Part shown: positions 1 to 64,000 of the stretch, in pieces
Layout: every line of letters starts with the position of its first letter
Numbering within the stretch: position 1 is the stretch's first letter
NCBI GenBank assembly: GCA_021234155.1
Contig: JAJEKV010000008.1
Coordinates: 11,152,740-11,216,739, forward strand
Source: Isoetes taiwanensis
Lineage: Eukaryota > Streptophyta > Lycopodiopsida > Isoetales > Isoetaceae
Direction: 5' to 3'
Length of the DNA: 64,000 nucleotides
The notes under the pieces: model-generated
The model's database searches: none
Told to the model about the DNA's origin: nothing
Seen by the model: only the letters and a program-made list of their open reading frames with translations
Program-made: the position numbers and the translations under genes

Positions 1-13
1 CAAGAAATTACAG

Positions 14-1170
14 GAGATGCGGATCAGTATGGGTATTTATAACCTCCCGCCTTTTGCTACTTCTGATGCATGTGAACTTTGTGGTCTGCAATTTAGCAAA
101 GATTACAGCATGCTTGTGAAGCTCAAGTGCAACCATAAGTGGCATCTAGCATGCTTTGGAGCTGTTTTAGTTGGCATGCACTGTCTGGTTGCAGGATATA
201 ATGAATCAGTGCCACATGCCCTGCTGCTTGAGCTCGGCCATGTCACTGAGCATGCTGAATTGGATGTCCCCGAGGAATCAGGAGAACATGAATCAGGAGG
301 GGATACAGAAGTTGAGGAGCCAAAGGTTCCTCCTTACAAGAGGAAGCATGTGGTGGTTGATACATCAGACAGCAGTGCATCTGAAGAAGCACCTGTCCCT
401 GAAAGAAAATTCAAGAAACGGGTCACAGGGAGTGCCAAGAAAAAGCAGCAAACTAAGGAGGTAGCAGAGGGTAAGTCTTGTACTTAATTTGAGAATTTGC
501 TTCATGTTTTAATTGCTTCACTTAAGTTCTAATTGCTGCTTTTTTATTTGTTCAGATGCAGATGAAGATGAAGACAAGAGCAGTCCAAAGCCACCTGTGT
601 TGAAAGGTTGTTCTTGCTTTGCATTTGTATGTTCTTATTTAATGCATGTATTTAATTCTTATATTGTAAATTGCAGTTGTGAATGACATAGCCAAGGACC
701 TGGTGCTTGAGGGACTGATTGGGGAAGCTGATGAAGAAGGCTTTGGCAGTCCAATGAGCAGCAAATGTAAAGGTATTTTGGATGTCTAATGTATAAAGTA
801 CTTATGTTGTGGTATTTTAATTCAAATTCTAATGCAACTGTTTATGATTTGTGACTGTAGAAACAAGTGTCAAGCACTATGTTTGGCCAAGCAATACAGT
901 CAAGAATTTGATGCTGGATTTGCCAGGTAGTACATTAGCCTCTCCCGAGAAGACAGTGCCAACCCCTAGTAAGTATCTGTTTGACATTTTTATTTGATGT
1001 ATGTTCTCGACACAAATTTAATTATGTGTCCATTTCTTTTTACAGCACTCCCAAATCCACAAGCAGAGGCTGCTGATCCTGTATCATCTCCTGATGATGA
1101 AACCGAGAATGAGATGACTCTGGCTGAATCCTACATGAAAAATAGGGTGAAGTCAGAGAAAAAAGTTTAA
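14..1170 (+). CDS. RING-like zinc-cluster protein, 3' part; partner gene of transposon copy 1
   Basis: Five exons can be read: 14-470, 556-606, 677-772, 861-968 and 1046-1170 (stop TAA 1168-1170). All four introns are short (85, 70, 88, 77 nt), GT-AG and phase 1, and the frame stays open across every junction. A splice acceptor (TTACAG) ends at 13, so the first exon seen is probably internal and the gene starts left of the window. Exon 1 encodes a zinc-type cluster CELC...KLKCNHKWHLACF (C-x2-C, then C-x-H-x2-H-x2-C), resembling a RING or related fold. After it comes an acidic and then lysine-rich, low-complexity tail, probably nuclear. The gene converges on the DDE-like gene at 2826-6090. The same convergent arrangement occurs in copy 2, whose minus-strand gene has a related cluster at 14.7-15.0 kb, so this is read as an element gene, not a host gene. 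No protease domain follows here. The binding partner and function are unknown. Confidence 0.6.
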
Positions 1171-1424
1171 TCTATGATTTCTGAACATCTGATATTTCGA
1201 AAAAACTTTTAACTTATGTACTAATATTTGGATGCCATGAGGCCATCCAGATAAATTTTGTATAGAACTTACTTGTATGACCCCCTTATGTGCTGATATT
1301 ATGACTCACTTATGTGCTGTGAATTGGATAAGACTTATGTGCTGAGAAAATTTTGTATATGACACTTATTTTGAAATGTAATGTATATGCTACTTATTTC
1401 GTTTGTGCTACTTAAGCTATGAAT

Positions 1425-2010
1425 GTATGTATAAAGTATGCATGTATACATGTATAAGGTATACATTGTATATAATGTATAAGGTATGAAGCAAGTATGT
1501 ATAAGTACGTATAAGGTATACTGTATAAGGTATGAACCAAGTATACTATATAAGGTATGAAGTCTGAAGGTATACTGCATGTATAAGGTATGTAGCAAGT
1601 ATACTGTATGTATAAAGTATGAAGCAAGTATACTATATGTATATGGTATGTAGCAAGTATACGGTATGTATAAGGTATAAAAAGCAAGTGTACTATGTGT
1701 ATAACGTATGTAGCAAGTATACTATATGTATAAAGTATGAAGCAAGTATACTTGTATATGGTATGTAGCAAGTATACTGTATGTATAAGGTACAAAGTAA
1801 GTGTACTGTATGTATAAGGTATGTAGCAAGTATACTGTATGTATAAGGTATAAAGCAACAAGTATACGGTATGTATAAGATATAAAGCAAGTGTAATGTA
1901 TGTATAAGGTATGTAGCAAGTATACTTCTTGTATAAGGTATAAAGCAAGTATACTATATGTATAGGGTATAAAGCAAGTATACTGTATGTATAAGGTTTA
2001 ATGTATACCA
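1425..2010. repeat. Minisatellite, about 30-bp unit, TA-rich
   Basis: About twenty degenerate tandem units of the form GTATGTATAAGGTATGTAGC plus AAGTATACT fill this stretch. The long open frames seen here on the minus strand are Tyr/Ile/Leu repeats produced by the array and are not genes. The array lies between the convergent genes of transposon copy 1. Confidence 0.9.
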
Positions 2011-2040
2011 TGTTTATAAAGTAAGATACCATAATGAAGT

Positions 2041-2172
2041 AATGAACATATTCTAATAAGAATTTTACAATGAATGAATGTTACATTGAATAAGAATGTT
2101 ACAATGAATGAATGTTACATTGAATAAGAATGTTACAATGAATGAATGTTACATTGAATGAATGAATGAATG
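2041..2172. repeat. Short tandem array of GAATGTTACAATGAAT-like units
   Basis: The units alternate GAATGTTACATTGAATAA and GAATGTTACAATGAATGA and end in (GAAT)n. No coding signal was seen. Confidence 0.8.
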
Positions 2173-2227
2173 TTTAATGGCTCACTTGTTCAATTATTCA
2201 ATTGTTCAATTGTTGGCTTTCCACTTA

Positions 2228-2690
2228 ATCCTGCTGACTTGACTGATGACTTGTTTGCTGCCTTGTCTGCTGAATTGGCTGTTGAGTTGGCTGCTGAGTT
2301 GGCTGTTGAGTTGGCTGATGACTTGGTCGGGCCGACTTGCCTCGCCGGGCTTGCCTCGGCCGACTTGGCTGATGACTTGGGTCGCTTGGCTCACGACTTT
2401 GGCTGCTGAATTTGCTGCTGAATTGCCTGTTGACTTGTCTGTTGAGTTGGCTGCTAATTTGTCTGCTGACTTGCCTGGTGACTTGATTGTTGAGTTGGTC
2501 AGCCGATTTGCTTTGCCGATTTGGGCCGCCGACTTGTCTCGTTGACTTGCATGATGTCTTCTCGTTGACTTGCTCTGCTGATATGTCCGCTGACTTGCCT
2601 CGCTGATTTGTTCGCTAACTTGCCTCGCAGTCTTCTCTCGCTGACTCGCCTTTTGTTGACTTGCCTATTGACTTGCCTGCATTTAGATTG
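2228..2690. repeat. Minisatellite built on GCTGACTTG / GTTGAGTTG
   Basis: A degenerate 9-12-bp motif (GCTGACTTG, GTTGAGTTG, GCTGAATTG) is repeated for about 460 bp. All frames stay open because the motif is stop-poor, giving Leu/Trp-, Ala/Asp- or Ser/Gln-rich pseudo-ORFs. Some of it could be transcribed 3' sequence of the flanking genes, but no splice-linked coding use is evident. Confidence 0.8.
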
Positions 2691-3374
2691 CTGTTACCCG
2701 CATCATCACATTGGGCTAGTATATGTGAATGCGTCTGCAAACTTTCAAGTATGTTTTCATGGATATCATCCTCCAATTCAAACATATTATGTCCTATATC
2801 CTTCATGTCAAAATTGGGGAGACAACTAAGGATCAGTAAACACGCAGGTCGGCTCATATTCAAGTAGTTCATACCCTGCTGTCTCCCACGGTTTATAAAA
2901 CTTTGCTGTGACCACCACTTCCCTCCTCCCAAATTTTTGGCCCCAAGGATCTTTGTATGCTTTCTCTACAACATGCTTAGGTACAGTACATTTTAAGATG
3001 TAGAAATCAACCTTCTCCTTATTACCTGCTGGAGCAACCACTGCAAAGTTCTCTCCTACATCTATAATATCTGATTTCCACTCAGCATCTCCCTCATAGA
3101 CTGGCCCATCAACAAGTGCAGCATCATCCTCAATCCCTGGTCTTAATTCTGAAAACGTCCAGGTACCTATCCTATCTTTGTGTATGCACTTACTGTACTT
3201 ACCCACCCAACAATTATGACAAAAGCATGAGTAATTCATATGTGCAACTTGAGTGGCATCCTTGGAGTTCACTGGCCTGATGCTATGAAATTTACTGGAC
3301 CCTGTTAAAGTAGCACAGTCGAACTGCTCAACCCTGCTTACTTCATCCAGCTTGATCTCCCAAAAATACCTACA

Positions 3375-3510
3375 AACACATAGTAATGAGTAACATTGAG
3401 TAGTGTCTAATAAGTAACATTGATGAGTAACATTGAGTAATGAGTAACATAGTAATGAGTAACATTGAGTAGTGTGTATTAAGTAACATTAATGAGTAAC
3501 ATTGAGCACT
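3375..3510. repeat. Intronic minisatellite, GAGTAACATTGAGTAGTG-like
   Basis: Irregular repeats of GAGTAACATT and TAGTAATGAGTAACATT fill most of the intron between exons 3545-3679 and 2826-3369 of the copy 1 transposase gene. Their intronic location explains why the exons on both sides stay in frame. Confidence 0.75.
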
Positions 3511-5535
3511 GTCACAGCAGTCATGAATCCTATGTAGAATGTACCTATGTTTGTCAGAATCCTTGAAGTGTTCCCTGCAGGAACAACATCATGAGCATCC
3601 CGTAAAGGCTTGGAATTCCTCTTTAACATTTCATGTGTGGGTGCTCTCTTGAGAACGGCCCCTGCCCCATCATGCTCACCTGCCATTCAAACAATTGTGT
3701 CTATTATCTTACAAAATGTAGGCCAATCAAAACTGATCTGAATTTACCTTTTCCATGATATGAAGCAAAGTAGTTCCAGTTTATTGGAATGCCAGAGCTC
3801 TTATAGAATCTCCCAAGAAAGTAGAATGTTCTTGCACCCTTGAACTGGTGTGAGCAGCCATCAGACCACATTACGTGATTGTTGTATCTGACTAACTTGC
3901 TGGCCAAGTAATCAGCATGCTTGTTTAGACAGTGCTGGACGAATAAGGTGTCATGATCTCTATCATCCGAAATGTAAAAATGTGTCTCCTTGATGATATG
4001 CCTGTCACCATTGCTGAAAGAGTTCTCTTCAACCTCTCTTGCTGTTGCATGCCTGTAACTGATGTGCACAAGTATTGTGCACTGATCATTTCTCCAATAC
4101 AAGCTTTGGATTTCCTGCTGTATTTTGAAGGTATAGTTTTCAGCAAAATCTATGACTGATACCACAGTGTTTTCTGGAAAAGTGCCTAGACATTCTCTGA
4201 ATTGCTTCGCTTGCCACCTTGCCTCATAGTTATGGGGAATGAATTCAGTCACAATCTTTTTGGCATAAGACAGCACATCTGCTGTTGAACTGGTCTTGTA
4301 CACAAGCTTCACAATTGGCTTTGGAACCAATTTTGTCCCACCATTGCCATCAACCTCTTTTGCTGATTCAAAAACCTGAAAAGAAGAGAGTACAACCACA
4401 AAATAAATTTAAGACAACCACAAATGAAAAAACTTAATATGCTTCACATACCCTGTCAAAGGTTTTCCATTCTACCAAATGCCCTGAACTCTTGCTCAAT
4501 TCTTTAGGATACATAGGTAACTTAGAAGGGCCCAGGGCTTTGCATTTCAGCAACATGCGTCATGAGCATACCATCGATGCGAACATCCTTAGCACATACA
4601 ATTGACCTCCACAAATCACTTGATGATTTGTAGGTCATTGCATTTGCTTCACATTTTGGTCCAAAGACCACGCATGAGAACAAGTACAACTGCAAGTCGG
4701 CACCATGGATATTTCTATCCAGCCTAATTTTGTTTAGTGCTTGTCCGACATAGTCAAGCCTCATGTGGTACACACAACAGCCAAAGTTTCTCTATCCTTT
4801 ACTTTTCGAAACTAATGGAGGTTTTTAGTGCGGATCTTTGAGAAAGATACTTCAAATTTTGGATATCCTCTTCGAAATCTTGCATAAAAAGTGCACTGCA
4901 TTATAAGCAACAAAAAGGGTTAGCATTGTGAAGAAATGAAATGATAAATTTCAAAAAAAAAAAGTTACCTCAGTTTCCTCCAGAAAATGAAGGGCATGCA
5001 TTATCTTGTTTCCTTTACCAAGCCTAATCTTAATAACATGTTTCTTGCATGGTGAAACTCGTGTCTGAAAAGTCCAAAAGTTAGTTACTAATTTTTTTTG
5101 TTGTTTCTGCGCTTAGTTTATCAGATCTGGTTTTCTTTTTAAACATTGACCACATTGCACTTGGAAGTTCCCAAGCAATTAGTGCCAGGTACAACAGCAT
5201 ATACCATGGCTGAGTTCCTTGCTGTAAGCACATCCGTTGATCTGGCATACTTATGCTTTGCAAGAGAATTCCTCAAGTTGTTGACAATCTTAGTCATTGT
5301 CCCTAATTCTTTCAATTTCAACATTTCAAATTCTCGGCAAAGATCTTAGCGGCACCTTGAAGAACTTCTTTTCCTCTCCTTTTTTGACAGTTTTCGACAT
5401 ACCTTATTAGCATGTTCTACAATCAACTTCGACATTTGTTGTTTTCTTCTCTTGCTCAAAACATCTTCCAGATCTTTGTCATCTTCTAACAATTCAGCCT
5501 CCCTTGTTCTTTTTCTTGCTCTCTGCTGCCTTTTT

Positions 5536-5935
5536 CTTTGTGCATCGATTTTCCTATGACAAATTTTCTTGTGCTTCAGATTCTGCAAATAACAACAGTT
5601 ATGAAAATAAAGCACAGTGCACATAACTTGAGCATCAAAAAGGAAGTCAGTACAGCACCAATAACCTGCTTCAATTTTGTCATACATGTGCTGGTCTTGA
5701 ATGTCCTCTGCATAATCTTGGATGTCTTCATGGACAAAGAAATCCTCTTCTTCCTCTCTTCCAGATTCTGCAATTAATATACTTCTGAAAATTAAGCAAT
5801 AAATTTTATTGCAAATGAATGCAATGACCTGCTTCAACTTGGTCCTCCATGTGCTATTCTTGAATGTCTTCTGCAGATTCAACACCTGTAGCATCATATG
5901 TTGAAAACTGTGTGTCTTTCTCAGCTTCTGCAAAT
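5536..5935 (-). repeat. Duplicated exon-intron module in the copy 1 transposase gene
   Basis: Two or three related modules lie in tandem. Each has an acceptor (TTGCAG or similar), a short acidic exon ending in DIQ-x2-HM-x-D-x-(V/I)EA, a donor GT, and then an AT-rich intron. Exons read EDIQDQHMYDKIEAE and, in the neighbouring module, DIQE..HMEDQVEAE. Intron sequences are also related, so whole exon-intron units were duplicated. One module carries an in-frame stop. Confidence 0.55.
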
Positions 5936-6110
5936 TAAGAACAAATCAATAACAGAACCAAATTCAATGACCCAAGAACTGCTGATTAGTGAACTACTGA
6001 TTACCATGAATGTATTCATAGCCAAAAGATTGTTCTGGAACATCAGGAACATTTGCAAAAGGCTCAAGATAATTATTCCCAAAGAATTTTTGAGGCCAGC
6101 CGACCGCACA

Positions 6111-7143
6111 GCTGCTTAAATTGCTCGGATTGCTCTACAAGATTATGCAAACTGGACAGTAAATTCTTAGGATCAAATCTTGTTCCATTCTTAGAAATGG
6201 CCAAAAGGAATGCGCCTTCCCAATTCGCTTGCATTGGAAAACATCTGCAAAGAAAAGCAGCAGCTGCATTCTGCCAAACAAACGGAGCTTTGGAAAATTT
6301 GCCCGCCAATTGCAAATTCCAAGCACCACCTGAATTGCTACATACCAGGGATCGCTGGCTTGGACAAACAATCGGCCGATCCTCCAAAATTGATCCGAGA
6401 TCAACCATTTCGGAGGTTGGGAAAAAATGGCGGGGGGGGGGACAGTGACGGGTGCCAGGACGTCACGATGAAGGCCCGCCAGCACCCGCTAAGCACTCGA
6501 TGTCCCGGACTGCTTTTTTGTACACCACCAATAAAAAAAGACCCATTAGCGCGTCCCATTTTTTTCTCCACTTCAACCATACCCCGAGATGTTCCATGTA
6601 GGCTGCTGAGGCTTCTATAGTATTCTTCTCCAAAATGTCATGGATGACGGTCAATGAGGTAGAACATTTCTTGCTGATGTTTTGTATTGTACCGGGCCTT
6701 TTTGCATTTGAAAAAGTACGGTATTGTTTGATCTCTTGCACTTGCAAAGTGAGGTCAGTGGCTAGTCGGAGCCAATGCTTAAGTTCCTTATGTCAGCATC
6801 AAACAATCGGTTATGAGGAAAGCTTTTCGCGTGCGAGGGTCTTTGTGGGCGGACCCTCCAAAGCATATCTCAACAACAGTGAGGAATACAGTGCTGGCCA
6901 CTATTGCTGCAATGTGAAAAGCTACAGAATTCACGCTAGCTCATTTGCGAGCATCTCGGCATAGGACTTCGCACAATCGCAATCCAAATGTAGCTGAGGC
7001 ACTCGGGAGTTATTAGGGCACTGGATCTAAATAGGTTGTCTAATTATCTGAAGGAAAATATCGAAGACATTGAAGATGCTTATAAAGCAAGAAAGGAAAA
7101 TACACGCTTTGCTTTTTAGGGTTCGAGCCACAATTGGCATTGA
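6111..7143. other. Between transposon copies 1 and 2; one short unrecognised minus-strand frame
   Basis: No family was recognised. A minus-strand frame at about 6463-6747 (...SLTVIHDILEKNTIEASAAYMEHL...WLKWRKKWD) has protein-like composition and may be a remnant exon, but no splice partners were found. A minus frame at 6073-6408 runs into the first acidic exons of copy 1. The right TIR of copy 1 was searched for here and not found. Confidence 0.3.
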
Positions 7144-7147
7144 TACT

Positions 7148-7170
7148 GGGTAAAAGAAAGCTAGGGTGTC
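7148..7170 (+). repeat. Left TIR of transposon copy 2
   Basis: It begins GGGTAAAAGAAAGCTAGGGT and is an exact inverted match over 23 bp to 18198-18220. TACT precedes it at 7144-7147. Confidence 0.85.
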
Positions 7171-7461
7171 TTACATTTGGCCAAATGTAGAGTAAGAGAT
7201 GTATCACATTTCAAATACATAACCGTTTTTTCAGTATGTACATAATAGCTATATTATGGAATCTTTTTTTTCGGAACTACTTGCCACGTCAATTAAAACG
7301 CAATCATGAAGCAGATTTCAATTCCCGCCGCTGTAACCACTCCAAGAAACGCCTGAACGTTAGGAGAATTTCCCACTTTCTGGCTAAAACTTCGCCCAGC
7401 TCCAGGATTTCCCTCCTTCTTGCCAGAATTCCTCCAGCTAACCCTAAACCACGCAAGAACC

Positions 7462-10400
7462 ATGATGAACAACGAAGGAACAGAAATGGCGCAAGAAGAT
7501 TGCAATATCGGGAATGTGACAAAGAAAATGAAGCGTAAGATTGATGAAATTTGTAAATTTATATATGATCGGGTTCAAGATTTACGCCCGCGTGCAAAGG
7601 AGAGCTTTAGCGTTGAAAACCGTCGGGATGAAAGGCTCGCACTTTTTTGAACCCGCCATTGGAAATCGGCGCAAGCAATTCTCGAAGGATACTATGCTAA
7701 AAAAATATCCGTGAAGGTGCAAGCAGAAGTGAAAAGAGCAAATAGCAATGATAAATTAGCAGCTAAGCATTCCCTGTTATCAATGATTGTTGGTGAGAAT
7801 GGAAAACTCAGGCAAAAAGGAGTAGCCTCCAGAATTCTTCAAGTGCAAGCAAGAAACCTCACAAAAGCTGCAATTAGAAGAAAGCGGATGTCATTATCAG
7901 GTGCTAATATGTGGGCACCGGCGCGGAAGGCAACCCGTAGGCGGACATGCTTAGGAATCAACCAAACGGTTGGTAAATGAGTTTTGGTTAACCCCACAAA
8001 AACTTCTCCAAAGTACGGGGATGTCGGGAAGAAAAAGGACACTTCCAATCCAGTTTTGGACATGCCCCGTGTCAGTTTTAAGTCTTTTTAATCCTCTTTC
8101 TTGCAAGCTTGATAGAAGCTAGCTTATGTGCATCCCTGGATAAGTTTAGTAATCCTATTTGCATTCCATGTAAGGGATGTATCTGATATACATTGTAGTA
8201 CATCCAACTACAATAATTATATTTTTACACTTGGAGGTACTGAATGGGCTATGTTTAACAGGAAAAGTACTTGGATGTACTTCCAGTTACATCCAATGTG
8301 GCATAAGGCAGAAAATGTGTTGAAAGTCAGGCTGTGTTATTATAGTCTTGCTTTTTGTAGTTCCCAAGTACATTATAGTACATTTTAAGCCTTTTCGATC
8401 TCGGGGATAGTCTTTAAAGATAGGGTGATACATAAAAGTATTTAAATGTACTTCCTTCCATAAGAAAAGTATGAAATACATACATCTGTAATACAGTGAT
8501 ACTGTCTGTGACCTGGTTACATATTGAGTTTTTTTATGTACATCTGGAACTCTTTGGAGTACATTATTTATACATTTGTACATATCATGTGCTGTGGTAT
8601 GTATGATGGTGTGGTATAGTAGTTGAATGTATATCAAATCATGATCTGAGTGCCATAGAACTAATGCAATGTCTGCAACATCTTTGAATTCGTAAGTAGT
8701 TCTAATTTATATCTTACTTATACATGCCATTTTTTTTTCCTTGCAGAGTGAATTGTATGAGATGTTCAAAGATGAACATCCCGAAGTGAAGATTAGCATC
8801 GAGAAAGTTCGAAATGCTTAAGCCTAACGCGGTGTGAGAAGGTTGAAAGAGAGGAACACATCCGCCGCTGCGTGAAGCATGAACAAGCTGATCTATCTGG
8901 GGAAAGCTTTTAGCGCCCCGAGGAGCAAATTTCATGCCAACCGTACATGTTCTTGTGGTGTTTGTGCAGCAGATGAGAACAATGGCGCCTCGCCAAGCTC
9001 CTTCTAAAACATTTCAAAATGTTGGTGCTATGTGGAGAGCTACTGATGGCCCGTGATAAGGAAGGCGAAGAGTGGCATAGTTTGACTGCGGTGAAGGGAG
9101 AGTGCCGTAACTGTGGTAATCGAAAATATTCAAATCTGTCCCTAAGGAGAAAGAGTCGAAGAATGAGAACATTGAATGGCAAGTTTACAAGCACGCGGAA
9201 CGAACCTTCCAAAGCTGGCACTTCAAGGAGGTTGAAGCTTGTTACCGAAAAGCGGGACTCGGTGTACATTGCTTGACAAGATGTTTCAAAGACCTTACAA
9301 AGTTCACTATTCACAACTTTTCAGCAAGTTGGCGAGCAAACAATTCGTGAAATCGATTTAAAAATTTGAGGGATGATTCGTTTTGTCAAGAATGGACTTT
9401 GCAAGAGAACTACACTTTGACCATTCAGGGGAAGTTCAGTCCGAAAGCATTGGAACAATGACCGATAACTATTCCGTGCATATAACCATGATGAAAGTCA
9501 ATGGCGAGCTGAAAAAACTGTTCATTTGTATGTTTTCGATGTTATGAAGCATGATGCTTTCTTTGTTCATTTTGCACTCAAGAAGCACCATATTTGGATG
9601 ATGCAAAAGGTTTTAGCCACATCAAATACCATGTCATGTGGTCCGATGGGTGTCTGCTTTCGGTTTAAGTGTTCTCGAGCCTTTTATTTGAATGTGGCCC
9701 AATATTATAACAGGTATAAAATTAGGATGCAGTGGAATTATTTTGGCTCAGGCCATGGAAAAGGAGAACATGATGGGCATGCTGCTTTGGAGAAAAGGTT
9801 CCTAGCAGACGAGCAAAGGAAAGAGAATGGTATTCGATTTTGGGTGTTAACTCGCTTGCACTTTGCTGAGACAAAAGAAGTGCAAAATGGACAGAGTCAT
9901 ATGGGAGGTGATGGCAGAAGACATTAACAGGGACCCTCGTTCAGATTGTGAGACATTGCCTGGTACTCTAGCTATACATTGTGTGTCTGCTATTAATCCA
10001 GCTGACCCAACACTTGTCATGTATAGATCCCTGTCATGTTTTTGCAATGGTTGCTTGAATTTCAGATGGGGAGAATGTGAGAATCTCGAGCATTGTGGTG
10101 CATGGAAGCTGCACAAACTGGAGCCTAGTTCGGCCCAGGTCGACGAACAAGAAGAGCTAGTTGGTTTTTATGCAGCTGATGAGCAAGAACTATCCGATGT
10201 ACTCCAAATTGGAGACATATTTGCATCTTTTGCTGCCCCAGGGAATCATGAAAATGTTCCATACTTCGTCCTCCTATGCGTGAAGGAGATGCATATTCTT
10301 CAGGAAGATGTGATTGACGACTATGGAAATAGAATCGGGCCTGGTGAGGGGTTATAGCTGGTCATTACTATCAAGCGCTACAAGGCACAAAGCACAAGTA

Positions 10401-10575
10401 CAAGTTGCTGGATGACAAAATAGTATTGGTACCAGCTGAATCTGTAATTGGAGCAAAGTTCACGATGCAGCAGGTCAAGCATAAGTTGAAGGGGGCACGT
10501 ACAACATATATGATCACACGAGAGGTGCATGACATGCTTATATCAAGCCTACCTGAGATTGTTGAGTGCACATGA
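7462..10575 (+). pseudogene. DDE-transposase-like gene, transposon copy 2 (frameshifted)
   Basis: The likely start is ATG 7462 (MMNNEGTEMAQ...), 314 bp from the TIR. In order, the readable blocks are NSNDKLAAKHSLLSMIVGEN (7740), TSPKYGDVGKKK (8010, shared with copies 1 and 3), SELYEMFKDEHPEVKIS (8746), a Cys-rich GECRNCGNRK (9100), MDFARELHFDHSGEVQS (9393, equivalent to DFAENY of copy 1), a degraded DG block near 9650, MQWNYFGSGHGKGEHDGHA (9728) and the C-terminal CFCNGC...C...GDIFASFAAPGNHENV module (10030-10270). The stop at 10573-10575 follows EIVECT. Several single-base frame changes (for example near 7650, 8820, 9250-9500 and 10355) and internal stops show decay. The gene converges on the minus-strand partner gene. 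Confidence 0.65.
8075..8745. other. Large intron or insertion within the copy 2 transposase gene
   Basis: An AT-rich stretch with many ACATCC / GTACTT / GTACAT motifs separates the VSPKY-like block from SELYEMF. It ends in a good acceptor (TTTCCTTGCAG, to 8746). In copy 3 the two blocks are almost contiguous, so this is an intron absent from copy 3 or a later insertion. No coding signal was seen. Confidence 0.45.
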
Positions 10576-10619
10576 CTAAGTTCTGTACAAAGGAACTTTC
10601 ATATTTGCCATCATCTTCT

Positions 10620-11171
10620 GTTATGTTGAGAAAACTAGTCGATTGCTGTAAGTTTTTTTGTTATTTACTTATTTTTTAATCTGAAGTGCATTTTGATACT
10701 TCAATTTCAGTATCACAGAATATCTTCTGTGACCAAGCAAAATGTATATCAGAAAGTACAAAATGTTTATCAATTGTTGCATGAAGAAGTTAAACTAGTC
10801 TGTGTTATGTTGAGAAAACTAGTCGATTGCTGTAAGTTTTTTTGTTATTTACTTATTTTTTAATCTGAAGTGCATTTTGATACTTAAATTTCAGTATCAC
10901 AGAATATCTTCTGTGACCAAGCAAAATGTATATCAGAAAGTACAAAATGTTTATCAATTGTTGCATGAAGAAGTTAAACTAGTCTGTGTTATGTTGAGAA
11001 AACTAGTCGATTGCTGCAAGTTTTTTCTTATTTACTTATTTTTTAATCTGAAGTGCATTTTGATACTTAAATTTCAAAGTATCACACAATATCTTCGCTT
11101 CCAAGCACAATGTATATCAGAAAGTACAAAATGTTCATCAATTGTTGCATGAAGAAGTTAAACTAGTCTGT
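10620..11171 (+). repeat. 184-bp tandem repeat, three copies, each containing an intron-like segment
   Basis: The unit starts GTTATGTTGAGAAAACTAGT at 10620, 10804 and 10988, a period of exactly 184 bp. Each unit contains a donor-like GTAAGTTTTTT and an acceptor-like TTTCAG about 80 bp later. The first two units are nearly identical and the third is more diverged. The array follows directly on the stop of the copy 2 transposase gene. Confidence 0.9.
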
Positions 11172-12279
11172 GAACTTGTTCTGTTAGAATGGATATCAAT
11201 AGCTTTTCTTTTGATTCATGAAACAAAGAAGAAAGTGGAACATGTATGGAGACAAAAACTCTTGTATTACATATCACAAGATATACAACCTGGTCATATC
11301 AGATATGATGCCAATATATACAAGTCTGTTGTTCATGTTTTATATTAACATTAATTTACATTCAAAAATCTGGTCACAACCATGTGAAGCCAATTACATA
11401 CTATTCTCGGGCTGTTTCAATATGTTACTTTCTTGCGGCTTTGTCCATAGCCTGGACATGCCATCTGTATCCTTGTAGCCCTCTGAAAGCATTTGCCTCC
11501 AAACAGCTGTTGTTAGTACATCGGATGGATTGCGTAAAGGATTCTCGCTTCACATCTTGTTGTGTGTCTCGGTGCTATCAACAAACCCTCTAGCCATGGT
11601 TTGAAGTGTCAAGAGACCCGTGTCTTCAACATCACTTTCCCGCCATGAAGGTGGGCATATGCAATTTTCGTTGGGATTGAAGAGCATCTTGTACTTTGAG
11701 TCGTCTACTATTAGTGTGTTCTTTGTTATTCCTGCCCGGATACTTCTCGTGATATAAACTCAATTGGCTTCGGATACAAAGGTTTATCTTCACTTGCTGC
11801 AATCAGGAAAAGGCTGACTCCAAACACGATGGCTTCCATCAAAGGTGAACCTTAAGTCCCTTATCTGCGTCATTGTCAAGATTTTATCCACTACTCTTGA
11901 TAGGTTCCATGGAGCTATTGATGACCATATTCCTACTTCAAAGTGTTCAAATACAAATTCCGTGAATTCGCCTAGGTGGGGCCTTTAAAACAACACTTTC
12001 TTGCCTATTATGTCATAATTTCCAACTAGTGATCATCCGATACCAAAGTCCTATGTATTTGTTTTGCCAAAACATTATTGATATCAAACACTATCAACCT
12101 TTTTCAGACGTACACTGATATGAAAGAACATGCAATTTATCAATAAAGTATGGTGGAGTTGAATAAAAGAGATTGTATTCAAATTCAATGAAAAAATGTG
12201 TATTTTATAATCAAATAGTGTTTAGCATTGACAATAGGGAGAGGCTGTTTCTTAGCAACATTTATTAGTACCAGGTGGT
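11172..12279 (-). other. Coding-like minus-strand remnant downstream of the protease gene
   Basis: Minus-strand segments read FTFDGSHRVWSQPFPDC (about 11850), ITKNTLIVDDSKYKMLFNP (about 11720) and CICPPSWRESDVEDTGLL (about 11640), separated by frame changes. Composition looks like protein-coding sequence, but no family was recognised. It follows the stop of the partner gene at 12280 and may be a third element gene or an alternative 3' end. From 11172 to 11400 nothing was recognised. Confidence 0.3.
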
Positions 12280-15200
12280 CTAATAGGTTCTAAAAGCGAT
12301 TTGAATGTGGTCTAACTCCTGAAGTAGTGCTCGGGTGAGAACATCACGACGATCAGATGCATACTTTGTCAAGAACCAGTTTCGGTAATCTGCAAATGTG
12401 ACAACAATACTTACATAATAAGTATTAAAACCATTTGTTTGCAAGACAAAAGAAGTGAGACACTCACATTGGTAGTTTTACCACACATTTGTGTCTACAA
12501 ACTTCGCATATAAAGCCGCAACATAGAGGCCACATGAATCCCCATCTTTCTGCTGTGGACACTTATGAATCTTCACAACTGGTGAAGGATTTTGTCCATG
12601 CTTCAAAAAAGTGGGACACTCGACACAACCGCGTGCCATAGTGAGGATATGGAGCCTGCAAAAGACCAGATCTATTTTGTAGCAAATGAATGAAAAGAAG
12701 TCGCTAACATGGTATCCAATCTACTCAATATTAATAAAAGGAGATGTGAAATACAAAATACCTCTTAAGTGCAAGCATGTCAACGTCAATGTCCTCGTGG
12801 TAATTGAAGATCCGAATGTTGATGGTGTTCTTACTCTTAGTAAGTGCCATGTTGAAGATGGCCAAAGTGTGATGTTCAAGAACTCTACATAGCATTGGAA
12901 TCATGATCCATCGCACTTCAGCCAATTTATCCCCTGAAGAGCTACCTTTACAATATCTCTTCCACCTTTGAGGTGCCATAGATTTATCTTTTTCGCTTGC
13001 CTTGGCCCATGCCGCAAATTCCATGAAGTCCGATTGGGAAGAACCGGACGTCGGCCTTCTTATCATCTGGAACACAGAGCTGCAGGTACCTATAACAAGT
13101 TGAAAAGGATACAATTACTAACTTGACTTACACATACAAATGAACAAGTTCAAAGTCCAGTACCTGGCATACATATCCACATGCCGGTTGGAAAATTTCC
13201 CACATCCATGTCCAAAGACATCTTGTTCAAATAAATAACACTCCATTTCGTGCAAAGATCCCGGGAAAATCCTTGCCTTCTTGAGCTTCATCATTCGGTT
13301 CAAGAAGGCATCAGATGGCTTTGTATTGAGAATCGCAGCCGGGTTCAATGACCAGTACATTTACACAAATCATCTACATTCGTCTACTACTATCCATATT
13401 ATTTTAAAGTTTTTAACTTGGATACTAGATGTAGAAAAAAAATGTAAGAAATGTAGATCAAGTTACTCAGAGATCATTCTTCCGCTTTCCGCCGATACTT
13501 GTTTCTGAGTCAAGATCCATTTCCTTCCCTACTTTTTTGGTTTCCTCACTCAGATTCTTATTAGGTCCGTAATCCTCGTCGCGAACCTCTTCCTCGATTT
13601 CTCATTGTCGAATTTGGCGTCCTTTGCTATGTCGAAGCAAGTTTTGACACAAACTTAAAAGTATAGGGCTCTACATCTTGATGCTCGGAATATTCCTCTT
13701 CATTAGGACACGTAAAACATAGGATGTCATGGATTTCTCACCGGCTGTACACTAAAATAAAATGCTTTCTTACATTTTCTCTTTGCTTCAATTATCTTCT
13801 TCCGTGGCTTTTTAGGCGTGGAGTTCTTCTTTGGAGTCACATCTTCTGCCACGCCTTTACTTTTGAAGATGTGGCCTTAGCCTGCTCCCTCAATCTCTCG
13901 AAGTTCCCGCTCATAATGTGGAATGTCACCATGCACTGGTGCCGACCTCCTCAACCTTTGTATCACCAGCAGAATAGTGATTTTGCTTTTTCCTTCAATC
14001 ACTGCTTTCTTTCCCTCGGCTACATCTTGCACCTCAATTTTCTTTGGAACCTCCAAAACTGTGAAAACCGAACCAAGAATAAGAAATTGCTTCCTCTGAC
14101 ACAATGCAAATCGAATTTGAAAACAAGCGACCTCGATCCGTGGTGTAATTTCGCCAAGAGTAGTTTTTGGCACTTTGAAGCTCGAAAATAAATCACATAA
14201 CAAATCGGATATCGGCCTCAAACTAATCGGTCTCTAACCGTTTCATACATATCAATAGTCAGACATATTACTAGAACTGATCTACATTGAAGTACTTTGA
14301 GTACATACATATGTAAACAGCTATTTATCCAGATGGAATGTACATGTAATGTACATGAATGTGCTCCAATGTATGCACATGTACACATCACACAGTACAT
14401 AAAATACCTCTAAATGTTCTGCCACAAAACTCAGTACACAACTCCTAATTTTATGTATTTAAGTTCTACATTTAGGACCCTACACTGTGAATGTACAACA
14501 TGTATGTAAGAAACACATATATGTATGACATGCAAGCCAAGGAACTATAAGTATAAAATAACCAGTACACTCCTACATGTCAGAGCAAAACCTTAAGTGC
14601 AAAGAATCTACATGTAAATGGATTCTACATGTAAATGGATTCTACATTGCAAGTAATCCCGGGTGCAACAAATTGAACATAAATCATGAAATATCGCTTA
14701 CCTCCGGTGTATACACACCCAAGGTCTTTGAAATGTTATCGCCCCATTTGCATGCTCTTGGGCGGGATAGTCCAAAGCAGAAATAGAATATGAGAAACGA
14801 AGATATGAAATGAATGCTCGCGATGGAGCAACTAGGATAGGTTCATTATTAGCAAAGCCATTACTGCAAAACACACATCCATGCACAGATATGAATTTTT
14901 CTTCAGCTGGAGAGATCACTAAGCTTGTTTTGGGCTGAAGGAGAATCGCTGCAGAATGCATCATGTACTTATGCATATCATCAAGCCGTCATAAAGACTC
15001 AAACCTGAACTTTGTGGGCCTCCTCAAGTTCCGCAATCCTCTTTTCACATAACTCCTTCTCCGAATGGCTTTCTCCAATGGCTCCTCGAATTCTCTTCAA
15101 AGATTTCTTCCTTCCTGTTTCTATCTCTCATCAAAAGGTCTACCTCCTGCTGCACAGTCTTGATGTCTCTCTTATTCTGCTTAGCGTCGTCGAGAACACT

Positions 15201-15980
15201 ATTGATGTCTTCTTGTATCTGTGCTAGGTCCTCTTCATGTGCATCCTTTCTTCCTGAAATCTTATTTATATTGTCACGTAATTAAATGCTGCTGGATTTT
15301 CAGTTCTTCAACCTTGGATGTCTTTGCTAATTAACTCTCCATGACAACGCCGCAATGTGAGTTTCGCAAATTCAAGCTCTTCCTTAGGGTAAAATCCTTG
15401 CTGAAATTTAGGAACCTTGGATGTGGATTTAGAGGTCGCAATTTCTTCTGTAATAGCAGATTCTTTTGCTCCTCCCTTTGCCAAATCTTTGGCCAAAACT
15501 TTAAAAGTATCCCAATCTACTTTTTTACCTGTCAATTGAAGGGCAAATGCACGAGCAAAGTACTCAGGTACATGGCGATTTGTGACCTCCCGCTTACCAA
15601 AAACAATTTCATAATGTTTGTAGAAGTTCTCGCCCACTCGGCTTCACGCTTAGATTCTTTGAACCCCCGTGATGTCTTTGGGCCCCACCGCTTTCGTCCA
15701 TTATCATTTGTAAATCTGGAAAAATTTCATCCGCATTTACACATCTTACATGCTTTGCTTCCCAACAAATGGTTCTTCACAAATAAGTCTTCTTTTTGGC
15801 CCGGGTTCCTCGAAGTTTGAACCTTCCTCTTGTTTTTTCGGCTTTCTTGCTAGAATCGGCTATTTTCAAATTTTTGTTTAAACTGGTGACTTAGGGAGGC
15901 AAAGGCGCCCATTGCTTGGATTTTGGCAAGGATTTCGAGGAAGAAGAATAGTTCTGATCCGAATTACCGTTGATCACTTT
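12280..15980 (-). pseudogene. Partner gene with coiled coil, RING-like cluster and Ulp1/C48-type protease
   Basis: On the minus strand, from N- to C-terminus: a conserved block FYKHYEIVFGKREV (15.6 kb); a coiled-coil segment QIQEDINSVLDDAKQNKRDI (15.2 kb); a cluster GCVFCSNGFANNEPILVAP then EHSFHIF in the next frame (14.85 kb), matching the RING-like exon of copy 1; and a C48-like domain with ECYLFEQDVFGHGCGKF (13.22 kb), HHTLAIFNMAL (12.85 kb) and CPQQKDGDSCGLYVAAL (12.50-12.56 kb). The final exon ends LLQELDHIQIAFRTY with the stop at 12280-12282. QxxxxxSCG is the oxyanion-Gln/nucleophile-Cys signature of SUMO/Ulp1 proteases. The His is seen (HHT in place of the usual HWT). The Asp position reads IRIFNYHED, perhaps Asp to Asn. 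A TAA at 12478-12480, just after TNVW, and several frame shifts indicate decay. The predicted activity is removal of SUMO or ubiquitin-like tags; the target is unknown. Confidence 0.6.
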
Positions 15981-16103
15981 CGAAACACGTAAAATTGAAC
16001 GGCGGCAAATTTTTTTCCTAAACAGGAAACACTTCGCAATCTCCTGCCCTTGGTATGCAATACAGGAAATTGAGATAACATTATGCTCCCACCTTAGCGC
16101 CCG

Positions 16104-16275
16104 CCGCCTTCTTCACCGCCTTAGCGCCCACCGCCTGAGCGCCCAGGCCCGATCAAGCTCATGTGAGGCTGCAGGGGGATGTTCTCTATCAGCCCGCTCA
16201 CCGCCTTCTTCACCGCCTTAGCGCCCACCGCCTGAGCGCCCAGGCCCGATCAAGCTCATGTGAGGCTGCAGGGGC
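16104..16275. repeat. 97-bp tandem duplication, GC-rich
   Basis: The segment starting CCGCCTTCTTCACCGCCTTA at 16104 recurs at 16201 almost unchanged through GAGGCTGCAGGGG. Flanking sequence between about 15980 and 16100 shows nothing else recognisable. Confidence 0.85.
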
Positions 16276-16795
16276 AATCATCAGCGGAAAACATGGTTAT
16301 GGCATAGTCTGGCATCACCAGCATCAACAGCATCAACAGCCGGGTCTGTTCATGTGAGTCGGCTAGCTTCCAGACAAATCCAGCTTCGGCCACATCAGGG
16401 CTCTAGAGGCCGAGGGTTTTTGGCCCAGTGCAGCAAAATTAGGCGGCCCTTTTGGCTTTGCAATTGACAGCAGCAGCGGAATCCGGCCTCGGCTTCAGGG
16501 AATCACGGCACAGCTCCGACAGATCACGATAGTTCGGCAGAGTCCCTTACTTTGCTTCTGCTTTTGATGCCTACGTTGCCTTGGTGTCTAGTATCTTACC
16601 GTTTTGAACTCTTGATCATCTCTGGCCCCCTTTGTCACTCACACCAGGTTTGGGATTGCCTCTGCTTTCTTTGTCTTTGCCCTTGGAGATACTTCTGTTT
16701 TGTGGCCCATATCCTACAGTTTCGATTCCTTGAAGCTTGGAGCTCCTTTCTTTTCTTATAAGCAGTTCTGCTGGCCCATCCTCTTGTTGCTCTGA

Positions 16796-17752
16796 ATGGC
16801 TCGTCAGATCAAACGCATGGCCAGGGAGACCCGTAAAGAAAAGAACCTCGTTAGGCTGCCGGAGCCAGTCTTAAATAGGCCCTATGACCCGAATTGCGCC
16901 ATATCTCCGTGCAGCCCCATCATTTGGGCCTCGGGCCCTATTTTGGCGAGACCCGGACACACCCCCAGACACGCGAACCCGCTCCGGATGCATCTTTGGT
17001 CGCGGCCTTGACCAGATTAATGCTCTCGATCCATTGTTTGCCTCCGATTTTTGCTGGTCGAGATCCGCGACGATCCAATCGACAAGTCCACACTCCACAG
17101 CACATCGGCTCCATTGCCCTTGGGAAGCCGGGTCCGGCTTCTAGAGATGCCGCGCATGCCGGGCGGGAGCTGATTCGGTAAAGACGGTAGTGCTACACTG
17201 CAGCCTCCCCTGGGGTTAGCGCCCGAGCATGTGGATGCTACGCCCCGTGCCGATGATACCACGCCTGTGCCCACACGGCCGTCATCCGAGGGTTGTTTGC
17301 CCACTGCACAGGTCCCGCTTTCGAAGCCTGACCAGGCCACAGTGCACCCGTTAGCCTTGAACCTACGCATTGTGGGTTTGGAGGAAGCAAGCGACACTCC
17401 TGGGGCAGTTGAGGTGACCCGTTTCTTTGCAGAGGTGATGCACGTACAGGCAGATGGCATTCTCTCGGCTCGTCGAGTTGGAGCAAAAAGACGGCCGACC
17501 GGGCCCCCGCCATTTGCTAGTCGGGCCGGGGATGCTTTATCCAAGCTGCACATCCTCCGCCATGGCAATCACTTGCAAGGGACCTCCTTCTCAGTCCAGG
17601 AAGACCTTACCCCAGCACAGCTCTGCCGACGGAAGGAGGAATTATGTCGAGTCCGCGAGGCTCGTCTGCACCGGAAGTGGGCTGTGTATAGAGGCGGCCA
17701 GGCTGTCATTCGGGATCACTGGCCACTTGATCCATGGGCAATGTCTGTGTAG
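16796..17752 (+). pseudogene. LINE ORF1-like nucleic-acid-binding protein, frameshifted
   Basis: ATG 16796 opens MARQIKRMARETRKEK; after a frame change the second half (17231-17752) runs uninterrupted. This half contains NLRIVGLEEASDTPGAVEV, FFAEVMHVQADGILSARRVG and a C-terminal block FSVQEDLTPAQLCRRKEEL...REARLHRKWAVYRGGQAVI. That arrangement (RRM-like fold followed by a basic C-terminal domain with LR..N..G..F...DLT) is characteristic of L1-type ORF1 proteins, which coat LINE RNA. The stop is TAG at 17750-17752. No ORF2 follows. Confidence 0.6.
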
Positions 17753-17956
17753 CTGATTTGACTCCGAGATCTGCTTGGGCTTATGCCCTTTTGTTTTGTT
17801 TTATTCTAGTATTGTGATTTGCTACGGGGCATAGTCCCCCGAGTTCTCTGTACTGGGGCTAGTCCCCACGTTTGATTTTGGCTTCGGCCTTTTTGGTTTG
17901 GTCACGGGGCTTGGTCCCCGAGTTTCAGTCTGGGCTTCTGCCCTCTCTTTTGTATT

Positions 17957-18025
17957 GGGTCCCATAACCCGATTGGGTTCCGCGGACGTTAAAAATTTCT
18001 TCCTTCCTTCCTTCCTTCCTTCCTC
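17957..18025 (+). repeat. LINE 3' end with (TTCC)n tail
   Basis: GGGTCCCATAACCCGATTGG, then CCGCGGACGTTAAAAATT, is followed by seven TTCC units. The same 3' end is found at 24420-24476 (plus), 28196-28252 (minus) and 33171-33238 (minus) with different microsatellite tails. Confidence 0.8.
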
Positions 18026-18197
18026 CGAAAAATTGCAATGAAGGTCCGTTCTGGTTGCCACTGCCACTCATAATTTTGAATTGCTGACGTGGCTACTCCT
18101 AATCATTACATATCCCAACTAACTAAAATTCAAAAAAATAACAAAAACGGGTGCCTACATGCCCTACATTATACATAATGTAAGGGCATTTTTTTTA

Positions 18198-18220
18198 GAC
18201 ACCCTAGCTTTCTTTTACCC
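18198..18220 (-). repeat. Right TIR of transposon copy 2
   Basis: The 23 bp end in AGCTTTCTTTTACCC and are an exact inverted match to 7148-7170. TACT follows at 18221-18224. The 170 bp between the LINE tail and this TIR show no gene. Confidence 0.85.
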
Positions 18221-18306
18221 TACTATCAGTTTGACTCAATGGCCAGAGTGATCTGATAACCTAAGAAGTAACCATATGCGTTGTATTATTTTGTATAGGA
18301 GTTCAA

Positions 18307-21060
18307 TATAGAATAGAATAGAATAGAATGGAATAGAATATACATTATTGTTCCTTGTGCCCTGAGGCCTCTGGACTTATGTAGCATGGGCGAGCTCCCT
18401 AATGGGTGCTACTAGCACATCACGCTGGTTTATTGTAGCCTTTTCTGAAGGCTTCCTTATTTCTATTAATACCGGCATCCCGCTTTGAATCGGCATCATG
18501 GCTGTGCAGAGATGCGTCGTTATCAATCAGCTTTAAGTTGAGCGTTTCTTGGGCAACTATGACTCGCCTCTCGGGCGGCTCATAACACAAGCCCTTTTTC
18601 TTTATGTACTTCCCGGTGTCTGGTCTTCATTTCCCGTATTGCGTCTGCCAAATCTCTCATTGTTTCTGTCCTTACCATCATGGCGTGTACGGGCTGCCCC
18701 CATCTTATGTTTCTGTATTTGTTTCTAATGTCTCCATATATTGGGCACTCATTGAGCATGTGATTCTCGTCCTCCACTTCCCCACTGTCACAAATTCTGT
18801 ATATCCAGTCGTCTTTCTCTACTCTCCTCCATCTGTCCTTTTCAATTCTTAGATCATGGCTCCCCATCCTAAATCTCGCTAGGGTATCTTTCCTTGTTTT
18901 CCCTAGTAGATTATCTCGGTACATCTGCTGTCCTATCTGTTGTTCTGGATTGAAGACTGTCATAGGCCAAAGTGTCTTGGGTGCTGTGTGTCTTTGCAGC
19001 CATGCTCGCGTAGCCCTGTCTGTCCAGTCCTCATTCTATTTACCTACGTCCACCAGGTCGCTCAGATTCATCCCCATTTCTCTGGTCCACACTGCCACAT
19101 CCTTAAACCATCTGCTGCTCGCGATGATGTGTGATTTTGCTGACTCGCTGATCACGATACTCGATAGTTTATTTGGTTTCCCGCCTGCATTATCTCTTAT
19201 GAGATATCTTATAGTCTTCTACCATGCCCTCACCTCCATTGGTTTCTGCCCTCTCTCGTATACTATGGCTGTTAGTGGTGTATTTGTTCTCATCTTAAAT
19301 TCCTGTTTATGCCACTGTCTAAGGATCCCTTCCTATTTTTCCCATTTCTTGTCTGTTAATCCCGGTCCCCAAGCTTCAGCCCCATATAGCTGCGTCGTCA
19401 CGGCCACTGCACTGAACAGGTAGCATTTTATCTCCCAGTCTATTATTCTATTTTTGTTACAGAAATTTTTCATATTAAAGTAACTCCCAATGGCTGATTG
19501 GAATCTCGTATCTGCCCCTTTAGCCCATTTCCTGTTACTTGATACAATTCCTTGTTTATGGGAAGCTAAACTACTGAACAACTGCATCTTATTTGAATAT
19601 CAAGAACCAAGTACAATATATGTATCAAACTGATTGTTTACACGGTTAACCACCCAACCGGATCCACAGGGTTTTCTTGGCAAATTGGCAATCATAAACA
19701 ATCATGGCAAAGTATATCTCTGACTCTGGCTCACCAGCCGTCCGTAACAACTCTACATAGCCACGGCTTTAACTCAATCTCAGCTCAGGGCTTTATAAGT
19801 TAAGCCTTCAAGGAATTTGCACAGCAGAATCGAATAGTCTCCCTATAAACATTTCGGAACTCCACTTGGGCCTTTCATTACAGAGGAGCAGGTATCAGCG
19901 TCGATTGATTCATATCTTCTTCCTTGGTTACAGCTTGGCGGCCGGCCTTTCTAACTCATACGAGCCAAAACTGCAGAGCTCTTCTGCCCACTGCAGATCA
20001 AGAATAGATGATCTCCCTCTCTACTGCGGCCACAGGGGTATTTTCTGCTCCAGCTACCCTTGCCGGGTTAAACAGCTACAGAGGTGATCAGTCCGGATTT
20101 CCAGGCATTTTTGGCCGATGCCGCTCACCCATTAGTCGCCCCTACTCTCCTGCTATCAGATCGATGCCTCCTATATAGCTGGATTCGGCCTTTTTTATCA
20201 GGAAAAGGTATTGACAAATATACCTCGATCCAATCTTCCTTTTTGAGTTGCGCTGGCCCTCTTCTATTAGCTAGAAAGCTTCTGTTACAGTCTCGACCCC
20301 CTTAATTAGATAACCCTTTTTCTCCATGACCACGACCCATCTTTGGGTCGCATCCTTAACCCCAATAAAAGTCAATGCTCCTTTGTTGTTCAATAGTTCA
20401 CAACTATGTCCATGTCTCTTAATAATATTCCTTGCCCACTAGGCAACAACTAGAGATATTTAACTTTGCCATATTTTTGCCATGCCCCCATAACCCTGGC
20501 GCCGTGGACCACTCCCCCGTGCTTGACCCTGTATCAGTTACCGAAGATGACTATTTTGGTCTTTGCAAGGTTTACTGTTAACCCTATCTTTTCGCAGAAG
20601 ATCTCTGGTAGTTTCAGTAATCTATGCATTCCCTTGTTTTTTGTAGCCATCATGCTCAGGTCATCAGCATATAACATGATGGGTACCTTGGTTTCCCCTA
20701 GTGTAGGAGCATCCATGTCCCCTTGTTGTTCTACTATGAAGTCTTGTAATGCATCTATGTATATTCCGAACAATGTGGGGATAACGGGCATCCCTACTTT
20801 ACTCCCGTGTCGCGATTTATTGCCTTTCCCTCCTCTTCCATTTTTGCATATACATTGTGATACAATCTTGCAATTGCTCCTACCATATCTCTTGGTGCGT
20901 GCATATCTATGAGTCTCTCCATGAGCTTCATCCTCGGTACTGTGTCAAAAGCCTTTCTAAAGTCCACAAAGCAACATATTACTTTCTTCCCCTGGATTCT
21001 ATTCTGCTCTATTAATATCCGGAGGGTTGTGATATCTGAATAAGGGTCTTTGTAAAAGAG
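18307..21060 (-). pseudogene. LINE ORF2 fragment (reverse transcriptase to C-terminal zinc region), interrupted
   Basis: On the minus strand the RT reads CCFVDFRKAFDTVPR (20.95 kb), then PTLFGIYIDALQDF, MLYADDLSMMA (catalytic YADD, 20.67 kb) and GLTVNLAKTKIVIFGN; the ORF2 C-terminal part follows at 19.33-19.59 kb (LYGAEAWGPGLTD) and 18.58-18.96 kb (ARFRMGSHDLRIEKDRW, then CDSGEVEDENHMLNECP, a zinc-type C-x-C/H pattern). The 3' end at 18307-18340 is (GAATA)n, i.e. (TATTC)n on the element strand. The endonuclease is missing (5'-truncated), and a foreign segment splits the frame at about 19600-20525. Confidence 0.75.
19600..20525. mobile_element. Insertion splitting the LINE; probable solo LTR or other repeat
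   Basis: RT-derived frames stop at about 19590 and resume at about 20534, so this roughly 0.93-kb segment was inserted later. It carries a TATA-like stretch (CAGCTATATAGGAGGC, minus) and the string GGTTAACCACCCAACCGG (about 19640), which recurs in reverse orientation near 55810 with flanking similarity. That suggests a dispersed LTR. Ends and target duplication were not resolved. Short open frames here are not convincing. Confidence 0.35.
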
Positions 21061-21149
21061 AGAAAAAAAAAAGAAAGCACATTTCTTACTATATTTTTTG
21101 GCTAATATTAAATCAACTGCCTCTTGATTATGCATGAAATTCAAAAATG

Positions 21150-21671
21150 TATTAGCACTAATTAAGCAATATTGATCCTGCTTAATCCAACCGCTCGAAA
21201 TTCTTGGATCTTAGAGCTTCTTAAATCTTAGAACTTGAATAGGAATTCTCTACATCCGAATGATCCTTTACTTATCATTGCAATGGGGAATGCACAGGCA
21301 TCAGATTGTTGCCAGATTTTTATTTCATATAATCTTATTTCTATTTCATTCTTGTTAAAAATACATACAGAACCTGGGATATAAAAATCCAAAGCCAAAA
21401 CTTAAGAACCTACACTCTTCTCACTTCAGCCCGGATTTCACAAAGGTTTAAGTTGCACTCTTAGCCTAATTTGCCACAATGCGCTCTACAATAGGACGGG
21501 GTAATGTGCGGCCACAGTAATCTCAATGCTACATGCAACACAACTCTCTAGACTAGAGAGGACATAACACTTAAATATGGCACTAGCTATAAACATATAA
21601 CAAGATTTCATACAATGTGCTCCAACTTTTGGGCGCATCCACAAAAGTTAAGCTACTACTAAGGTATTACA
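21150..21671 (-). repeat. 3' LTR (part) of a chromovirus
   Basis: The minus-strand start TGTAATACCTTAGTAG at 21671 follows the end of the chromodomain frame and a purine-rich AAGGTGAGAA. About 190 bp (21470-21671) match 32270-32485, where the start reads TGTAATGACCCTAGTAGC. The left boundary is uncertain. Confidence 0.5.
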
Positions 21672-22967
21672 TTCTCACCTTGTAGAATTCAATTCATGTC
21701 CTCATGAGTTACTTGAAAAGACGGTAATATCTCCTTGGACTTGTTAGCATCTTCCCATGTCGCATCTTCTTGAGGATATCCTGGTCATTGTAATAGATAT
21801 TCCTGAATGATCCTGCCCCTTAGCACTTTAACATCAAGTTGAAAATTCTTTAAGGTTGTATTGCGACTGTTTTCTCAACTGCGACCAAATTATTCTCTGA
21901 TAGTACATGGGACCGATCGGCTTAATATTTGCGTAAATTGCTAACATGGAATACATTATATACTTTGACTTCAGCAGGCAGTTCCAATTGGTATGCAACT
22001 CTTCCTATTTCCTGAATGATCTTGAAAGGTCCTGCATACCTAGACGCCAGTTTTCCAGCTTTCTTAAATTTCAAGGTGCCCTGCTTAAGATTAATCCTAA
22101 GGAATACGATATTACCCTTTTGAAAATTTAGGGGTCTTCTTCTCTTATCTGCATATTGCTTATGTCGATTCTGCGTTGTAGCAATATTATGCCTGATAAT
22201 TCTGAGCTATGTTCCAATATCTTCTCCTATGGTCTAGACCAAATCTACTTTACACTTTGGACTACACCAGGTCAATGGGTGTCTACATTTCTGTCTGTAA
22301 ACTAGTTTAAGTGGACGCATCTTTATGGAGTCCTGATATATGTTGTTGTAAGCAAATTTTGCTAAAGTATAGGTAGGACTCCCAAGAGTGTGGATGTGCT
22401 GGCACATACATCTGAAGCATGTTTTCCAAGACCTGATTAACTCTTTCCACCTGGCCATCCGTTTGAGGATGATATGCAGTGCTCATTCACAATTGGGTCC
22501 CAACACCTTGGAACAAGGCTTGCTAAAACTGACCAACAAAGCAGGAGTCTCTGTGAGACACGATAACTTAAGACATTTCATATAGACGGAATACATCTTT
22601 GATAAAAGCCTTAGCAATATCTGCCATAGTGGTCATGGTTTTTGTGGATATAAAATGATCTTGCTTAATGAGACGATTCATTACTATGTAAATGGAATCA
22701 TATCCCGCTTGAATCTTGAGCAAGTGCACAATAAAATCTATACAGATACTTTCCCATTTGCATCAGAAAAAATATCCAACAATTACAATTCACTGGCAAT
22801 CTTCTGGTGAGAAGCTTTCACTTTTTAACATGGCAAAGATCTGGCCATGTAATTTTCATGCCGGGCCAAAAGAACCATTTACAATTGGGAGAGTTTTTTG
22901 AATTCCAGGATGACCCGATATTGGATTGTCATGAGCTTCTTTCAGTATTTGTTGTTTAAGCTCTGCC

Positions 22968-24476
22968 TTCCCCGACGCTCTTCGGCTTGTACATTGACCA
23001 GCTAGAAGAATGGCTAGCCGAGCACCGGGGAGGGGAGGAGCTCGATTGATGCACCACATAATCCCGCAACTCATATATGCCGATGATGTTGACTGCGCCG
23101 CATATACCCCCAGAGGACATGCAACGCCACCGGATGCTTTGGACACTTTCTCGCCAATTCACCGACATGAGAGTTAACTTGGCCAAGACAAGGGTGCCGC
23201 TGGTCCCATCATCCCGCACCCACGCCTTCCCTCATTCACTTACGGGTAAGTGTAGTGGAGGTGGCTCGGCCTTATAAGTATTTGGGCATTGAGTTTTCTA
23301 CTACCACACATGGGATGCATCCATCGTTACGGGTCACCGCAGCCGGAAAGCCCTCAGATGCAATGCAAAACAACAAATACAAGGCAGAGTTGTATGCATG
23401 GGATCACCAGCACACTTGTTCGTGGCCTTGGTTGAACCGGGTCCTCCTCTATGGGGCGTATGTGGGGGCAGTGATATCCCTCACCACTTGGAACGATCTA
23501 GAGTGGGTGTACGTAAGGCTTTCTTGGCCCGGCAATGGGAGTGAAATCCACGGTCCCATATCAGATCTTGCTCCGTGAGACAAAGCTTCCTTCCATTACA
23601 GAGAGCCGCTACTGAACGCCACATTATTTACTTCCGTAAGGTGGTGGCTATGGATGAAGCCCGCTGCCCAACCTTGCTTTGGCAAAGGGCGATGGGCCCG
23701 CAAATGACTCAAAGCTCGGGCTGGAAAGACAAGCAAGCCCAGTGGTTCTCGCTATGGAATGTGCAGGCACACAGATGTGGACCGCTGCATACACCGAAGG
23801 AACGCTACGCGCCTTTGAAGCAAGATTTTTGGATGCTTGCTTCATGGCCAAGCTTTGGGATGCAGAGGCCCCGTCACATGTCAAGGTGGCAAATTATCGA
23901 CAAGCAGGTTAATCCCATGCTCACGAGGGGCCCACACCACTACCTCGCGCACCCATCTACCCATGAAAAGCGCAGTGGTGATTGCTTCCATTCGCGACAG
24001 TGCACACCACCTCGCATTGAGATGGGGAGATGGATTCGGGAGCCGCGTGAGGACGAGTCCGCCGCCGCCAACAGGCGCCATTGAGGATGAAAGTCACGCC
24101 CTCCGTGCCTGTCCGGGCAGACGAGCATATCCGGCTCCTGTGATGCTCTGTTAGTTGTGCCCCATCGCCTTGCATGAGCTAACGAGCACGGCCTCTCAGA
24201 GGCTTGTTGGGATCGCATACCTCGGGAGGTAATAGATACGCGGACTCGCTTATGCCCCCTATCCCGACATTAACCTCAATTTGTACTTGTGATTATGTAT
24301 ATAATGCGGCAAAGATGTCAAAGATCCTTATTGCTACTAAGGTTTTTCCCCCGAAAACCCTTCGGAGCGGGGGTTTTTAATCCTGGTAGTAATACGCCTG
24401 CTGCTCTCTCTTTGTACTTGGGTCCCATAGGCCAGTTGGTCTCCGTGGACGATAAAATCATATTCTATTCTATTCT
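22968..24476 (+). pseudogene. 5'-truncated LINE ORF2 inserted in the chromovirus
   Basis: It starts inside the RT (LFGLYIDQLEEWL), continues with a frameshifted IYADDVDC-equivalent, MRVNLAKTRVPLVPSSRTH, and the C-terminal thumb/zinc region (LRWGDGFGSRVRT, then ...IEDESHALRACPG). It ends with the conserved hairpin at 24341-24383, GGTCCCATAGGCCAGTTGGT and three TATTC units at 24462-24476. It is close in sequence to the minus-strand LINE at 28196-31555. Several frameshifts are present. Confidence 0.75.
24341..24383 (+). other. Conserved 3'-UTR hairpin of the LINE family
   Basis: GGTTTTTCCCCCGAAAACCC, a short loop, then GGGGGTTTTTAATCC can pair as AAAACCC with GGGTTTT. The same element occurs in the LINE at 28284-28327 (minus) and in the composite at 34668-34710 (plus), always upstream of the element end. 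It may be a recognition structure for the reverse transcriptase (inference). Confidence 0.65.
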
Positions 24477-25190
24477 TATCGGTATTCACAGTCAACTTTG
24501 ATAAAACAACTTAGACCCTTCCAACTTATAAGGATTTTTGCTCACACCCTGCTCTAGCACTATTGTTATAGGTCGATAATGAGGATCTTTTTGGATCGAT
24601 TGACTTAAATTGCTATACGACTGATTACTCCACCAGTAGCATAAGCATGCATGTCTGGTTCTACTTTTATTTCCTCTAGATTAACTAGTTGGGGCCGTCC
24701 ACACTGCTCCTCAGTACGAGAATTTCGCAGGCCAGCAACACTTTGCATATTTGCTGCTCATCAATTTTAATTCCCTGGATTCCCACCGGTAGCTTGAGGC
24801 TGGTTATCAAGTTTCCCATAAGCAGCATTTCTGTCAAACTCACTAGTGTTAGCAGCCTGCTGTCCTACAATACTCATATTTCTCCATTTTTGGGGATAAC
24901 ACGTCGCATTATGCCTAGCCTCTTTGCAGAAAAAAACATAATCCTTCTCGGCAACATCATTCTCGTTTCTCCTAGCTCATCAGAGTTGCTGCATTTGTCT
25001 ACCTTGCAGGAACATGACGTACATTTTCTTTTGGAGCACCAGGAGCAATAAAGAATTTCTCCCTCTACACACAACTCTATAATAGATTTCACTCTGACTC
25101 CTTCTCATCCGAGGTGATGGAAGATGTCCCAGAAGAATTGGACTCCTTCAAAATCTCATTCCCGAACTCACCATTTGGGTACTGAATTCT

Positions 25191-26954
25191 TGACAGCTGC
25201 TCATACTAGAGTTGATGGAATATGTTCATCAACATCTCATATATCCTATATTTGGAGATGAGTTCCAGTTCGTCCCAGGTTTCTTGGAACCATCAAACAG
25301 ATATACAACAAATAACAGGATTAGTCCACAAGGACTAAGTGGAGAGGGAAGAACAACGGGAACATCTTTACTATCACATAGTAAGGTAGTCTAGCATCAA
25401 AAGAATGGCTATAGATCTTACCTGCTCCACAGTGCCCCTGCATTCGCTAGAACAAGATCACATGCATGCCTACACACATACACATCCCTACATGAAGAAT
25501 ACATGTTAAGTGTACTCCTTAAGTCCCGACCTCAAGGAGATAATCCTTCTCTATACATACAAGCCTTATCGCAAAGAGGCTCTCCCCTTGGTCTCGCCCA
25601 TCTAGCCATCTGGTCACGGGCATTACATGGCCACCCCACCCCTCCAAAGATGGGCCGTTGAATAATCGTCTAAGATGCAACTTCTACACATTGAGAGCCT
25701 TAATATATTCTAGTAGCACAAAGTTCACCAACCACATTCATACAGAACATAACTACAACATTCATGCAATATGCAAACACATTCTACTCCATAGTAAAAA
25801 ACACCAGCAATGCAATTCTATGATCCTAGCTGAGCATTCCAAATAATAGTTAACGTGCTAACACAAACTTGTAGGCCAGTCCATAGCGCTAATTCTACTC
25901 GCAAATTTGTGAGTTAGGCTCGCAATATTTCCCTACACTATAGGATTTCACGTCTATGGTTTGAGATGCTTGGATATGCCCAATTGATGCTAGCCTTATT
26001 TTCTAGAGGGTCCGTCAGTACAATAGACGAATTAATGACATCCCTGAATCCTATGACTCTAGGTAATGGCAACTTGGCATGAATCCTATGACTCTAGATA
26101 ATGGCAACTTGGCAAGACCGTATTCAGATAACATTTCTATACAGCCTAGGTTCTAAAACTTAATGTGCTAGGTAACCGGCTAATTGAGGGATTTCTGGCC
26201 GATAAACTGGCAGACAGCACCATCAGGAGCCGCCTTAGCCGCGAGCGGCGCTGTTCGCCTACCGGTTTACTGGCCAGAAACCCTGAGATCCGGCTGGCTA
26301 CCAAATGTAAGCTGGCATATAGGAAATTCCGTTCTTATGGATTTTTGCATGTTGGGGACCTTCAATATCCACGGCTATGGAGTTACTACGGAAATGTCTA
26401 AAAGCATGCACTCGGATCGGATTTTAAGGAAAGCAATGCAAGTGAAACAGAGCAATGCAAGCGAAACAGGGATCTGGCAATAGGTCGTTGTTGCAAACCT
26501 ACAAAGAAAGGATTTCAAAGTTGCTTCTTTCTGTGTTCCCATTTGCAGAAATCCTAAAGAACAGGGGATCGCCGGAGAAAAGCACAAACAGGCTACAAAT
26601 GCCCTCCCGATCGCTGCAAAGAGGAGAATGGAAAGAATAAGCTCTACTCTGCGAATAGGAGAATTGGAAGAATAAGCTTCTCAAAGCTTCTGATCAACCG
26701 TAATGTCTTGTTGAAGACAGGAAATGGAACAATGCGGAACAATGAGAGAAAATGGCGCACTTGAAGGCAAAGCAGAGTTGCTCGATAGGGATCCTTCTCC
26801 TTCACAAATGCTCGATGCCAGATAAGAAACAGGGGGAGTTTTGTCAGGCGCTACAAAGGAAGCTATGGCGGCATTGTAAGCAGCCACCAGGAATGGTAAA
26901 ACCAATTAGGAAATATTCGAGGGATTCTCCCAAACGGAGTTTATGTATACAGGA
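25191..26954. other. Unassigned repeat-like DNA; 36-bp tandem duplication at 26046-26115
   Basis: No gene was recognised. AATCCTATGACTCTAGGTAA and the following TGGCAACTTGGCA occur twice in tandem at 26046-26115. An imperfect inverted repeat built on GGGATTTCTGGCC / GGCCAGAAACCC lies at about 26186-26283. Part of 25200-26150 could be the 5' end of the chromovirus, but no LTR match to 21470-21671 was seen. Confidence 0.35.
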
Positions 26955-27021
26955 ATGCCACTTTAGGTGACATTCTGGGGAGGCACTTTTGACTCCCCGG
27001 AATGTCACCTAAAGTGACATT
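26955..27021. repeat. Perfect-looking hairpin, 29-bp arms
   Basis: The left arm AATGCCACTTTAGGTGACAT continues into CTGGGGAG; the right arm is CTCCCC then GAATGTCACCTAAAGTGACA. About 10 bases separate the arms. It lies 10 bp outside the left inverted repeat at 27031, and variants of its AATGTC(A/G)CCTAAA core occur inside that unit (28015-28040). Confidence 0.75.
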
Positions 27022-27030
27022 GGTGCAAGG

Positions 27031-28134
27031 TGAATGTTGCCTAGACCACTTTCTGACGTGGCGTCGACGTGGACTAAACCACCAACGTGACATTTTGTCC
27101 TTCCTTCTGCAAGTCCGACGAGTGCTCTCTGCTTCGTCGATGGCGCTGTGATGTTCTGCGGTGGCGCTGACGGATTTGGAGGTTAAATCCGAGGCGCTGC
27201 ATCATGCTTAAGCTAGGTCATAGCTTTTTTTTCAAAAAATTTTGAGTGTAGCACTGCCTTTCCTCATCTTCTTATGTGCTTAGGGGGCTAGGACGAGCTC
27301 TGGCATTGTCTAACCTTAGGACGAGTTCTACACCGAGTTTTGGCATTTTTGCAACCGAGTTTGTGTAAATCTTGCTGCAGGTGCAGATTTTTCTTTGAAA
27401 ATGTTGCAGGATGTCGCCTAATATCTTTATTTCTCCTTATCAGGTACCTTTTCTTGGTTATTGGGAGGTGCAATGGAAAGCAGACGAAGAATGCTTTGGT
27501 TTTTAGTGTTTTCTAGTTTGAATCTCGGTGTGATTCTAAGTTATGCTAGGTTGAAGTGTTTAGGCATGGATTCGGCTCCTAGTTTTGAGCTGGACAGTCT
27601 TGAAGGCAATGAATCTGAAGTTCTGAAGGATATCAGTAATCTTTGTGAAGATTTTGAAGTGGATAATACAAATGGAGTTATTTCTTTGATCAATGACCAG
27701 GTTATAGATATACAAAGTTATAATGATACTGATGAAAACTTCAATGCTTTGTCAAAGAAAAGTAAGCTGATCAAGAACGTGTATCTTCTTGAAAAGGACG
27801 CTCCAAAGAAAGGTACATTGCATTTTCATAGTTTGCTTATAGCTTTTATTGTGTAAAGTTTTTAAAGCTTCTGCATGTTTTGTTCTTGCAGAGATTACTA
27901 ACATTTTGTAGAATGTTGTGGGACATACGAAAGGAAAGAAAAAAGATGAAGCAAACTATAGAATGCCGACTAAAATAAAATGTTGAGCATAATGTCCCCT
28001 AAAATAGAATGTTGAACAGAATGTCGCCTAAAATAACAATGTGAGTAAAGAGAGCAACATTCACGGAAAGAATACATGACACGTGGCAAGTTACGATTGG
28101 CTCAAACGTCAGAAAGTGGTCTAGGCAACATTTA
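27031..28134 (+). mobile_element. 1.1-kb inverted-repeat unit carrying a small gene
   Basis: The inverted ends are TGAATGTTGCCTAGACCACT... at 27031-27059 and its complement at 28106-28134, matching 28 of 29. No target duplication was found directly outside, so the true ends may differ. The unit contains a spliced frame (27473-27911) and, near its right end, short tandem AATGTTGA(G/A)CA(T/G)AATGTC units. It could be a Pack-type transposon that captured a gene, or a duplicated regulatory segment. Confidence 0.45.
27473..27911 (+). CDS. Small predicted membrane or secreted protein, two exons
   Basis: Exon 1 is 27473-27812 and exon 2 is 27892-27911 (stop TAG), joined by a GT-AG, phase-1 intron of 79 nt with a good polypyrimidine acceptor (TTGTTCTTGCAG). 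The 119-residue product opens MESRRRMLWFLVFSSLNLGV, a basic start plus a hydrophobic segment of about 18 residues that fits a signal peptide or membrane anchor. An acidic region follows (LDSLEGNESEVLKDISNLCE) and then a lysine-rich end. No known family was recognised. It is enclosed by the inverted repeats of the 27.0-28.1 kb unit. The protein may be the broken N-terminal piece of a longer host protein. Confidence 0.4.
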
Positions 28135-28195
28135 TGTGTTAATATTCTTAGTAAGCCAGGGGGATATCGGGATGTGATATCCCTTAAGAAAAACA

Positions 28196-31100
28196 TAATA
28201 GAATAGAATTGTTTTTATCGTCCACGGAGACCAATCGGCCTATGGGACCCAATACAAAAAGCGCAGCAGTCACATTACTGCCCGGATTAAAAAACCCCCG
28301 CCCCGAAGGGTTTTCGAGGGAAAAACCGTGGCAGCAATAAGACTGCTGACAACGATTAAATGGTTGACTGGGGGCATATCTGAGCCCTCAAGACCAGAAT
28401 GTATGATCCGAGTGAGCGCACCGAAGTGGTGCCCAGTATTATGTGTAGCGGCTCATCAGGTCTAATCAATTGAGCATAGCGTGTCCGAATCTGATCATAT
28501 GCCGGGCAGCTCTGGAAAGTGTGACACTCATCCTCAACAGCTCCCGTCTGGTAGCACTGACAAATCCTATCCTGACGTGGCTCCCCAATCCATCGACCTG
28601 TCTCAATCCGAAGATGGTGGGCACCTGTGCGAATGGAGACGATATGCCTGCGCTTTTTCATGGGCAGATGTGAATGTAGGTAGCGCTGTGGGCCTCGTTC
28701 TAATGTGGGATTTATATGCTGCTTGTAATGTGCTGTTTTGACTTGCTCCAGGATCCTGGAATCCCAAAGCTTGCTGGAGAAACAAACATCAAGGTAACAT
28801 CTCAGGCTGTCGCGACCTGCCTCTGTTTCTACCTGGATGCACATGTGCTCCTGGACATTCCATCTAGTTAGCCACTGCACTCTTTTATCCTTCCAACAAT
28901 TCTTGAGTCGTTGTGGTCAAGTGCGGTAGACGATCATCATCCATCTTTACCACCTTCTTGATGTGTCTATCAAGGGCCGCTCGCTGAAGTGGCAGGAAAC
29001 CTGTCTCCTGCAACAAAATTTGATATGGGACCGTGGATTTCACTCCGAGTGCCCGTGCTAAGAAGGCCTTCTGCACCTGTTCTAAGTCGCTCCAAGTAGC
29101 AAGGGACACCACTGGGCCCCAGACTTCAACCCCGTACAAAAGAACGGGCTCTACCAATACCCTGAACAGATGTGCCTGATGTCCCCAATCATACAATTCT
29201 GCTCTGTGGTTATTGTTCTGCATTGCATAAAGTGCTTTCCAGCCTGCTGCTACACACAATCTTATGGAAGTGTTCCAGCATAGTGTAGAAGGAAACTCCA
29301 CTCCCAGATACTTGTAGGTGGGTGTCACCTCCACTTGTTGCCCTCGATAAGTGAATGAAGGGGGCCTTGGATGGCGCGAGGATGAGATTAGGACCACCTT
29401 AGTCTTGGCCAGATTGACGTTCATGTCTGTGGCCTGGCAGAATGTATCCAGAGCATCTAGGTGAGACTGCATATCCTCTGGAGTGTGAGCTAAGAGGTCA
29501 ACATCATCTGCATAGATGAGTTGCCTGATGACCTGATGCAAAAGTTGGGTCCCGCCACCCCCGTTGTCCATGAGCCAGTGTTCCAACTGGTCAATGTAGA
29601 CCAAACAATGTTGGGAAAAGAGGACATCCCCGGCGGACCCCAATACTGCTAGTGAATAGTTGTCCCGTCATCCGCGAGATTCGACTGAACAACTCTCGCA
29701 CAACCCAGATAATCGCATTTTGCATATCCACAGGAACCTCCAGTTGCCGCAATCTTTCCCATAACTTTTCCCGAGGCATAGTGTCAAAAGCCTTCACAAA
29801 GTCAACAAAGCAACAATACAAATCCCGCCGACGGTTTCTGCTATCCTCAACCAAAGTCCTCAATGTGAAGATATGATCAATGGTTGAATGCCGGGGTCTG
29901 AACCCTGCTTGCGTGAGAGCTTGCACACCTGTTGCTTCTGCCCACCTGGTCAACTGTTGCTCAATAATGCCAGCTAGCAGTTTGGCAAACACCAACCCGA
30001 CCATGATTGTTCGTAATTGGTTGGACTATGTGGATCTCCCCGCCTTGTAAATGGGGACAACTCGCTTGTGGTCCATGGCTGGGGAATCCTTCATGTAGTG
30101 CTCGTTGAACATAGTGGTTAGGACCGGTACCATAGGCTCCCCCGCCCACTTGAGCAACTCGCCCGCATACCATCCAGTGCATTTGCTTTCCCATTGGCCA
30201 AATGCCGCGGACCACGGGTAACATCATCCTCGCGGATTTCTAATGTCGGACCATTCGTGGGGGTATGAGTGCTCGTGTCCCTTGAGGATCATAGAGTTGC
30301 TGCAAGTATTGTTCCCACTGCTCATTAGTGATGTTCCCCGTAGGCTGGGCTGGCTTTTGAAGAACCTTGCGCCAAAAGGTTCTAGGATGGCTTTCCAACA
30401 TGTAAAACATTTCCCTTTGATGACGTGCAATGTACTGAGATTTTTTTGCCTTCAAGAAAGCACGATCATCGCGGTGGTGGCATGTGGGCGCATTGCGGGA
30501 TCTCGTGGATCCGGGCGGAGCCGGCATTTGTATTCCTTACACTCAGCATCAAACCACTGATTACGCGGGAATGTTGCAGTCCCTGTGATACTTCTCGGGC
30601 ATGCTATCCCAAAACATCTCTCTGTGATAGTACCAAGTAGCTCAATCAGCTGACATGTTTGCTGCTCTAGCGTGGGGGCCTGCAAAATTCCTGAAAGGTC
30701 ATCTATGAGCATATCAGTATAATCCTTTGCCTGCTCATAATCCAATCACAAGTGAGGTATACGAGGAGCTGCCGTAGAAGGGGTTCTAGCAGCTTGCCAA
30801 GCCAACTGCAGGTAGAGTGGAAGGTGATCTGAGTCAGTCTCCTCATATCTATTGTCTGTGCCTACCCGAAAGTGGTTGATCAAATGTATATCCTGCTCAG
30901 CGACTAATAGATAGTCCACCACACTAGATCCTCCACCCTGATTCTCTTGTCTGCAGGTGCACTTACTGGAGAAAGGCCACTGTGCCAGGCCATTACAAAT
31001 TCAAGTCAAAGACATCACATAGTAGAAGCAATCGCCGCCAAAGCGCTGGACGACTATCATCGATGTTCAGGGCCAACGCCTCCGGGCGTGGGCGCAAGGT

Positions 31101-31555
31101 AACACATCTTGAGCCAAAGGATCAAGTCTCATGGGCTGCTCTACTCCTGTCCGTGCATTGAAGTCCCCAAGGAGTACCACACTACCCAACTGTCTATGTT
31201 GCTGTATGTCATCATATAGATCGACATATGTTGCTTTCTGCATGTGGAAAGTAGCAAGTAGCCAAGAAGAGAGGGTTGCCACTACAATTCTGCACCCGCA
31301 CCCACAAGTACCGGTTGTGTCTGTCAATCTTGTGCAGGAAGACCGATTGTGCCAAAGACTCCCAGTAATAAAAGGCAACCCCTCCATGTCCCCTCTTGCC
31401 TGTGCAGCTATTGAAGACTGAGAAATGTTGATAGCCTAGAAGATCGGGTAGCCTGTGTCCTGCGTGCTCCCATATCTCCATGAGGAAGATGAGATCCATA
31501 TCTGCAGCAACAGAGTTGAGACTATCCCCCTTCTGCCATGGGAAGCAATAGTCAC
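28196..31555 (-). pseudogene. Near-complete LINE ORF2 (endonuclease, RT, C-terminal zinc region)
   Basis: On the minus strand: AP-endonuclease-like block (MDLIFLMEIWEHAGHRLPDL, 31.45 kb; VVLLGDFNARTG, 31.15 kb; DSDHLPLYLQ, 30.8 kb), a linker, and RT (QAGFRPRHSTIDHIFTLRTL, 29.9 kb; CCFVDFVKAFDTMPREKL, 29.8 kb; LIYADDVDLLAH, 29.5 kb; NVNLAKTKVVLISSSR, 29.4 kb). The thumb and C-terminal part follow (LLYGVEVWGPVVSLATWSDL, 29.1 kb; then CYQTGAVEDECHTFQSCP, 28.55 kb). The 3' UTR hairpin, GGGTCCCAT end and (TATTC)-type tail (28196-28209) close the element. Only a handful of frameshifts or stops break it (near 31060, 30750, 30230, 29640 and 28882), so it is the best-preserved LINE in the window. It is truncated just inside the endonuclease N-terminus; ORF1 is absent. 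Confidence 0.8.
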
Positions 31556-33170
31556 GACTTTCTAGAAAACTCGACTAGGCACAGGTTACAGACCCGCTTG
31601 ACTGGGAAGGCATTCAACAAGAAAGCCAAAGTACAATTCAAATGGTATTTATCAGGATCATGATTTCCAAATTAACAGCCCACCTGGACTTTTGCAGACT
31701 ATCCAACAAGAACCGGTTGCTCACAGATTTACGGTCAGAGGAAATAAAATTGGAGTTGTAGTTGCAAGCATGGCTCAAAACAAGAGTTGGTTCTTATGCC
31801 TTTGCTTTATTTCTCTTTAAGCTACACCACAGAGACGAATTTTTCAAGCACCCACCTTTAGATCAGTGTGTGCTGAGTTCCTAGAACACTAGCATCCTAC
31901 CTATTGAAATCAAGACTTTCCGATAGAGAAAAAAAATTCCAGGAAGTTTTTCGGTCAAAATCCATAGGTTTCTTTTAAATTTTTCCAGACGAAATCTAAA
32001 TTTTCATAGGCCCCTTCCGCCTAGCATAAATTATACAGGAAATATACTTGTTGGATTTTTAGAGTTTGTCCCACACTGCTTTAGATAGCTTCTTCGGTAG
32101 TTTCAGGCCGAACTTCTCCTACTTGTGCTTGTCGCTCCAGTCCAACACTCCAAGTGCCTTCCTTCTTCTCTGGCTTGCTTCCAATCTTTTCTAAAACCTT
32201 ATTCTTTTTAGTCCTTCTTGAATATTATCTAACCCATTTAGACCTTCGTTAAAATATCCCATAGCTTTAGTTGCCACAATGCGCTCTACAATTGCATGGG
32301 GTAATGTGTGGCCACAGTAATCTCAATGCCACACGCAACACAACCCTCTGACTAGGAGCACGTAACTCTTAAATATGGCACTAGCTATAAAGGTGTGATA
32401 AGATTCCATACAATCTACTCAATCTTTGGCCGCATCCATTCATTGAAATATTGAGTAAAAAAACTAAGCTACTAGGGTCATTACAAAAAATCAGGCGTGC
32501 ATCCAATTTGTAATGATATCTCTCTCACTGTTTTGCAAATGATAGATATATTCAAAGATGGACATCTCTTTTAAAAGAGTTGCCACGATAATTCACACCC
32601 ACCTCAGTAAGTCCCAACCAGCTGATGGTGTTGAAGAGGTGCTTGAAGTCATGCACTCTAGGAGAGGCTAATGGCTCATTTATCCTCTGGAACTAAGATG
32701 ATATGTATGAGATAGATGTTGAGCCAACAACCTCGAATCCCAAACAAAGGCTTGGTGCAAGATGGTAACAGGCCAACATCATTAACCAAGTATACTTTAA
32801 TTCATCTAGAATGTGAAATTTGGCACTGTTGTCACCCCATACCTGGAGGAAAGAGTTTCGTTACTTTATGGACCTGAATGATGTCATGTGCGGCCAGTTC
32901 CTTAGGATTGAATACATGTAACCAAATGGTTTCTGAATATTTCATTATACATGGACTACTGTAACGCAAAAGCCATATGTGCCACCTTGGGCCACTGCAC
33001 TTTGCTGCCAAAAGGCACTTTCATTGAAGTTGGGACTATCTATTCTCAGTATAGGAGCGGACTCGCAGTAATACCTTCATGGATGAATAGTACATAATGA
33101 TGTGGTTCCATATCTTTCCTTATCTTCAAGAAATATATTTTCTACATCATTGTTAAGGTTCTAGATTTAA
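31556..33170. other. No gene; contains a dispersed chromovirus LTR segment at 32270-32485
   Basis: At 32270-32485 about 190 bp (TTGCCACAATGCGCTCTACA ... to TTACA at 32485) match the LTR at 21470-21671, so this is a solo or truncated LTR on the minus strand, whose start TGTAATGACCCTAGTAGC is at 32485. Its outer end was not found. The rest shows no open frame of interest and no recognisable family. Confidence 0.5.
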
Positions 33171-33238
33171 AGGAAGGAAGGAAGGAAGGAAGGAAGGAAG
33201 TATATTTTAACGTCCACGGAGGCCAACTCATGGAGAAA
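33171..33238 (-). mobile_element. LINE tail-only insertion with (TTCC)n
   Basis: On the minus strand, TTGGCCTCCGTGGACGTTAA runs into eight TTCC units (plus strand GGAA, 33171-33200). Only about 40 bp of element precede the microsatellite. This is an extreme 5' truncation and shows that the tail plus last 40 bp define the end of the LINE family. Confidence 0.7.
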
Positions 33239-33833
33239 TACATTCTTGATAGTGATAAAAGCTTGACCAATTGACATGAACGAAGATGCCCTACTTGATT
33301 AACTATTGAAAAGCTCCATTGTTTGTTTCAGCGGGCATGGTATGCTACTAAAGACCCTCAAATGGAAAATAAGAAGGAGACTTTCTATGTCGAATAAGAA
33401 GAAGCTTTCTAACACTATTAAGATTTCTGTGCTCGTTGCTGAAACATATTCAGCACTCATTAAGGATGGCAACTAGTTTGAGAAAAGCTGCATCAAAGCA
33501 TGAATTCAAAAAATGGTCCATAAATTCAGCTTTATCTAAATAAATATAACGAAACAATGCATTCTATAGATGACTAAAATGCATTGGAGTATTAGTGCAC
33601 ATATTTATTCTTGAGTGCTAACTTGGATTCTTTCTGCCTCCTTCTTTGCCTTCTCTTTTTTATTTTAGCTTTTATTTTCTTTTTTTCTCCTCCGCTCTAG
33701 GATCTACATCAGTATTTGTTTCCATCCAGAATGGAAATATAATCTACAACTATGAATTTTGAAATAAAATAGGGAAAAGTAATTGCACAACAGAAACAAA
33801 ATTGAGAATTTTGGAATGGAATTGGATAAGACA
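33239..33833. other. No recognisable feature
   Basis: AT-rich sequence with short T/C runs. No open frame, repeat or RNA signature can be supported. Confidence 0.5.
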
Positions 33834-33843
33834 AAATGAAATG

Positions 33844-34928
33844 TCGTCGATTCGCGTAGCGAATCGCCATTCTTGCTCAAGACGAGCATGCATGCATTGC
33901 ATGCGTCGCATGCATGCATCGCATGCGTTTTGGGCCGTTCTTCAGGTTGGGCGTTTGCTACTTATTGCGGAGTTCTTCATCGACGTTTCATCGGCGCTTC
34001 CTCTTCTCTCAGCAGTACCTTATTCTCTTTGAATTGTTTCCAGGCAGGGGAGGGGCTTCTTCCTGCCTGGTTTGGCCAATTTGGCGTTGCTTTCCTGCTG
34101 TCCTTTCCGGCCTTTAGCCTTCATCCTGTGACCTTCGTCCTCGATCCTAGTTTGTTAAGGAAGTCCTTTGGTATTCGGGCGCTTTGTTGGTTTCATGCGA
34201 GTCGCAGTGCAAGAATGTCGTCGATTCGCGTAGCGAATCGCCATTCTTGCTCAAGACGAGCATGCATGCATTGCATGCGTCGCATGCATGTGCGTCGCAT
34301 GCATGCATCGCATGCGTTTTGGGCCGTTCTTCAGGTTGGGCGTTTGCTACTTATTGCGGAGTTCTTCATCGACGTTTCATCGGCGCTTCCTCTTCTCTCA
34401 GCAGTACCTTATTCTCTTTGAACCCACCCTCCCCCCCTTCTTTGTTTTTTATATTTTGTACAAGTTCTGTTTATCATGTTTTTCCACCCGGTGGGTGATG
34501 CTTTTTTTCCACCCATTCTTTGGTATGTTTCTCGTTTGTTGTGTTGGTGATGTCGGTGTACAAAGTGTTGGCGGCGCCATCCGCTTTGACTTCTCCATGC
34601 GGGGGTTTTTGGGAGCGATTCTATGCCTTACGCTTGTCTAAGCCCCTTGCGTCAAGGCTTATCACTAGGGTTTTTCCTCGAAAACCCGAAAAGGGGGGTT
34701 TTTTAATCCCTTGATAAGCTTTTCGGCAGTACATCAGCCACTCATCTATTAGCATTGTATTTGTTTTTGGGGTCCAAATGATATAATTGGATTTTCCCTT
34801 TATTTTTCGTGGGTAGTTCGCATGTGTGCGGCTATCCACTGTCCACCATTGTAGAAATCTGCTGAGATGAATGAGAAGCCTATCTATCGGCGCTTTGTTG
34901 GTTTCATGCGAGTCGCAGTGCAAGAATG
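33844..34928 (+). mobile_element. Composite 1085-bp element with duplicated 5' modules, 10-bp target duplication
   Basis: AAATGAAATG flanks the unit exactly (33834-33843 and 34929-34938). Module A (33844-34033) is repeated as A' (34218-34422), nearly identical except that A' has one extra GCATGCATGTGCGTC-like unit. A opens with the palindrome CGATTCGCGTAGCGAATCG and then alternating GCATGCAT runs. A 40-bp module GGCGCTTTGTTGGTTTCATG... closes both halves (34178-34217 and 34889-34928). Between A' and the final 40 bp lies a T-rich segment with the LINE 3' hairpin (34668-34710). There is no credible protein; the open frames reflect the repeats. It looks like a SINE- or promoter-monomer-type non-autonomous element that borrows a LINE 3' structure. 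Confidence 0.6.
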
Positions 34929-34969
34929 AAATGAAATGTGTTATGTCTATGGATGGCCACTCAGGCCCA

Positions 34970-35805
34970 TTAAACGACAATATCATCATAGAAGAGTAGA
35001 CGAATTTCTGCATCCTCATCTAACTCCACTTCACTCATACTCGCAATTTCTAGTAAAACATTTATGTTTCTCTATACTGTAAAATTTTTATCATATAAGA
35101 ATTTATTGTATCTCTCTGTAGAGAAAAAGATTCCTTGAGATCACTTTCAAGTATTCCAAACCTGTCTCGCATCAAATTATATGTTGGGCATTGTAATAAA
35201 ACATGTTCTTCATCTTCTACGTCTCTAACAACACAGACTTTACAATCTCGCATTGTCTTGAGAATGTTTCCCCATCTCCCTACTTCGACTCCAAGATGGT
35301 GCAAGCCGAGACGAATTCTACTTATGGTGTGCCTCTTCTTTATAGAGATATTCTTATGGAAGTGTGCAGCAATGTCTAGATTGAAATTTATGTTTTGCTT
35401 ATATAAGAGCATTCTAATATTTGGATTCTGCCACAATTTTTTTCTTTATTTTTGCCTGAACCCACAGCCTAAGATTGTTCTCAATAGGAGTACATCTTTC
35501 CATTGAATATCCCATTTGCTTAACCATTTTTTCACATCTGCAAACCATCCTTTGTCTTCATTTTCCAACATAGCATGATGTGAGATTCTAGTATCATCCA
35601 TTTGTCTAATTTTCTTTAAATACTTGATGCATCTGAGTATTGCTTCCCCTTCTAGTGGCATGAGTCCACCTTTAGCTAGCATCATCAAATATGGAGTTTG
35701 AGCCTCCACACCCAGCTTTAAACGCATGAATTTTTGTAGAACCTGCTCAATATCTTCCCAAAGCATTGTGATAAGCTTGGTCCCCAAATTTCACAGCCAT
35801 ACACT
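34970..35805 (-). pseudogene. LINE ORF2 C-terminal fragment
   Basis: On the minus strand: VYGCEIWGTKLITMLWEDIE (35.75 kb), GVEAQTPYLMMLAKGGLMPL, then RHTISRIRLGLHHLGVEVGRW (35.3 kb) and CKVCVVRDVEDEEHVLLQCP (C-terminal zinc region, 35.2 kb). One frameshift occurs near 35440. It is cut off at 35805, where an oppositely oriented LINE begins. Confidence 0.7.
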
Positions 35806-36562
35806 CAAGATATCACCCAAGATATTTGGATTATATATAGATGCACTGGGAGCATTTACAAGAGACCGGGGAGGGGATGAACATTCACCAATGGGGGGAG
35901 GAAGCATGGTACCAATTATGTTGTATGTAGATGACCTAATAATGATGACAATGGACAGAAAAGGACTAAGAAGGATGATGGAAATACTAGAAGGCTTCTG
36001 CAGTCATAAAGGGCTAACAATCAACCTTGAAAAAACAAAAATATTGAGCTTTGGCAAGACACTCAAGGAGGGTAAGGAGGTCAGGTACATGGGTCAATTA
36101 GTGGAAGCAGCATCTGAATACAAATACCTGGGATAAAAACAGGAGTCAAGAGAACATGGAAGCAAGGAATAGAGGAGAGATGGCAAACAACGATAAAAAG
36201 TTACTATGGGATGCAATCAGTATGCACGGAGAATGTGATCACAGATTGGGGGGTCAAAACACAAATGTTCGGCATGGCAGTAACCCCGACGATGCTATGG
36301 AGTGAAGATATGGGGATGTAGTGCATCACCAGACAAATGGTCAAAGGCAGAGAGGTTAATTAAGCACTATCAAGCGAAGGCGTTAGGAGTAAAAAAGACC
36401 ACTCCAACGACAATACAGCTTCACGAAACATGAGTAATACCCTTTGAGGTGTAGGCATTAGAGAGAACAATTGCTTACCTAAGCAGGAACAGTACGTATG
36501 GCTCCAGCTTTTGATTAATAAACATTTTTCCCATCTCTTCCACAAAAAAAAAAAAAAAAAAA
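35806..36562 (+). pseudogene. 5'-truncated LINE with poly(A) tail
   Basis: RT is readable from PKIFGLYIDALGAF (35.82 kb) through MLYVDDLIMMT (catalytic YVDD), GLTINLEKTKILSFGKT and EYKYLG, then degraded thumb sequence (KALGVKKTTPTTIQLHE, 36.39 kb). The end is TTGATTAATAAACATTTTTC, about 20 bases, then 20 A at 36543-36562. AATAAA lies about 25 bases before the tail. Unlike the other LINEs here it ends in A, not in a 4- or 5-mer repeat. Confidence 0.7.
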
Positions 36563-38319
36563 ACTAGTCAAAATCACTTTTGATTACTGCTTTCTTTGTA
36601 TGTATAGGCCTTTCTGAGCTATAGTAGATGTAGATATAATTAGCCAAGTGTAGCTTCTACTGAAATGCTCGGAGTCTTAATTTCGTCAGCATTATACTTT
36701 TTCTGAATTCTAATTGTTTGCAAAATAAGCATCAATATATACATGTCTAGTAAAATCTATATTTAAGAAAAGGAAAAATGTGATATGTAAGTAGATAAAG
36801 TATGCATGTAAGCCAGAATTGTGGCCATGGAAAAAATTAGTGGCTATATATAGCCAAATGGCGATTTTTTAGGGGGTGTAGGCAATTTTTGCGGCAAATT
36901 TTATGAAGAGAGATTTTAAAAAAAAAATAAAAAATAGCCATAGTTAAAACAAGTACTCCATTATTTTTTTAGGATTAGCCAAACTATTTTCCCCCTTTTC
37001 CTTAAAGAAAAAGGGATTAGTCTTTCTTTATATTATAATATTTATATATTAAATCATTAATAGCCAAACAAAAATGAATTCTTATTATAGACTTTTACAC
37101 ATCCCCACCTACCATCATCAGTGATAGTAGTTTTTCAAACTATGAATTCCTATTATATATACCACATATGCATCTTCAAAAAGGAACTGTAAGAGATGGT
37201 CAATATCCCTCTAGATGCCCGAGTTAGTTGCATAACATCTTCCTTCAAGGATTAGAGATAAGTGCAATTTGATCACCATATCTACAAGGTGTCATTGCAT
37301 TGAATGTAGTTCAGACTATGGATGTTATAAGCTATGTTGTGAGCTTTTGTTAAAAGTTTTTCAATATTATTATATGTTCCTTGATTGTTGATTATTATTT
37401 GTAATTGTAGTATAATTATCTAAAGCTACAGATTTTAATTTACATTTTTTGCTTTTTCCAGTTAAAAAAAAAATAGGCAAGTGAAAGTTTATAGTACATA
37501 ATTCAAAAGTTTCGCCAAGTCCAAATATATATAAATGTAATAATAATAATAACTTTAGTCAAATTTATATCATAAAATACTATAAAATTTTGAAAAATAA
37601 CCAAATCATTTTTTATGAAAAAATATATAATATGCTTAATTTTTTCCCTGATTGTGGCAATGTTGTAAGAACCAAAGGAACAACTTTGTTATGTCAAATA
37701 AGTAACAGTTCTTCAGTCTAAGTTCATGGCAAATATTGCATCATTAGAGAGTAAGAAAGGACCATCATAACCCCCAATACTATCAAAGTTTAAGTTCGTC
37801 ATAGGTCCGTCACCAATGATACTTTGGATGTCAGATTTTCTTCTGGCTTCTTGATTCAGTTGTTTTTTCGTAATCTTTGAGAGACTACTGACTACATATA
37901 TTGAATAATAGTACCATTCCAAACATTAAAAAAAAAAAAAAAGCAAAAATATGTTTATCAGTTTGTTAGTTGTCCATGGGAAATGTAATTTTACTTTCAC
38001 GAAATTGTATTTTTACTTTCACGTATAGATATAAATAACAAAACAGATGCATGGCAAAAAGTAAAAAATGGACCACTATAATCGTTTGAATTATATATTT
38101 GCTTGTTTATTGTAAATTATTGTGCAATGCATCGTGAAGTTGTGTTTATAAAGATGGAATGTGGAGTTATTTGGAAACATTATATTTGAATTTTTGATGG
38201 CGTTGCTTAATCTGATGGTGAGTTAGGATGAGAAACCACATTCTAACTACAAAAATCAATTAAAAATTTGATGATGATGCACATCAACTTCTGAATTGGA
38301 AAGCGAGAAGTTTAGCCGT
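36563..38319. other. AT-rich, no gene recognised
   Basis: Low-complexity A/T tracts and short homopolymers. A segment at 36830-37080 with repeated TAGCCAAA and AGGGGGTGTAGGC strings may be a degraded transposon, without identifiable ends. Part of the left side may be the 3' LTR region of the copia remnant at 38320. Confidence 0.4.
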
Positions 38320-38771
38320 ACTAGCTAGTTGTTTCGCGGTAGAAAAATAAAGATGATCCAGAACTAATAACTATAGGTGTCCTATGATGAAGTAGACTTG
38401 AGATCAAGATGTTTGGTATGAGGATGAAATTTATTGTACTTGATAAGAGCAATAAACATACAGTTTGACTCTTTGAATAGTAAGTTATAACCTGAAAGAG
38501 ATGCAAGAGATAAAGCATGTCATATGTTCCAGTTGACATAGCCTGTTTTCGTGAGTTCCAGTGACAAGACTGGTGCCAAACATAAAAAATTGTAGACTTT
38601 CAAAGATCGAGACGATTCACAGCATGATTTGACACCGTAATCTGTATAGAAGAAAAGTTCTGGATCTGTTTGTTGATGATGAACAAGACCATTATAGCAT
38701 GTATCTTTTTTATATCTGCTCACGTGTTTAAGAGCCTGTAAAAGGAATAAATGAATCCACATACAATCCAT
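38320..38771 (-). pseudogene. Ty1/copia pol remnant (RNase H region)
   Basis: The minus strand reads ALKHVSRYKKDTCYNGLVHH, QQTDPELFFYTDYGVKSCCE and SRSLKVYNFLCLAPVLSLE, matching the copia RNase H order (LRYLKGT..., YTDADWAGC..., RRSTTGY...). A degraded HTKHLDLKS block follows (about 38.43 kb, equivalent to KHIDIKYH). Key acidic residues are altered and the frame breaks, so it is inactive. Confidence 0.65.
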
Positions 38772-40049
38772 TCATAAGCATATGCAGGTTCTAATAAATA
38801 TAGAAACCCTATCAAAGGGTATATATCTTCTTACACGTCCTTCATTTTGTATCCATATGCCAACAAATAAATGGACAAAGGAATATATTTGAGCTTGGAG
38901 TACTAATGAGAATCATTGCCCTTGTATATACAATTAACTTGGTTATTTGTAGGATCAGACCTCAAATCGGTGGTCACCAGATCTGCAGAATTACTCACAT
39001 CTGGCATATCACATAAAATACGGGGGTATAGAAAAATAAAGGCATGCATTTTGATAAATATCAGAAATACAGGGGTAATTTCACAAATACATACATACAA
39101 CGGCGTTTTACATTTTCCCTTAAAAACTAGTTTACATCTCCAATGACAGAACTTTTAAAAGTATTCTTATGCAATCTTGAAGGTTAAGCGATGGAGCTGT
39201 GAAGAAACTTTAATATCAATGAGTGGGGAAAATCAATGAGGGGGGATACTGTCAACATCCTAATAGATCTAATAATCAAGTCTATGCAAATATGAGAACA
39301 AAACATATGAAAAGGATGTAAGAGAATTGGATGGACTACAGAAACAGCGGCATAACTCTTACAGAATATTATCCAATCTACATTTAACATTTTTACGTGG
39401 CATATTGAAATAAAAAAGTTTAACTCTGCTAATTGAAGTCTTTCCAAAATCACACACTCTATAAACCATCTAGGCCTTTCAAGAGATTGACGCCAAGCTT
39501 CCTCAAATTTAAAAGGATGCCACTGAGGCTGGCCACCACTTTTCTCACATTATCACCACACAACCTGGTGTTGTGCGTTTTATCTTGACTATTTTTGCAA
39601 GATGTGCTTAAATTGGTGAAATATGTGCATAAATGGAGAATATTATGGGTGTAATGTGGGGAAAATGTATTGAAGTTGAACTTATGGAGTTGAAGGTGTA
39701 TAAAAGTCCTTTCCAATGGTTAAAGCATGGGGTGAGGTGGCACAATCCTAAGAGACATGTAAGTTATTGGAGATCTAATGGTGGAGATTGCTTAACGATG
39801 ATGAATGGAGGAGATTTGTTGTGTAAGTTTAAGAGGAGGCACATCTCCTCATTCTCTCTCTCTTTCACTCTTGCTCTTGAAGAGATTATCTATTGTATAG
39901 TGTTTCATGGAAGAAACAAATAATGAAGAGGAGGATGAACCTCCAGATTATCTCGATTATTATTTGGTTGTGCAATTGAGGTGTATTTGATCTCTTGTTC
40001 CATTCTTCAAATTCTTCTCTTCAATTCTCGTGTCTTGCCTTTTGAGTGC
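38772..40049. other. No gene; possible solo LTR starting near 39255 (plus)
   Basis: A purine tract AATGAGGGGGGATAC immediately precedes TGTCAACATCCTAATAGATC at 39250, the form of a polypurine tract followed by an LTR start. Downstream are CT-rich and TCTCTCTCTC runs typical of LTR leader regions. No matching second LTR was found, so this is only a candidate. 38772-39240 shows nothing recognisable. Confidence 0.3.
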
Positions 40050-40254
40050 TTGCTGGTAGAGTGTGGCACAGCCTGATGCATATATTTTGCATTCTGCTCA
40101 GCTTGGGGTTTGGTTCATTCAGTTGGATTACACCTGGTGACAAGAGCAGTTGCGTTCCACAGCCACGGCATGTTGGGTCTGAGCACGAAGCCTCTATGGG
40201 TGGAGGTACAAGCAGCCATTGCGTGCTTTTCCCCATGCTAAAGAAAGCAAACCC

Positions 40255-40441
40255 TGTTGAAGAACGGAAGGGAAAGGGAGAGATGAAACAAGAACAAGAT
40301 AACTCTGTATATTTATGAACTGTGTGAATACAATGAATATATAGGGGCGTTGCCCCAAATCATGGCTGAACCGCCGGAGATGACCGTTGGGATGATCCCA
40401 ACTACTCCCACAGGTGGCAGTCAGGGATGCAATCTCTAACA
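40255..40441 (-). repeat. 3' LTR of the young LTR element
   Basis: 187 bp. On the element strand it begins TGTTAGAGATTGCATCCC and ends CGTTCTTCAACA. It includes CCCTATATATTCATTG, a TATA-like motif. Confidence 0.9.
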
Positions 40442-40455
40442 TTCCCCCCCAAACC
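40442..40455 (-). other. Polypurine tract (PPT)
   Basis: GGTTTGGGGGGGAA on the minus strand lies immediately upstream of the 3' LTR start TGTTAGAG. It is the expected plus-strand DNA priming site. Confidence 0.85.
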
Positions 40456-40481
40456 TGATGCCACAAACCAAGAATCGTAGA

Positions 40482-42119
40482 TCATCCAGGATCCCATATA
40501 AAAGTATCTACTGTTACCTCTTGAATGGTGAAGGATAGAAAGCTGGCAAAACTTAAGTATTCCCAGCAATATGAAATTCTTATTTCATTTAAAACACCAT
40601 AACGATCATCAAGTCTGAACTGTTCCTCGGACCAGCAATACAATCCGTCGTTCTCAAAGCAAGAAACTACCCAACTTGGGCATTTTGCATTTGAATCCAA
40701 GATCAACGGACCGAAACTGGGTCTCAAATTTAGAGTTTGCCAAGACAAGCAGGCTAACAGTTCCACTGCTCTCAAATCCAATGACCACATAAATCCCTTG
40801 CATCTCCAGATCAATGCCCACCTGCAATCTTCTCTAGCTTCAAGCATATCAAACTGCGCAGCACAAGCGGTTTTAACAGCAAAAACCGCCCCTCCAAATG
40901 TAAATAGATGGAAATTCGGCCATGTGTGGCCTGCATTCAATCGTGGCTCACTTCCTTTTGTGTATTCAATTAACTCAAAACCCAAAACTAGATAAGGAAG
41001 GCTAGGATCTCCAGCCTGCAGCAAGAATTTGCTCACTAAGATGTTCTGATTCTGCATATCCATATACCATATCCAATATTCATGAGATCCATAAAATGTT
41101 CTCTTATCAATAGAAAACACCTTTGGAATTAGCTTAACAAGACTAGCAGCCGAATCAATAGAAAACGCCTTTGGAATTAGCTTAACAAGGCTCTGAATTT
41201 CTTGTGAAATCTCGTTCACACAATCTATGCCTGCAAATGTGGAGAATCCCACATGGTTTTCCACAACTGGTTGCCATTCCCTTTGATAGATTACCTCTTC
41301 ATCTATGAGGATTTTCTCATCTTCTTTAAAGATCCGTTTCACAAACTGGTCTGTGTTTGGATCTGCCTGACAAAAGATCAACTTTGCCTGCAGATTTGGT
41401 GTTGAATCCTCTCCAGAGATGAACTCTGCTCCGGCATGCATGCGTTTATCAACAATAGCATGGATTTCTGGTATAATGAAACATGTGTTACTGCCTGCTT
41501 CAATCTCAAAAACCTGCATTGTCCGATTCCTCAAATCTGCAAGCACTGGCATCCCCAAATTTCCTCCGTCAGCAGAATTAATAATGTGTCTATCTGGGCT
41601 CTTAGCCCCACTTTTCAAGTCCTCCTTACTAGGAGCAAGAATCCTGGAGAATCCCAAGAATCCTCCCTCTATACCAAAGATAAGCTTCTCCTGTATGTCC
41701 TGCATTGACTCCTCCCCGAGGATCAATGGCTGCTCCACCAGGTCCATTGCTAAATCTTCTACTGCATCTGGTTTCACCCATTTAGGGTCCGTCACCAAGC
41801 TTTTACTACTGAGAATCAGCTTCTCCCGCAGGTCCCTCACCGAATCCTCTACTCCATCCTCCAGAATCAACTTCTCACTGAAGTCCCTCGTTGAATTCTG
41901 GTACAAGCGCTCATCTACATAGAAGATTTCTTCACAAAAGAACGTCTCCTCTTGTGGAAGAATCATCCTGTTAGCTACACTTTCTTGAGAATTTTCCTTT
42001 TGAATTTTTGGAAGATCCTGCCCTGTGGGACTGGGACATTGAAATGCCCAATGCCCAAAACCAAGACAGTTCTTGCACTGATCAGTCTCGAGGGCATGCA
42101 TTGCCCTCCCTCCAATCAT
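40482..42119 (-). CDS. 545-residue gag-like/unknown protein of the young LTR element
   Basis: A single uninterrupted frame runs from ATG 42119, about 110 nt downstream of the primer-binding site. Residues 15-28 form a CCHC zinc knuckle (C15-x2-C18-x4-H23-x4-C28), which binds RNA in gag proteins. Here it is almost N-terminal rather than C-terminal, as if the capsid part were lost. Residues 75-250 hold four spaced copies of a motif (T/V/M)-x-(D/N)-(F/L/I)-x-(E/A)-KLI-(L/F) at about 77-86, 94-103, 139-148 and 240-249. A direct repeat SLVKLIPK(A/V)FSID lies at about 310-322 and 326-338. The C-terminal third (340-545) is rich in Trp, Phe and Cys and matches no family I know. It could be captured host sequence. 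An open frame in a recent insertion suggests it was translated until lately, though recent age alone could also preserve it. Confidence 0.7.
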   Translation of the reverse strand: MIGGRAMHALETDQCKNCLGFGHWAFQCPSPTGQDLPKIQKENSQESVANRMILPQEETFFCEEIFYVDERLYQNSTRDFSEKLILEDGVEDSVRDLREKLILSSKSLVTDPKWVKPDAVEDLAMDLVEQPLILGEESMQDIQEKLIFGIEGGFLGFSRILAPSKEDLKSGAKSPDRHIINSADGGNLGMPVLADLRNRTMQVFEIEAGSNTCFIIPEIHAIVDKRMHAGAEFISGEDSTPNLQAKLIFCQADPNTDQFVKRIFKEDEKILIDEEVIYQREWQPVVENHVGFSTFAGIDCVNEISQEIQSLVKLIPKAFSIDSAASLVKLIPKVFSIDKRTFYGSHEYWIWYMDMQNQNILVSKFLLQAGDPSLPYLVLGFELIEYTKGSEPRLNAGHTWPNFHLFTFGGAVFAVKTACAAQFDMLEAREDCRWALIWRCKGFMWSLDLRAVELLACLSWQTLNLRPSFGPLILDSNAKCPSWVVSCFENDGLYCWSEEQFRLDDRYGVLNEIRISYCWEYLSFASFLSFTIQEVTVDTFIWDPG

Positions 42120-42218
42120 AATTTCTCCCTTTTAAATACGATACAGATTTTCACGCATCCTTCTCCTCCCTCTCCTGCAGGATCTACTCCATTGAGAGTC
42201 CTTCTCAAATGGAGAGAG

Positions 42219-42230
42219 GCTCTGATACCA
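42219..42230 (-). other. Primer-binding site (initiator tRNA-Met type)
   Basis: TGGTATCAGAGC on the minus strand directly abuts the end of the 5' LTR (42231). It is the standard plant retrotransposon site complementary to the 3' end of initiator tRNA-Met. Confidence 0.9.
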
Positions 42231-42417
42231 TGTTGAAGAACGGAAGGGAAAGGGAGAGATGAAACAAGAACAAGATAACTCTGTATATTTATGAACTGTG
42301 TGAATACAATGAATATATAGGGGCGTTGCCCCAAATCATGGCTGAACCGCCGGAGATGACCGTTGGGATGATCCCAACTACTCCCACAGGTGGCAGTCAG
42401 GGATGCAATCTCTAACA
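42231..42417 (-). repeat. 5' LTR of the young LTR element
   Basis: 187 bp, by eye identical to 40255-40441. On the minus strand it starts TGTTAGAG and ends CTTCAACA, then runs into the primer-binding site. Confidence 0.9.
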
Positions 42418-42932
42418 AACCCAAGCCAAACATGCACCTTAGCATAAGCAGGATCTATTTGCAAGGCTCACGAAATCTCGTTGCGGGCCTCTTCTAATAT
42501 TTTTGAATCTTGTTTCTTGTCTAAGTTGCCATCTACAAGCAGAACCTCTGCAAGCTTTGTCTTGAGTACCACAATCTTAGGAAGGCCACATGCTTTACTG
42601 AGTCACTTGTGAATGCTGGCAGCCAAGAGTTTCTTTGGGAGATTGGCATCTGCTTGCATCACCGCCTGATGCATCTTATCAATTCTATTTCTCCCAAGAC
42701 ATTTCTCCCTCAAAATATCGACCTGGAGCTGCCCCTTTTTGAACATGAGAACCAACTCGTAGAGCTGCATACCCCATAAACTCTCATCCAAAGCTGGATC
42801 TGACTCCAAGGATGGCTCAATGCCCCCATGGGACGAGATCTCATCAAATGTGTCCTTCCTCTGCCCAAAATTCCCGCCGTAAAATGCCAAGAAGAGGCAC
42901 TGTGTCTTGTAGTACTGCGGCGGTGTCATCAT

Positions 42933-43780
42933 TGTGTCCTAGAGTGGCAAAGCAAAAAGCACACTGAAGATAATATTCTTAGATTGTTGAAAGGAATGCC
43001 CCAATTACCAGATTCGCACCGATCTGCTCCCAATCTTAATAGAGGAATGCTATGATCTGAAAGCCCTGTATGATCTCAGTACAAGAATTAATCCAGAGAT
43101 GAGATCTGTACATAGAATGTGATTTGGATCAAATACTACTACAATTGCCATCCCAAGCTTCTCTGATTGGAATAAGTTTAGAAAAGATGGGAACAAGACG
43201 CAAATTGCAAAAGTCTTCAGTGTTATACAGTCTTTTCCTTCAGTTATAGTTTTTTATCCTTCAGTTTTTCATGTTCCTTTCCTTTGTTATCCTTTCCCAT
43301 GGCTGCTAACAAAACAACTATTTGCACAAATTACAATAGATGCATCAGTTCAACCTTAACGTTCTGCCTTGATGCTCCGCATCGTACTAAGCAGCCGTTC
43401 TTAGTACATTCATCTTACAAAATGTTATCTTTTCTCCTTGGGCAATATAAATGTACGGAAGATGTATAACACATTTGAGGCGTTCTGTTCTTTACTTTTC
43501 TTCAATTGTTAGGGTTCTGCCAACTATCACTCAGATCAACTTCGTAAAAGGATCATAAACAATTTTCTGTGTGACATCTCTTATTTCTAACATCGCCTTC
43601 AGAATATCCGGTTAACAACTGCGTAAAAGGATCATAAACAATTTTCTGTGTGACATCTCTTATTTCCAACATCGCCTTCAGAATATCCGGTTAACGACAA
43701 AGTGTGAGTGAGTTAATGGCCTTGATCAGATTTAGTCTCATATGCACCGTAGTTGTTAACGTTCATGGTGGAGATGGAGA
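42933..43780. other. Intergenic; 79-bp tandem duplication at 43543-43700
   Basis: CGTAAAAGGATCATAAACAA... occurs at 43543 and again at 43622 with one or two differences through AATATCCGGTTAAC. It lies within 100-240 bp of the 3' end of the PPR gene. No other feature was recognised. Confidence 0.7.
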
Positions 43781-46228
43781 TCACCAATAGTCCCTGCAAG
43801 AACACACACCATCCTTAATGACATGAAACCGATGGGCATCCCTCACAACAATTTCCCGTGCAACCATCTTGGAGATGAACTTAGCTGCATTGTGGCAATC
43901 TGGACATTCCCGGACGTTTTTAATAATCCGAAGGGGAGTTCCAGCTGGCGTACTGATGAGACCAAACGCAAGAGCCAGCTTTTCGGTATGATAGCAAAGC
44001 ACATCATCCCTATGTTTACCAACACCATGGAAGATAGCCTTTGTTTTTGGTGCATACCCTTCCTCTTTCATGGCTTTCCTTAATCTTTCCACCTCTGCAT
44101 GGACCAAATCTATTTGAGGATGTGACCTGCCTCCTGCGACAAATTCATGTATGGTATTGTTGACTTCAATCCAGCTGCGACCAGCCTCTTTCTTTACCCC
44201 GTTTTCTATCATTGCTTCCTTAATCTTGGCCACATCACTCCATCTACCTTCTGCAGCATAAATGTTGGAAAGAACAGCATATGCCTCAGAATCCTTTGAA
44301 TCCAAGGCAAGAACATGCTCTGCTGCGAGCCTCCCTTCGTCCAAGAAACCATGTATTCCACAGGCCCCAAGGTATGTCTTCCATACTACAAGATTAGGTT
44401 TGAATGGCATTTTTATTATTAGATCCTTTGCCTGATCTAGTTGGCCAGCCCGCCCAAGTAAGTCAACTATGCATCCATAATGTTCTGTCACAGGTACAAT
44501 TCCGTGCATCTCACTCATGGAAACAAAATAGTGACAGCCTTCTCTACCAAGCCCACCATGACTACATGCAGAAAGTATGCTGATAAATGTTATGCTGTTT
44601 GGCTTTAGACCTGCTTGTTGCATATAATTCAAAACTTCTAAGGCATCCTTCCCATATCCATGCTGAGCATATGCAGCAATGATGGCAGTACATGTAACCA
44701 TATTCCTTGTGCCCATTTGGTCAAAAACTGACCGGGCTTCTTCCACTCGGCCACATTTCCCATACATATTCACTAGGCTAGTCTGCAGCATGAGGTCGTG
44801 CTCAAACTTTTTATAAAGTTTGACATGCATCTGCATTCCCTGTGATAGTGCAGCTAAGCTGGCGCATGCATCAAGAATGGTCACATAAGTAATTTTGTTT
44901 GGAACAATGTTGTCCAAATGCATTTTATAAAAATGTTGGAGGGCCCAAAGACTATAGCCACATTGAGCATAAAGTCCAATGAGAGCGTTCCATGTTACTA
45001 CATTCCGCTCGGGCAACTTTCTAAATAATGCATAAGCCTCATCTACATTACCACATCTCCCATACATATTAACTAGAGCAGTTCCTAATAAAACATCAAC
45101 TTCTAGTCCTCCATCAAGAATCATAGCATGAACAACCTTGCCTCCTGCAAGTAATTCAGCCCTAGAACATGCAGCAATAGTGGTAATAAAGGTTACCTTG
45201 CTTGGATTTGCACAACCATCCACCAGCATCTGGAAAAAAAGTTTAAGTGCCCGTTCACCTTCTCCACAATGTGCACATGCTCCAATCATAGAAGTCCATG
45301 CAACTATGCCTGTGTGTTGCATTTCATTGAAAATTGATAATGCATTTTTCAATGTTCCACAGGTTGAATACATTTTAATAAGAAGGTTCCTAATGGAAAT
45401 GCTTGATCCAAAGTTCCACTTGGCGATGGATGCATGGGCTAACTTCCCTACTTCCAAGGCACCTAAGTCAGAGCAGGTTCTCAGAACAATGGCAAAGGTC
45501 ACTTCATTTGGATGTAAGTTATCATCCAACAGCATTGACTTGAAAAGTTGAAGGGCACCATTTGCATGTCCATGTTGGGCATATGTAAAAATTATTGCAT
45601 TCCAGGATACAGCATCCAATTCAGACATCATCTCAAAGATATAGCATGCATCTTCTAAACTGTTACACTTGCCATACATATTTATAAGCGCATTACCAAC
45701 AATCACATTCAATCGAGGCCCTTTACAAATAATATAACTATGGATCAGTTTTCCTTTATCATGTTCACAAGAAGCGGAGCATGCGTTTAGTGCAGTAACA
45801 AATGTGATTTTATTCGGCTCAAATCCCTCTAAAATCATTCTATTGTAGATATCAACAGCATCCTTGCTATAACCATGCTGTGTATATGCGGACATCATTG
45901 TATTCCAAGTGACAACATCCTTACTTGGCATATCATCAAACACAGCAAGTGCATTCTCTAGACTTAGGTACTTGCCATACATTCTAATAAGAAGATTCCC
46001 AATATACAAGTCCCTGTTCAATCCAACTTTATTAATCCGATCATGCACTTCCTTTCCTTCATATACACTGCTACAATTATGCAAAAGACGAGCATATCTA
46101 TGTCTATCTGTTACCTCCAGATTATCCACCAGAGACTCCAAGCCCCCATCATGAATCTCCATTCTTGGCGCAGCCAGTGTTGAATGCAATTTACATGCTC
46201 CAACCCCCACAAAAGCATCGGTCTGCAT
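43781..46228 (-). CDS. PLS-class PPR protein with DYW deaminase domain (organelle RNA editing factor)
   Basis: An intronless 815-codon frame. After about 55 non-repeat residues, tandem PPR motifs run to about residue 620, with recurring signatures such as YIGNLLIRMYGKY, AVFDDMPSKDVVTWNTMMSA, YTQHGYSKDAVDIYNRMILE and GFEPNKITFVTALNACS in P-L-S order. E/E+ sequence follows (YGCIVDLLGRAGQLDQAKDL, KEAGRSWIEV). The DYW domain closes the protein with the cytidine-deaminase zinc signature HTE (about H747, E749) and CPDC (about C775, C778), and ends exactly in CRDYW. In plants such proteins bind specific sites of plastid or mitochondrial transcripts and catalyse C-to-U editing. Which organelle is unclear: the N-terminus is not a clear transit peptide. 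The frame is fully open and all catalytic residues are present, so this is very likely a working host gene. Confidence 0.93.
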   Translation of the reverse strand: MQTDAFVGVGACKLHSTLAAPRMEIHDGGLESLVDNLEVTDRHRYARLLHNCSSVYEGKEVHDRINKVGLNRDLYIGNLLIRMYGKYLSLENALAVFDDMPSKDVVTWNTMMSAYTQHGYSKDAVDIYNRMILEGFEPNKITFVTALNACSASCEHDKGKLIHSYIICKGPRLNVIVGNALINMYGKCNSLEDACYIFEMMSELDAVSWNAIIFTYAQHGHANGALQLFKSMLLDDNLHPNEVTFAIVLRTCSDLGALEVGKLAHASIAKWNFGSSISIRNLLIKMYSTCGTLKNALSIFNEMQHTGIVAWTSMIGACAHCGEGERALKLFFQMLVDGCANPSKVTFITTIAACSRAELLAGGKVVHAMILDGGLEVDVLLGTALVNMYGRCGNVDEAYALFRKLPERNVVTWNALIGLYAQCGYSLWALQHFYKMHLDNIVPNKITYVTILDACASLAALSQGMQMHVKLYKKFEHDLMLQTSLVNMYGKCGRVEEARSVFDQMGTRNMVTCTAIIAAYAQHGYGKDALEVLNYMQQAGLKPNSITFISILSACSHGGLGREGCHYFVSMSEMHGIVPVTEHYGCIVDLLGRAGQLDQAKDLIIKMPFKPNLVVWKTYLGACGIHGFLDEGRLAAEHVLALDSKDSEAYAVLSNIYAAEGRWSDVAKIKEAMIENGVKKEAGRSWIEVNNTIHEFVAGGRSHPQIDLVHAEVERLRKAMKEEGYAPKTKAIFHGVGKHRDDVLCYHTEKLALAFGLISTPAGTPLRIIKNVRECPDCHNAAKFISKMVAREIVVRDAHRFHVIKDGVCSCRDYW

Positions 46229-46800
46229 CCTAGCTGCTTAATAAAGCATGTATTGTTAGTTATGAAATGGGTTAATGTTGAACTGAGTTGCAGCTGAAAA
46301 GAGGGGCACCTGGACTGATTTCTGATTTGTATGGCACAAATCGGATCCTTCCATTCCCGAGCTCCACATGTGGGGCTTGGCTCCACATACTCGGGCAAAT
46401 TATGTGAGGTTGAAGTACATGGTGCGTGCGCAGAAGATGTGCTCCAAAGTGACAATTAGCCCAGTCGGCAATCCGTCGGCAATCCGACGCCCGAAGGAAT
46501 TGTAGGAAAAATCGAAAGACAACTAAGATAATCGTTGATATACGCAGATTATAAAATCCAACCTCGGTGGGTCAGTCCCATAGTTTGATTGGTATAGTGT
46601 ATTGATTGGTATAGTGAATATACATTTGCCCAATTCGTTTGGTATTATGTTATTTTGCTACGTGGACTATCACAGTCGTCGGATCTGTCAATCCTACAGT
46701 CCAAACTATATGTTGGAGCCTCTGAGCACCTCTCGTTTCGCTTATGCTCATTTATGATTGGGGGCGCTTATGATTTTGAGATGTCAAATACGAGTTTGCC
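46229..46800. other. Upstream region of the PPR gene
   Basis: About 570 bp without coding signal. The first 230 bp upstream of the ATG probably hold the promoter and 5' UTR, but no clear TATA box was picked out. Confidence 0.4.
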
Positions 46801-46946
46801 TAAAGTTTTGATAGTATATCGAGCCTCTATACGGCTTCCGCTTAAGGCTTTAAAATATAAAATATGGAAGCTCTAAAGTTTTGATAGTATATCGAGCCTC
46901 TATACGGCTTCCGCTTAAGGCTTTAAAATATAAAATATGGAAGCTC
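46801..46946. repeat. 73-bp tandem duplication
   Basis: TAAAGTTTTGATAGTATATC at 46801 recurs at 46874. Both copies run through AAAATATAAAATATGGAAGC without visible differences, so the duplication is recent. A run of about 34 T follows at 47045-47078. Confidence 0.9.
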
Positions 46947-47044
46947 GAACCTCTACCAAAATAACTCAATGTCCTAATAAGACTACTTTAACCAATCTAA
47001 CCAGTGAGCTAATGTGACTAATTTTTATCTTAAATCTTGTTTTT

Positions 47045-47078
<34 letters not shown>

Positions 47079-47081
<3 letters not shown>

Positions 47082-47639
47082 AACCCATTGAATTGTTTCA
47101 GGGATATGCTATGGTTTCAGGAATCCCCCTGGAACCCCCTGTTATTTTGCTACATATTGGGAGGGTATTTTGGCATTGGTTGAGGCTATGATTTCGGTAT
47201 TGTATTGTATTGAAAACAATATTTTTTTTGCCATGTGAGAGGAGCTTAATTAGTATTTTCTATTTTAGGGTGGCATTTGTGTTTTTTTATGCTTATGTCC
47301 CAAAGGTCTTATTTTGGGAATGCACGAGCTTTTTCTGGGCAAATTCTTGCATCGGATCTGCATCGGCCACAGACCCGGAACAGGCAGAGGGCAGATTGCA
47401 TGGCAGGGATTGGGTGTGAGGCGGATTGTTGCACGTCTGATGCCATCAGTTGGAGGAGCTTCAGAATTGTTGGCGAGGTAGCCACTTCAGAATTGTTGGC
47501 CAGGTAGTCAGCGGCAGCAAGAATCTGGCATGAGGTCGTTGGTGAGCGTGCTTCCTTTTAATGTGATTTGTTATAGGGGATCAATTTTGGCAGGTATTTA
47601 TTGCAAAGTGATCAGCGGCAAGGCAGTTTCGTATTGAGT
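47079..47639. other. No gene recognised
   Basis: GC-richer than its surroundings, with a short repeat of TTCAGAATTGTTGGC(G/C)AGGTAG at about 47459-47505. It may belong to the same dispersed repeat as the tRNA-like segment next to it. Confidence 0.3.
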
Positions 47640-47725
47640 TTTGTATTGGGCGGTACCTAGGTGCAATTTGCAGGGTCCTGGTAAGGCCACCTTGGCCTGG
47701 AGGTTCAAATCCTCCATGCCCTCTT
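47640..47725 (+). ncRNA. tRNA-like segment, possible SINE head or tRNA pseudogene
   Basis: GGAGGTTCAAATCCTCC (47699-47715) is a perfect T-arm with an RNA polymerase III B box (GGTTCAAATCC). An A-box-like CGGTACCTAGGTGCA lies about 50 bp upstream (47651-47665). The acceptor stem pairs only partly (GGGC with GCCC), and no good anticodon arm can be folded, so it is not a functional tRNA. A tRNA-derived SINE is the most likely reading. Confidence 0.35.
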
Positions 47726-48609
47726 ATCTGCTTGGCAGGGCAGAGCAGGCTGGCTTGGAGTGCCATAGAGCATTCGATTGTTGATTTGTTAAAATATTAC
47801 CTTATTTTATCTGGCGCCATTGGTCTAAACCTATGGAGGGTTGTCTTGGTGAAAGAGCTTCGAGAGTTGGAGGCTGCGAGGCAACGTGGCGATTCTATTG
47901 TGGCTAGGTGTAGCGAAAGGCAGATGCCAGAATAGCTTCTTTCTTGTCCTCTGTTATGTATTTCAAATCCTGTGTATAAACTTGTGTATAAACCGACTTG
48001 GTTGTCTTAGCTACGCCATATAAAACGCCATGTGCTTTGGAGCAATGGTCATGTAAAAATTTCCTGTGCATTATTGACAATATAGCTTTAGTACCATATG
48101 TTCGATGCACACCATTGGAACCTGTTTTTTAATTTTTGGTCAAAATCTTAATGTCGATCAATTTGGCACAATATCGGGAATATCCCTCGGATTGATGCCT
48201 CAGAAAGAAAGATAGAATAAGGCCCATAGATGTAAAGATGGAATAAAACGACAGATAAAAACCATTCTATCTTATCTATCTATTTAATAAAAACAAATTC
48301 AAAAACTCCAATTATAAAAATGACCTACATAATGTTCTAACTCCAAGAGGACATGAGTATTATGTTTTGTACCATGTGCAGAATGCTTAAACTAGAAAAT
48401 GGCATTTGGAGCTCGTAAACTATGGAAAATTGTGTGACAGCCTTTCGATGACATGGTACAAATGTTGGGACTAGTGACGTTTGTAGCTTCACAAATTGAA
48501 ACATAAGCTAGACACCCATTTGCAACATGGACGGACTTACTAGATGTGTGATATATGTGTTATCAGGGTTTTAACGACGATAACAAGCTCCATTATCACC
48601 GAAACTCAC
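47726..48609. other. No gene recognised
   Basis: Mixed sequence without long frames. The first 400 bp (to about 48120) could be the body of the tRNA-like retroposon. The remainder is AT-rich. Confidence 0.3.
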
Positions 48610-48617
48610 TTTGATAC

Positions 48618-49328
48618 CAGGGTAGCCCTTAAGGACGAAAGTTCGCCAAAAGGCTATTTTTTAAGGGTATCGAGAAATTTTGACGCTATGGTTTAGTAGG
48701 GTGCATTATAGATGAAAAAAATAAAATTAGCCAACTTTTCTACAAACAAATCGCGCTCCACATGAAAATTCGCCACATCTACTAAGTGTCATAACTATGG
48801 ATTTGCCTTATCCTCTACCCCCCTTCTCGAATATTTCTTAAGGAATCGCCTAATATTCTAGGCTTTCTACATAACCTAATCTATTCTCCATATCCATCCA
48901 GGTACATATGACAATTTTAAGAGTTATTTTTGTAGCTATTGTGTTTCAAACACTTCTAAGGATGCACTGGAGAGCATTTTTTTTACAGACCTCCCTTTTA
49001 ATAGATTTGTTTTATCTACAAGGATAAGCCACGTTCACATTTGCAAAGGTTAAGTTGTGGTATTGCATCATGCAACTATAGTTATAATGCATTTGTGTCC
49101 TTGATTAAATATGGATGCCGGTGAATAAAATTTCACCATAGAAATTGCACTTGGAAAATAAAGACACTTAAATCTTGGCAAAATAATATTGGCCATGATT
49201 CGCCTAGATTTCTATAAAGAACATTCATGTCTAGAAAACATTCGCCAGCATAACTAATCTTGCAACTCTATTATTCGCCTGACCTTCTAAATTATGCAAA
49301 GACAAATTTGGCCTTAAGGGCAACCCTG
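48618..49328. mobile_element. 711-bp non-autonomous hAT-type element
   Basis: The 8-bp duplication TTTGATAC (48610-48617 and 49329-49336) flanks ends that are imperfect inverted repeats: CAGGGTAGCCCTTAAGGAC on the left and the complement of CAGGGTTGCCCTTAAGGCC on the right. An 8-bp duplication plus CAGGG termini is diagnostic of the hAT superfamily. The interior has no transposase. Confidence 0.85.
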
Positions 49329-49336
49329 TTTGATAC

Positions 49337-49967
49337 CCTATATTCACCTTTATATCGTGTTTTTATATGCATCTTGATATAAATCTCAAACATGCCATTA
49401 TCAAGTTTTTTCACCATTTGCTCCTTTTTGCTCTTGCTCCTCCTTGCCAAAGCACCCAAGTGCTACTTTAAGCTTTTTACCCATAAGCCAAATGCATTAT
49501 CTAGGTATAATGCCACCTTAATGGTGAATTTGCTAGCTAAGTCTAAATCGTAAAGAATTTGCTAGCTAAGTCTAAGTCGTGCAAACCTTTAGTCTTTATC
49601 TTTTCTTGGTATATTGCTCTATGTTGTATGAAGCTCATATACATGCATGCAATGTATAATGAAACTAGGTGCATTATCCAAGTATGATGCCTCCTCAATG
49701 GTGAATTTGCTAGCTATGTGTAAGTCTTGTGCATCTTCGTATAATGCTCTATGTTGTATGAAGTTCATCGTGTAAAATATGTTTGTTAACACAACAAGAT
49801 AGACCTTTCAGATTAATGTCAACTCCAACAAAATTGCTACTAAGACTTTAATTTCAACAATATAATGAACATCCTTTAGTGTCAAATAATGTAGAGAACT
49901 AGTATTATTTCCTAGTCTCAAATCTCAAATTCAATTATAAATACTTATATCACACCAAGGTCATCCG
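49337..49967. other. No gene; short repeated AATTTGCTAGCTAAGTCTAA
   Basis: AATTTGCTAGCTAAGTCTAA occurs at about 49527 and 49557, with a variant at about 49705. No other feature was recognised. Confidence 0.4.
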
Positions 49968-50447
49968 TGTAGTAACTGCATAGTAAACAACACTGCAAAA
50001 ATCTTCTAAACATATTGAACTACTCATATCACATTAGAGTTTAAATTCTAGGTCACATACCTCAGTCGATCTCAATTCCGATGCACCTGTTGCTAACCAA
50101 ATGCTTGTTTAATTTCATTTATGCATTCAGTCTGGCGGTATTGCCTAATCGTCTGTTGTTCTTCCATGAGATCAGGTCATGTCTTTTCAGCATTGGACCG
50201 AGATTTCAAACTACGACTCCCTTCTTAATGCTTGACCTAATGTCAACTTTCTAAGAAACACACCTTGTATATGCAATGGTTTTATTTTAAACACCATGTA
50301 TTTCTAATATCACATTGTCCCAAAGACAAATCACTACTTGTTTGCTTCAATAATCCCTTCCCATATGTATCTTCATATTAAATGCAGTACCTCCACTAGA
50401 TGATCAACATGTCCTGTGAAATTTGATATGAACTCCAATATCTTGCA
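49968..50447 (-). repeat. 3' LTR of the copia element
   Basis: About 480 bp, TGTAGTAACTGCATAG ... ATCTTGCA on the plus strand. It aligns along its length with 53339-53848. Confidence 0.65.
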
Positions 50448-50480
50448 TTCCCCTTTTCAGATCACAATTTCACAATGTCT

Positions 50481-53338
50481 TTACAGTTTATCATTCCATC
50501 CCAATGCTTTAATTAATATATCTGCCAATTGATTTTCAGTGTTGATGTAGACCAGTTGAATATGTCCTTTGCCAACCATATCTCTAATGTAGTGCATTTC
50601 CATTTCAATGTGTTTTGTTCTCTCATGAAGTACGTGATTTTTAGTCATAGCAACGCAACTCTGATTATCACAAAATAGCTGAGTACTTCCTTCTTGAGTA
50701 ATCCCCAATTCATTCAATAACCTTCTCCAAATAATCTCCTTGGCTGCTAGTGTGGTTGCAACATATTCTGCTTCTGCTGTTGACAATGCTATTGAAGATT
50801 GTTTCTTGCTCCTCCAACTTATAGGTGCTCCTTCCAGCATCAATATATATCCAGAAGTGGATTTTCTTTCATCTAAGTCCCCACACCATTCTGCATTTGT
50901 GTAACATTTTAACTGCATGTCATCTGACCTGTATATTATTCCTGTGGTATTTGTCCCCTCTAAGAATCTTAACACCTTCTTTGCTGCTGTCCAATGGTCA
51001 AGACCCAGATTATTATTATATCTGCTTAACACATTTACAATGAAAGCAATATCAGGCCTTGTATTATTGGGAATAAAGAGCAAACTTCCAACTAATTGTC
51101 TGTATGCTATTTTCTTCATTTCTTCAATCTCCCTTTCTGACTGTGGACGCATTTGCTTAGATAGTTTTGCATCCAGGAAGAATAGGTGCTTTTAATGAAT
51201 TGCAATCTTGCATATTAAATTTTTCCAGTATTGTATCAATGTATTTACTTTGGCACAGGGATATGGTTATGTTATTCCTATCTCTTTTCACCTGTACTCC
51301 TAGAAATTGTGATAGTTCACCTAGATCTGTCATTTTATATCTTCCTTTCAGCATTTCTTTACACTCCTTCATAAATTCTGAATTATTTGATGCTAATACA
51401 CAATCATCCACATAAATTGCCGTTATGCAAAAACTGTCTTCCTTCCTTAGAAGATATACGTTTTTATATCATTTGCCAGTTTTGCAAACCCTTGTTCCTT
51501 CAAGAAATCATTTATACAAGCATACCATTCCCTAGGTGACTATTTTAGACCATAAAAACCTTTTTAAGCCTCCACACCTTTCCTATTCTCTTCTCAAAGC
51601 CCTGAGCTTGATTCATGTAAAGTTTTTCTTTTAAATTTGCATTTAAGAAGGCAATGCACACATCCATGTGGTGCAAGTCCAAGTTCAATGCATTTGAGGC
51701 TGCAATAATCATCCTAATACTAGCCAGCTTGACCACTGGTGAGTAAGTTTCTTCGAAATCAATACTCCTTTTTTGTGAATAGCCTTGGGCTACAGGTGCT
51801 TTATATTTTGGAGTGCTATCAGCATTAACTTTAAGTTTATATACCCACTTGTTGCCTATTGAGTGTTTTCCCTTTGGCAGATCCATTAACTTGTATCTAT
51901 GTTCTATCAAAAGATTCCATTTCATCTAGCATAGATTCTTTCTATTTATGGCCTTCTAATCCATTTATTGCTTCTTCAAATGTTTCTGGAACATTGCCTG
52001 CATCACCATTAAAGCTTCATCCACATTCATTTCTTGAAGTTCAAATCTGTTACTCTTGCCATATGTTTTCCTGCCATATGTTGTTATGTCTAAATTCAAT
52101 TCTTCTCTAAGTCTTTCACCATTTTGTTCATTTGCATCCCCTTCTGACTCTTGATCAGAGTCTGCATAATTATCTGTATCTTCAGCTGCATTCATTTGGT
52201 CATTTTTATTCATAATTCTGTCAGAGCTTGCAATGTGTTTTTCCTCTTCATTTGTTTTCTTATCAACCATAGGTCTGTACAGCTCATTCTCCACAAACGT
52301 CACATCTCTACTTAGTATAACGTTTCTTTTCAAAGGGTTGTACATTTTGTAGCCTTTGGAATTATCATCATAGCCCCCTAAGTATGTTATGACTGACCTG
52401 TCATTTCCTTAATTCTAATTTTCCTGACCACATTTGTTCAGGGCATTTTCCTTTTAAGCTTACAGATGGCAAGGTGTTTTGTATTAGTACTATAGTTTTC
52501 ATCACTTCCCTCCAGAGGAAATTAGGTAAGTCAGCCTGTCTAAGCATGGACCTAGTAGCATTTAGTATTGTTTTGTTTTTTCTCTCTGCTATCCCATTCT
52601 GCTGAGGTGTGTAGCTGCATGTGTACTGCCTGTGTATGCCTCTATCTCTATAATACCTTTTAAATCTGAATGAGAGATACTCGCCTCCTCGATCTGAATG
52701 TACACACTTGATTTTCCTCCCAGTTTTGAGCTCCACCTCAGCTGCATACTTCTTAAAAGCTTCAAAAGCCTGGTCCTTTGATCTCAAGCAGGATATCTTG
52801 GTTTTCCTGCTAAAATCGTCTGTAAACGTTATGAAATATTTTTTTCCAGTTATCCGTATCACATTTATGGGACCGCGTGAATCAATATGGACCAATCCTA
52901 GAATATCATTTGATCTTCCCTTTGTGTTTGAGAATGGGAGCCTAAAATGCTTTCCCAACATACACCCCCTGCAAATGTAATTTTCTAATTTGCTGTCTGC
53001 AGATTTGATTCATCCATTTTTAATCATTGTTTCTACACTTTTAACATTAGTATGTCCAAGTCTTTCATGCCATGTAGCTATATTTGGTATTGTGGCCATG
53101 TTTACACTTCCAATACACTATAAATTTCCAACCCTTCTGCCTAAGAATTTCAGTTTATTTCCTTCAACGATTTTACAATGCATTTGCTCAAACATTACTT
53201 TGAATTCCATATCCACAAGTTGAGAAATTGAGATCAAATTTCTAACTAAACATGGTACACAAAGTACATTCTGCAGATTGACTATCTCTCCTTCTAAATT
53301 GAACAGCTCGAGTATTCTAACATCTTCCACCTTTTGTG
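50481..53338 (-). pseudogene. Ty1/copia pol (integrase, RT, RNase H), frameshifted
   Basis: On the minus strand: GAG-pre-integrase piece (VLCVPCLVRNLISISQLV, 53.25 kb) and integrase with the DDE triad in view (VHIDSRGP, CVHSDRGGEYLSFRF, QQNGIAERKNKT; 52.4-52.96 kb). RT follows (GNKWVYKLKVNAD, FEETYSPVVKLASIRMI, LHHMDVCIAFLNANLKE; 51.5-51.9 kb), then the DDCVLASNN active-site block (51.4 kb), then RNase H with CYTNAEWCGDLDERKSTSGY, ALSTAEAEYVA and HIEMEMHYIRD (50.5-51.15 kb). Frameshifts separate the five open stretches (near 52965, 52370, 51940, 51490 and 51155), so the copy is dead, although each domain is well kept. In RNase H, Asp of YTDADW has become Asn (YTNAEW). Confidence 0.85.
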
Positions 53339-53848
53339 TGCAGTAACTGCATAGTAAACAACACTGCAAAAATCTTCTATTCTATTCTATTCTATTCTAA
53401 ACATATTGAACTACTCATATCACATTAGAGTTTAAACTCTAAGTCACAGACCTCGGTCGATCTCAATTGCGATGCACCTATTGCTAATCAAATGTTTGTT
53501 TAATTTCATTTATGCATTCAGCCTGGCGGTATTGCCTAACCGTCTGCTATTCTTCCATTTTGGGATCAGGTCATGTCTTCTCAGCATTGGACTGAGATTT
53601 CAAACTATAGCTCCCTTCTAAATGCTTGACCTAATGTCAACTTTCTAAAAAAGACACCTTGTATATGCAATGGTTTTATTTTAAACACCATGCATTTCAT
53701 ATATCACATTGTCCCAAAAACTACTACTTGTTTGCTTCAATAATCCCTTCCCATATGTATCTTCATATTAAATGCAGTATCTCCCATAGATGATCAACAT
53801 ATTAGAGTTCTCCTGTGAAATTTGATATGAACTCCAATATCTTATACA
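53339..53848 (-). repeat. 5' LTR of the copia element, with a (TTCTA) expansion
   Basis: It aligns with 49968-50447 but carries four extra TTCTA units at about 53379-53398, where the other LTR has a single TTCTA. Confidence 0.65.
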
Positions 53849-53884
53849 TGCATGTAATGTTAGAACTCTAAGCTAATTAAATCC

Positions 53885-54060
53885 TTGGCCGAACGATTAG
53901 TAAGATGCATTAATCCGGCAACTAAAATGGATGTCTTAGTCCACACTTCTTCAAGCATGCAGCAGCATCTGAATGCATTGAATGTTGTTTGCCAACACAC
54001 TAGAATGTGCGTCAATTTGGTCAAGATCAAAGTGCTTCTGGTATCATGCAACGCAGGTAG
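53885..54060 (+). pseudogene. Short LINE RT fragment
   Basis: The plus strand reads MDVLVHTSSSMQQHLNALNV and MCVNLVKIKVLLVSCNAG. It aligns with DVDLLAHTPEDMQSHLDALD...NVNLAKTKVVLISSS of the LINE at 29.4 kb. Only this RT core piece remains. Confidence 0.65.
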
Positions 54061-54084
54061 CCTTGCTTTAAGCCAGTTGACAGC

Positions 54085-55000
54085 AAATCAAAATTTAATT
54101 TCATACTATGCATTAATTACGACCTTATGAATGCCTTGCTACTGCAAAACTGGCCCTCGATTTCTAATTGCCACATTAAAAAGAGGACAGATCCAAACTT
54201 CATTCGGTCAGTTCCCCTTGCTTCTCGTTCTCAACTCAGCTTCTTGGCCACGTCCCAGGTGCAAAAGACCAAAGCTCGATCCCTTAAACACAAACCCTTC
54301 AAGAACCTGGCAACTCACAAGGTTTACATTTCACAGGCCCTACCCTTGTCAGATTTACCAAGACCTTGCATCATGTCTTGACATAGAGGGGAGGTGTTAA
54401 CGCCAGAGCATGGACCCTAAGAAACCCCCGGAACTTGCTTGCCCCAAAAGTCCTCTTCCCAAGGCCCTGGGGACGGGCGTGCAATGTCCCCTCTCCAGAA
54501 TGTGATTTGGCTCTGCCAATGGACTGTTAACGTCGACATTGTCCTGGTGACCAAGTTTCGTCCCCTCCTCCAAGAAGCGCCAAAGTAGCTCATGTTCAGC
54601 ACTCTCGTAGTCAATTGGCTTAGGCCTTGGGGAGAGGACTTTTGGAGCAAGCAACTTCCAGGTGGTTTTTAGGGTTCGTGCCCTGGTATCAACACCCTCC
54701 CTCTACATCAAGATACGGCGCAAGGTCTGGTCGAATCTGACAAGGATATGGCCTCCGAAACGTAAACCCTGTGAGTTGCCAGGGTTTTGAAGGGTTGGCA
54801 TTTTGGGGATCGAGCTTTGGTCTTTTGCACTTGGGACATGGCCGAGAAGCTGCAGTTGAGAACTTAAAGCAAAGGGAACTGACAGAATGAAGTTTGAATC
54901 TGTCTTCCTCCCGATGTGGCAATTAGAAGTCGAGGGCCGCTTTTGCAGTAGCAAGACATTCATAAATTTGTAATTAATGCATAGTAAGAAATTAAATTCT
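54085..55000. repeat. Large inverted repeat, arms about 390 bp, spacer about 135 bp
   Basis: 54085-54475 and the complement of 54610-55000 align over most of their length (for example TGCTACTGCAAAA, CTCGAT(T/C)... at the outer ends, CCAGGTGCAAAAGACCAAAG / CCAAGTGCAAAAGACCAAAG in the middle). Each arm ends inward in AGAGGGGAGGTG / AGAGGGAGGGTG followed by TGTTAACGCCAG / TGTTGATACCAG, the form of a polypurine tract plus LTR start. The unit is therefore two 3' ends of one LTR-element family placed head to head. The encoded frames are broken. Confidence 0.75.
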
Positions 55001-57709
55001 ATTTTTTTTATCAACTGGCTTCCTAGTTCATCACAAGCATACAACCCAATTTCCCGAATTTTTGGAGAAGGTCTAGATCAAAGAGTTAGCATTAGAATGG
55101 TCCGGGCAGCCCGTTGTCTGGCACCCGAGCTGGCACCCTTCCCCAAGTCAAACAAGGCCATAAGCTTGCATGGCCGTGATATGGAGCAAGCACGGGGGAG
55201 TGGTCCATGACGAATGGGTTATTGGAATTATGGCAAATGCTATGTAAATGTTATTCCTAAGGTCACCTAATAATATAAAGGGGCATATCATAACATAGCA
55301 TTTGGATGTGAGAAACCATTGATATTTGTGGAAGGGGTCGAGGCACTATCATTGGGATGATTATTGGTTGAGAAAAAGATCATAGATAATGTCCCATATG
55401 ATAAGTCATATAATCTAATTAAAGGCAAGGAGATATTTTGAAAAAAAAAAGCACCTGCTAAAAAAGGCTAAAGTCGCAGAGAGATCTATAAATAGAACCG
55501 AAACTTCAGTTGGATATATCTCCGCAATCAGAACTCCGATTGAAGCGACCTTTAGCTCATTGGAACCGGCTCGGAGTCTAGTTTCCGAATTGGGCAGCAC
55601 ATTCCGTAGTTCATCCATATGAGAGAGTAATGGCCGAAAACGTGACAAGGGGTCACAGATCGCTGCCATAGCGACTTCACATATCTGCAATTGTTTTTAT
55701 GATGTGTGGCTACTTGGAGTAGCTAGATTAGTCTGGAAGGCTAATAAGCCAGATGCCAGAGCTTTGTATTTGCCATAGAGCACTTGTGTTTTGCCATAAC
55801 CCAGTGGATCCGGTTGGGTGGTTAATGGTGCTGCCATATCAATTGTGCATGAATAAACTTTCTTTAGTCCGGAGTTCTACTATTTCATTACGGTTCTATG
55901 ATTCTTTGTTGTTACAACTTCCCAAATATACATGAATCGTATCAGGCCGCCTCACAAGAGGGGAGAGTCTGGTCCCTAGGAGGCGGGACCCAAAAAAGTT
56001 CCCGAGGCAGTCTTTCCTAGCAGCGCTCCCATGGGGGGCCATACGCTAATGACCATCCTCTTGGAGATCGATTCCCCTATCTGACTGTGATGCTCCACAC
56101 CAAATATATGATGCCCCATCGTACATCTCACAGGAAATCCCCCATCCAGACCTCCAGTCACATGGGCCCTCCGTCTATCCCACACCCAAGATATCTCTGG
56201 TGGGGGAAGGGGACATGAAGATATCTTGCGTGCCCTTCCCTTATGGGCTCCTATAACAGCGGAAGCATAACATAATGTCATCACTAACAATAACAATACA
56301 TTCAACTACCTTGAAGGGTAGCATATCCATACAACCATAGATACATCAAAGATAGCAAAGATGCGGTAAAACATATGAACTCCTACCCAGGCTCATACTC
56401 GTAAGGGAGGTCGACTGATGGCTAGGCCTTAAGATAGAGCAGACCGAGATATAACAATGGAGGGGCTAGCTATAGACAATGGCTAGGGTTGACCACTCCA
56501 CCTGCCCCTCCTGTGCATACTTTGCAGATGGGCTAAATTGGGCTCTGGCATGACTATAACCTGCCGGAGATGTAGTCTCATGGTATCACCCATTGGGACT
56601 ACTATGGGTTGCATCTCTCCGGTCCGATGAGGTAGGAAGAGTTGCATCTCCCCTTCCGGAGGACTAGTGGCTTCATGGGTAGCTAGAGGATCGTGGCGAC
56701 GCACGTCCTTACCCGACTGAACTCCCCAAAACAAGAGCCAGGCCGACACCTGCAACTCTTGAGAGTCAGGGCAACACCATTGACCGAGGAAGTGTCGGAT
56801 TCATACCCGGCCCACATGAAGTGACCGATTATAGGTCTAGCCCACTATGGGTCCCCAGTAGCCGCGCTCAGCAGGGACCTCTCTTCACTTTTCCACTAAC
56901 CTCATTGTATGGTGCTAAGTCACTCCATAGCCCCCGTAGCCGGGTGTTCCTATACAAAGGCCGCAACTAATAGGAACTAAACGGTTTAAACTAGGAGCAT
57001 CATCTAGTAATGGCCACTACGTCACTATCCCCCTTCCCAATACACAAGAGGTGCAACATAAGATCAACCATCATCGTACATCAACATAATCATGATAAAT
57101 AATGAAAATAACATCTAATCTACACACATGAATCTACCTACTTGTTAGGGTTCCTTGAATAGGGTTTGAAACCTAGACTGGGAGTTCTAGCAAGGCTCTA
57201 CTAGCAAGATAAGATACTAGCTCATCTGGAATCCTAGGATCCAGATGATCTACCTATGAATGTACTTGAATACCTGCTCCGGACGAACTCCCTCCAACTC
57301 CTGGGGTCTCCATGACTTGCTGACGAGTCGGGATGGTTCCTCCTCCCTCTGATGAGCGCATTGCCTTGGGGGTGTCGATCTGAGTTGTGCCGCAATGAAT
57401 GGTATTCGAAACGGAGTTCCGAGCGAAGAACTGTTGGAGCCAAAAAATGGCCTAGGGTTAGGGCTAGGGCATTGATAGGTTAGGGATCCATATCGCTGCC
57501 ACATGGCTCCAGTGGGGTGCTTCCATGTGGCGGGTGCCCAATAAGGTGAGGCCATGTGGAAATGGTTCTATACCTAAGGTTGGCTAAGTTATATGAATAA
57601 TTTAGTCATGCTCCCTTTTCCACCTACTCTGGTGTACAAGGCTACTAAAGTAGGCTTGTATAGTGATGTGGCCCATAAATATACGTATTTATAGCGTATA
57701 TTTCAGGGG
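55001..57709. other. LTR-like, non-coding DNA; no intact gene
   Basis: At about 55795-55830 the string CCGGTTGGGTGGTTAA recurs from the insertion at 19.64 kb in inverse orientation, so part of 55.2-55.95 kb is the same dispersed repeat. 55980-57709 probably belongs to the 3' LTR of the gypsy element to its right. On the minus strand a purine tract GTAAGGGGGGAGAA (57711-57725) precedes it, and a TATA-like CTATAAATACG lies at about 57690. A minus-strand frame at 57250-57555 has no recognisable domain. Confidence 0.35.
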
Positions 57710-57710
57710 A

Positions 57711-59830
57711 ACGTTCTCCCCCCTTACGATAATGTTGTCCTCGGCATTACGCTAAGGTGATGAACCTGCAACAACCTTGCAAAGCTCGCAACATGAATAT
57801 AGAATAGAATAGAATAGAATAGAATAGAATAGAATAGAATAGAATAGAATAGAATAGAATAGAATAGAATAGAATAGAATAGAATAGAATAGAATAGAAT
57901 GGAATGTTTATTAACGTTCACGGAAGCCCGTAGGCTATGTATTCTTGCACTTCTACCACAAGCTATTGTATATTTGTCAAAGTTGTTGAGAAACTTCCAC
58001 TTTGGACACTAGATTGTGCCACATATCTGGGGTCAAGCATTGGTAACCGTAACTAATCATGAAGGGAGACATGTTCGATGACTCTTGCTTCGTATCATTG
58101 TACGCAATTCGACTAGATGGATGTAACCGGCCCATTTGGATTGCTTGTTCCAAATGTAGTTTCTCAACATGTCCTCCAAATTTGCACATTTGTCTGCAGA
58201 TGATAAACATAACTCCTCCACACCTTGGTGCAGATCGTATTGAAAAAGTCTTGCCAAAAGGCGCTAAAGAACTTTGGATCTCTATCGGTGGTGATCGCCC
58301 TGTGCATTCCATGCAATCTAAGAAGTCTCATTGGTGGATAACAAGGCTAGATCCAAAGATGTGTCCATGTTGTGCCCTTTTTGATAACTTATCTACCACA
58401 ACCCTCAAGGCATCAAAGCTCCTTGTTGTCCTTGGAAGGCCTGCTCTGAAATCCATGCTGACAACTTTCCACTTGGCGTCTGGCACTGCCCAAGGTTTCA
58501 AAGCTCCCGGATTCGAAGTTGTTCTGCCTTTGTCTGCTGACACAATTGACATTTTTGGATATACCTGACTATCTGCTTCTTCATGTCCGGCTAGAAGTAG
58601 CTACTTGTAATTTTGAAGTAGGCCTTTATAAATCTTGCATGGCCGATAATATGGCTATTATACGTGTTAAGATTAGCTTCCTTACTCCTAATGCTTCAGG
58701 TATGCATAGTTTGTTCTTATGATAATATTGCCTTCCATTTTAAAATGTTTGAAGGTCTCTCTTTCTTATCCATATGTGCCTGAACTCCGTTCTAAAGGAG
58801 ATGGCTTCTTCTATCTTCTTGCCAAATTTGCTTATCAATGTGGAGATGGCGTTGCAAAATGATACTTCAAAAGCTTGCCAACAAGTGGCGCCATCTTAGC
58901 ATCTTCAAGGCTCTCCTCCAATGGACTGCATGCTCCTCCATTGATTTGCTGTAGATCAAGATGTCGTCGAAGAAAAATTGATGACGAACTCGTCTAAGAA
59001 ATCTTTGAAGATGTCATTCGTCAAGTGCCTAAAAGTTGTTGGAGCATTCAATAGATTCAGGGACATTACTATGAACTCATAGTGCCGATACCGCGTTTTA
59101 AAGCGGTGTTATAAATATCTTCCCCTTCATCCTTATTTGATGATTGCCCGACCTTAAATTGATTTTATAGAAGAATCTCTGATCCATTACGTCATCTGCT
59201 TGTTGGGCCGCCAATGCTTGATATACATCTTCCGACTTCCATCCTGGCCGAAAGCATCCCCAAGTCGAGCAACTCCTACAACTGCTTCTTGAGCTCTGCT
59301 AGCTCGTGAGTGCTCATTCTATAAAGAGCTTTGCTTGTCAGCTCTGCATCTGGTGCAAGAGTGATCTCAAACTCCATCTCTAGAGCAAAAGCTCTCAAAT
59401 TTCATCCAGAGATTCTTGATTAGCTTAGCAATCGGCCAAGGCAACTATTCTGAAATGACATCTTCCTTCTTACTCTTATTGTCAGGGTCGACGACTTGTA
59501 GCTTAAGTATATGCGACCTCATCCCTCATGATGCACTTAATTGCTTTGTTGACATGCATTGCGCGACTGAAATTACTTAACTTTAATTGTAAGGTGCTTG
59601 CCCTTTGGCGCTAGGATAGACATCTCTTGCTTATGATAATCAATTATTGCCTTAGCCGGCTTTAATATTCCATATCTATTATGAGGTCATACTTGCCGAT
59701 GTACATAACTTGACGTCAATGCTTGACTTTGCTCTACTTAAGTTCATTCTTATTCCTTTGGTGCTGCTAATTTTTCAGTCTTGCCATACTTACTGACCTA
59801 GATTTAGACTTAAATTCCAATAAAAGTGAA
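57711..59830 (-). pseudogene. Ty3/gypsy pol remnant (protease, RT, integrase)
   Basis: On the minus strand: protease/RT linker (ALYRMSTHELAELKKQL, 59.3 kb); RT (LLNAPTTFRHLTNDIFKDFL, 59.0 kb, then FFDDILIYSKS in a shifted frame, a catalytic-box variant); integrase zinc finger (HIIGHARF ... CQLCQQTKAEQ, 58.55-58.65 kb); integrase core (PGALKPWAVPDAKWKVVSMD and VVVDKLSKRA, 58.4 kb); and NMSPFMISYGYQCLTPDMWH (58.0 kb). An in-frame tail EDNIIVRGG at 57.73 kb resembles the usual gypsy C-terminus. A LINE tail is inserted at 57800-57960. Frequent stops and shifts are present. Confidence 0.7.
57800..57960 (-). mobile_element. LINE tail-only insertion with about 20 perfect AGAAT units
   Basis: On the minus strand, CATAGCCTACGGGCTTCCGT, then GAACGTTAATAAACATTCC, leads into (TATTC)n. 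On the plus strand the array (AGAAT)n runs perfectly from about 57800 to 57900. Only about 60 bp of element body are present. The long perfect array suggests a recent insertion or later slippage. Confidence 0.7.
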
Positions 59831-59845
59831 TATATACATGAGGGA

Positions 59846-62029
59846 TCAGTCATTAGAAAACATTTCATACAATAAAGAATGAAATACCTGTGGTATATCA
59901 AGAAACTGGATTGCTTGATGTCTTTTCTTTCTTACATCGCTGTATTTAGGTGAAACCTTGGTGTTGTTTAACCAAAATTGGATGACTAATTGCTTTGTAT
60001 CTTCGTCCAAACAATCAGATCTTCTCTTTCTACCTAGTAATGCCATATAGTTGTCTCTTTCTTCTGCCTGCAGCATATGATAAATTTTGAGGATGGCAGT
60101 TCAACATTTTTGAAGCAACTCCTTTTTCCTTCAATTCCCCATTCTTCCCAACAATCATGGATAAAACAGAGTGCTTGGCTGCCAACTTGTCACTGCTATT
60201 AGAAGATTTAACCTCTTCTAATCCATCTTTGAGATTCAAGCATAGGAGCGATGGCGGCTGTTAGGGCGCAGTAGGGCTGCAGCGGCGGCCGCCCGAGCAG
60301 AGGTTTTTTCTTCGATTCTAAGGCGAGGCTGGAGGTGCAGCGCATCCTTGCAACCATGATGATTATGCTCTCTTGTTGCTGGTAATCTGTGTGGTTTCAT
60401 TTATGTCTTAGAACAGATTTGGATGTGGAAAGATAAGGCCGATATCTTCGCTTTTATCTCTGTTCTTGGTTTATTTAAGCCATAGTGTAGATCAGATTTC
60501 TTGTTGATGAAGGGACCAGCATTTTTGTGGACGTAATATTGGATGATGTCTGTCGTAGTGCATATAGCCAGGTCTTCAGGATGGATGTGTGGAGCTTATG
60601 TTATGGTGATTGCCATGGCATTTTGCAGACCCTATCCGGTATCCATAAAGGTTTTATGCACCTGCTTGGTAAATGCTGCTCTCATCTTTCAGTCTCAGGC
60701 TTTGGTTCAGAAGGCTCTGTCATTAGCTGTGATATCATATTAGAATCTACCCGCACCACTGCGGTATGGGCCTGCACTCATTGCAGGGTCCTGGTTGGTT
60801 CAGTTGTGATGCTTATAGCTGGTAAATGGTGGTGACTTCGATATTAATATGGGTGAAAGCATTCAGAGGTTTAGGTATTGCTAGAGCAGTTTTTGTTAAG
60901 TTGTTTTGAAGCCCTGTGTTTTTGTGGGGTTCCTCCTGTATGGTTCTTGTTTGGTGGCATACTTTAATAAGATTTTCTTACAGCTTGGCAGTTTTAGTAT
61001 TAAGTTTGTCTTTGCATTTTCGTTTGGCTGGTGCTTTTCCTACTCTTGCAAAAGCAAATCAGCATAGGATCTGATGGGCCTTGAATTTATTAAGCCGGCA
61101 TTTGAAGCTTATCTATTCTATGTGGATGAACCTTTGTGCAAGTGATCATTTTGCGCAGGATTTACAAGAAAATATTGCGGGTGGGGAACTTCATATTGTA
61201 AATCATGTTTTAGATGATGGTAAGTTCTATCCAGGTGTGGATGCAGTGATGAATTTGGCATTGACACTCTAAGTTTGAGTCAGATCATTAAAGTTTTGCT
61301 TCTTTTCAAGACTATGCTGAAGAAACTATTGCTTTAGAAGGGTGTTCAGATAGGCCTGTGCTCTCCTGTCCCAGCCAGGAGAAGCTCTATGTGAGATTTC
61401 TATAATCCATTGTCTCCGAAATGGCTACCTGTAGTATTAGGGGACGAGAGGCCCCTGATATATGCGCTTATGGCTCTAGGGGTGACAAGACCACGAGGGC
61501 TAGATATATATGAGTTAGTTTTGGCACTTCGATCCTAGGGCAGTTTTGCACGAGGTGATGGTTAGAGAAGAGGTAGAGCAAAGGCTCCCATAGTACCTGG
61601 CTGTCACTTGAAGCTGCTATTTTCGGGGAGAAGCTTCATCAGGATCATGAGTCAGAACTGATGGATTGCTAAGGTTGTTCTGCTGCCAGTGGTGATTGGA
61701 ATTGTTTCATAGAGTTTGGACTTACAGTGCAATAGCTTAGGGCCGGTTTTTTTTTAGGTTAGTGGGGGATGGTGGTGGTTGCATAAGTAGCTGATTGTAG
61801 GAAATTGAGGAATTATCTTCCGTAGTACTTGATTGTTGGGAAGAGGCTGTGGCCATTGCTATAGTCCTTTCTGGAAAAGTGGTGGCCCCCATAGTACTAA
61901 TGAGCAAGGAAGAGGTTGAGAGAGCTCCAATAAAGTACTGCATTAGCTGGTTGTGTATCTTTCTGTGCTCTTCACTAAATGGGTGAATAAGGGCTTATGT
62001 ACCATCTATATATCAACAAAAATTTCTTA

Positions 62030-62067
<38 letters not shown>

Positions 62068-62413
62068 AATGAACGTTTCACCACTGCTTCTGAAGGTAGC
62101 CCAATCACAGGTTTAAACAACCCCAATAACCTGTTGTCTTGCAAGATCCTGGAAACCAATACCTCTCTTTGACCAGAAGATAGAGAATTGGCTTCATTTC
62201 TAAAAGCATTCAACAACCTTTTCTGCTCTTTTCCTGATTTTTTTGGTGATACACCTGGAATATGATTTGCCATTCTCACTGTTGACAATATCATTCTCTG
62301 TCACTTCATTCAGCATGTCATTCAGAGTATCTTGTTCAACCATTTTCTGCCTCCCTTTGTCAATTTCGGTTTCACCGTCCTCATTTTGGACATCACCCTG
62401 AGTCATTTTGTCC
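59846..62413 (-). pseudogene. DDE-transposase-like gene, copy 3, N-terminal part, split by a retroposon
   Basis: ATG 62413 opens MDKMTQGDVQNEDGETEIDK, acidic. A one-base shift in an A run near 62250 moves to the next frame: PKKSGKEQKRLLNAFRNEAN, VLVSRILQDNRLLGLFKPVI and AVVKRSL (62.08 kb). After the insertion at 60241-62066 the gene resumes: SNSSDKLAAKHSVLSMIVGK (60.19 kb), RKRRSDCLDEDTKQLVIQFW, TKVSPKYSDVRKKR and SLLYEMF (59.88 kb). These blocks match copy 2 (NSNDKLAAKHSLLSMIVGEN, TSPKYGDVGKKK, SELYEMF). The catalytic and C-terminal parts are missing; gypsy sequence begins at about 59830. Confidence 0.65.
60241..62066 (+). mobile_element. 1.8-kb non-coding retroposon with poly(A), inside copy 3
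   Basis: It interrupts matching coding blocks of the copy 3 gene and ends in about 33 A (62034-62066), the mark of plus-strand reverse-transcribed RNA. The 5' end is GC-rich (GCAGCGGCGGCCGCCCGAGC), as in many transcript 5' ends. No protein frame of note lies inside. AATAAA occurs at about 61929. A target duplication was not found. It may be a processed transcript of a long non-coding RNA, or a LINE 3' portion. Confidence 0.55.
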
Positions 62414-62561
62414 ATACGTTTAATTTTCTTGTGCCATGTCCCTACTACTATGAAACCTGATATGCATGCAAAGACCCGGCAAGAACTTGAAATTCTTTTC
62501 TTGGTTTTAGATTCTTAGACCGTAGATTGGAGGGAATTTGCTTGCTTGGGGATGGATTGGA

Positions 62562-62872
62562 GGGTGAAAGCATGCTAGGGTGTACCATCTAAAGTACTTT
62601 TTAGGGAGTGCGAAACTACCCAAAAAAAATACCCAGCACTGGGTACTGGAAACTTGCATAAATGCCGCAATAAACAATAAGTTTGAGAGTTAATTCATTT
62701 ATTTTAGTCTCTGATAGTGTAGTACCATAGATTGACATGTTATTGACCTTCAATCAAAAACATTTGATTCATTTTAATGGAAAGAAAAAACAGAAAGTAC
62801 CAGTTTTAGAAGTACCTAGTAGAGATACTTTTGAAGGTTCAAAAAGTGGTACATTGTAGTATGCTTTTACCC
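62562..62872. mobile_element. 311-bp MITE of the same TIR family as the 11-kb transposon
   Basis: The ends GGGTGAAAGCATGCTA (62562-62577) and the complement of TAGTATGCTTTTACCC (62857-62872) match at 14 of 16. TGGA flanks both sides (62558-62561, 62873-62876). The start GGGT(A/G)AAA...GCTAGGGTGT is shared with the TIR at 7148. It lies just upstream of the copy 3 gene and is probably nested in that element. It has no coding capacity. Confidence 0.8.
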
Positions 62873-63087
62873 TGGAGGGAATTTGCTTAAATCAGAAAGA
62901 ATCCAGTGGTTGTATCCAAAATTTCGCAACAACCGTCGGCCGCTTCATGTTATGATGACAAACAACCAAATATATTCCTTTTTTAAATATATATGACAAG
63001 CACGTGGCCTCCTACCATACATTCAAAATTACATAAAAAATGGGGTTTCTAGTGCAAAATAGTACATGAATTTAGAACTAATGTATG

Positions 63088-63109
63088 ATACCCTAGCGTG
63101 TTTTTACCC
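63088..63109 (-). repeat. Candidate right TIR of transposon copy 3
   Basis: ATACCCTAGCGTGTTTTTAC ends in CC. Its complement, GGGTAAAAACACGCTAGGGT, matches the family TIR, and the next bases (ATCATACATT) resemble those inside the copy 2 TIR (GTCTTACATT). It is about 690 bp upstream of the copy 3 ATG, or about 380 bp once the nested MITE is discounted, close to the 314 bp seen in copy 2. No left partner was found. Confidence 0.5.
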
Positions 63110-64000
63110 TTCATCAACCCCCAATTCCTTATTTAGATTCTATATCTTTTAAATCCTTAGCATCCTCCACTTGGAACACGCTTCATATTTTGCATCACAA
63201 TTTTATTACCGACTCTTCTATGGCAGTAAGCGAGACTATATCCTTAAATTTCTCTTAAAACTCAACAATTTTGTGGTCATCAGTGCTTTTCCACACTTGA
63301 ACTAGTCTAAAAGAGGTTTTTGTTTTCCATCCTATAAGTTTCAGATCTTCTGCTAGATTCTTAGCGACCTGAAGGAGTTCAGTCATAAATTTTTAAGGGC
63401 TTGATTCTTTAAACTGCAGCAATCTTCCTTGGAGTGTCCTGATTTCTCCCTTATTATTTTCTGCATCAAAGGTCAAGTTCTTGAAGTTTATGGACCATAT
63501 TCCAGACTAGATCTCTATCACTGGCAAATCCTCCCGTATATTGTTGTTCTAGCCTCAGAATTTCCTGTTGACAGGCAAGAATCTATCTTTCTTGTTTGAT
63601 ATCCATGCATTCTATGGCGGCATTCTGCTGATCTCTTATAATGTCAAAGGCCATTGTTAGATCCCGCATTTTCTGCCATGTCAGGTCTCTTTTTTCCTCA
63701 AATTTAAAGAAAGCAAGAGGATATGAAGATTCGGCCCCAAAGAAAGTTCTTGGCGAGTTTCAAGTCCAAAAATCCAACAGCAGAGCTGGAATATAGAGGG
63801 ATCTGGTTCTACAAAAAGAAAAATGTCCAAGAAAGAGTGATTCTTTCCATGAACCATTTCCAAAAAACCAGTGTTGTTGATTGCTTGGATCAATTTCCAT
63901 CCTTCTATAGAGAAAGAAAGAACCCCCAGAAGATCCCTATCATTTTCCTCCCGAAATTTAAAGAAACCTATGCTAGCTCTATCCCTAATAGCAGAAAAAA
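63110..64000 (-). other. Unrecognised minus-strand coding-like remnant
   Basis: Minus-strand reading in 63.55-63.70 kb gives MRDLTMAFDIIRDQQNAAIE and QQEILRLEQQYTGGFASDRD, helical, coiled-coil-like, interrupted by stops. A second open stretch (63681-63893) gives IFQLCCWIFGLETRQELSL. No family was recognised, and it may continue beyond the window. Confidence 0.25.

Follow-up and report, generated by a model that had tools for sequence, protein, structure and literature searches.

The stretch from position 7148 to 18220 of the window, the 64,000 nucleotides of Isoetes taiwanensis DNA analysed here, is a DNA transposon, whose family is called A. With a probability of roughly 0.7, family A is a lycophyte cut-and-paste transposon with two convergent loci, a transposase gene on the plus strand and a minus-strand partner that would act on host modification. 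The ends of the window copy are laid out as follows:

7144..7147, no strand: left target site duplication (TSD) TACT, 4 bp, the same as at the right end
7148..7171, plus strand: left terminal inverted repeat (TIR), 24 bp, GGGT start, GGGTAAAAGAAAGCTAGGGTGTCT
7172..7189, no strand: subterminal 18-bp perfect palindrome, TACATTTGG/CCAAATGTA
18162..18185, no strand: subterminal near-perfect palindrome by the right end
18197..18220, minus strand: right TIR, 24 bp, exact complement of GGGTAAAAGAAAGCTAGGGTGTCT
18221..18224, no strand: right TSD TACT

At up to 3 mismatches, this TIR is found twice in the window (maximum of 0 across 100 shuffles) and 552 times in the whole assembly (292 forward and 260 reverse), against 1 forward and 0 reverse matches for the reversed-pattern control. 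Among the first 100 matches listed, 17 further zero-mismatch pairs lying 5.4–10.0 kb apart were sampled as copies; 10 apparent pairs 11–33 kb apart, and ends without a near partner, were omitted. The target words vary between copies, and the duplication is perfect in the window copy and in 14 of the 17 sampled pairs, the others being gcaa/ttaa (L033), gaaa/gaag (L037) and aggg/gggg (L047). These 17 copies lie at other sites, with about 92% mean identity along the element, and all but one have every gene segment at least in part; L046 is the copy with an internal deletion. Could unrelated insertions have come together to resemble a single element? The window copy does hold a nested insert, but the structure common to the copies, many with perfect TSDs of their own, already contradicts this idea, whose likelihood is close to nil. 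Two inner features bear on the size of the element:

10619..11172, no strand: three tandem repeats of 184 bp, flanked by the 3′ ends of the convergent genes
16044..18018, no strand: nested 2-kb LINE-like insert with CTTC repeats at its end, not part of the element

Because 16044–18018 is missing from 17/17 other copies, the element proper measures about 9.1 kb, the remainder of the window copy being the insert. A related empty site was found when the joined flanks of L034 were aligned to L019 (73%, gap-free at the junction). The flanks of L045 match nothing beyond their own tandem repeats, whether a gap is placed at the junction or not, and the empty site of the window copy has no match in the assembly at up to 3 mismatches. 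The window gave no Rfam matches at gathering scores. An earlier sequence-only reading had described an 11-kb element with perfect 23-bp TIRs and a 4-bp target duplication. The duplication is borne out and the repeats are indeed perfect, at 24 bp rather than 23; the TIR-bounded span holds, the element proper being shorter by the nested insert. That reading had also looked to a genome-wide TIR search and to copies bearing both genes and matching duplications for confirmation, and the counts above supply both.

The plus-strand gene is a DDD transposase with a predicted RNase H fold:

7462..8077, plus strand: exon 1, MMNNEG... start; end approximate, its splice site set by eye using the majority reading
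8747..10575, plus strand: exon 2, DDD catalytic domain and C-terminal CFC-x2-C; frameshifted in the window copy
9639-9650, within 9745-9777 and 10034-10054, plus strand: exon 2 motifs WSDG, GHGKGEHDG and CFC-x2-C, respectively

The three aspartates of the triad are invariant across 20 aligned rows, and the 19 aligned homologs have the invariant D/D/D, HGK and CxC in common with family A. In the predicted model of one homolog (P0001), the aspartate positions fall in a strand (201-213), at the end of a second (286-292) and in a helix (362-379), and retroviral integrases rank first in a fold search, as RNase H relatives. A protein search with the catalytic region gave 46 matches among 2,100 candidates, while the whole transposase model gave none among 3,712. 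Homologous transposases of 25–42% identity occur among unnamed animal and metagenome proteins (P0001-P0042), known here as single predicted proteins only, with neither TIRs nor partner genes seen. The model has no Pfam match, none of 10 homologs scores above the cut-off, and the PDB sequence search returned nothing useful. The motif pattern has 0 matches in viral contigs; its sole match among prokaryote genomes (L048), antisense to a motA-like frame, was rejected as chance. The genes of the window copy are disrupted by stops and frameshifts, and an uninterrupted transposase is absent from every copy read, which weighs against the preferred reading.

The partner locus, which converges with the transposase, contains coiled-coil/RING-like, Ulp1-like and NIF-phosphatase domains, all with approximate limits:

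11420..12134, minus strand: NIF (FCP1/SCP-like) phosphatase domain; FDINNVLA at 12065-12088
12403..13356, minus strand: Ulp1/Peptidase_C48-like domain in several exons; QQKDGDSCG at 12529-12555, HHTLAIFNM at 12848-12874
13483..14060, minus strand: charged basic/acidic linker, two open stretches
14698..15880, minus strand: coiled coil and RING-like cluster; GCVFC at 14866-14880

The NIF domain (NLI-interacting factor, PF03031) reaches 34.5 bits, above its curated cut-off of 21.8, and matches phosphatases of the SCP1/CTDSPL and UBLCP1 kind with E-values of 2.3e-5 (2hhl) and 2.8e-5 (3shq); a NIF-domain protein search found zero matches among 353 candidates. The RING (1.4e-5) and Peptidase_C48 (5e-4) matches both stay below their curated cut-offs, a point against the preferred reading. 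In the window copy the NIF domain is broken by three TGA and two TAA codons within the matched 11436-12032, and among the matches listed at least 14 A-type NIF domains are full length without stops. Phosphatases of the NIF/FCP1-SCP type usually carry D-x-D-x-T/V as catalytic motif I. Here motif I departs from that pattern and reads D-x-N in four aligned sequences, so the domain may act by binding phospho-targets and be poor at hydrolysing them. SCP1/CTDSPL and UBLCP1 share the NIF domain and differ from the present proteins in this motif. On the genes, the earlier reading was right about a DDE/D-type gene on the plus strand, which has the invariant triad. Its protease/RING gene on the minus strand is supported as to a Ulp1-like and a RING-like domain, with the NIF domain overlooked, and its combination of DDE-like protein, Ulp1 and RING is present, though incomplete as a description, RING-like partners also accompanying other families with the same transposase.

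One such family is represented by element B, a second transposon 600 bp to the left of the family A element:

2826..5945, minus strand: element B transposase, same DDD family, limits approximate
within 4133-4165, within 3854-3877 and 3645-3680, minus strand: its motifs IDFAENY, WSDGC and GEHDGAGAVLKR, respectively
6512..6544, minus strand: right TIR, 33 bp
6545-6548: right-end TSD ATTA

The left TIR of B starts at window position -1234 (in L049) with 3 mismatches to the right one, and its copies, 7.7–7.9 kb long, have a 4-bp TSD in 4/4 cases. Elsewhere in the genome three PF03031 loci were sampled (L053, L054 and L055). In two of the three, L053 and L055, RING-like and phosphatase frames converge with the same transposase; the L053 NIF domain scores 72.4 bits, above the curated cut-off, and both NIF domains are about 30–33% identical to that of family A. 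The same transposase family thus converges on a RING-like locus, or one with RING-like and NIF domains, in B, L053 and L055, and in A, L053 and L055 the NIF domain adjoins a transposase, as it does not in SCP1/CTDSPL and UBLCP1. Since element B and two of the three sampled loci show it, the transposase is repeatedly paired with a RING-like, often phosphatase-bearing partner, whose role is inferred. The recurrence of RING-like frames in all four families or loci, and of NIF domains this divergent in three, suggests from sequence that the association is old. The N-terminal domain of the coiled-coil/RING region (ARAFALQL at 15533-15556) has a relative in element B. Several observations count against the preferred reading: the convergent RING gene of B is only weakly recognisable (0.023 at best), tblastn with the family A RING segment found nothing in B, L053 or L055, no TIRs or inverted ends were found for the L053 and L055 elements, and L054 has a NIF domain with no transposase within 5 kb.

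Among known transposon systems, Ginger, MULE, CACTA, piggyBac/Kolobok and KDZ were set aside on TSD length and ends. piggyBac and Kolobok target TTAA, whereas the 4-bp targets of family A vary; KDZ/Zisupton makes 8-bp TSDs, as against 4 bp here. CACTA has CACTA/CACTG ends and a 3-bp TSD (PMC10741241), unlike the GGGT ends and 4-bp TSD of family A. The Mutator TSD is 7–12 bp (PMC10741241), and the family A transposase has no Mutator Pfam match; the Ulp1-carrying Mutator elements named in PMC2836005 are likewise DNA transposons with a Ulp1 domain. Ginger1 resembles family A in its 4-bp TSD and, in some elements, a Ulp1 domain, which there lies inside the transposase and here on the opposite strand; it begins with TGTNR and has TIRs of about 40–270 bp and a Gypsy-type integrase (PMC2836005), against GGGT ends, 24- and 33-bp TIRs and no integrase Pfam match. 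Sola, as described in PMC10741241, has a 4-bp TSD, a DDD transposase, TIRs of 11–1124 bp and mostly 2–9 kb elements, and occurs in the seed-free plants Physcomitrella (PMC10741241) and Azolla (PMC6786969). Compared by description only, family A fits it in TSD, TIR, size and triad, and element B in TSD, TIR and size. A RING/Ulp1/NIF partner goes unmentioned in the Sola descriptions of PMC10741241, PMC3627910 and PMC6786969. Among the titles and abstract starts listed from open-licence papers, none links an NIF/CTD phosphatase to a DNA transposon; transposase, transposon and NLI interacting factor all occur as terms in PMC5339303, titled on plant promoters and electromagnetic fields.

Is family A then an ordinary Sola-type element whose DDD transposase suffices, with RING, Ulp1 and NIF as functionless captured host fragments? 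Besides the fit to the Sola description, Sola2 is reported to capture unrelated genes (PMC3627910), and a shared/private test found no significant constraint in family A for Ulp1 (p 0.53) or the linker (0.83); these values, like the 0.11 of the transposase itself, count against the preferred reading. The same test shows some constraint on NIF and on the RING segment, and this, with the stop-free NIF domains and the recurrence of RING-like and NIF frames, makes mere capture unlikely. Once C>T/G>A changes are removed, the test gives an overall p of 0.036 and a p of 0.050 for NIF, values that also count against the preferred reading. A superfamily apart from Sola, with a RING-based second protein obligatory for transposition, would accommodate two families that differ in their TIRs yet agree in GGGT ends, 4-bp TSDs, the family of the transposase and the RING-like gene that converges with it; resting on sequence and a described Sola, and with homologs known only as lone proteins, it appears equally improbable.

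Under the preferred reading, that of a cut-and-paste transposon with a host-modifying partner, the transposase would bind the GGGT TIRs, cut both ends and insert the element with a 4-bp stagger. The partner would act in trans on host ubiquitin/SUMO and also on phospho-proteins, the RNA polymerase II tail for example, and the element would consequently be expressed and the transposase, or a repair step, tolerated. It is possible, if somewhat short of an even chance, that a lineage of lycophyte DDD transposons uses a dedicated RING/phosphatase-like gene in transposition (with a SUMO-protease-like part in family A), and that many of the plant's numerous NIF sequences are transposon-borne.

Why DNA transposons carry accessory proteases of the Ulp1 and OTU types has long been puzzling. 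A role for the ubiquitin pathway in transposition has already been proposed (PMC2836005), and the repeated pairing of one transposase lineage with a RING-like gene, often with a CTD-phosphatase-like domain, makes a role of host-modifying accessory proteins testable. Family A adds a plant representative to a transposase family met otherwise in this analysis as unnamed proteins with no Pfam entry, and transposons may inflate the PF03031 gene counts of lycophyte genomes.

The copy of family A in the window ends in two perfectly complementary terminal inverted repeats (TIRs) and is flanked on either side by TACT, and a second transposon of the same transposase family, element B, lies 600 bp to its left.

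7148-7171: left TIR of A, 24 bp
18197-18220: right TIR of A, 24 bp, perfectly complementary to the left
2826-5945, minus strand: transposase of B, a member of A's transposase family
-1234 (start, in the neighbouring locus L049) and 6512-6544: TIRs of B, with ATTA on either flank; 7,779 bp

The A TIR has two matches within the window and none in each of 100 shuffles. The genome-wide search suggested by the sequence-only reading covered 1,658,258,908 bases in 1110 contigs and, with 3 or fewer mismatches allowed, gave 552 matches; a reversed-pattern control gave 1. From the first 100 of these matches, 17 zero-mismatch pairs spaced 5.4-10.0 kb were taken as A copies; another 10 apparent pairs, lying 11-33 kb apart, and all ends with no partner nearby were set aside. 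The copies share a mean pairwise identity of about 92%, and perfect 4-bp duplications flank 14 of the 17 (the exceptions being L033, L037 and L047). The proposed TIR transposon with a 4-bp duplication and two convergent genes is confirmed. One related empty site was recovered, the flanks of copy L034 aligning to L019 at 73% identity with no gap at the junction; the assembly holds none for the window copy.

The TIRs are perfect as first described, at 24 rather than 23 bp, and the 11 kb then reported holds as the TIR-to-TIR span of the window copy but not as the size of the element: because a 2-kb insert (16044-18018) is absent from all 17 other copies, the element proper is about 9.1 kb. This insert has CTTC repeats at its end and reading frames that look LINE-like by eye, and a Pfam search of its six frames gave nothing above cut-off. 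An 80-bp GC-rich segment is duplicated within it, and its 17948-17995 matches 28212-28259 in inverted orientation. Also judged by eye, the window contains pieces of LINE reverse transcriptase (28885-29667 and 18580-19035, minus), parts of a Copia-like integrase and RNase H (50481-53009, minus) and a long open frame resembling a DYW-type PPR protein (43781-46237, minus). Within A, three 184-bp tandem repeats (10619-11172) lie between the convergent genes and are repeated likewise in other copies. Near both ends are subterminal palindromes with TACATT...AATGTA cores (7172-7189 and 18162-18185), possibly binding sites for the transposase.

Reading the A copies gave the domain order of the minus-strand partner locus. 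Going leftward from its right end, it shows first an N-terminal domain, next a coiled coil bearing a RING-like cluster, then a charged linker, followed by a Ulp1-like domain and lastly an NLI-interacting-factor (NIF, PF03031) phosphatase domain. The RING-like and Ulp1-type features had already been recognized in an account that missed the NIF domain. In Pfam both score slightly under their cut-offs (zf-RING_11 1.4e-5, Peptidase_C48 5e-4). NIF exceeds its cut-off (2.1e-8) and matches the solved structures of CTDSPL (E 2.3e-5) and UBLCP1 (E 2.8e-5). Since the majority reading has a stop between Ulp1 and NIF, which an intron may bridge, one or two partner proteins are possible. Every segment is present at least partly in 16 of the 17 copies, L046 carrying an internal deletion. 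An A-type NIF model has at least 155 genome matches (150 of 5,101 candidates scored), the best at 99% identity over its full length; among the matches listed, 14 are full length (start at or before 3, end at 227) and stop-free, as judged from the NIF frames alone.

Selection was assessed by comparing variants private to one copy (mostly post-insertion) with those shared by copies (mostly pre-insertion), in codons whose local identity reached 8 of 13 or more, a filter that biases both classes. Over all segments, nonsynonymous to synonymous counts were 199:117 for private and 89:82 for shared variants (OR 1.57, one-sided p 0.0125; p 0.036 without C>T/G>A changes). Uncorrected p values were 0.022 for NIF and 0.039 for the RING segment (0.050 and 0.074 without those changes), 0.11 for the transposase and 0.83 for the linker. 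Constraint on NIF and RING is thus modestly supported, and the test lends no support for constraint on Ulp1 (p 0.53).

Element B spans window positions 1-6548 and, beyond the left edge, L049 3766-5000. Its TIR pattern has 305 matches genome-wide (control 0), and three further copies carry CATA, AGTA and TATA, so that, with ATTA, all four B copies have 4-bp duplications. Convergent with B's transposase is a gene for a coiled-coil protein that has a RING-like cluster (Pfam 0.023 at best). A tblastn search with A's RING segment did not find this gene; blastp of the same segment against two joined B frames scored 36.6 bits, with 200 shuffles reaching at most 28.1, or 8e-4 with composition correction, for one single comparison. 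Neither Ulp1 nor NIF was detected in B.

A's transposase belongs to a widespread DDD family. Sola is described as likewise DDD, with a 4-bp target site duplication (TSD), a size of mostly 2-9 kb and TIRs of 11-1124 bp, and is reported in Physcomitrella (PMC10741241); SOLA is also noted in Azolla (PMC6786969). A fits this description: it works like Sola, yet is not filed as Sola, whose membership is defined by sequence relation. Ginger is ruled out by A's ends and Pfam, and MULE and CACTA by the TSD. Searches of open-licence papers turned up no title or abstract opening that ties a DNA transposon to an NIF or CTD phosphatase.

PF03031 itself has at least 151 genome matches (150 of 3,261 candidates scored), many in open frames of 250-435 aa, and the strongest, partly clustered, look like host genes. 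Among three dispersed loci fetched at 70-74 bits, NIF adjoins the transposase in two. L053 has a RING-like frame, then NIF (4.3e-20), with the transposase convergent on the opposite strand; its RING-like domain is under cut-off (zf-RING_2 2.6e-4) and has the complete set C-x2-C...C-x-H-x2-H-x2-C...C-x2-C. L055 has NIF, a convergent transposase and a short RING match to that of L053 (30 residues, 4e-4). L054 has NIF, with no transposase found within 5 kb. The NIF domains at these two transposase-bearing loci, L053 and L055, share 30-33% identity with that of A; the ends of the two elements were not found. In P0012, a homologous transposase, the C-terminal part weakly matches an OTU protease (E 0.007, under cut-off), a hint that the family may carry further domains of the ubiquitin pathway.

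The sequence-only interpretation therefore has to be widened to a partner locus whose predicted RING-like and NIF domains also accompany this transposase in other element families of the genome. The usual acid/base of HAD phosphatases is the second Asp of motif I. That motif is D-x-N in all four aligned NIF sequences, and without this Asp the predicted phosphatase may have little activity or may bind its targets instead. The partner would modify the host in support of the expression and transposition of the element, and NIF would possibly act in this by binding.
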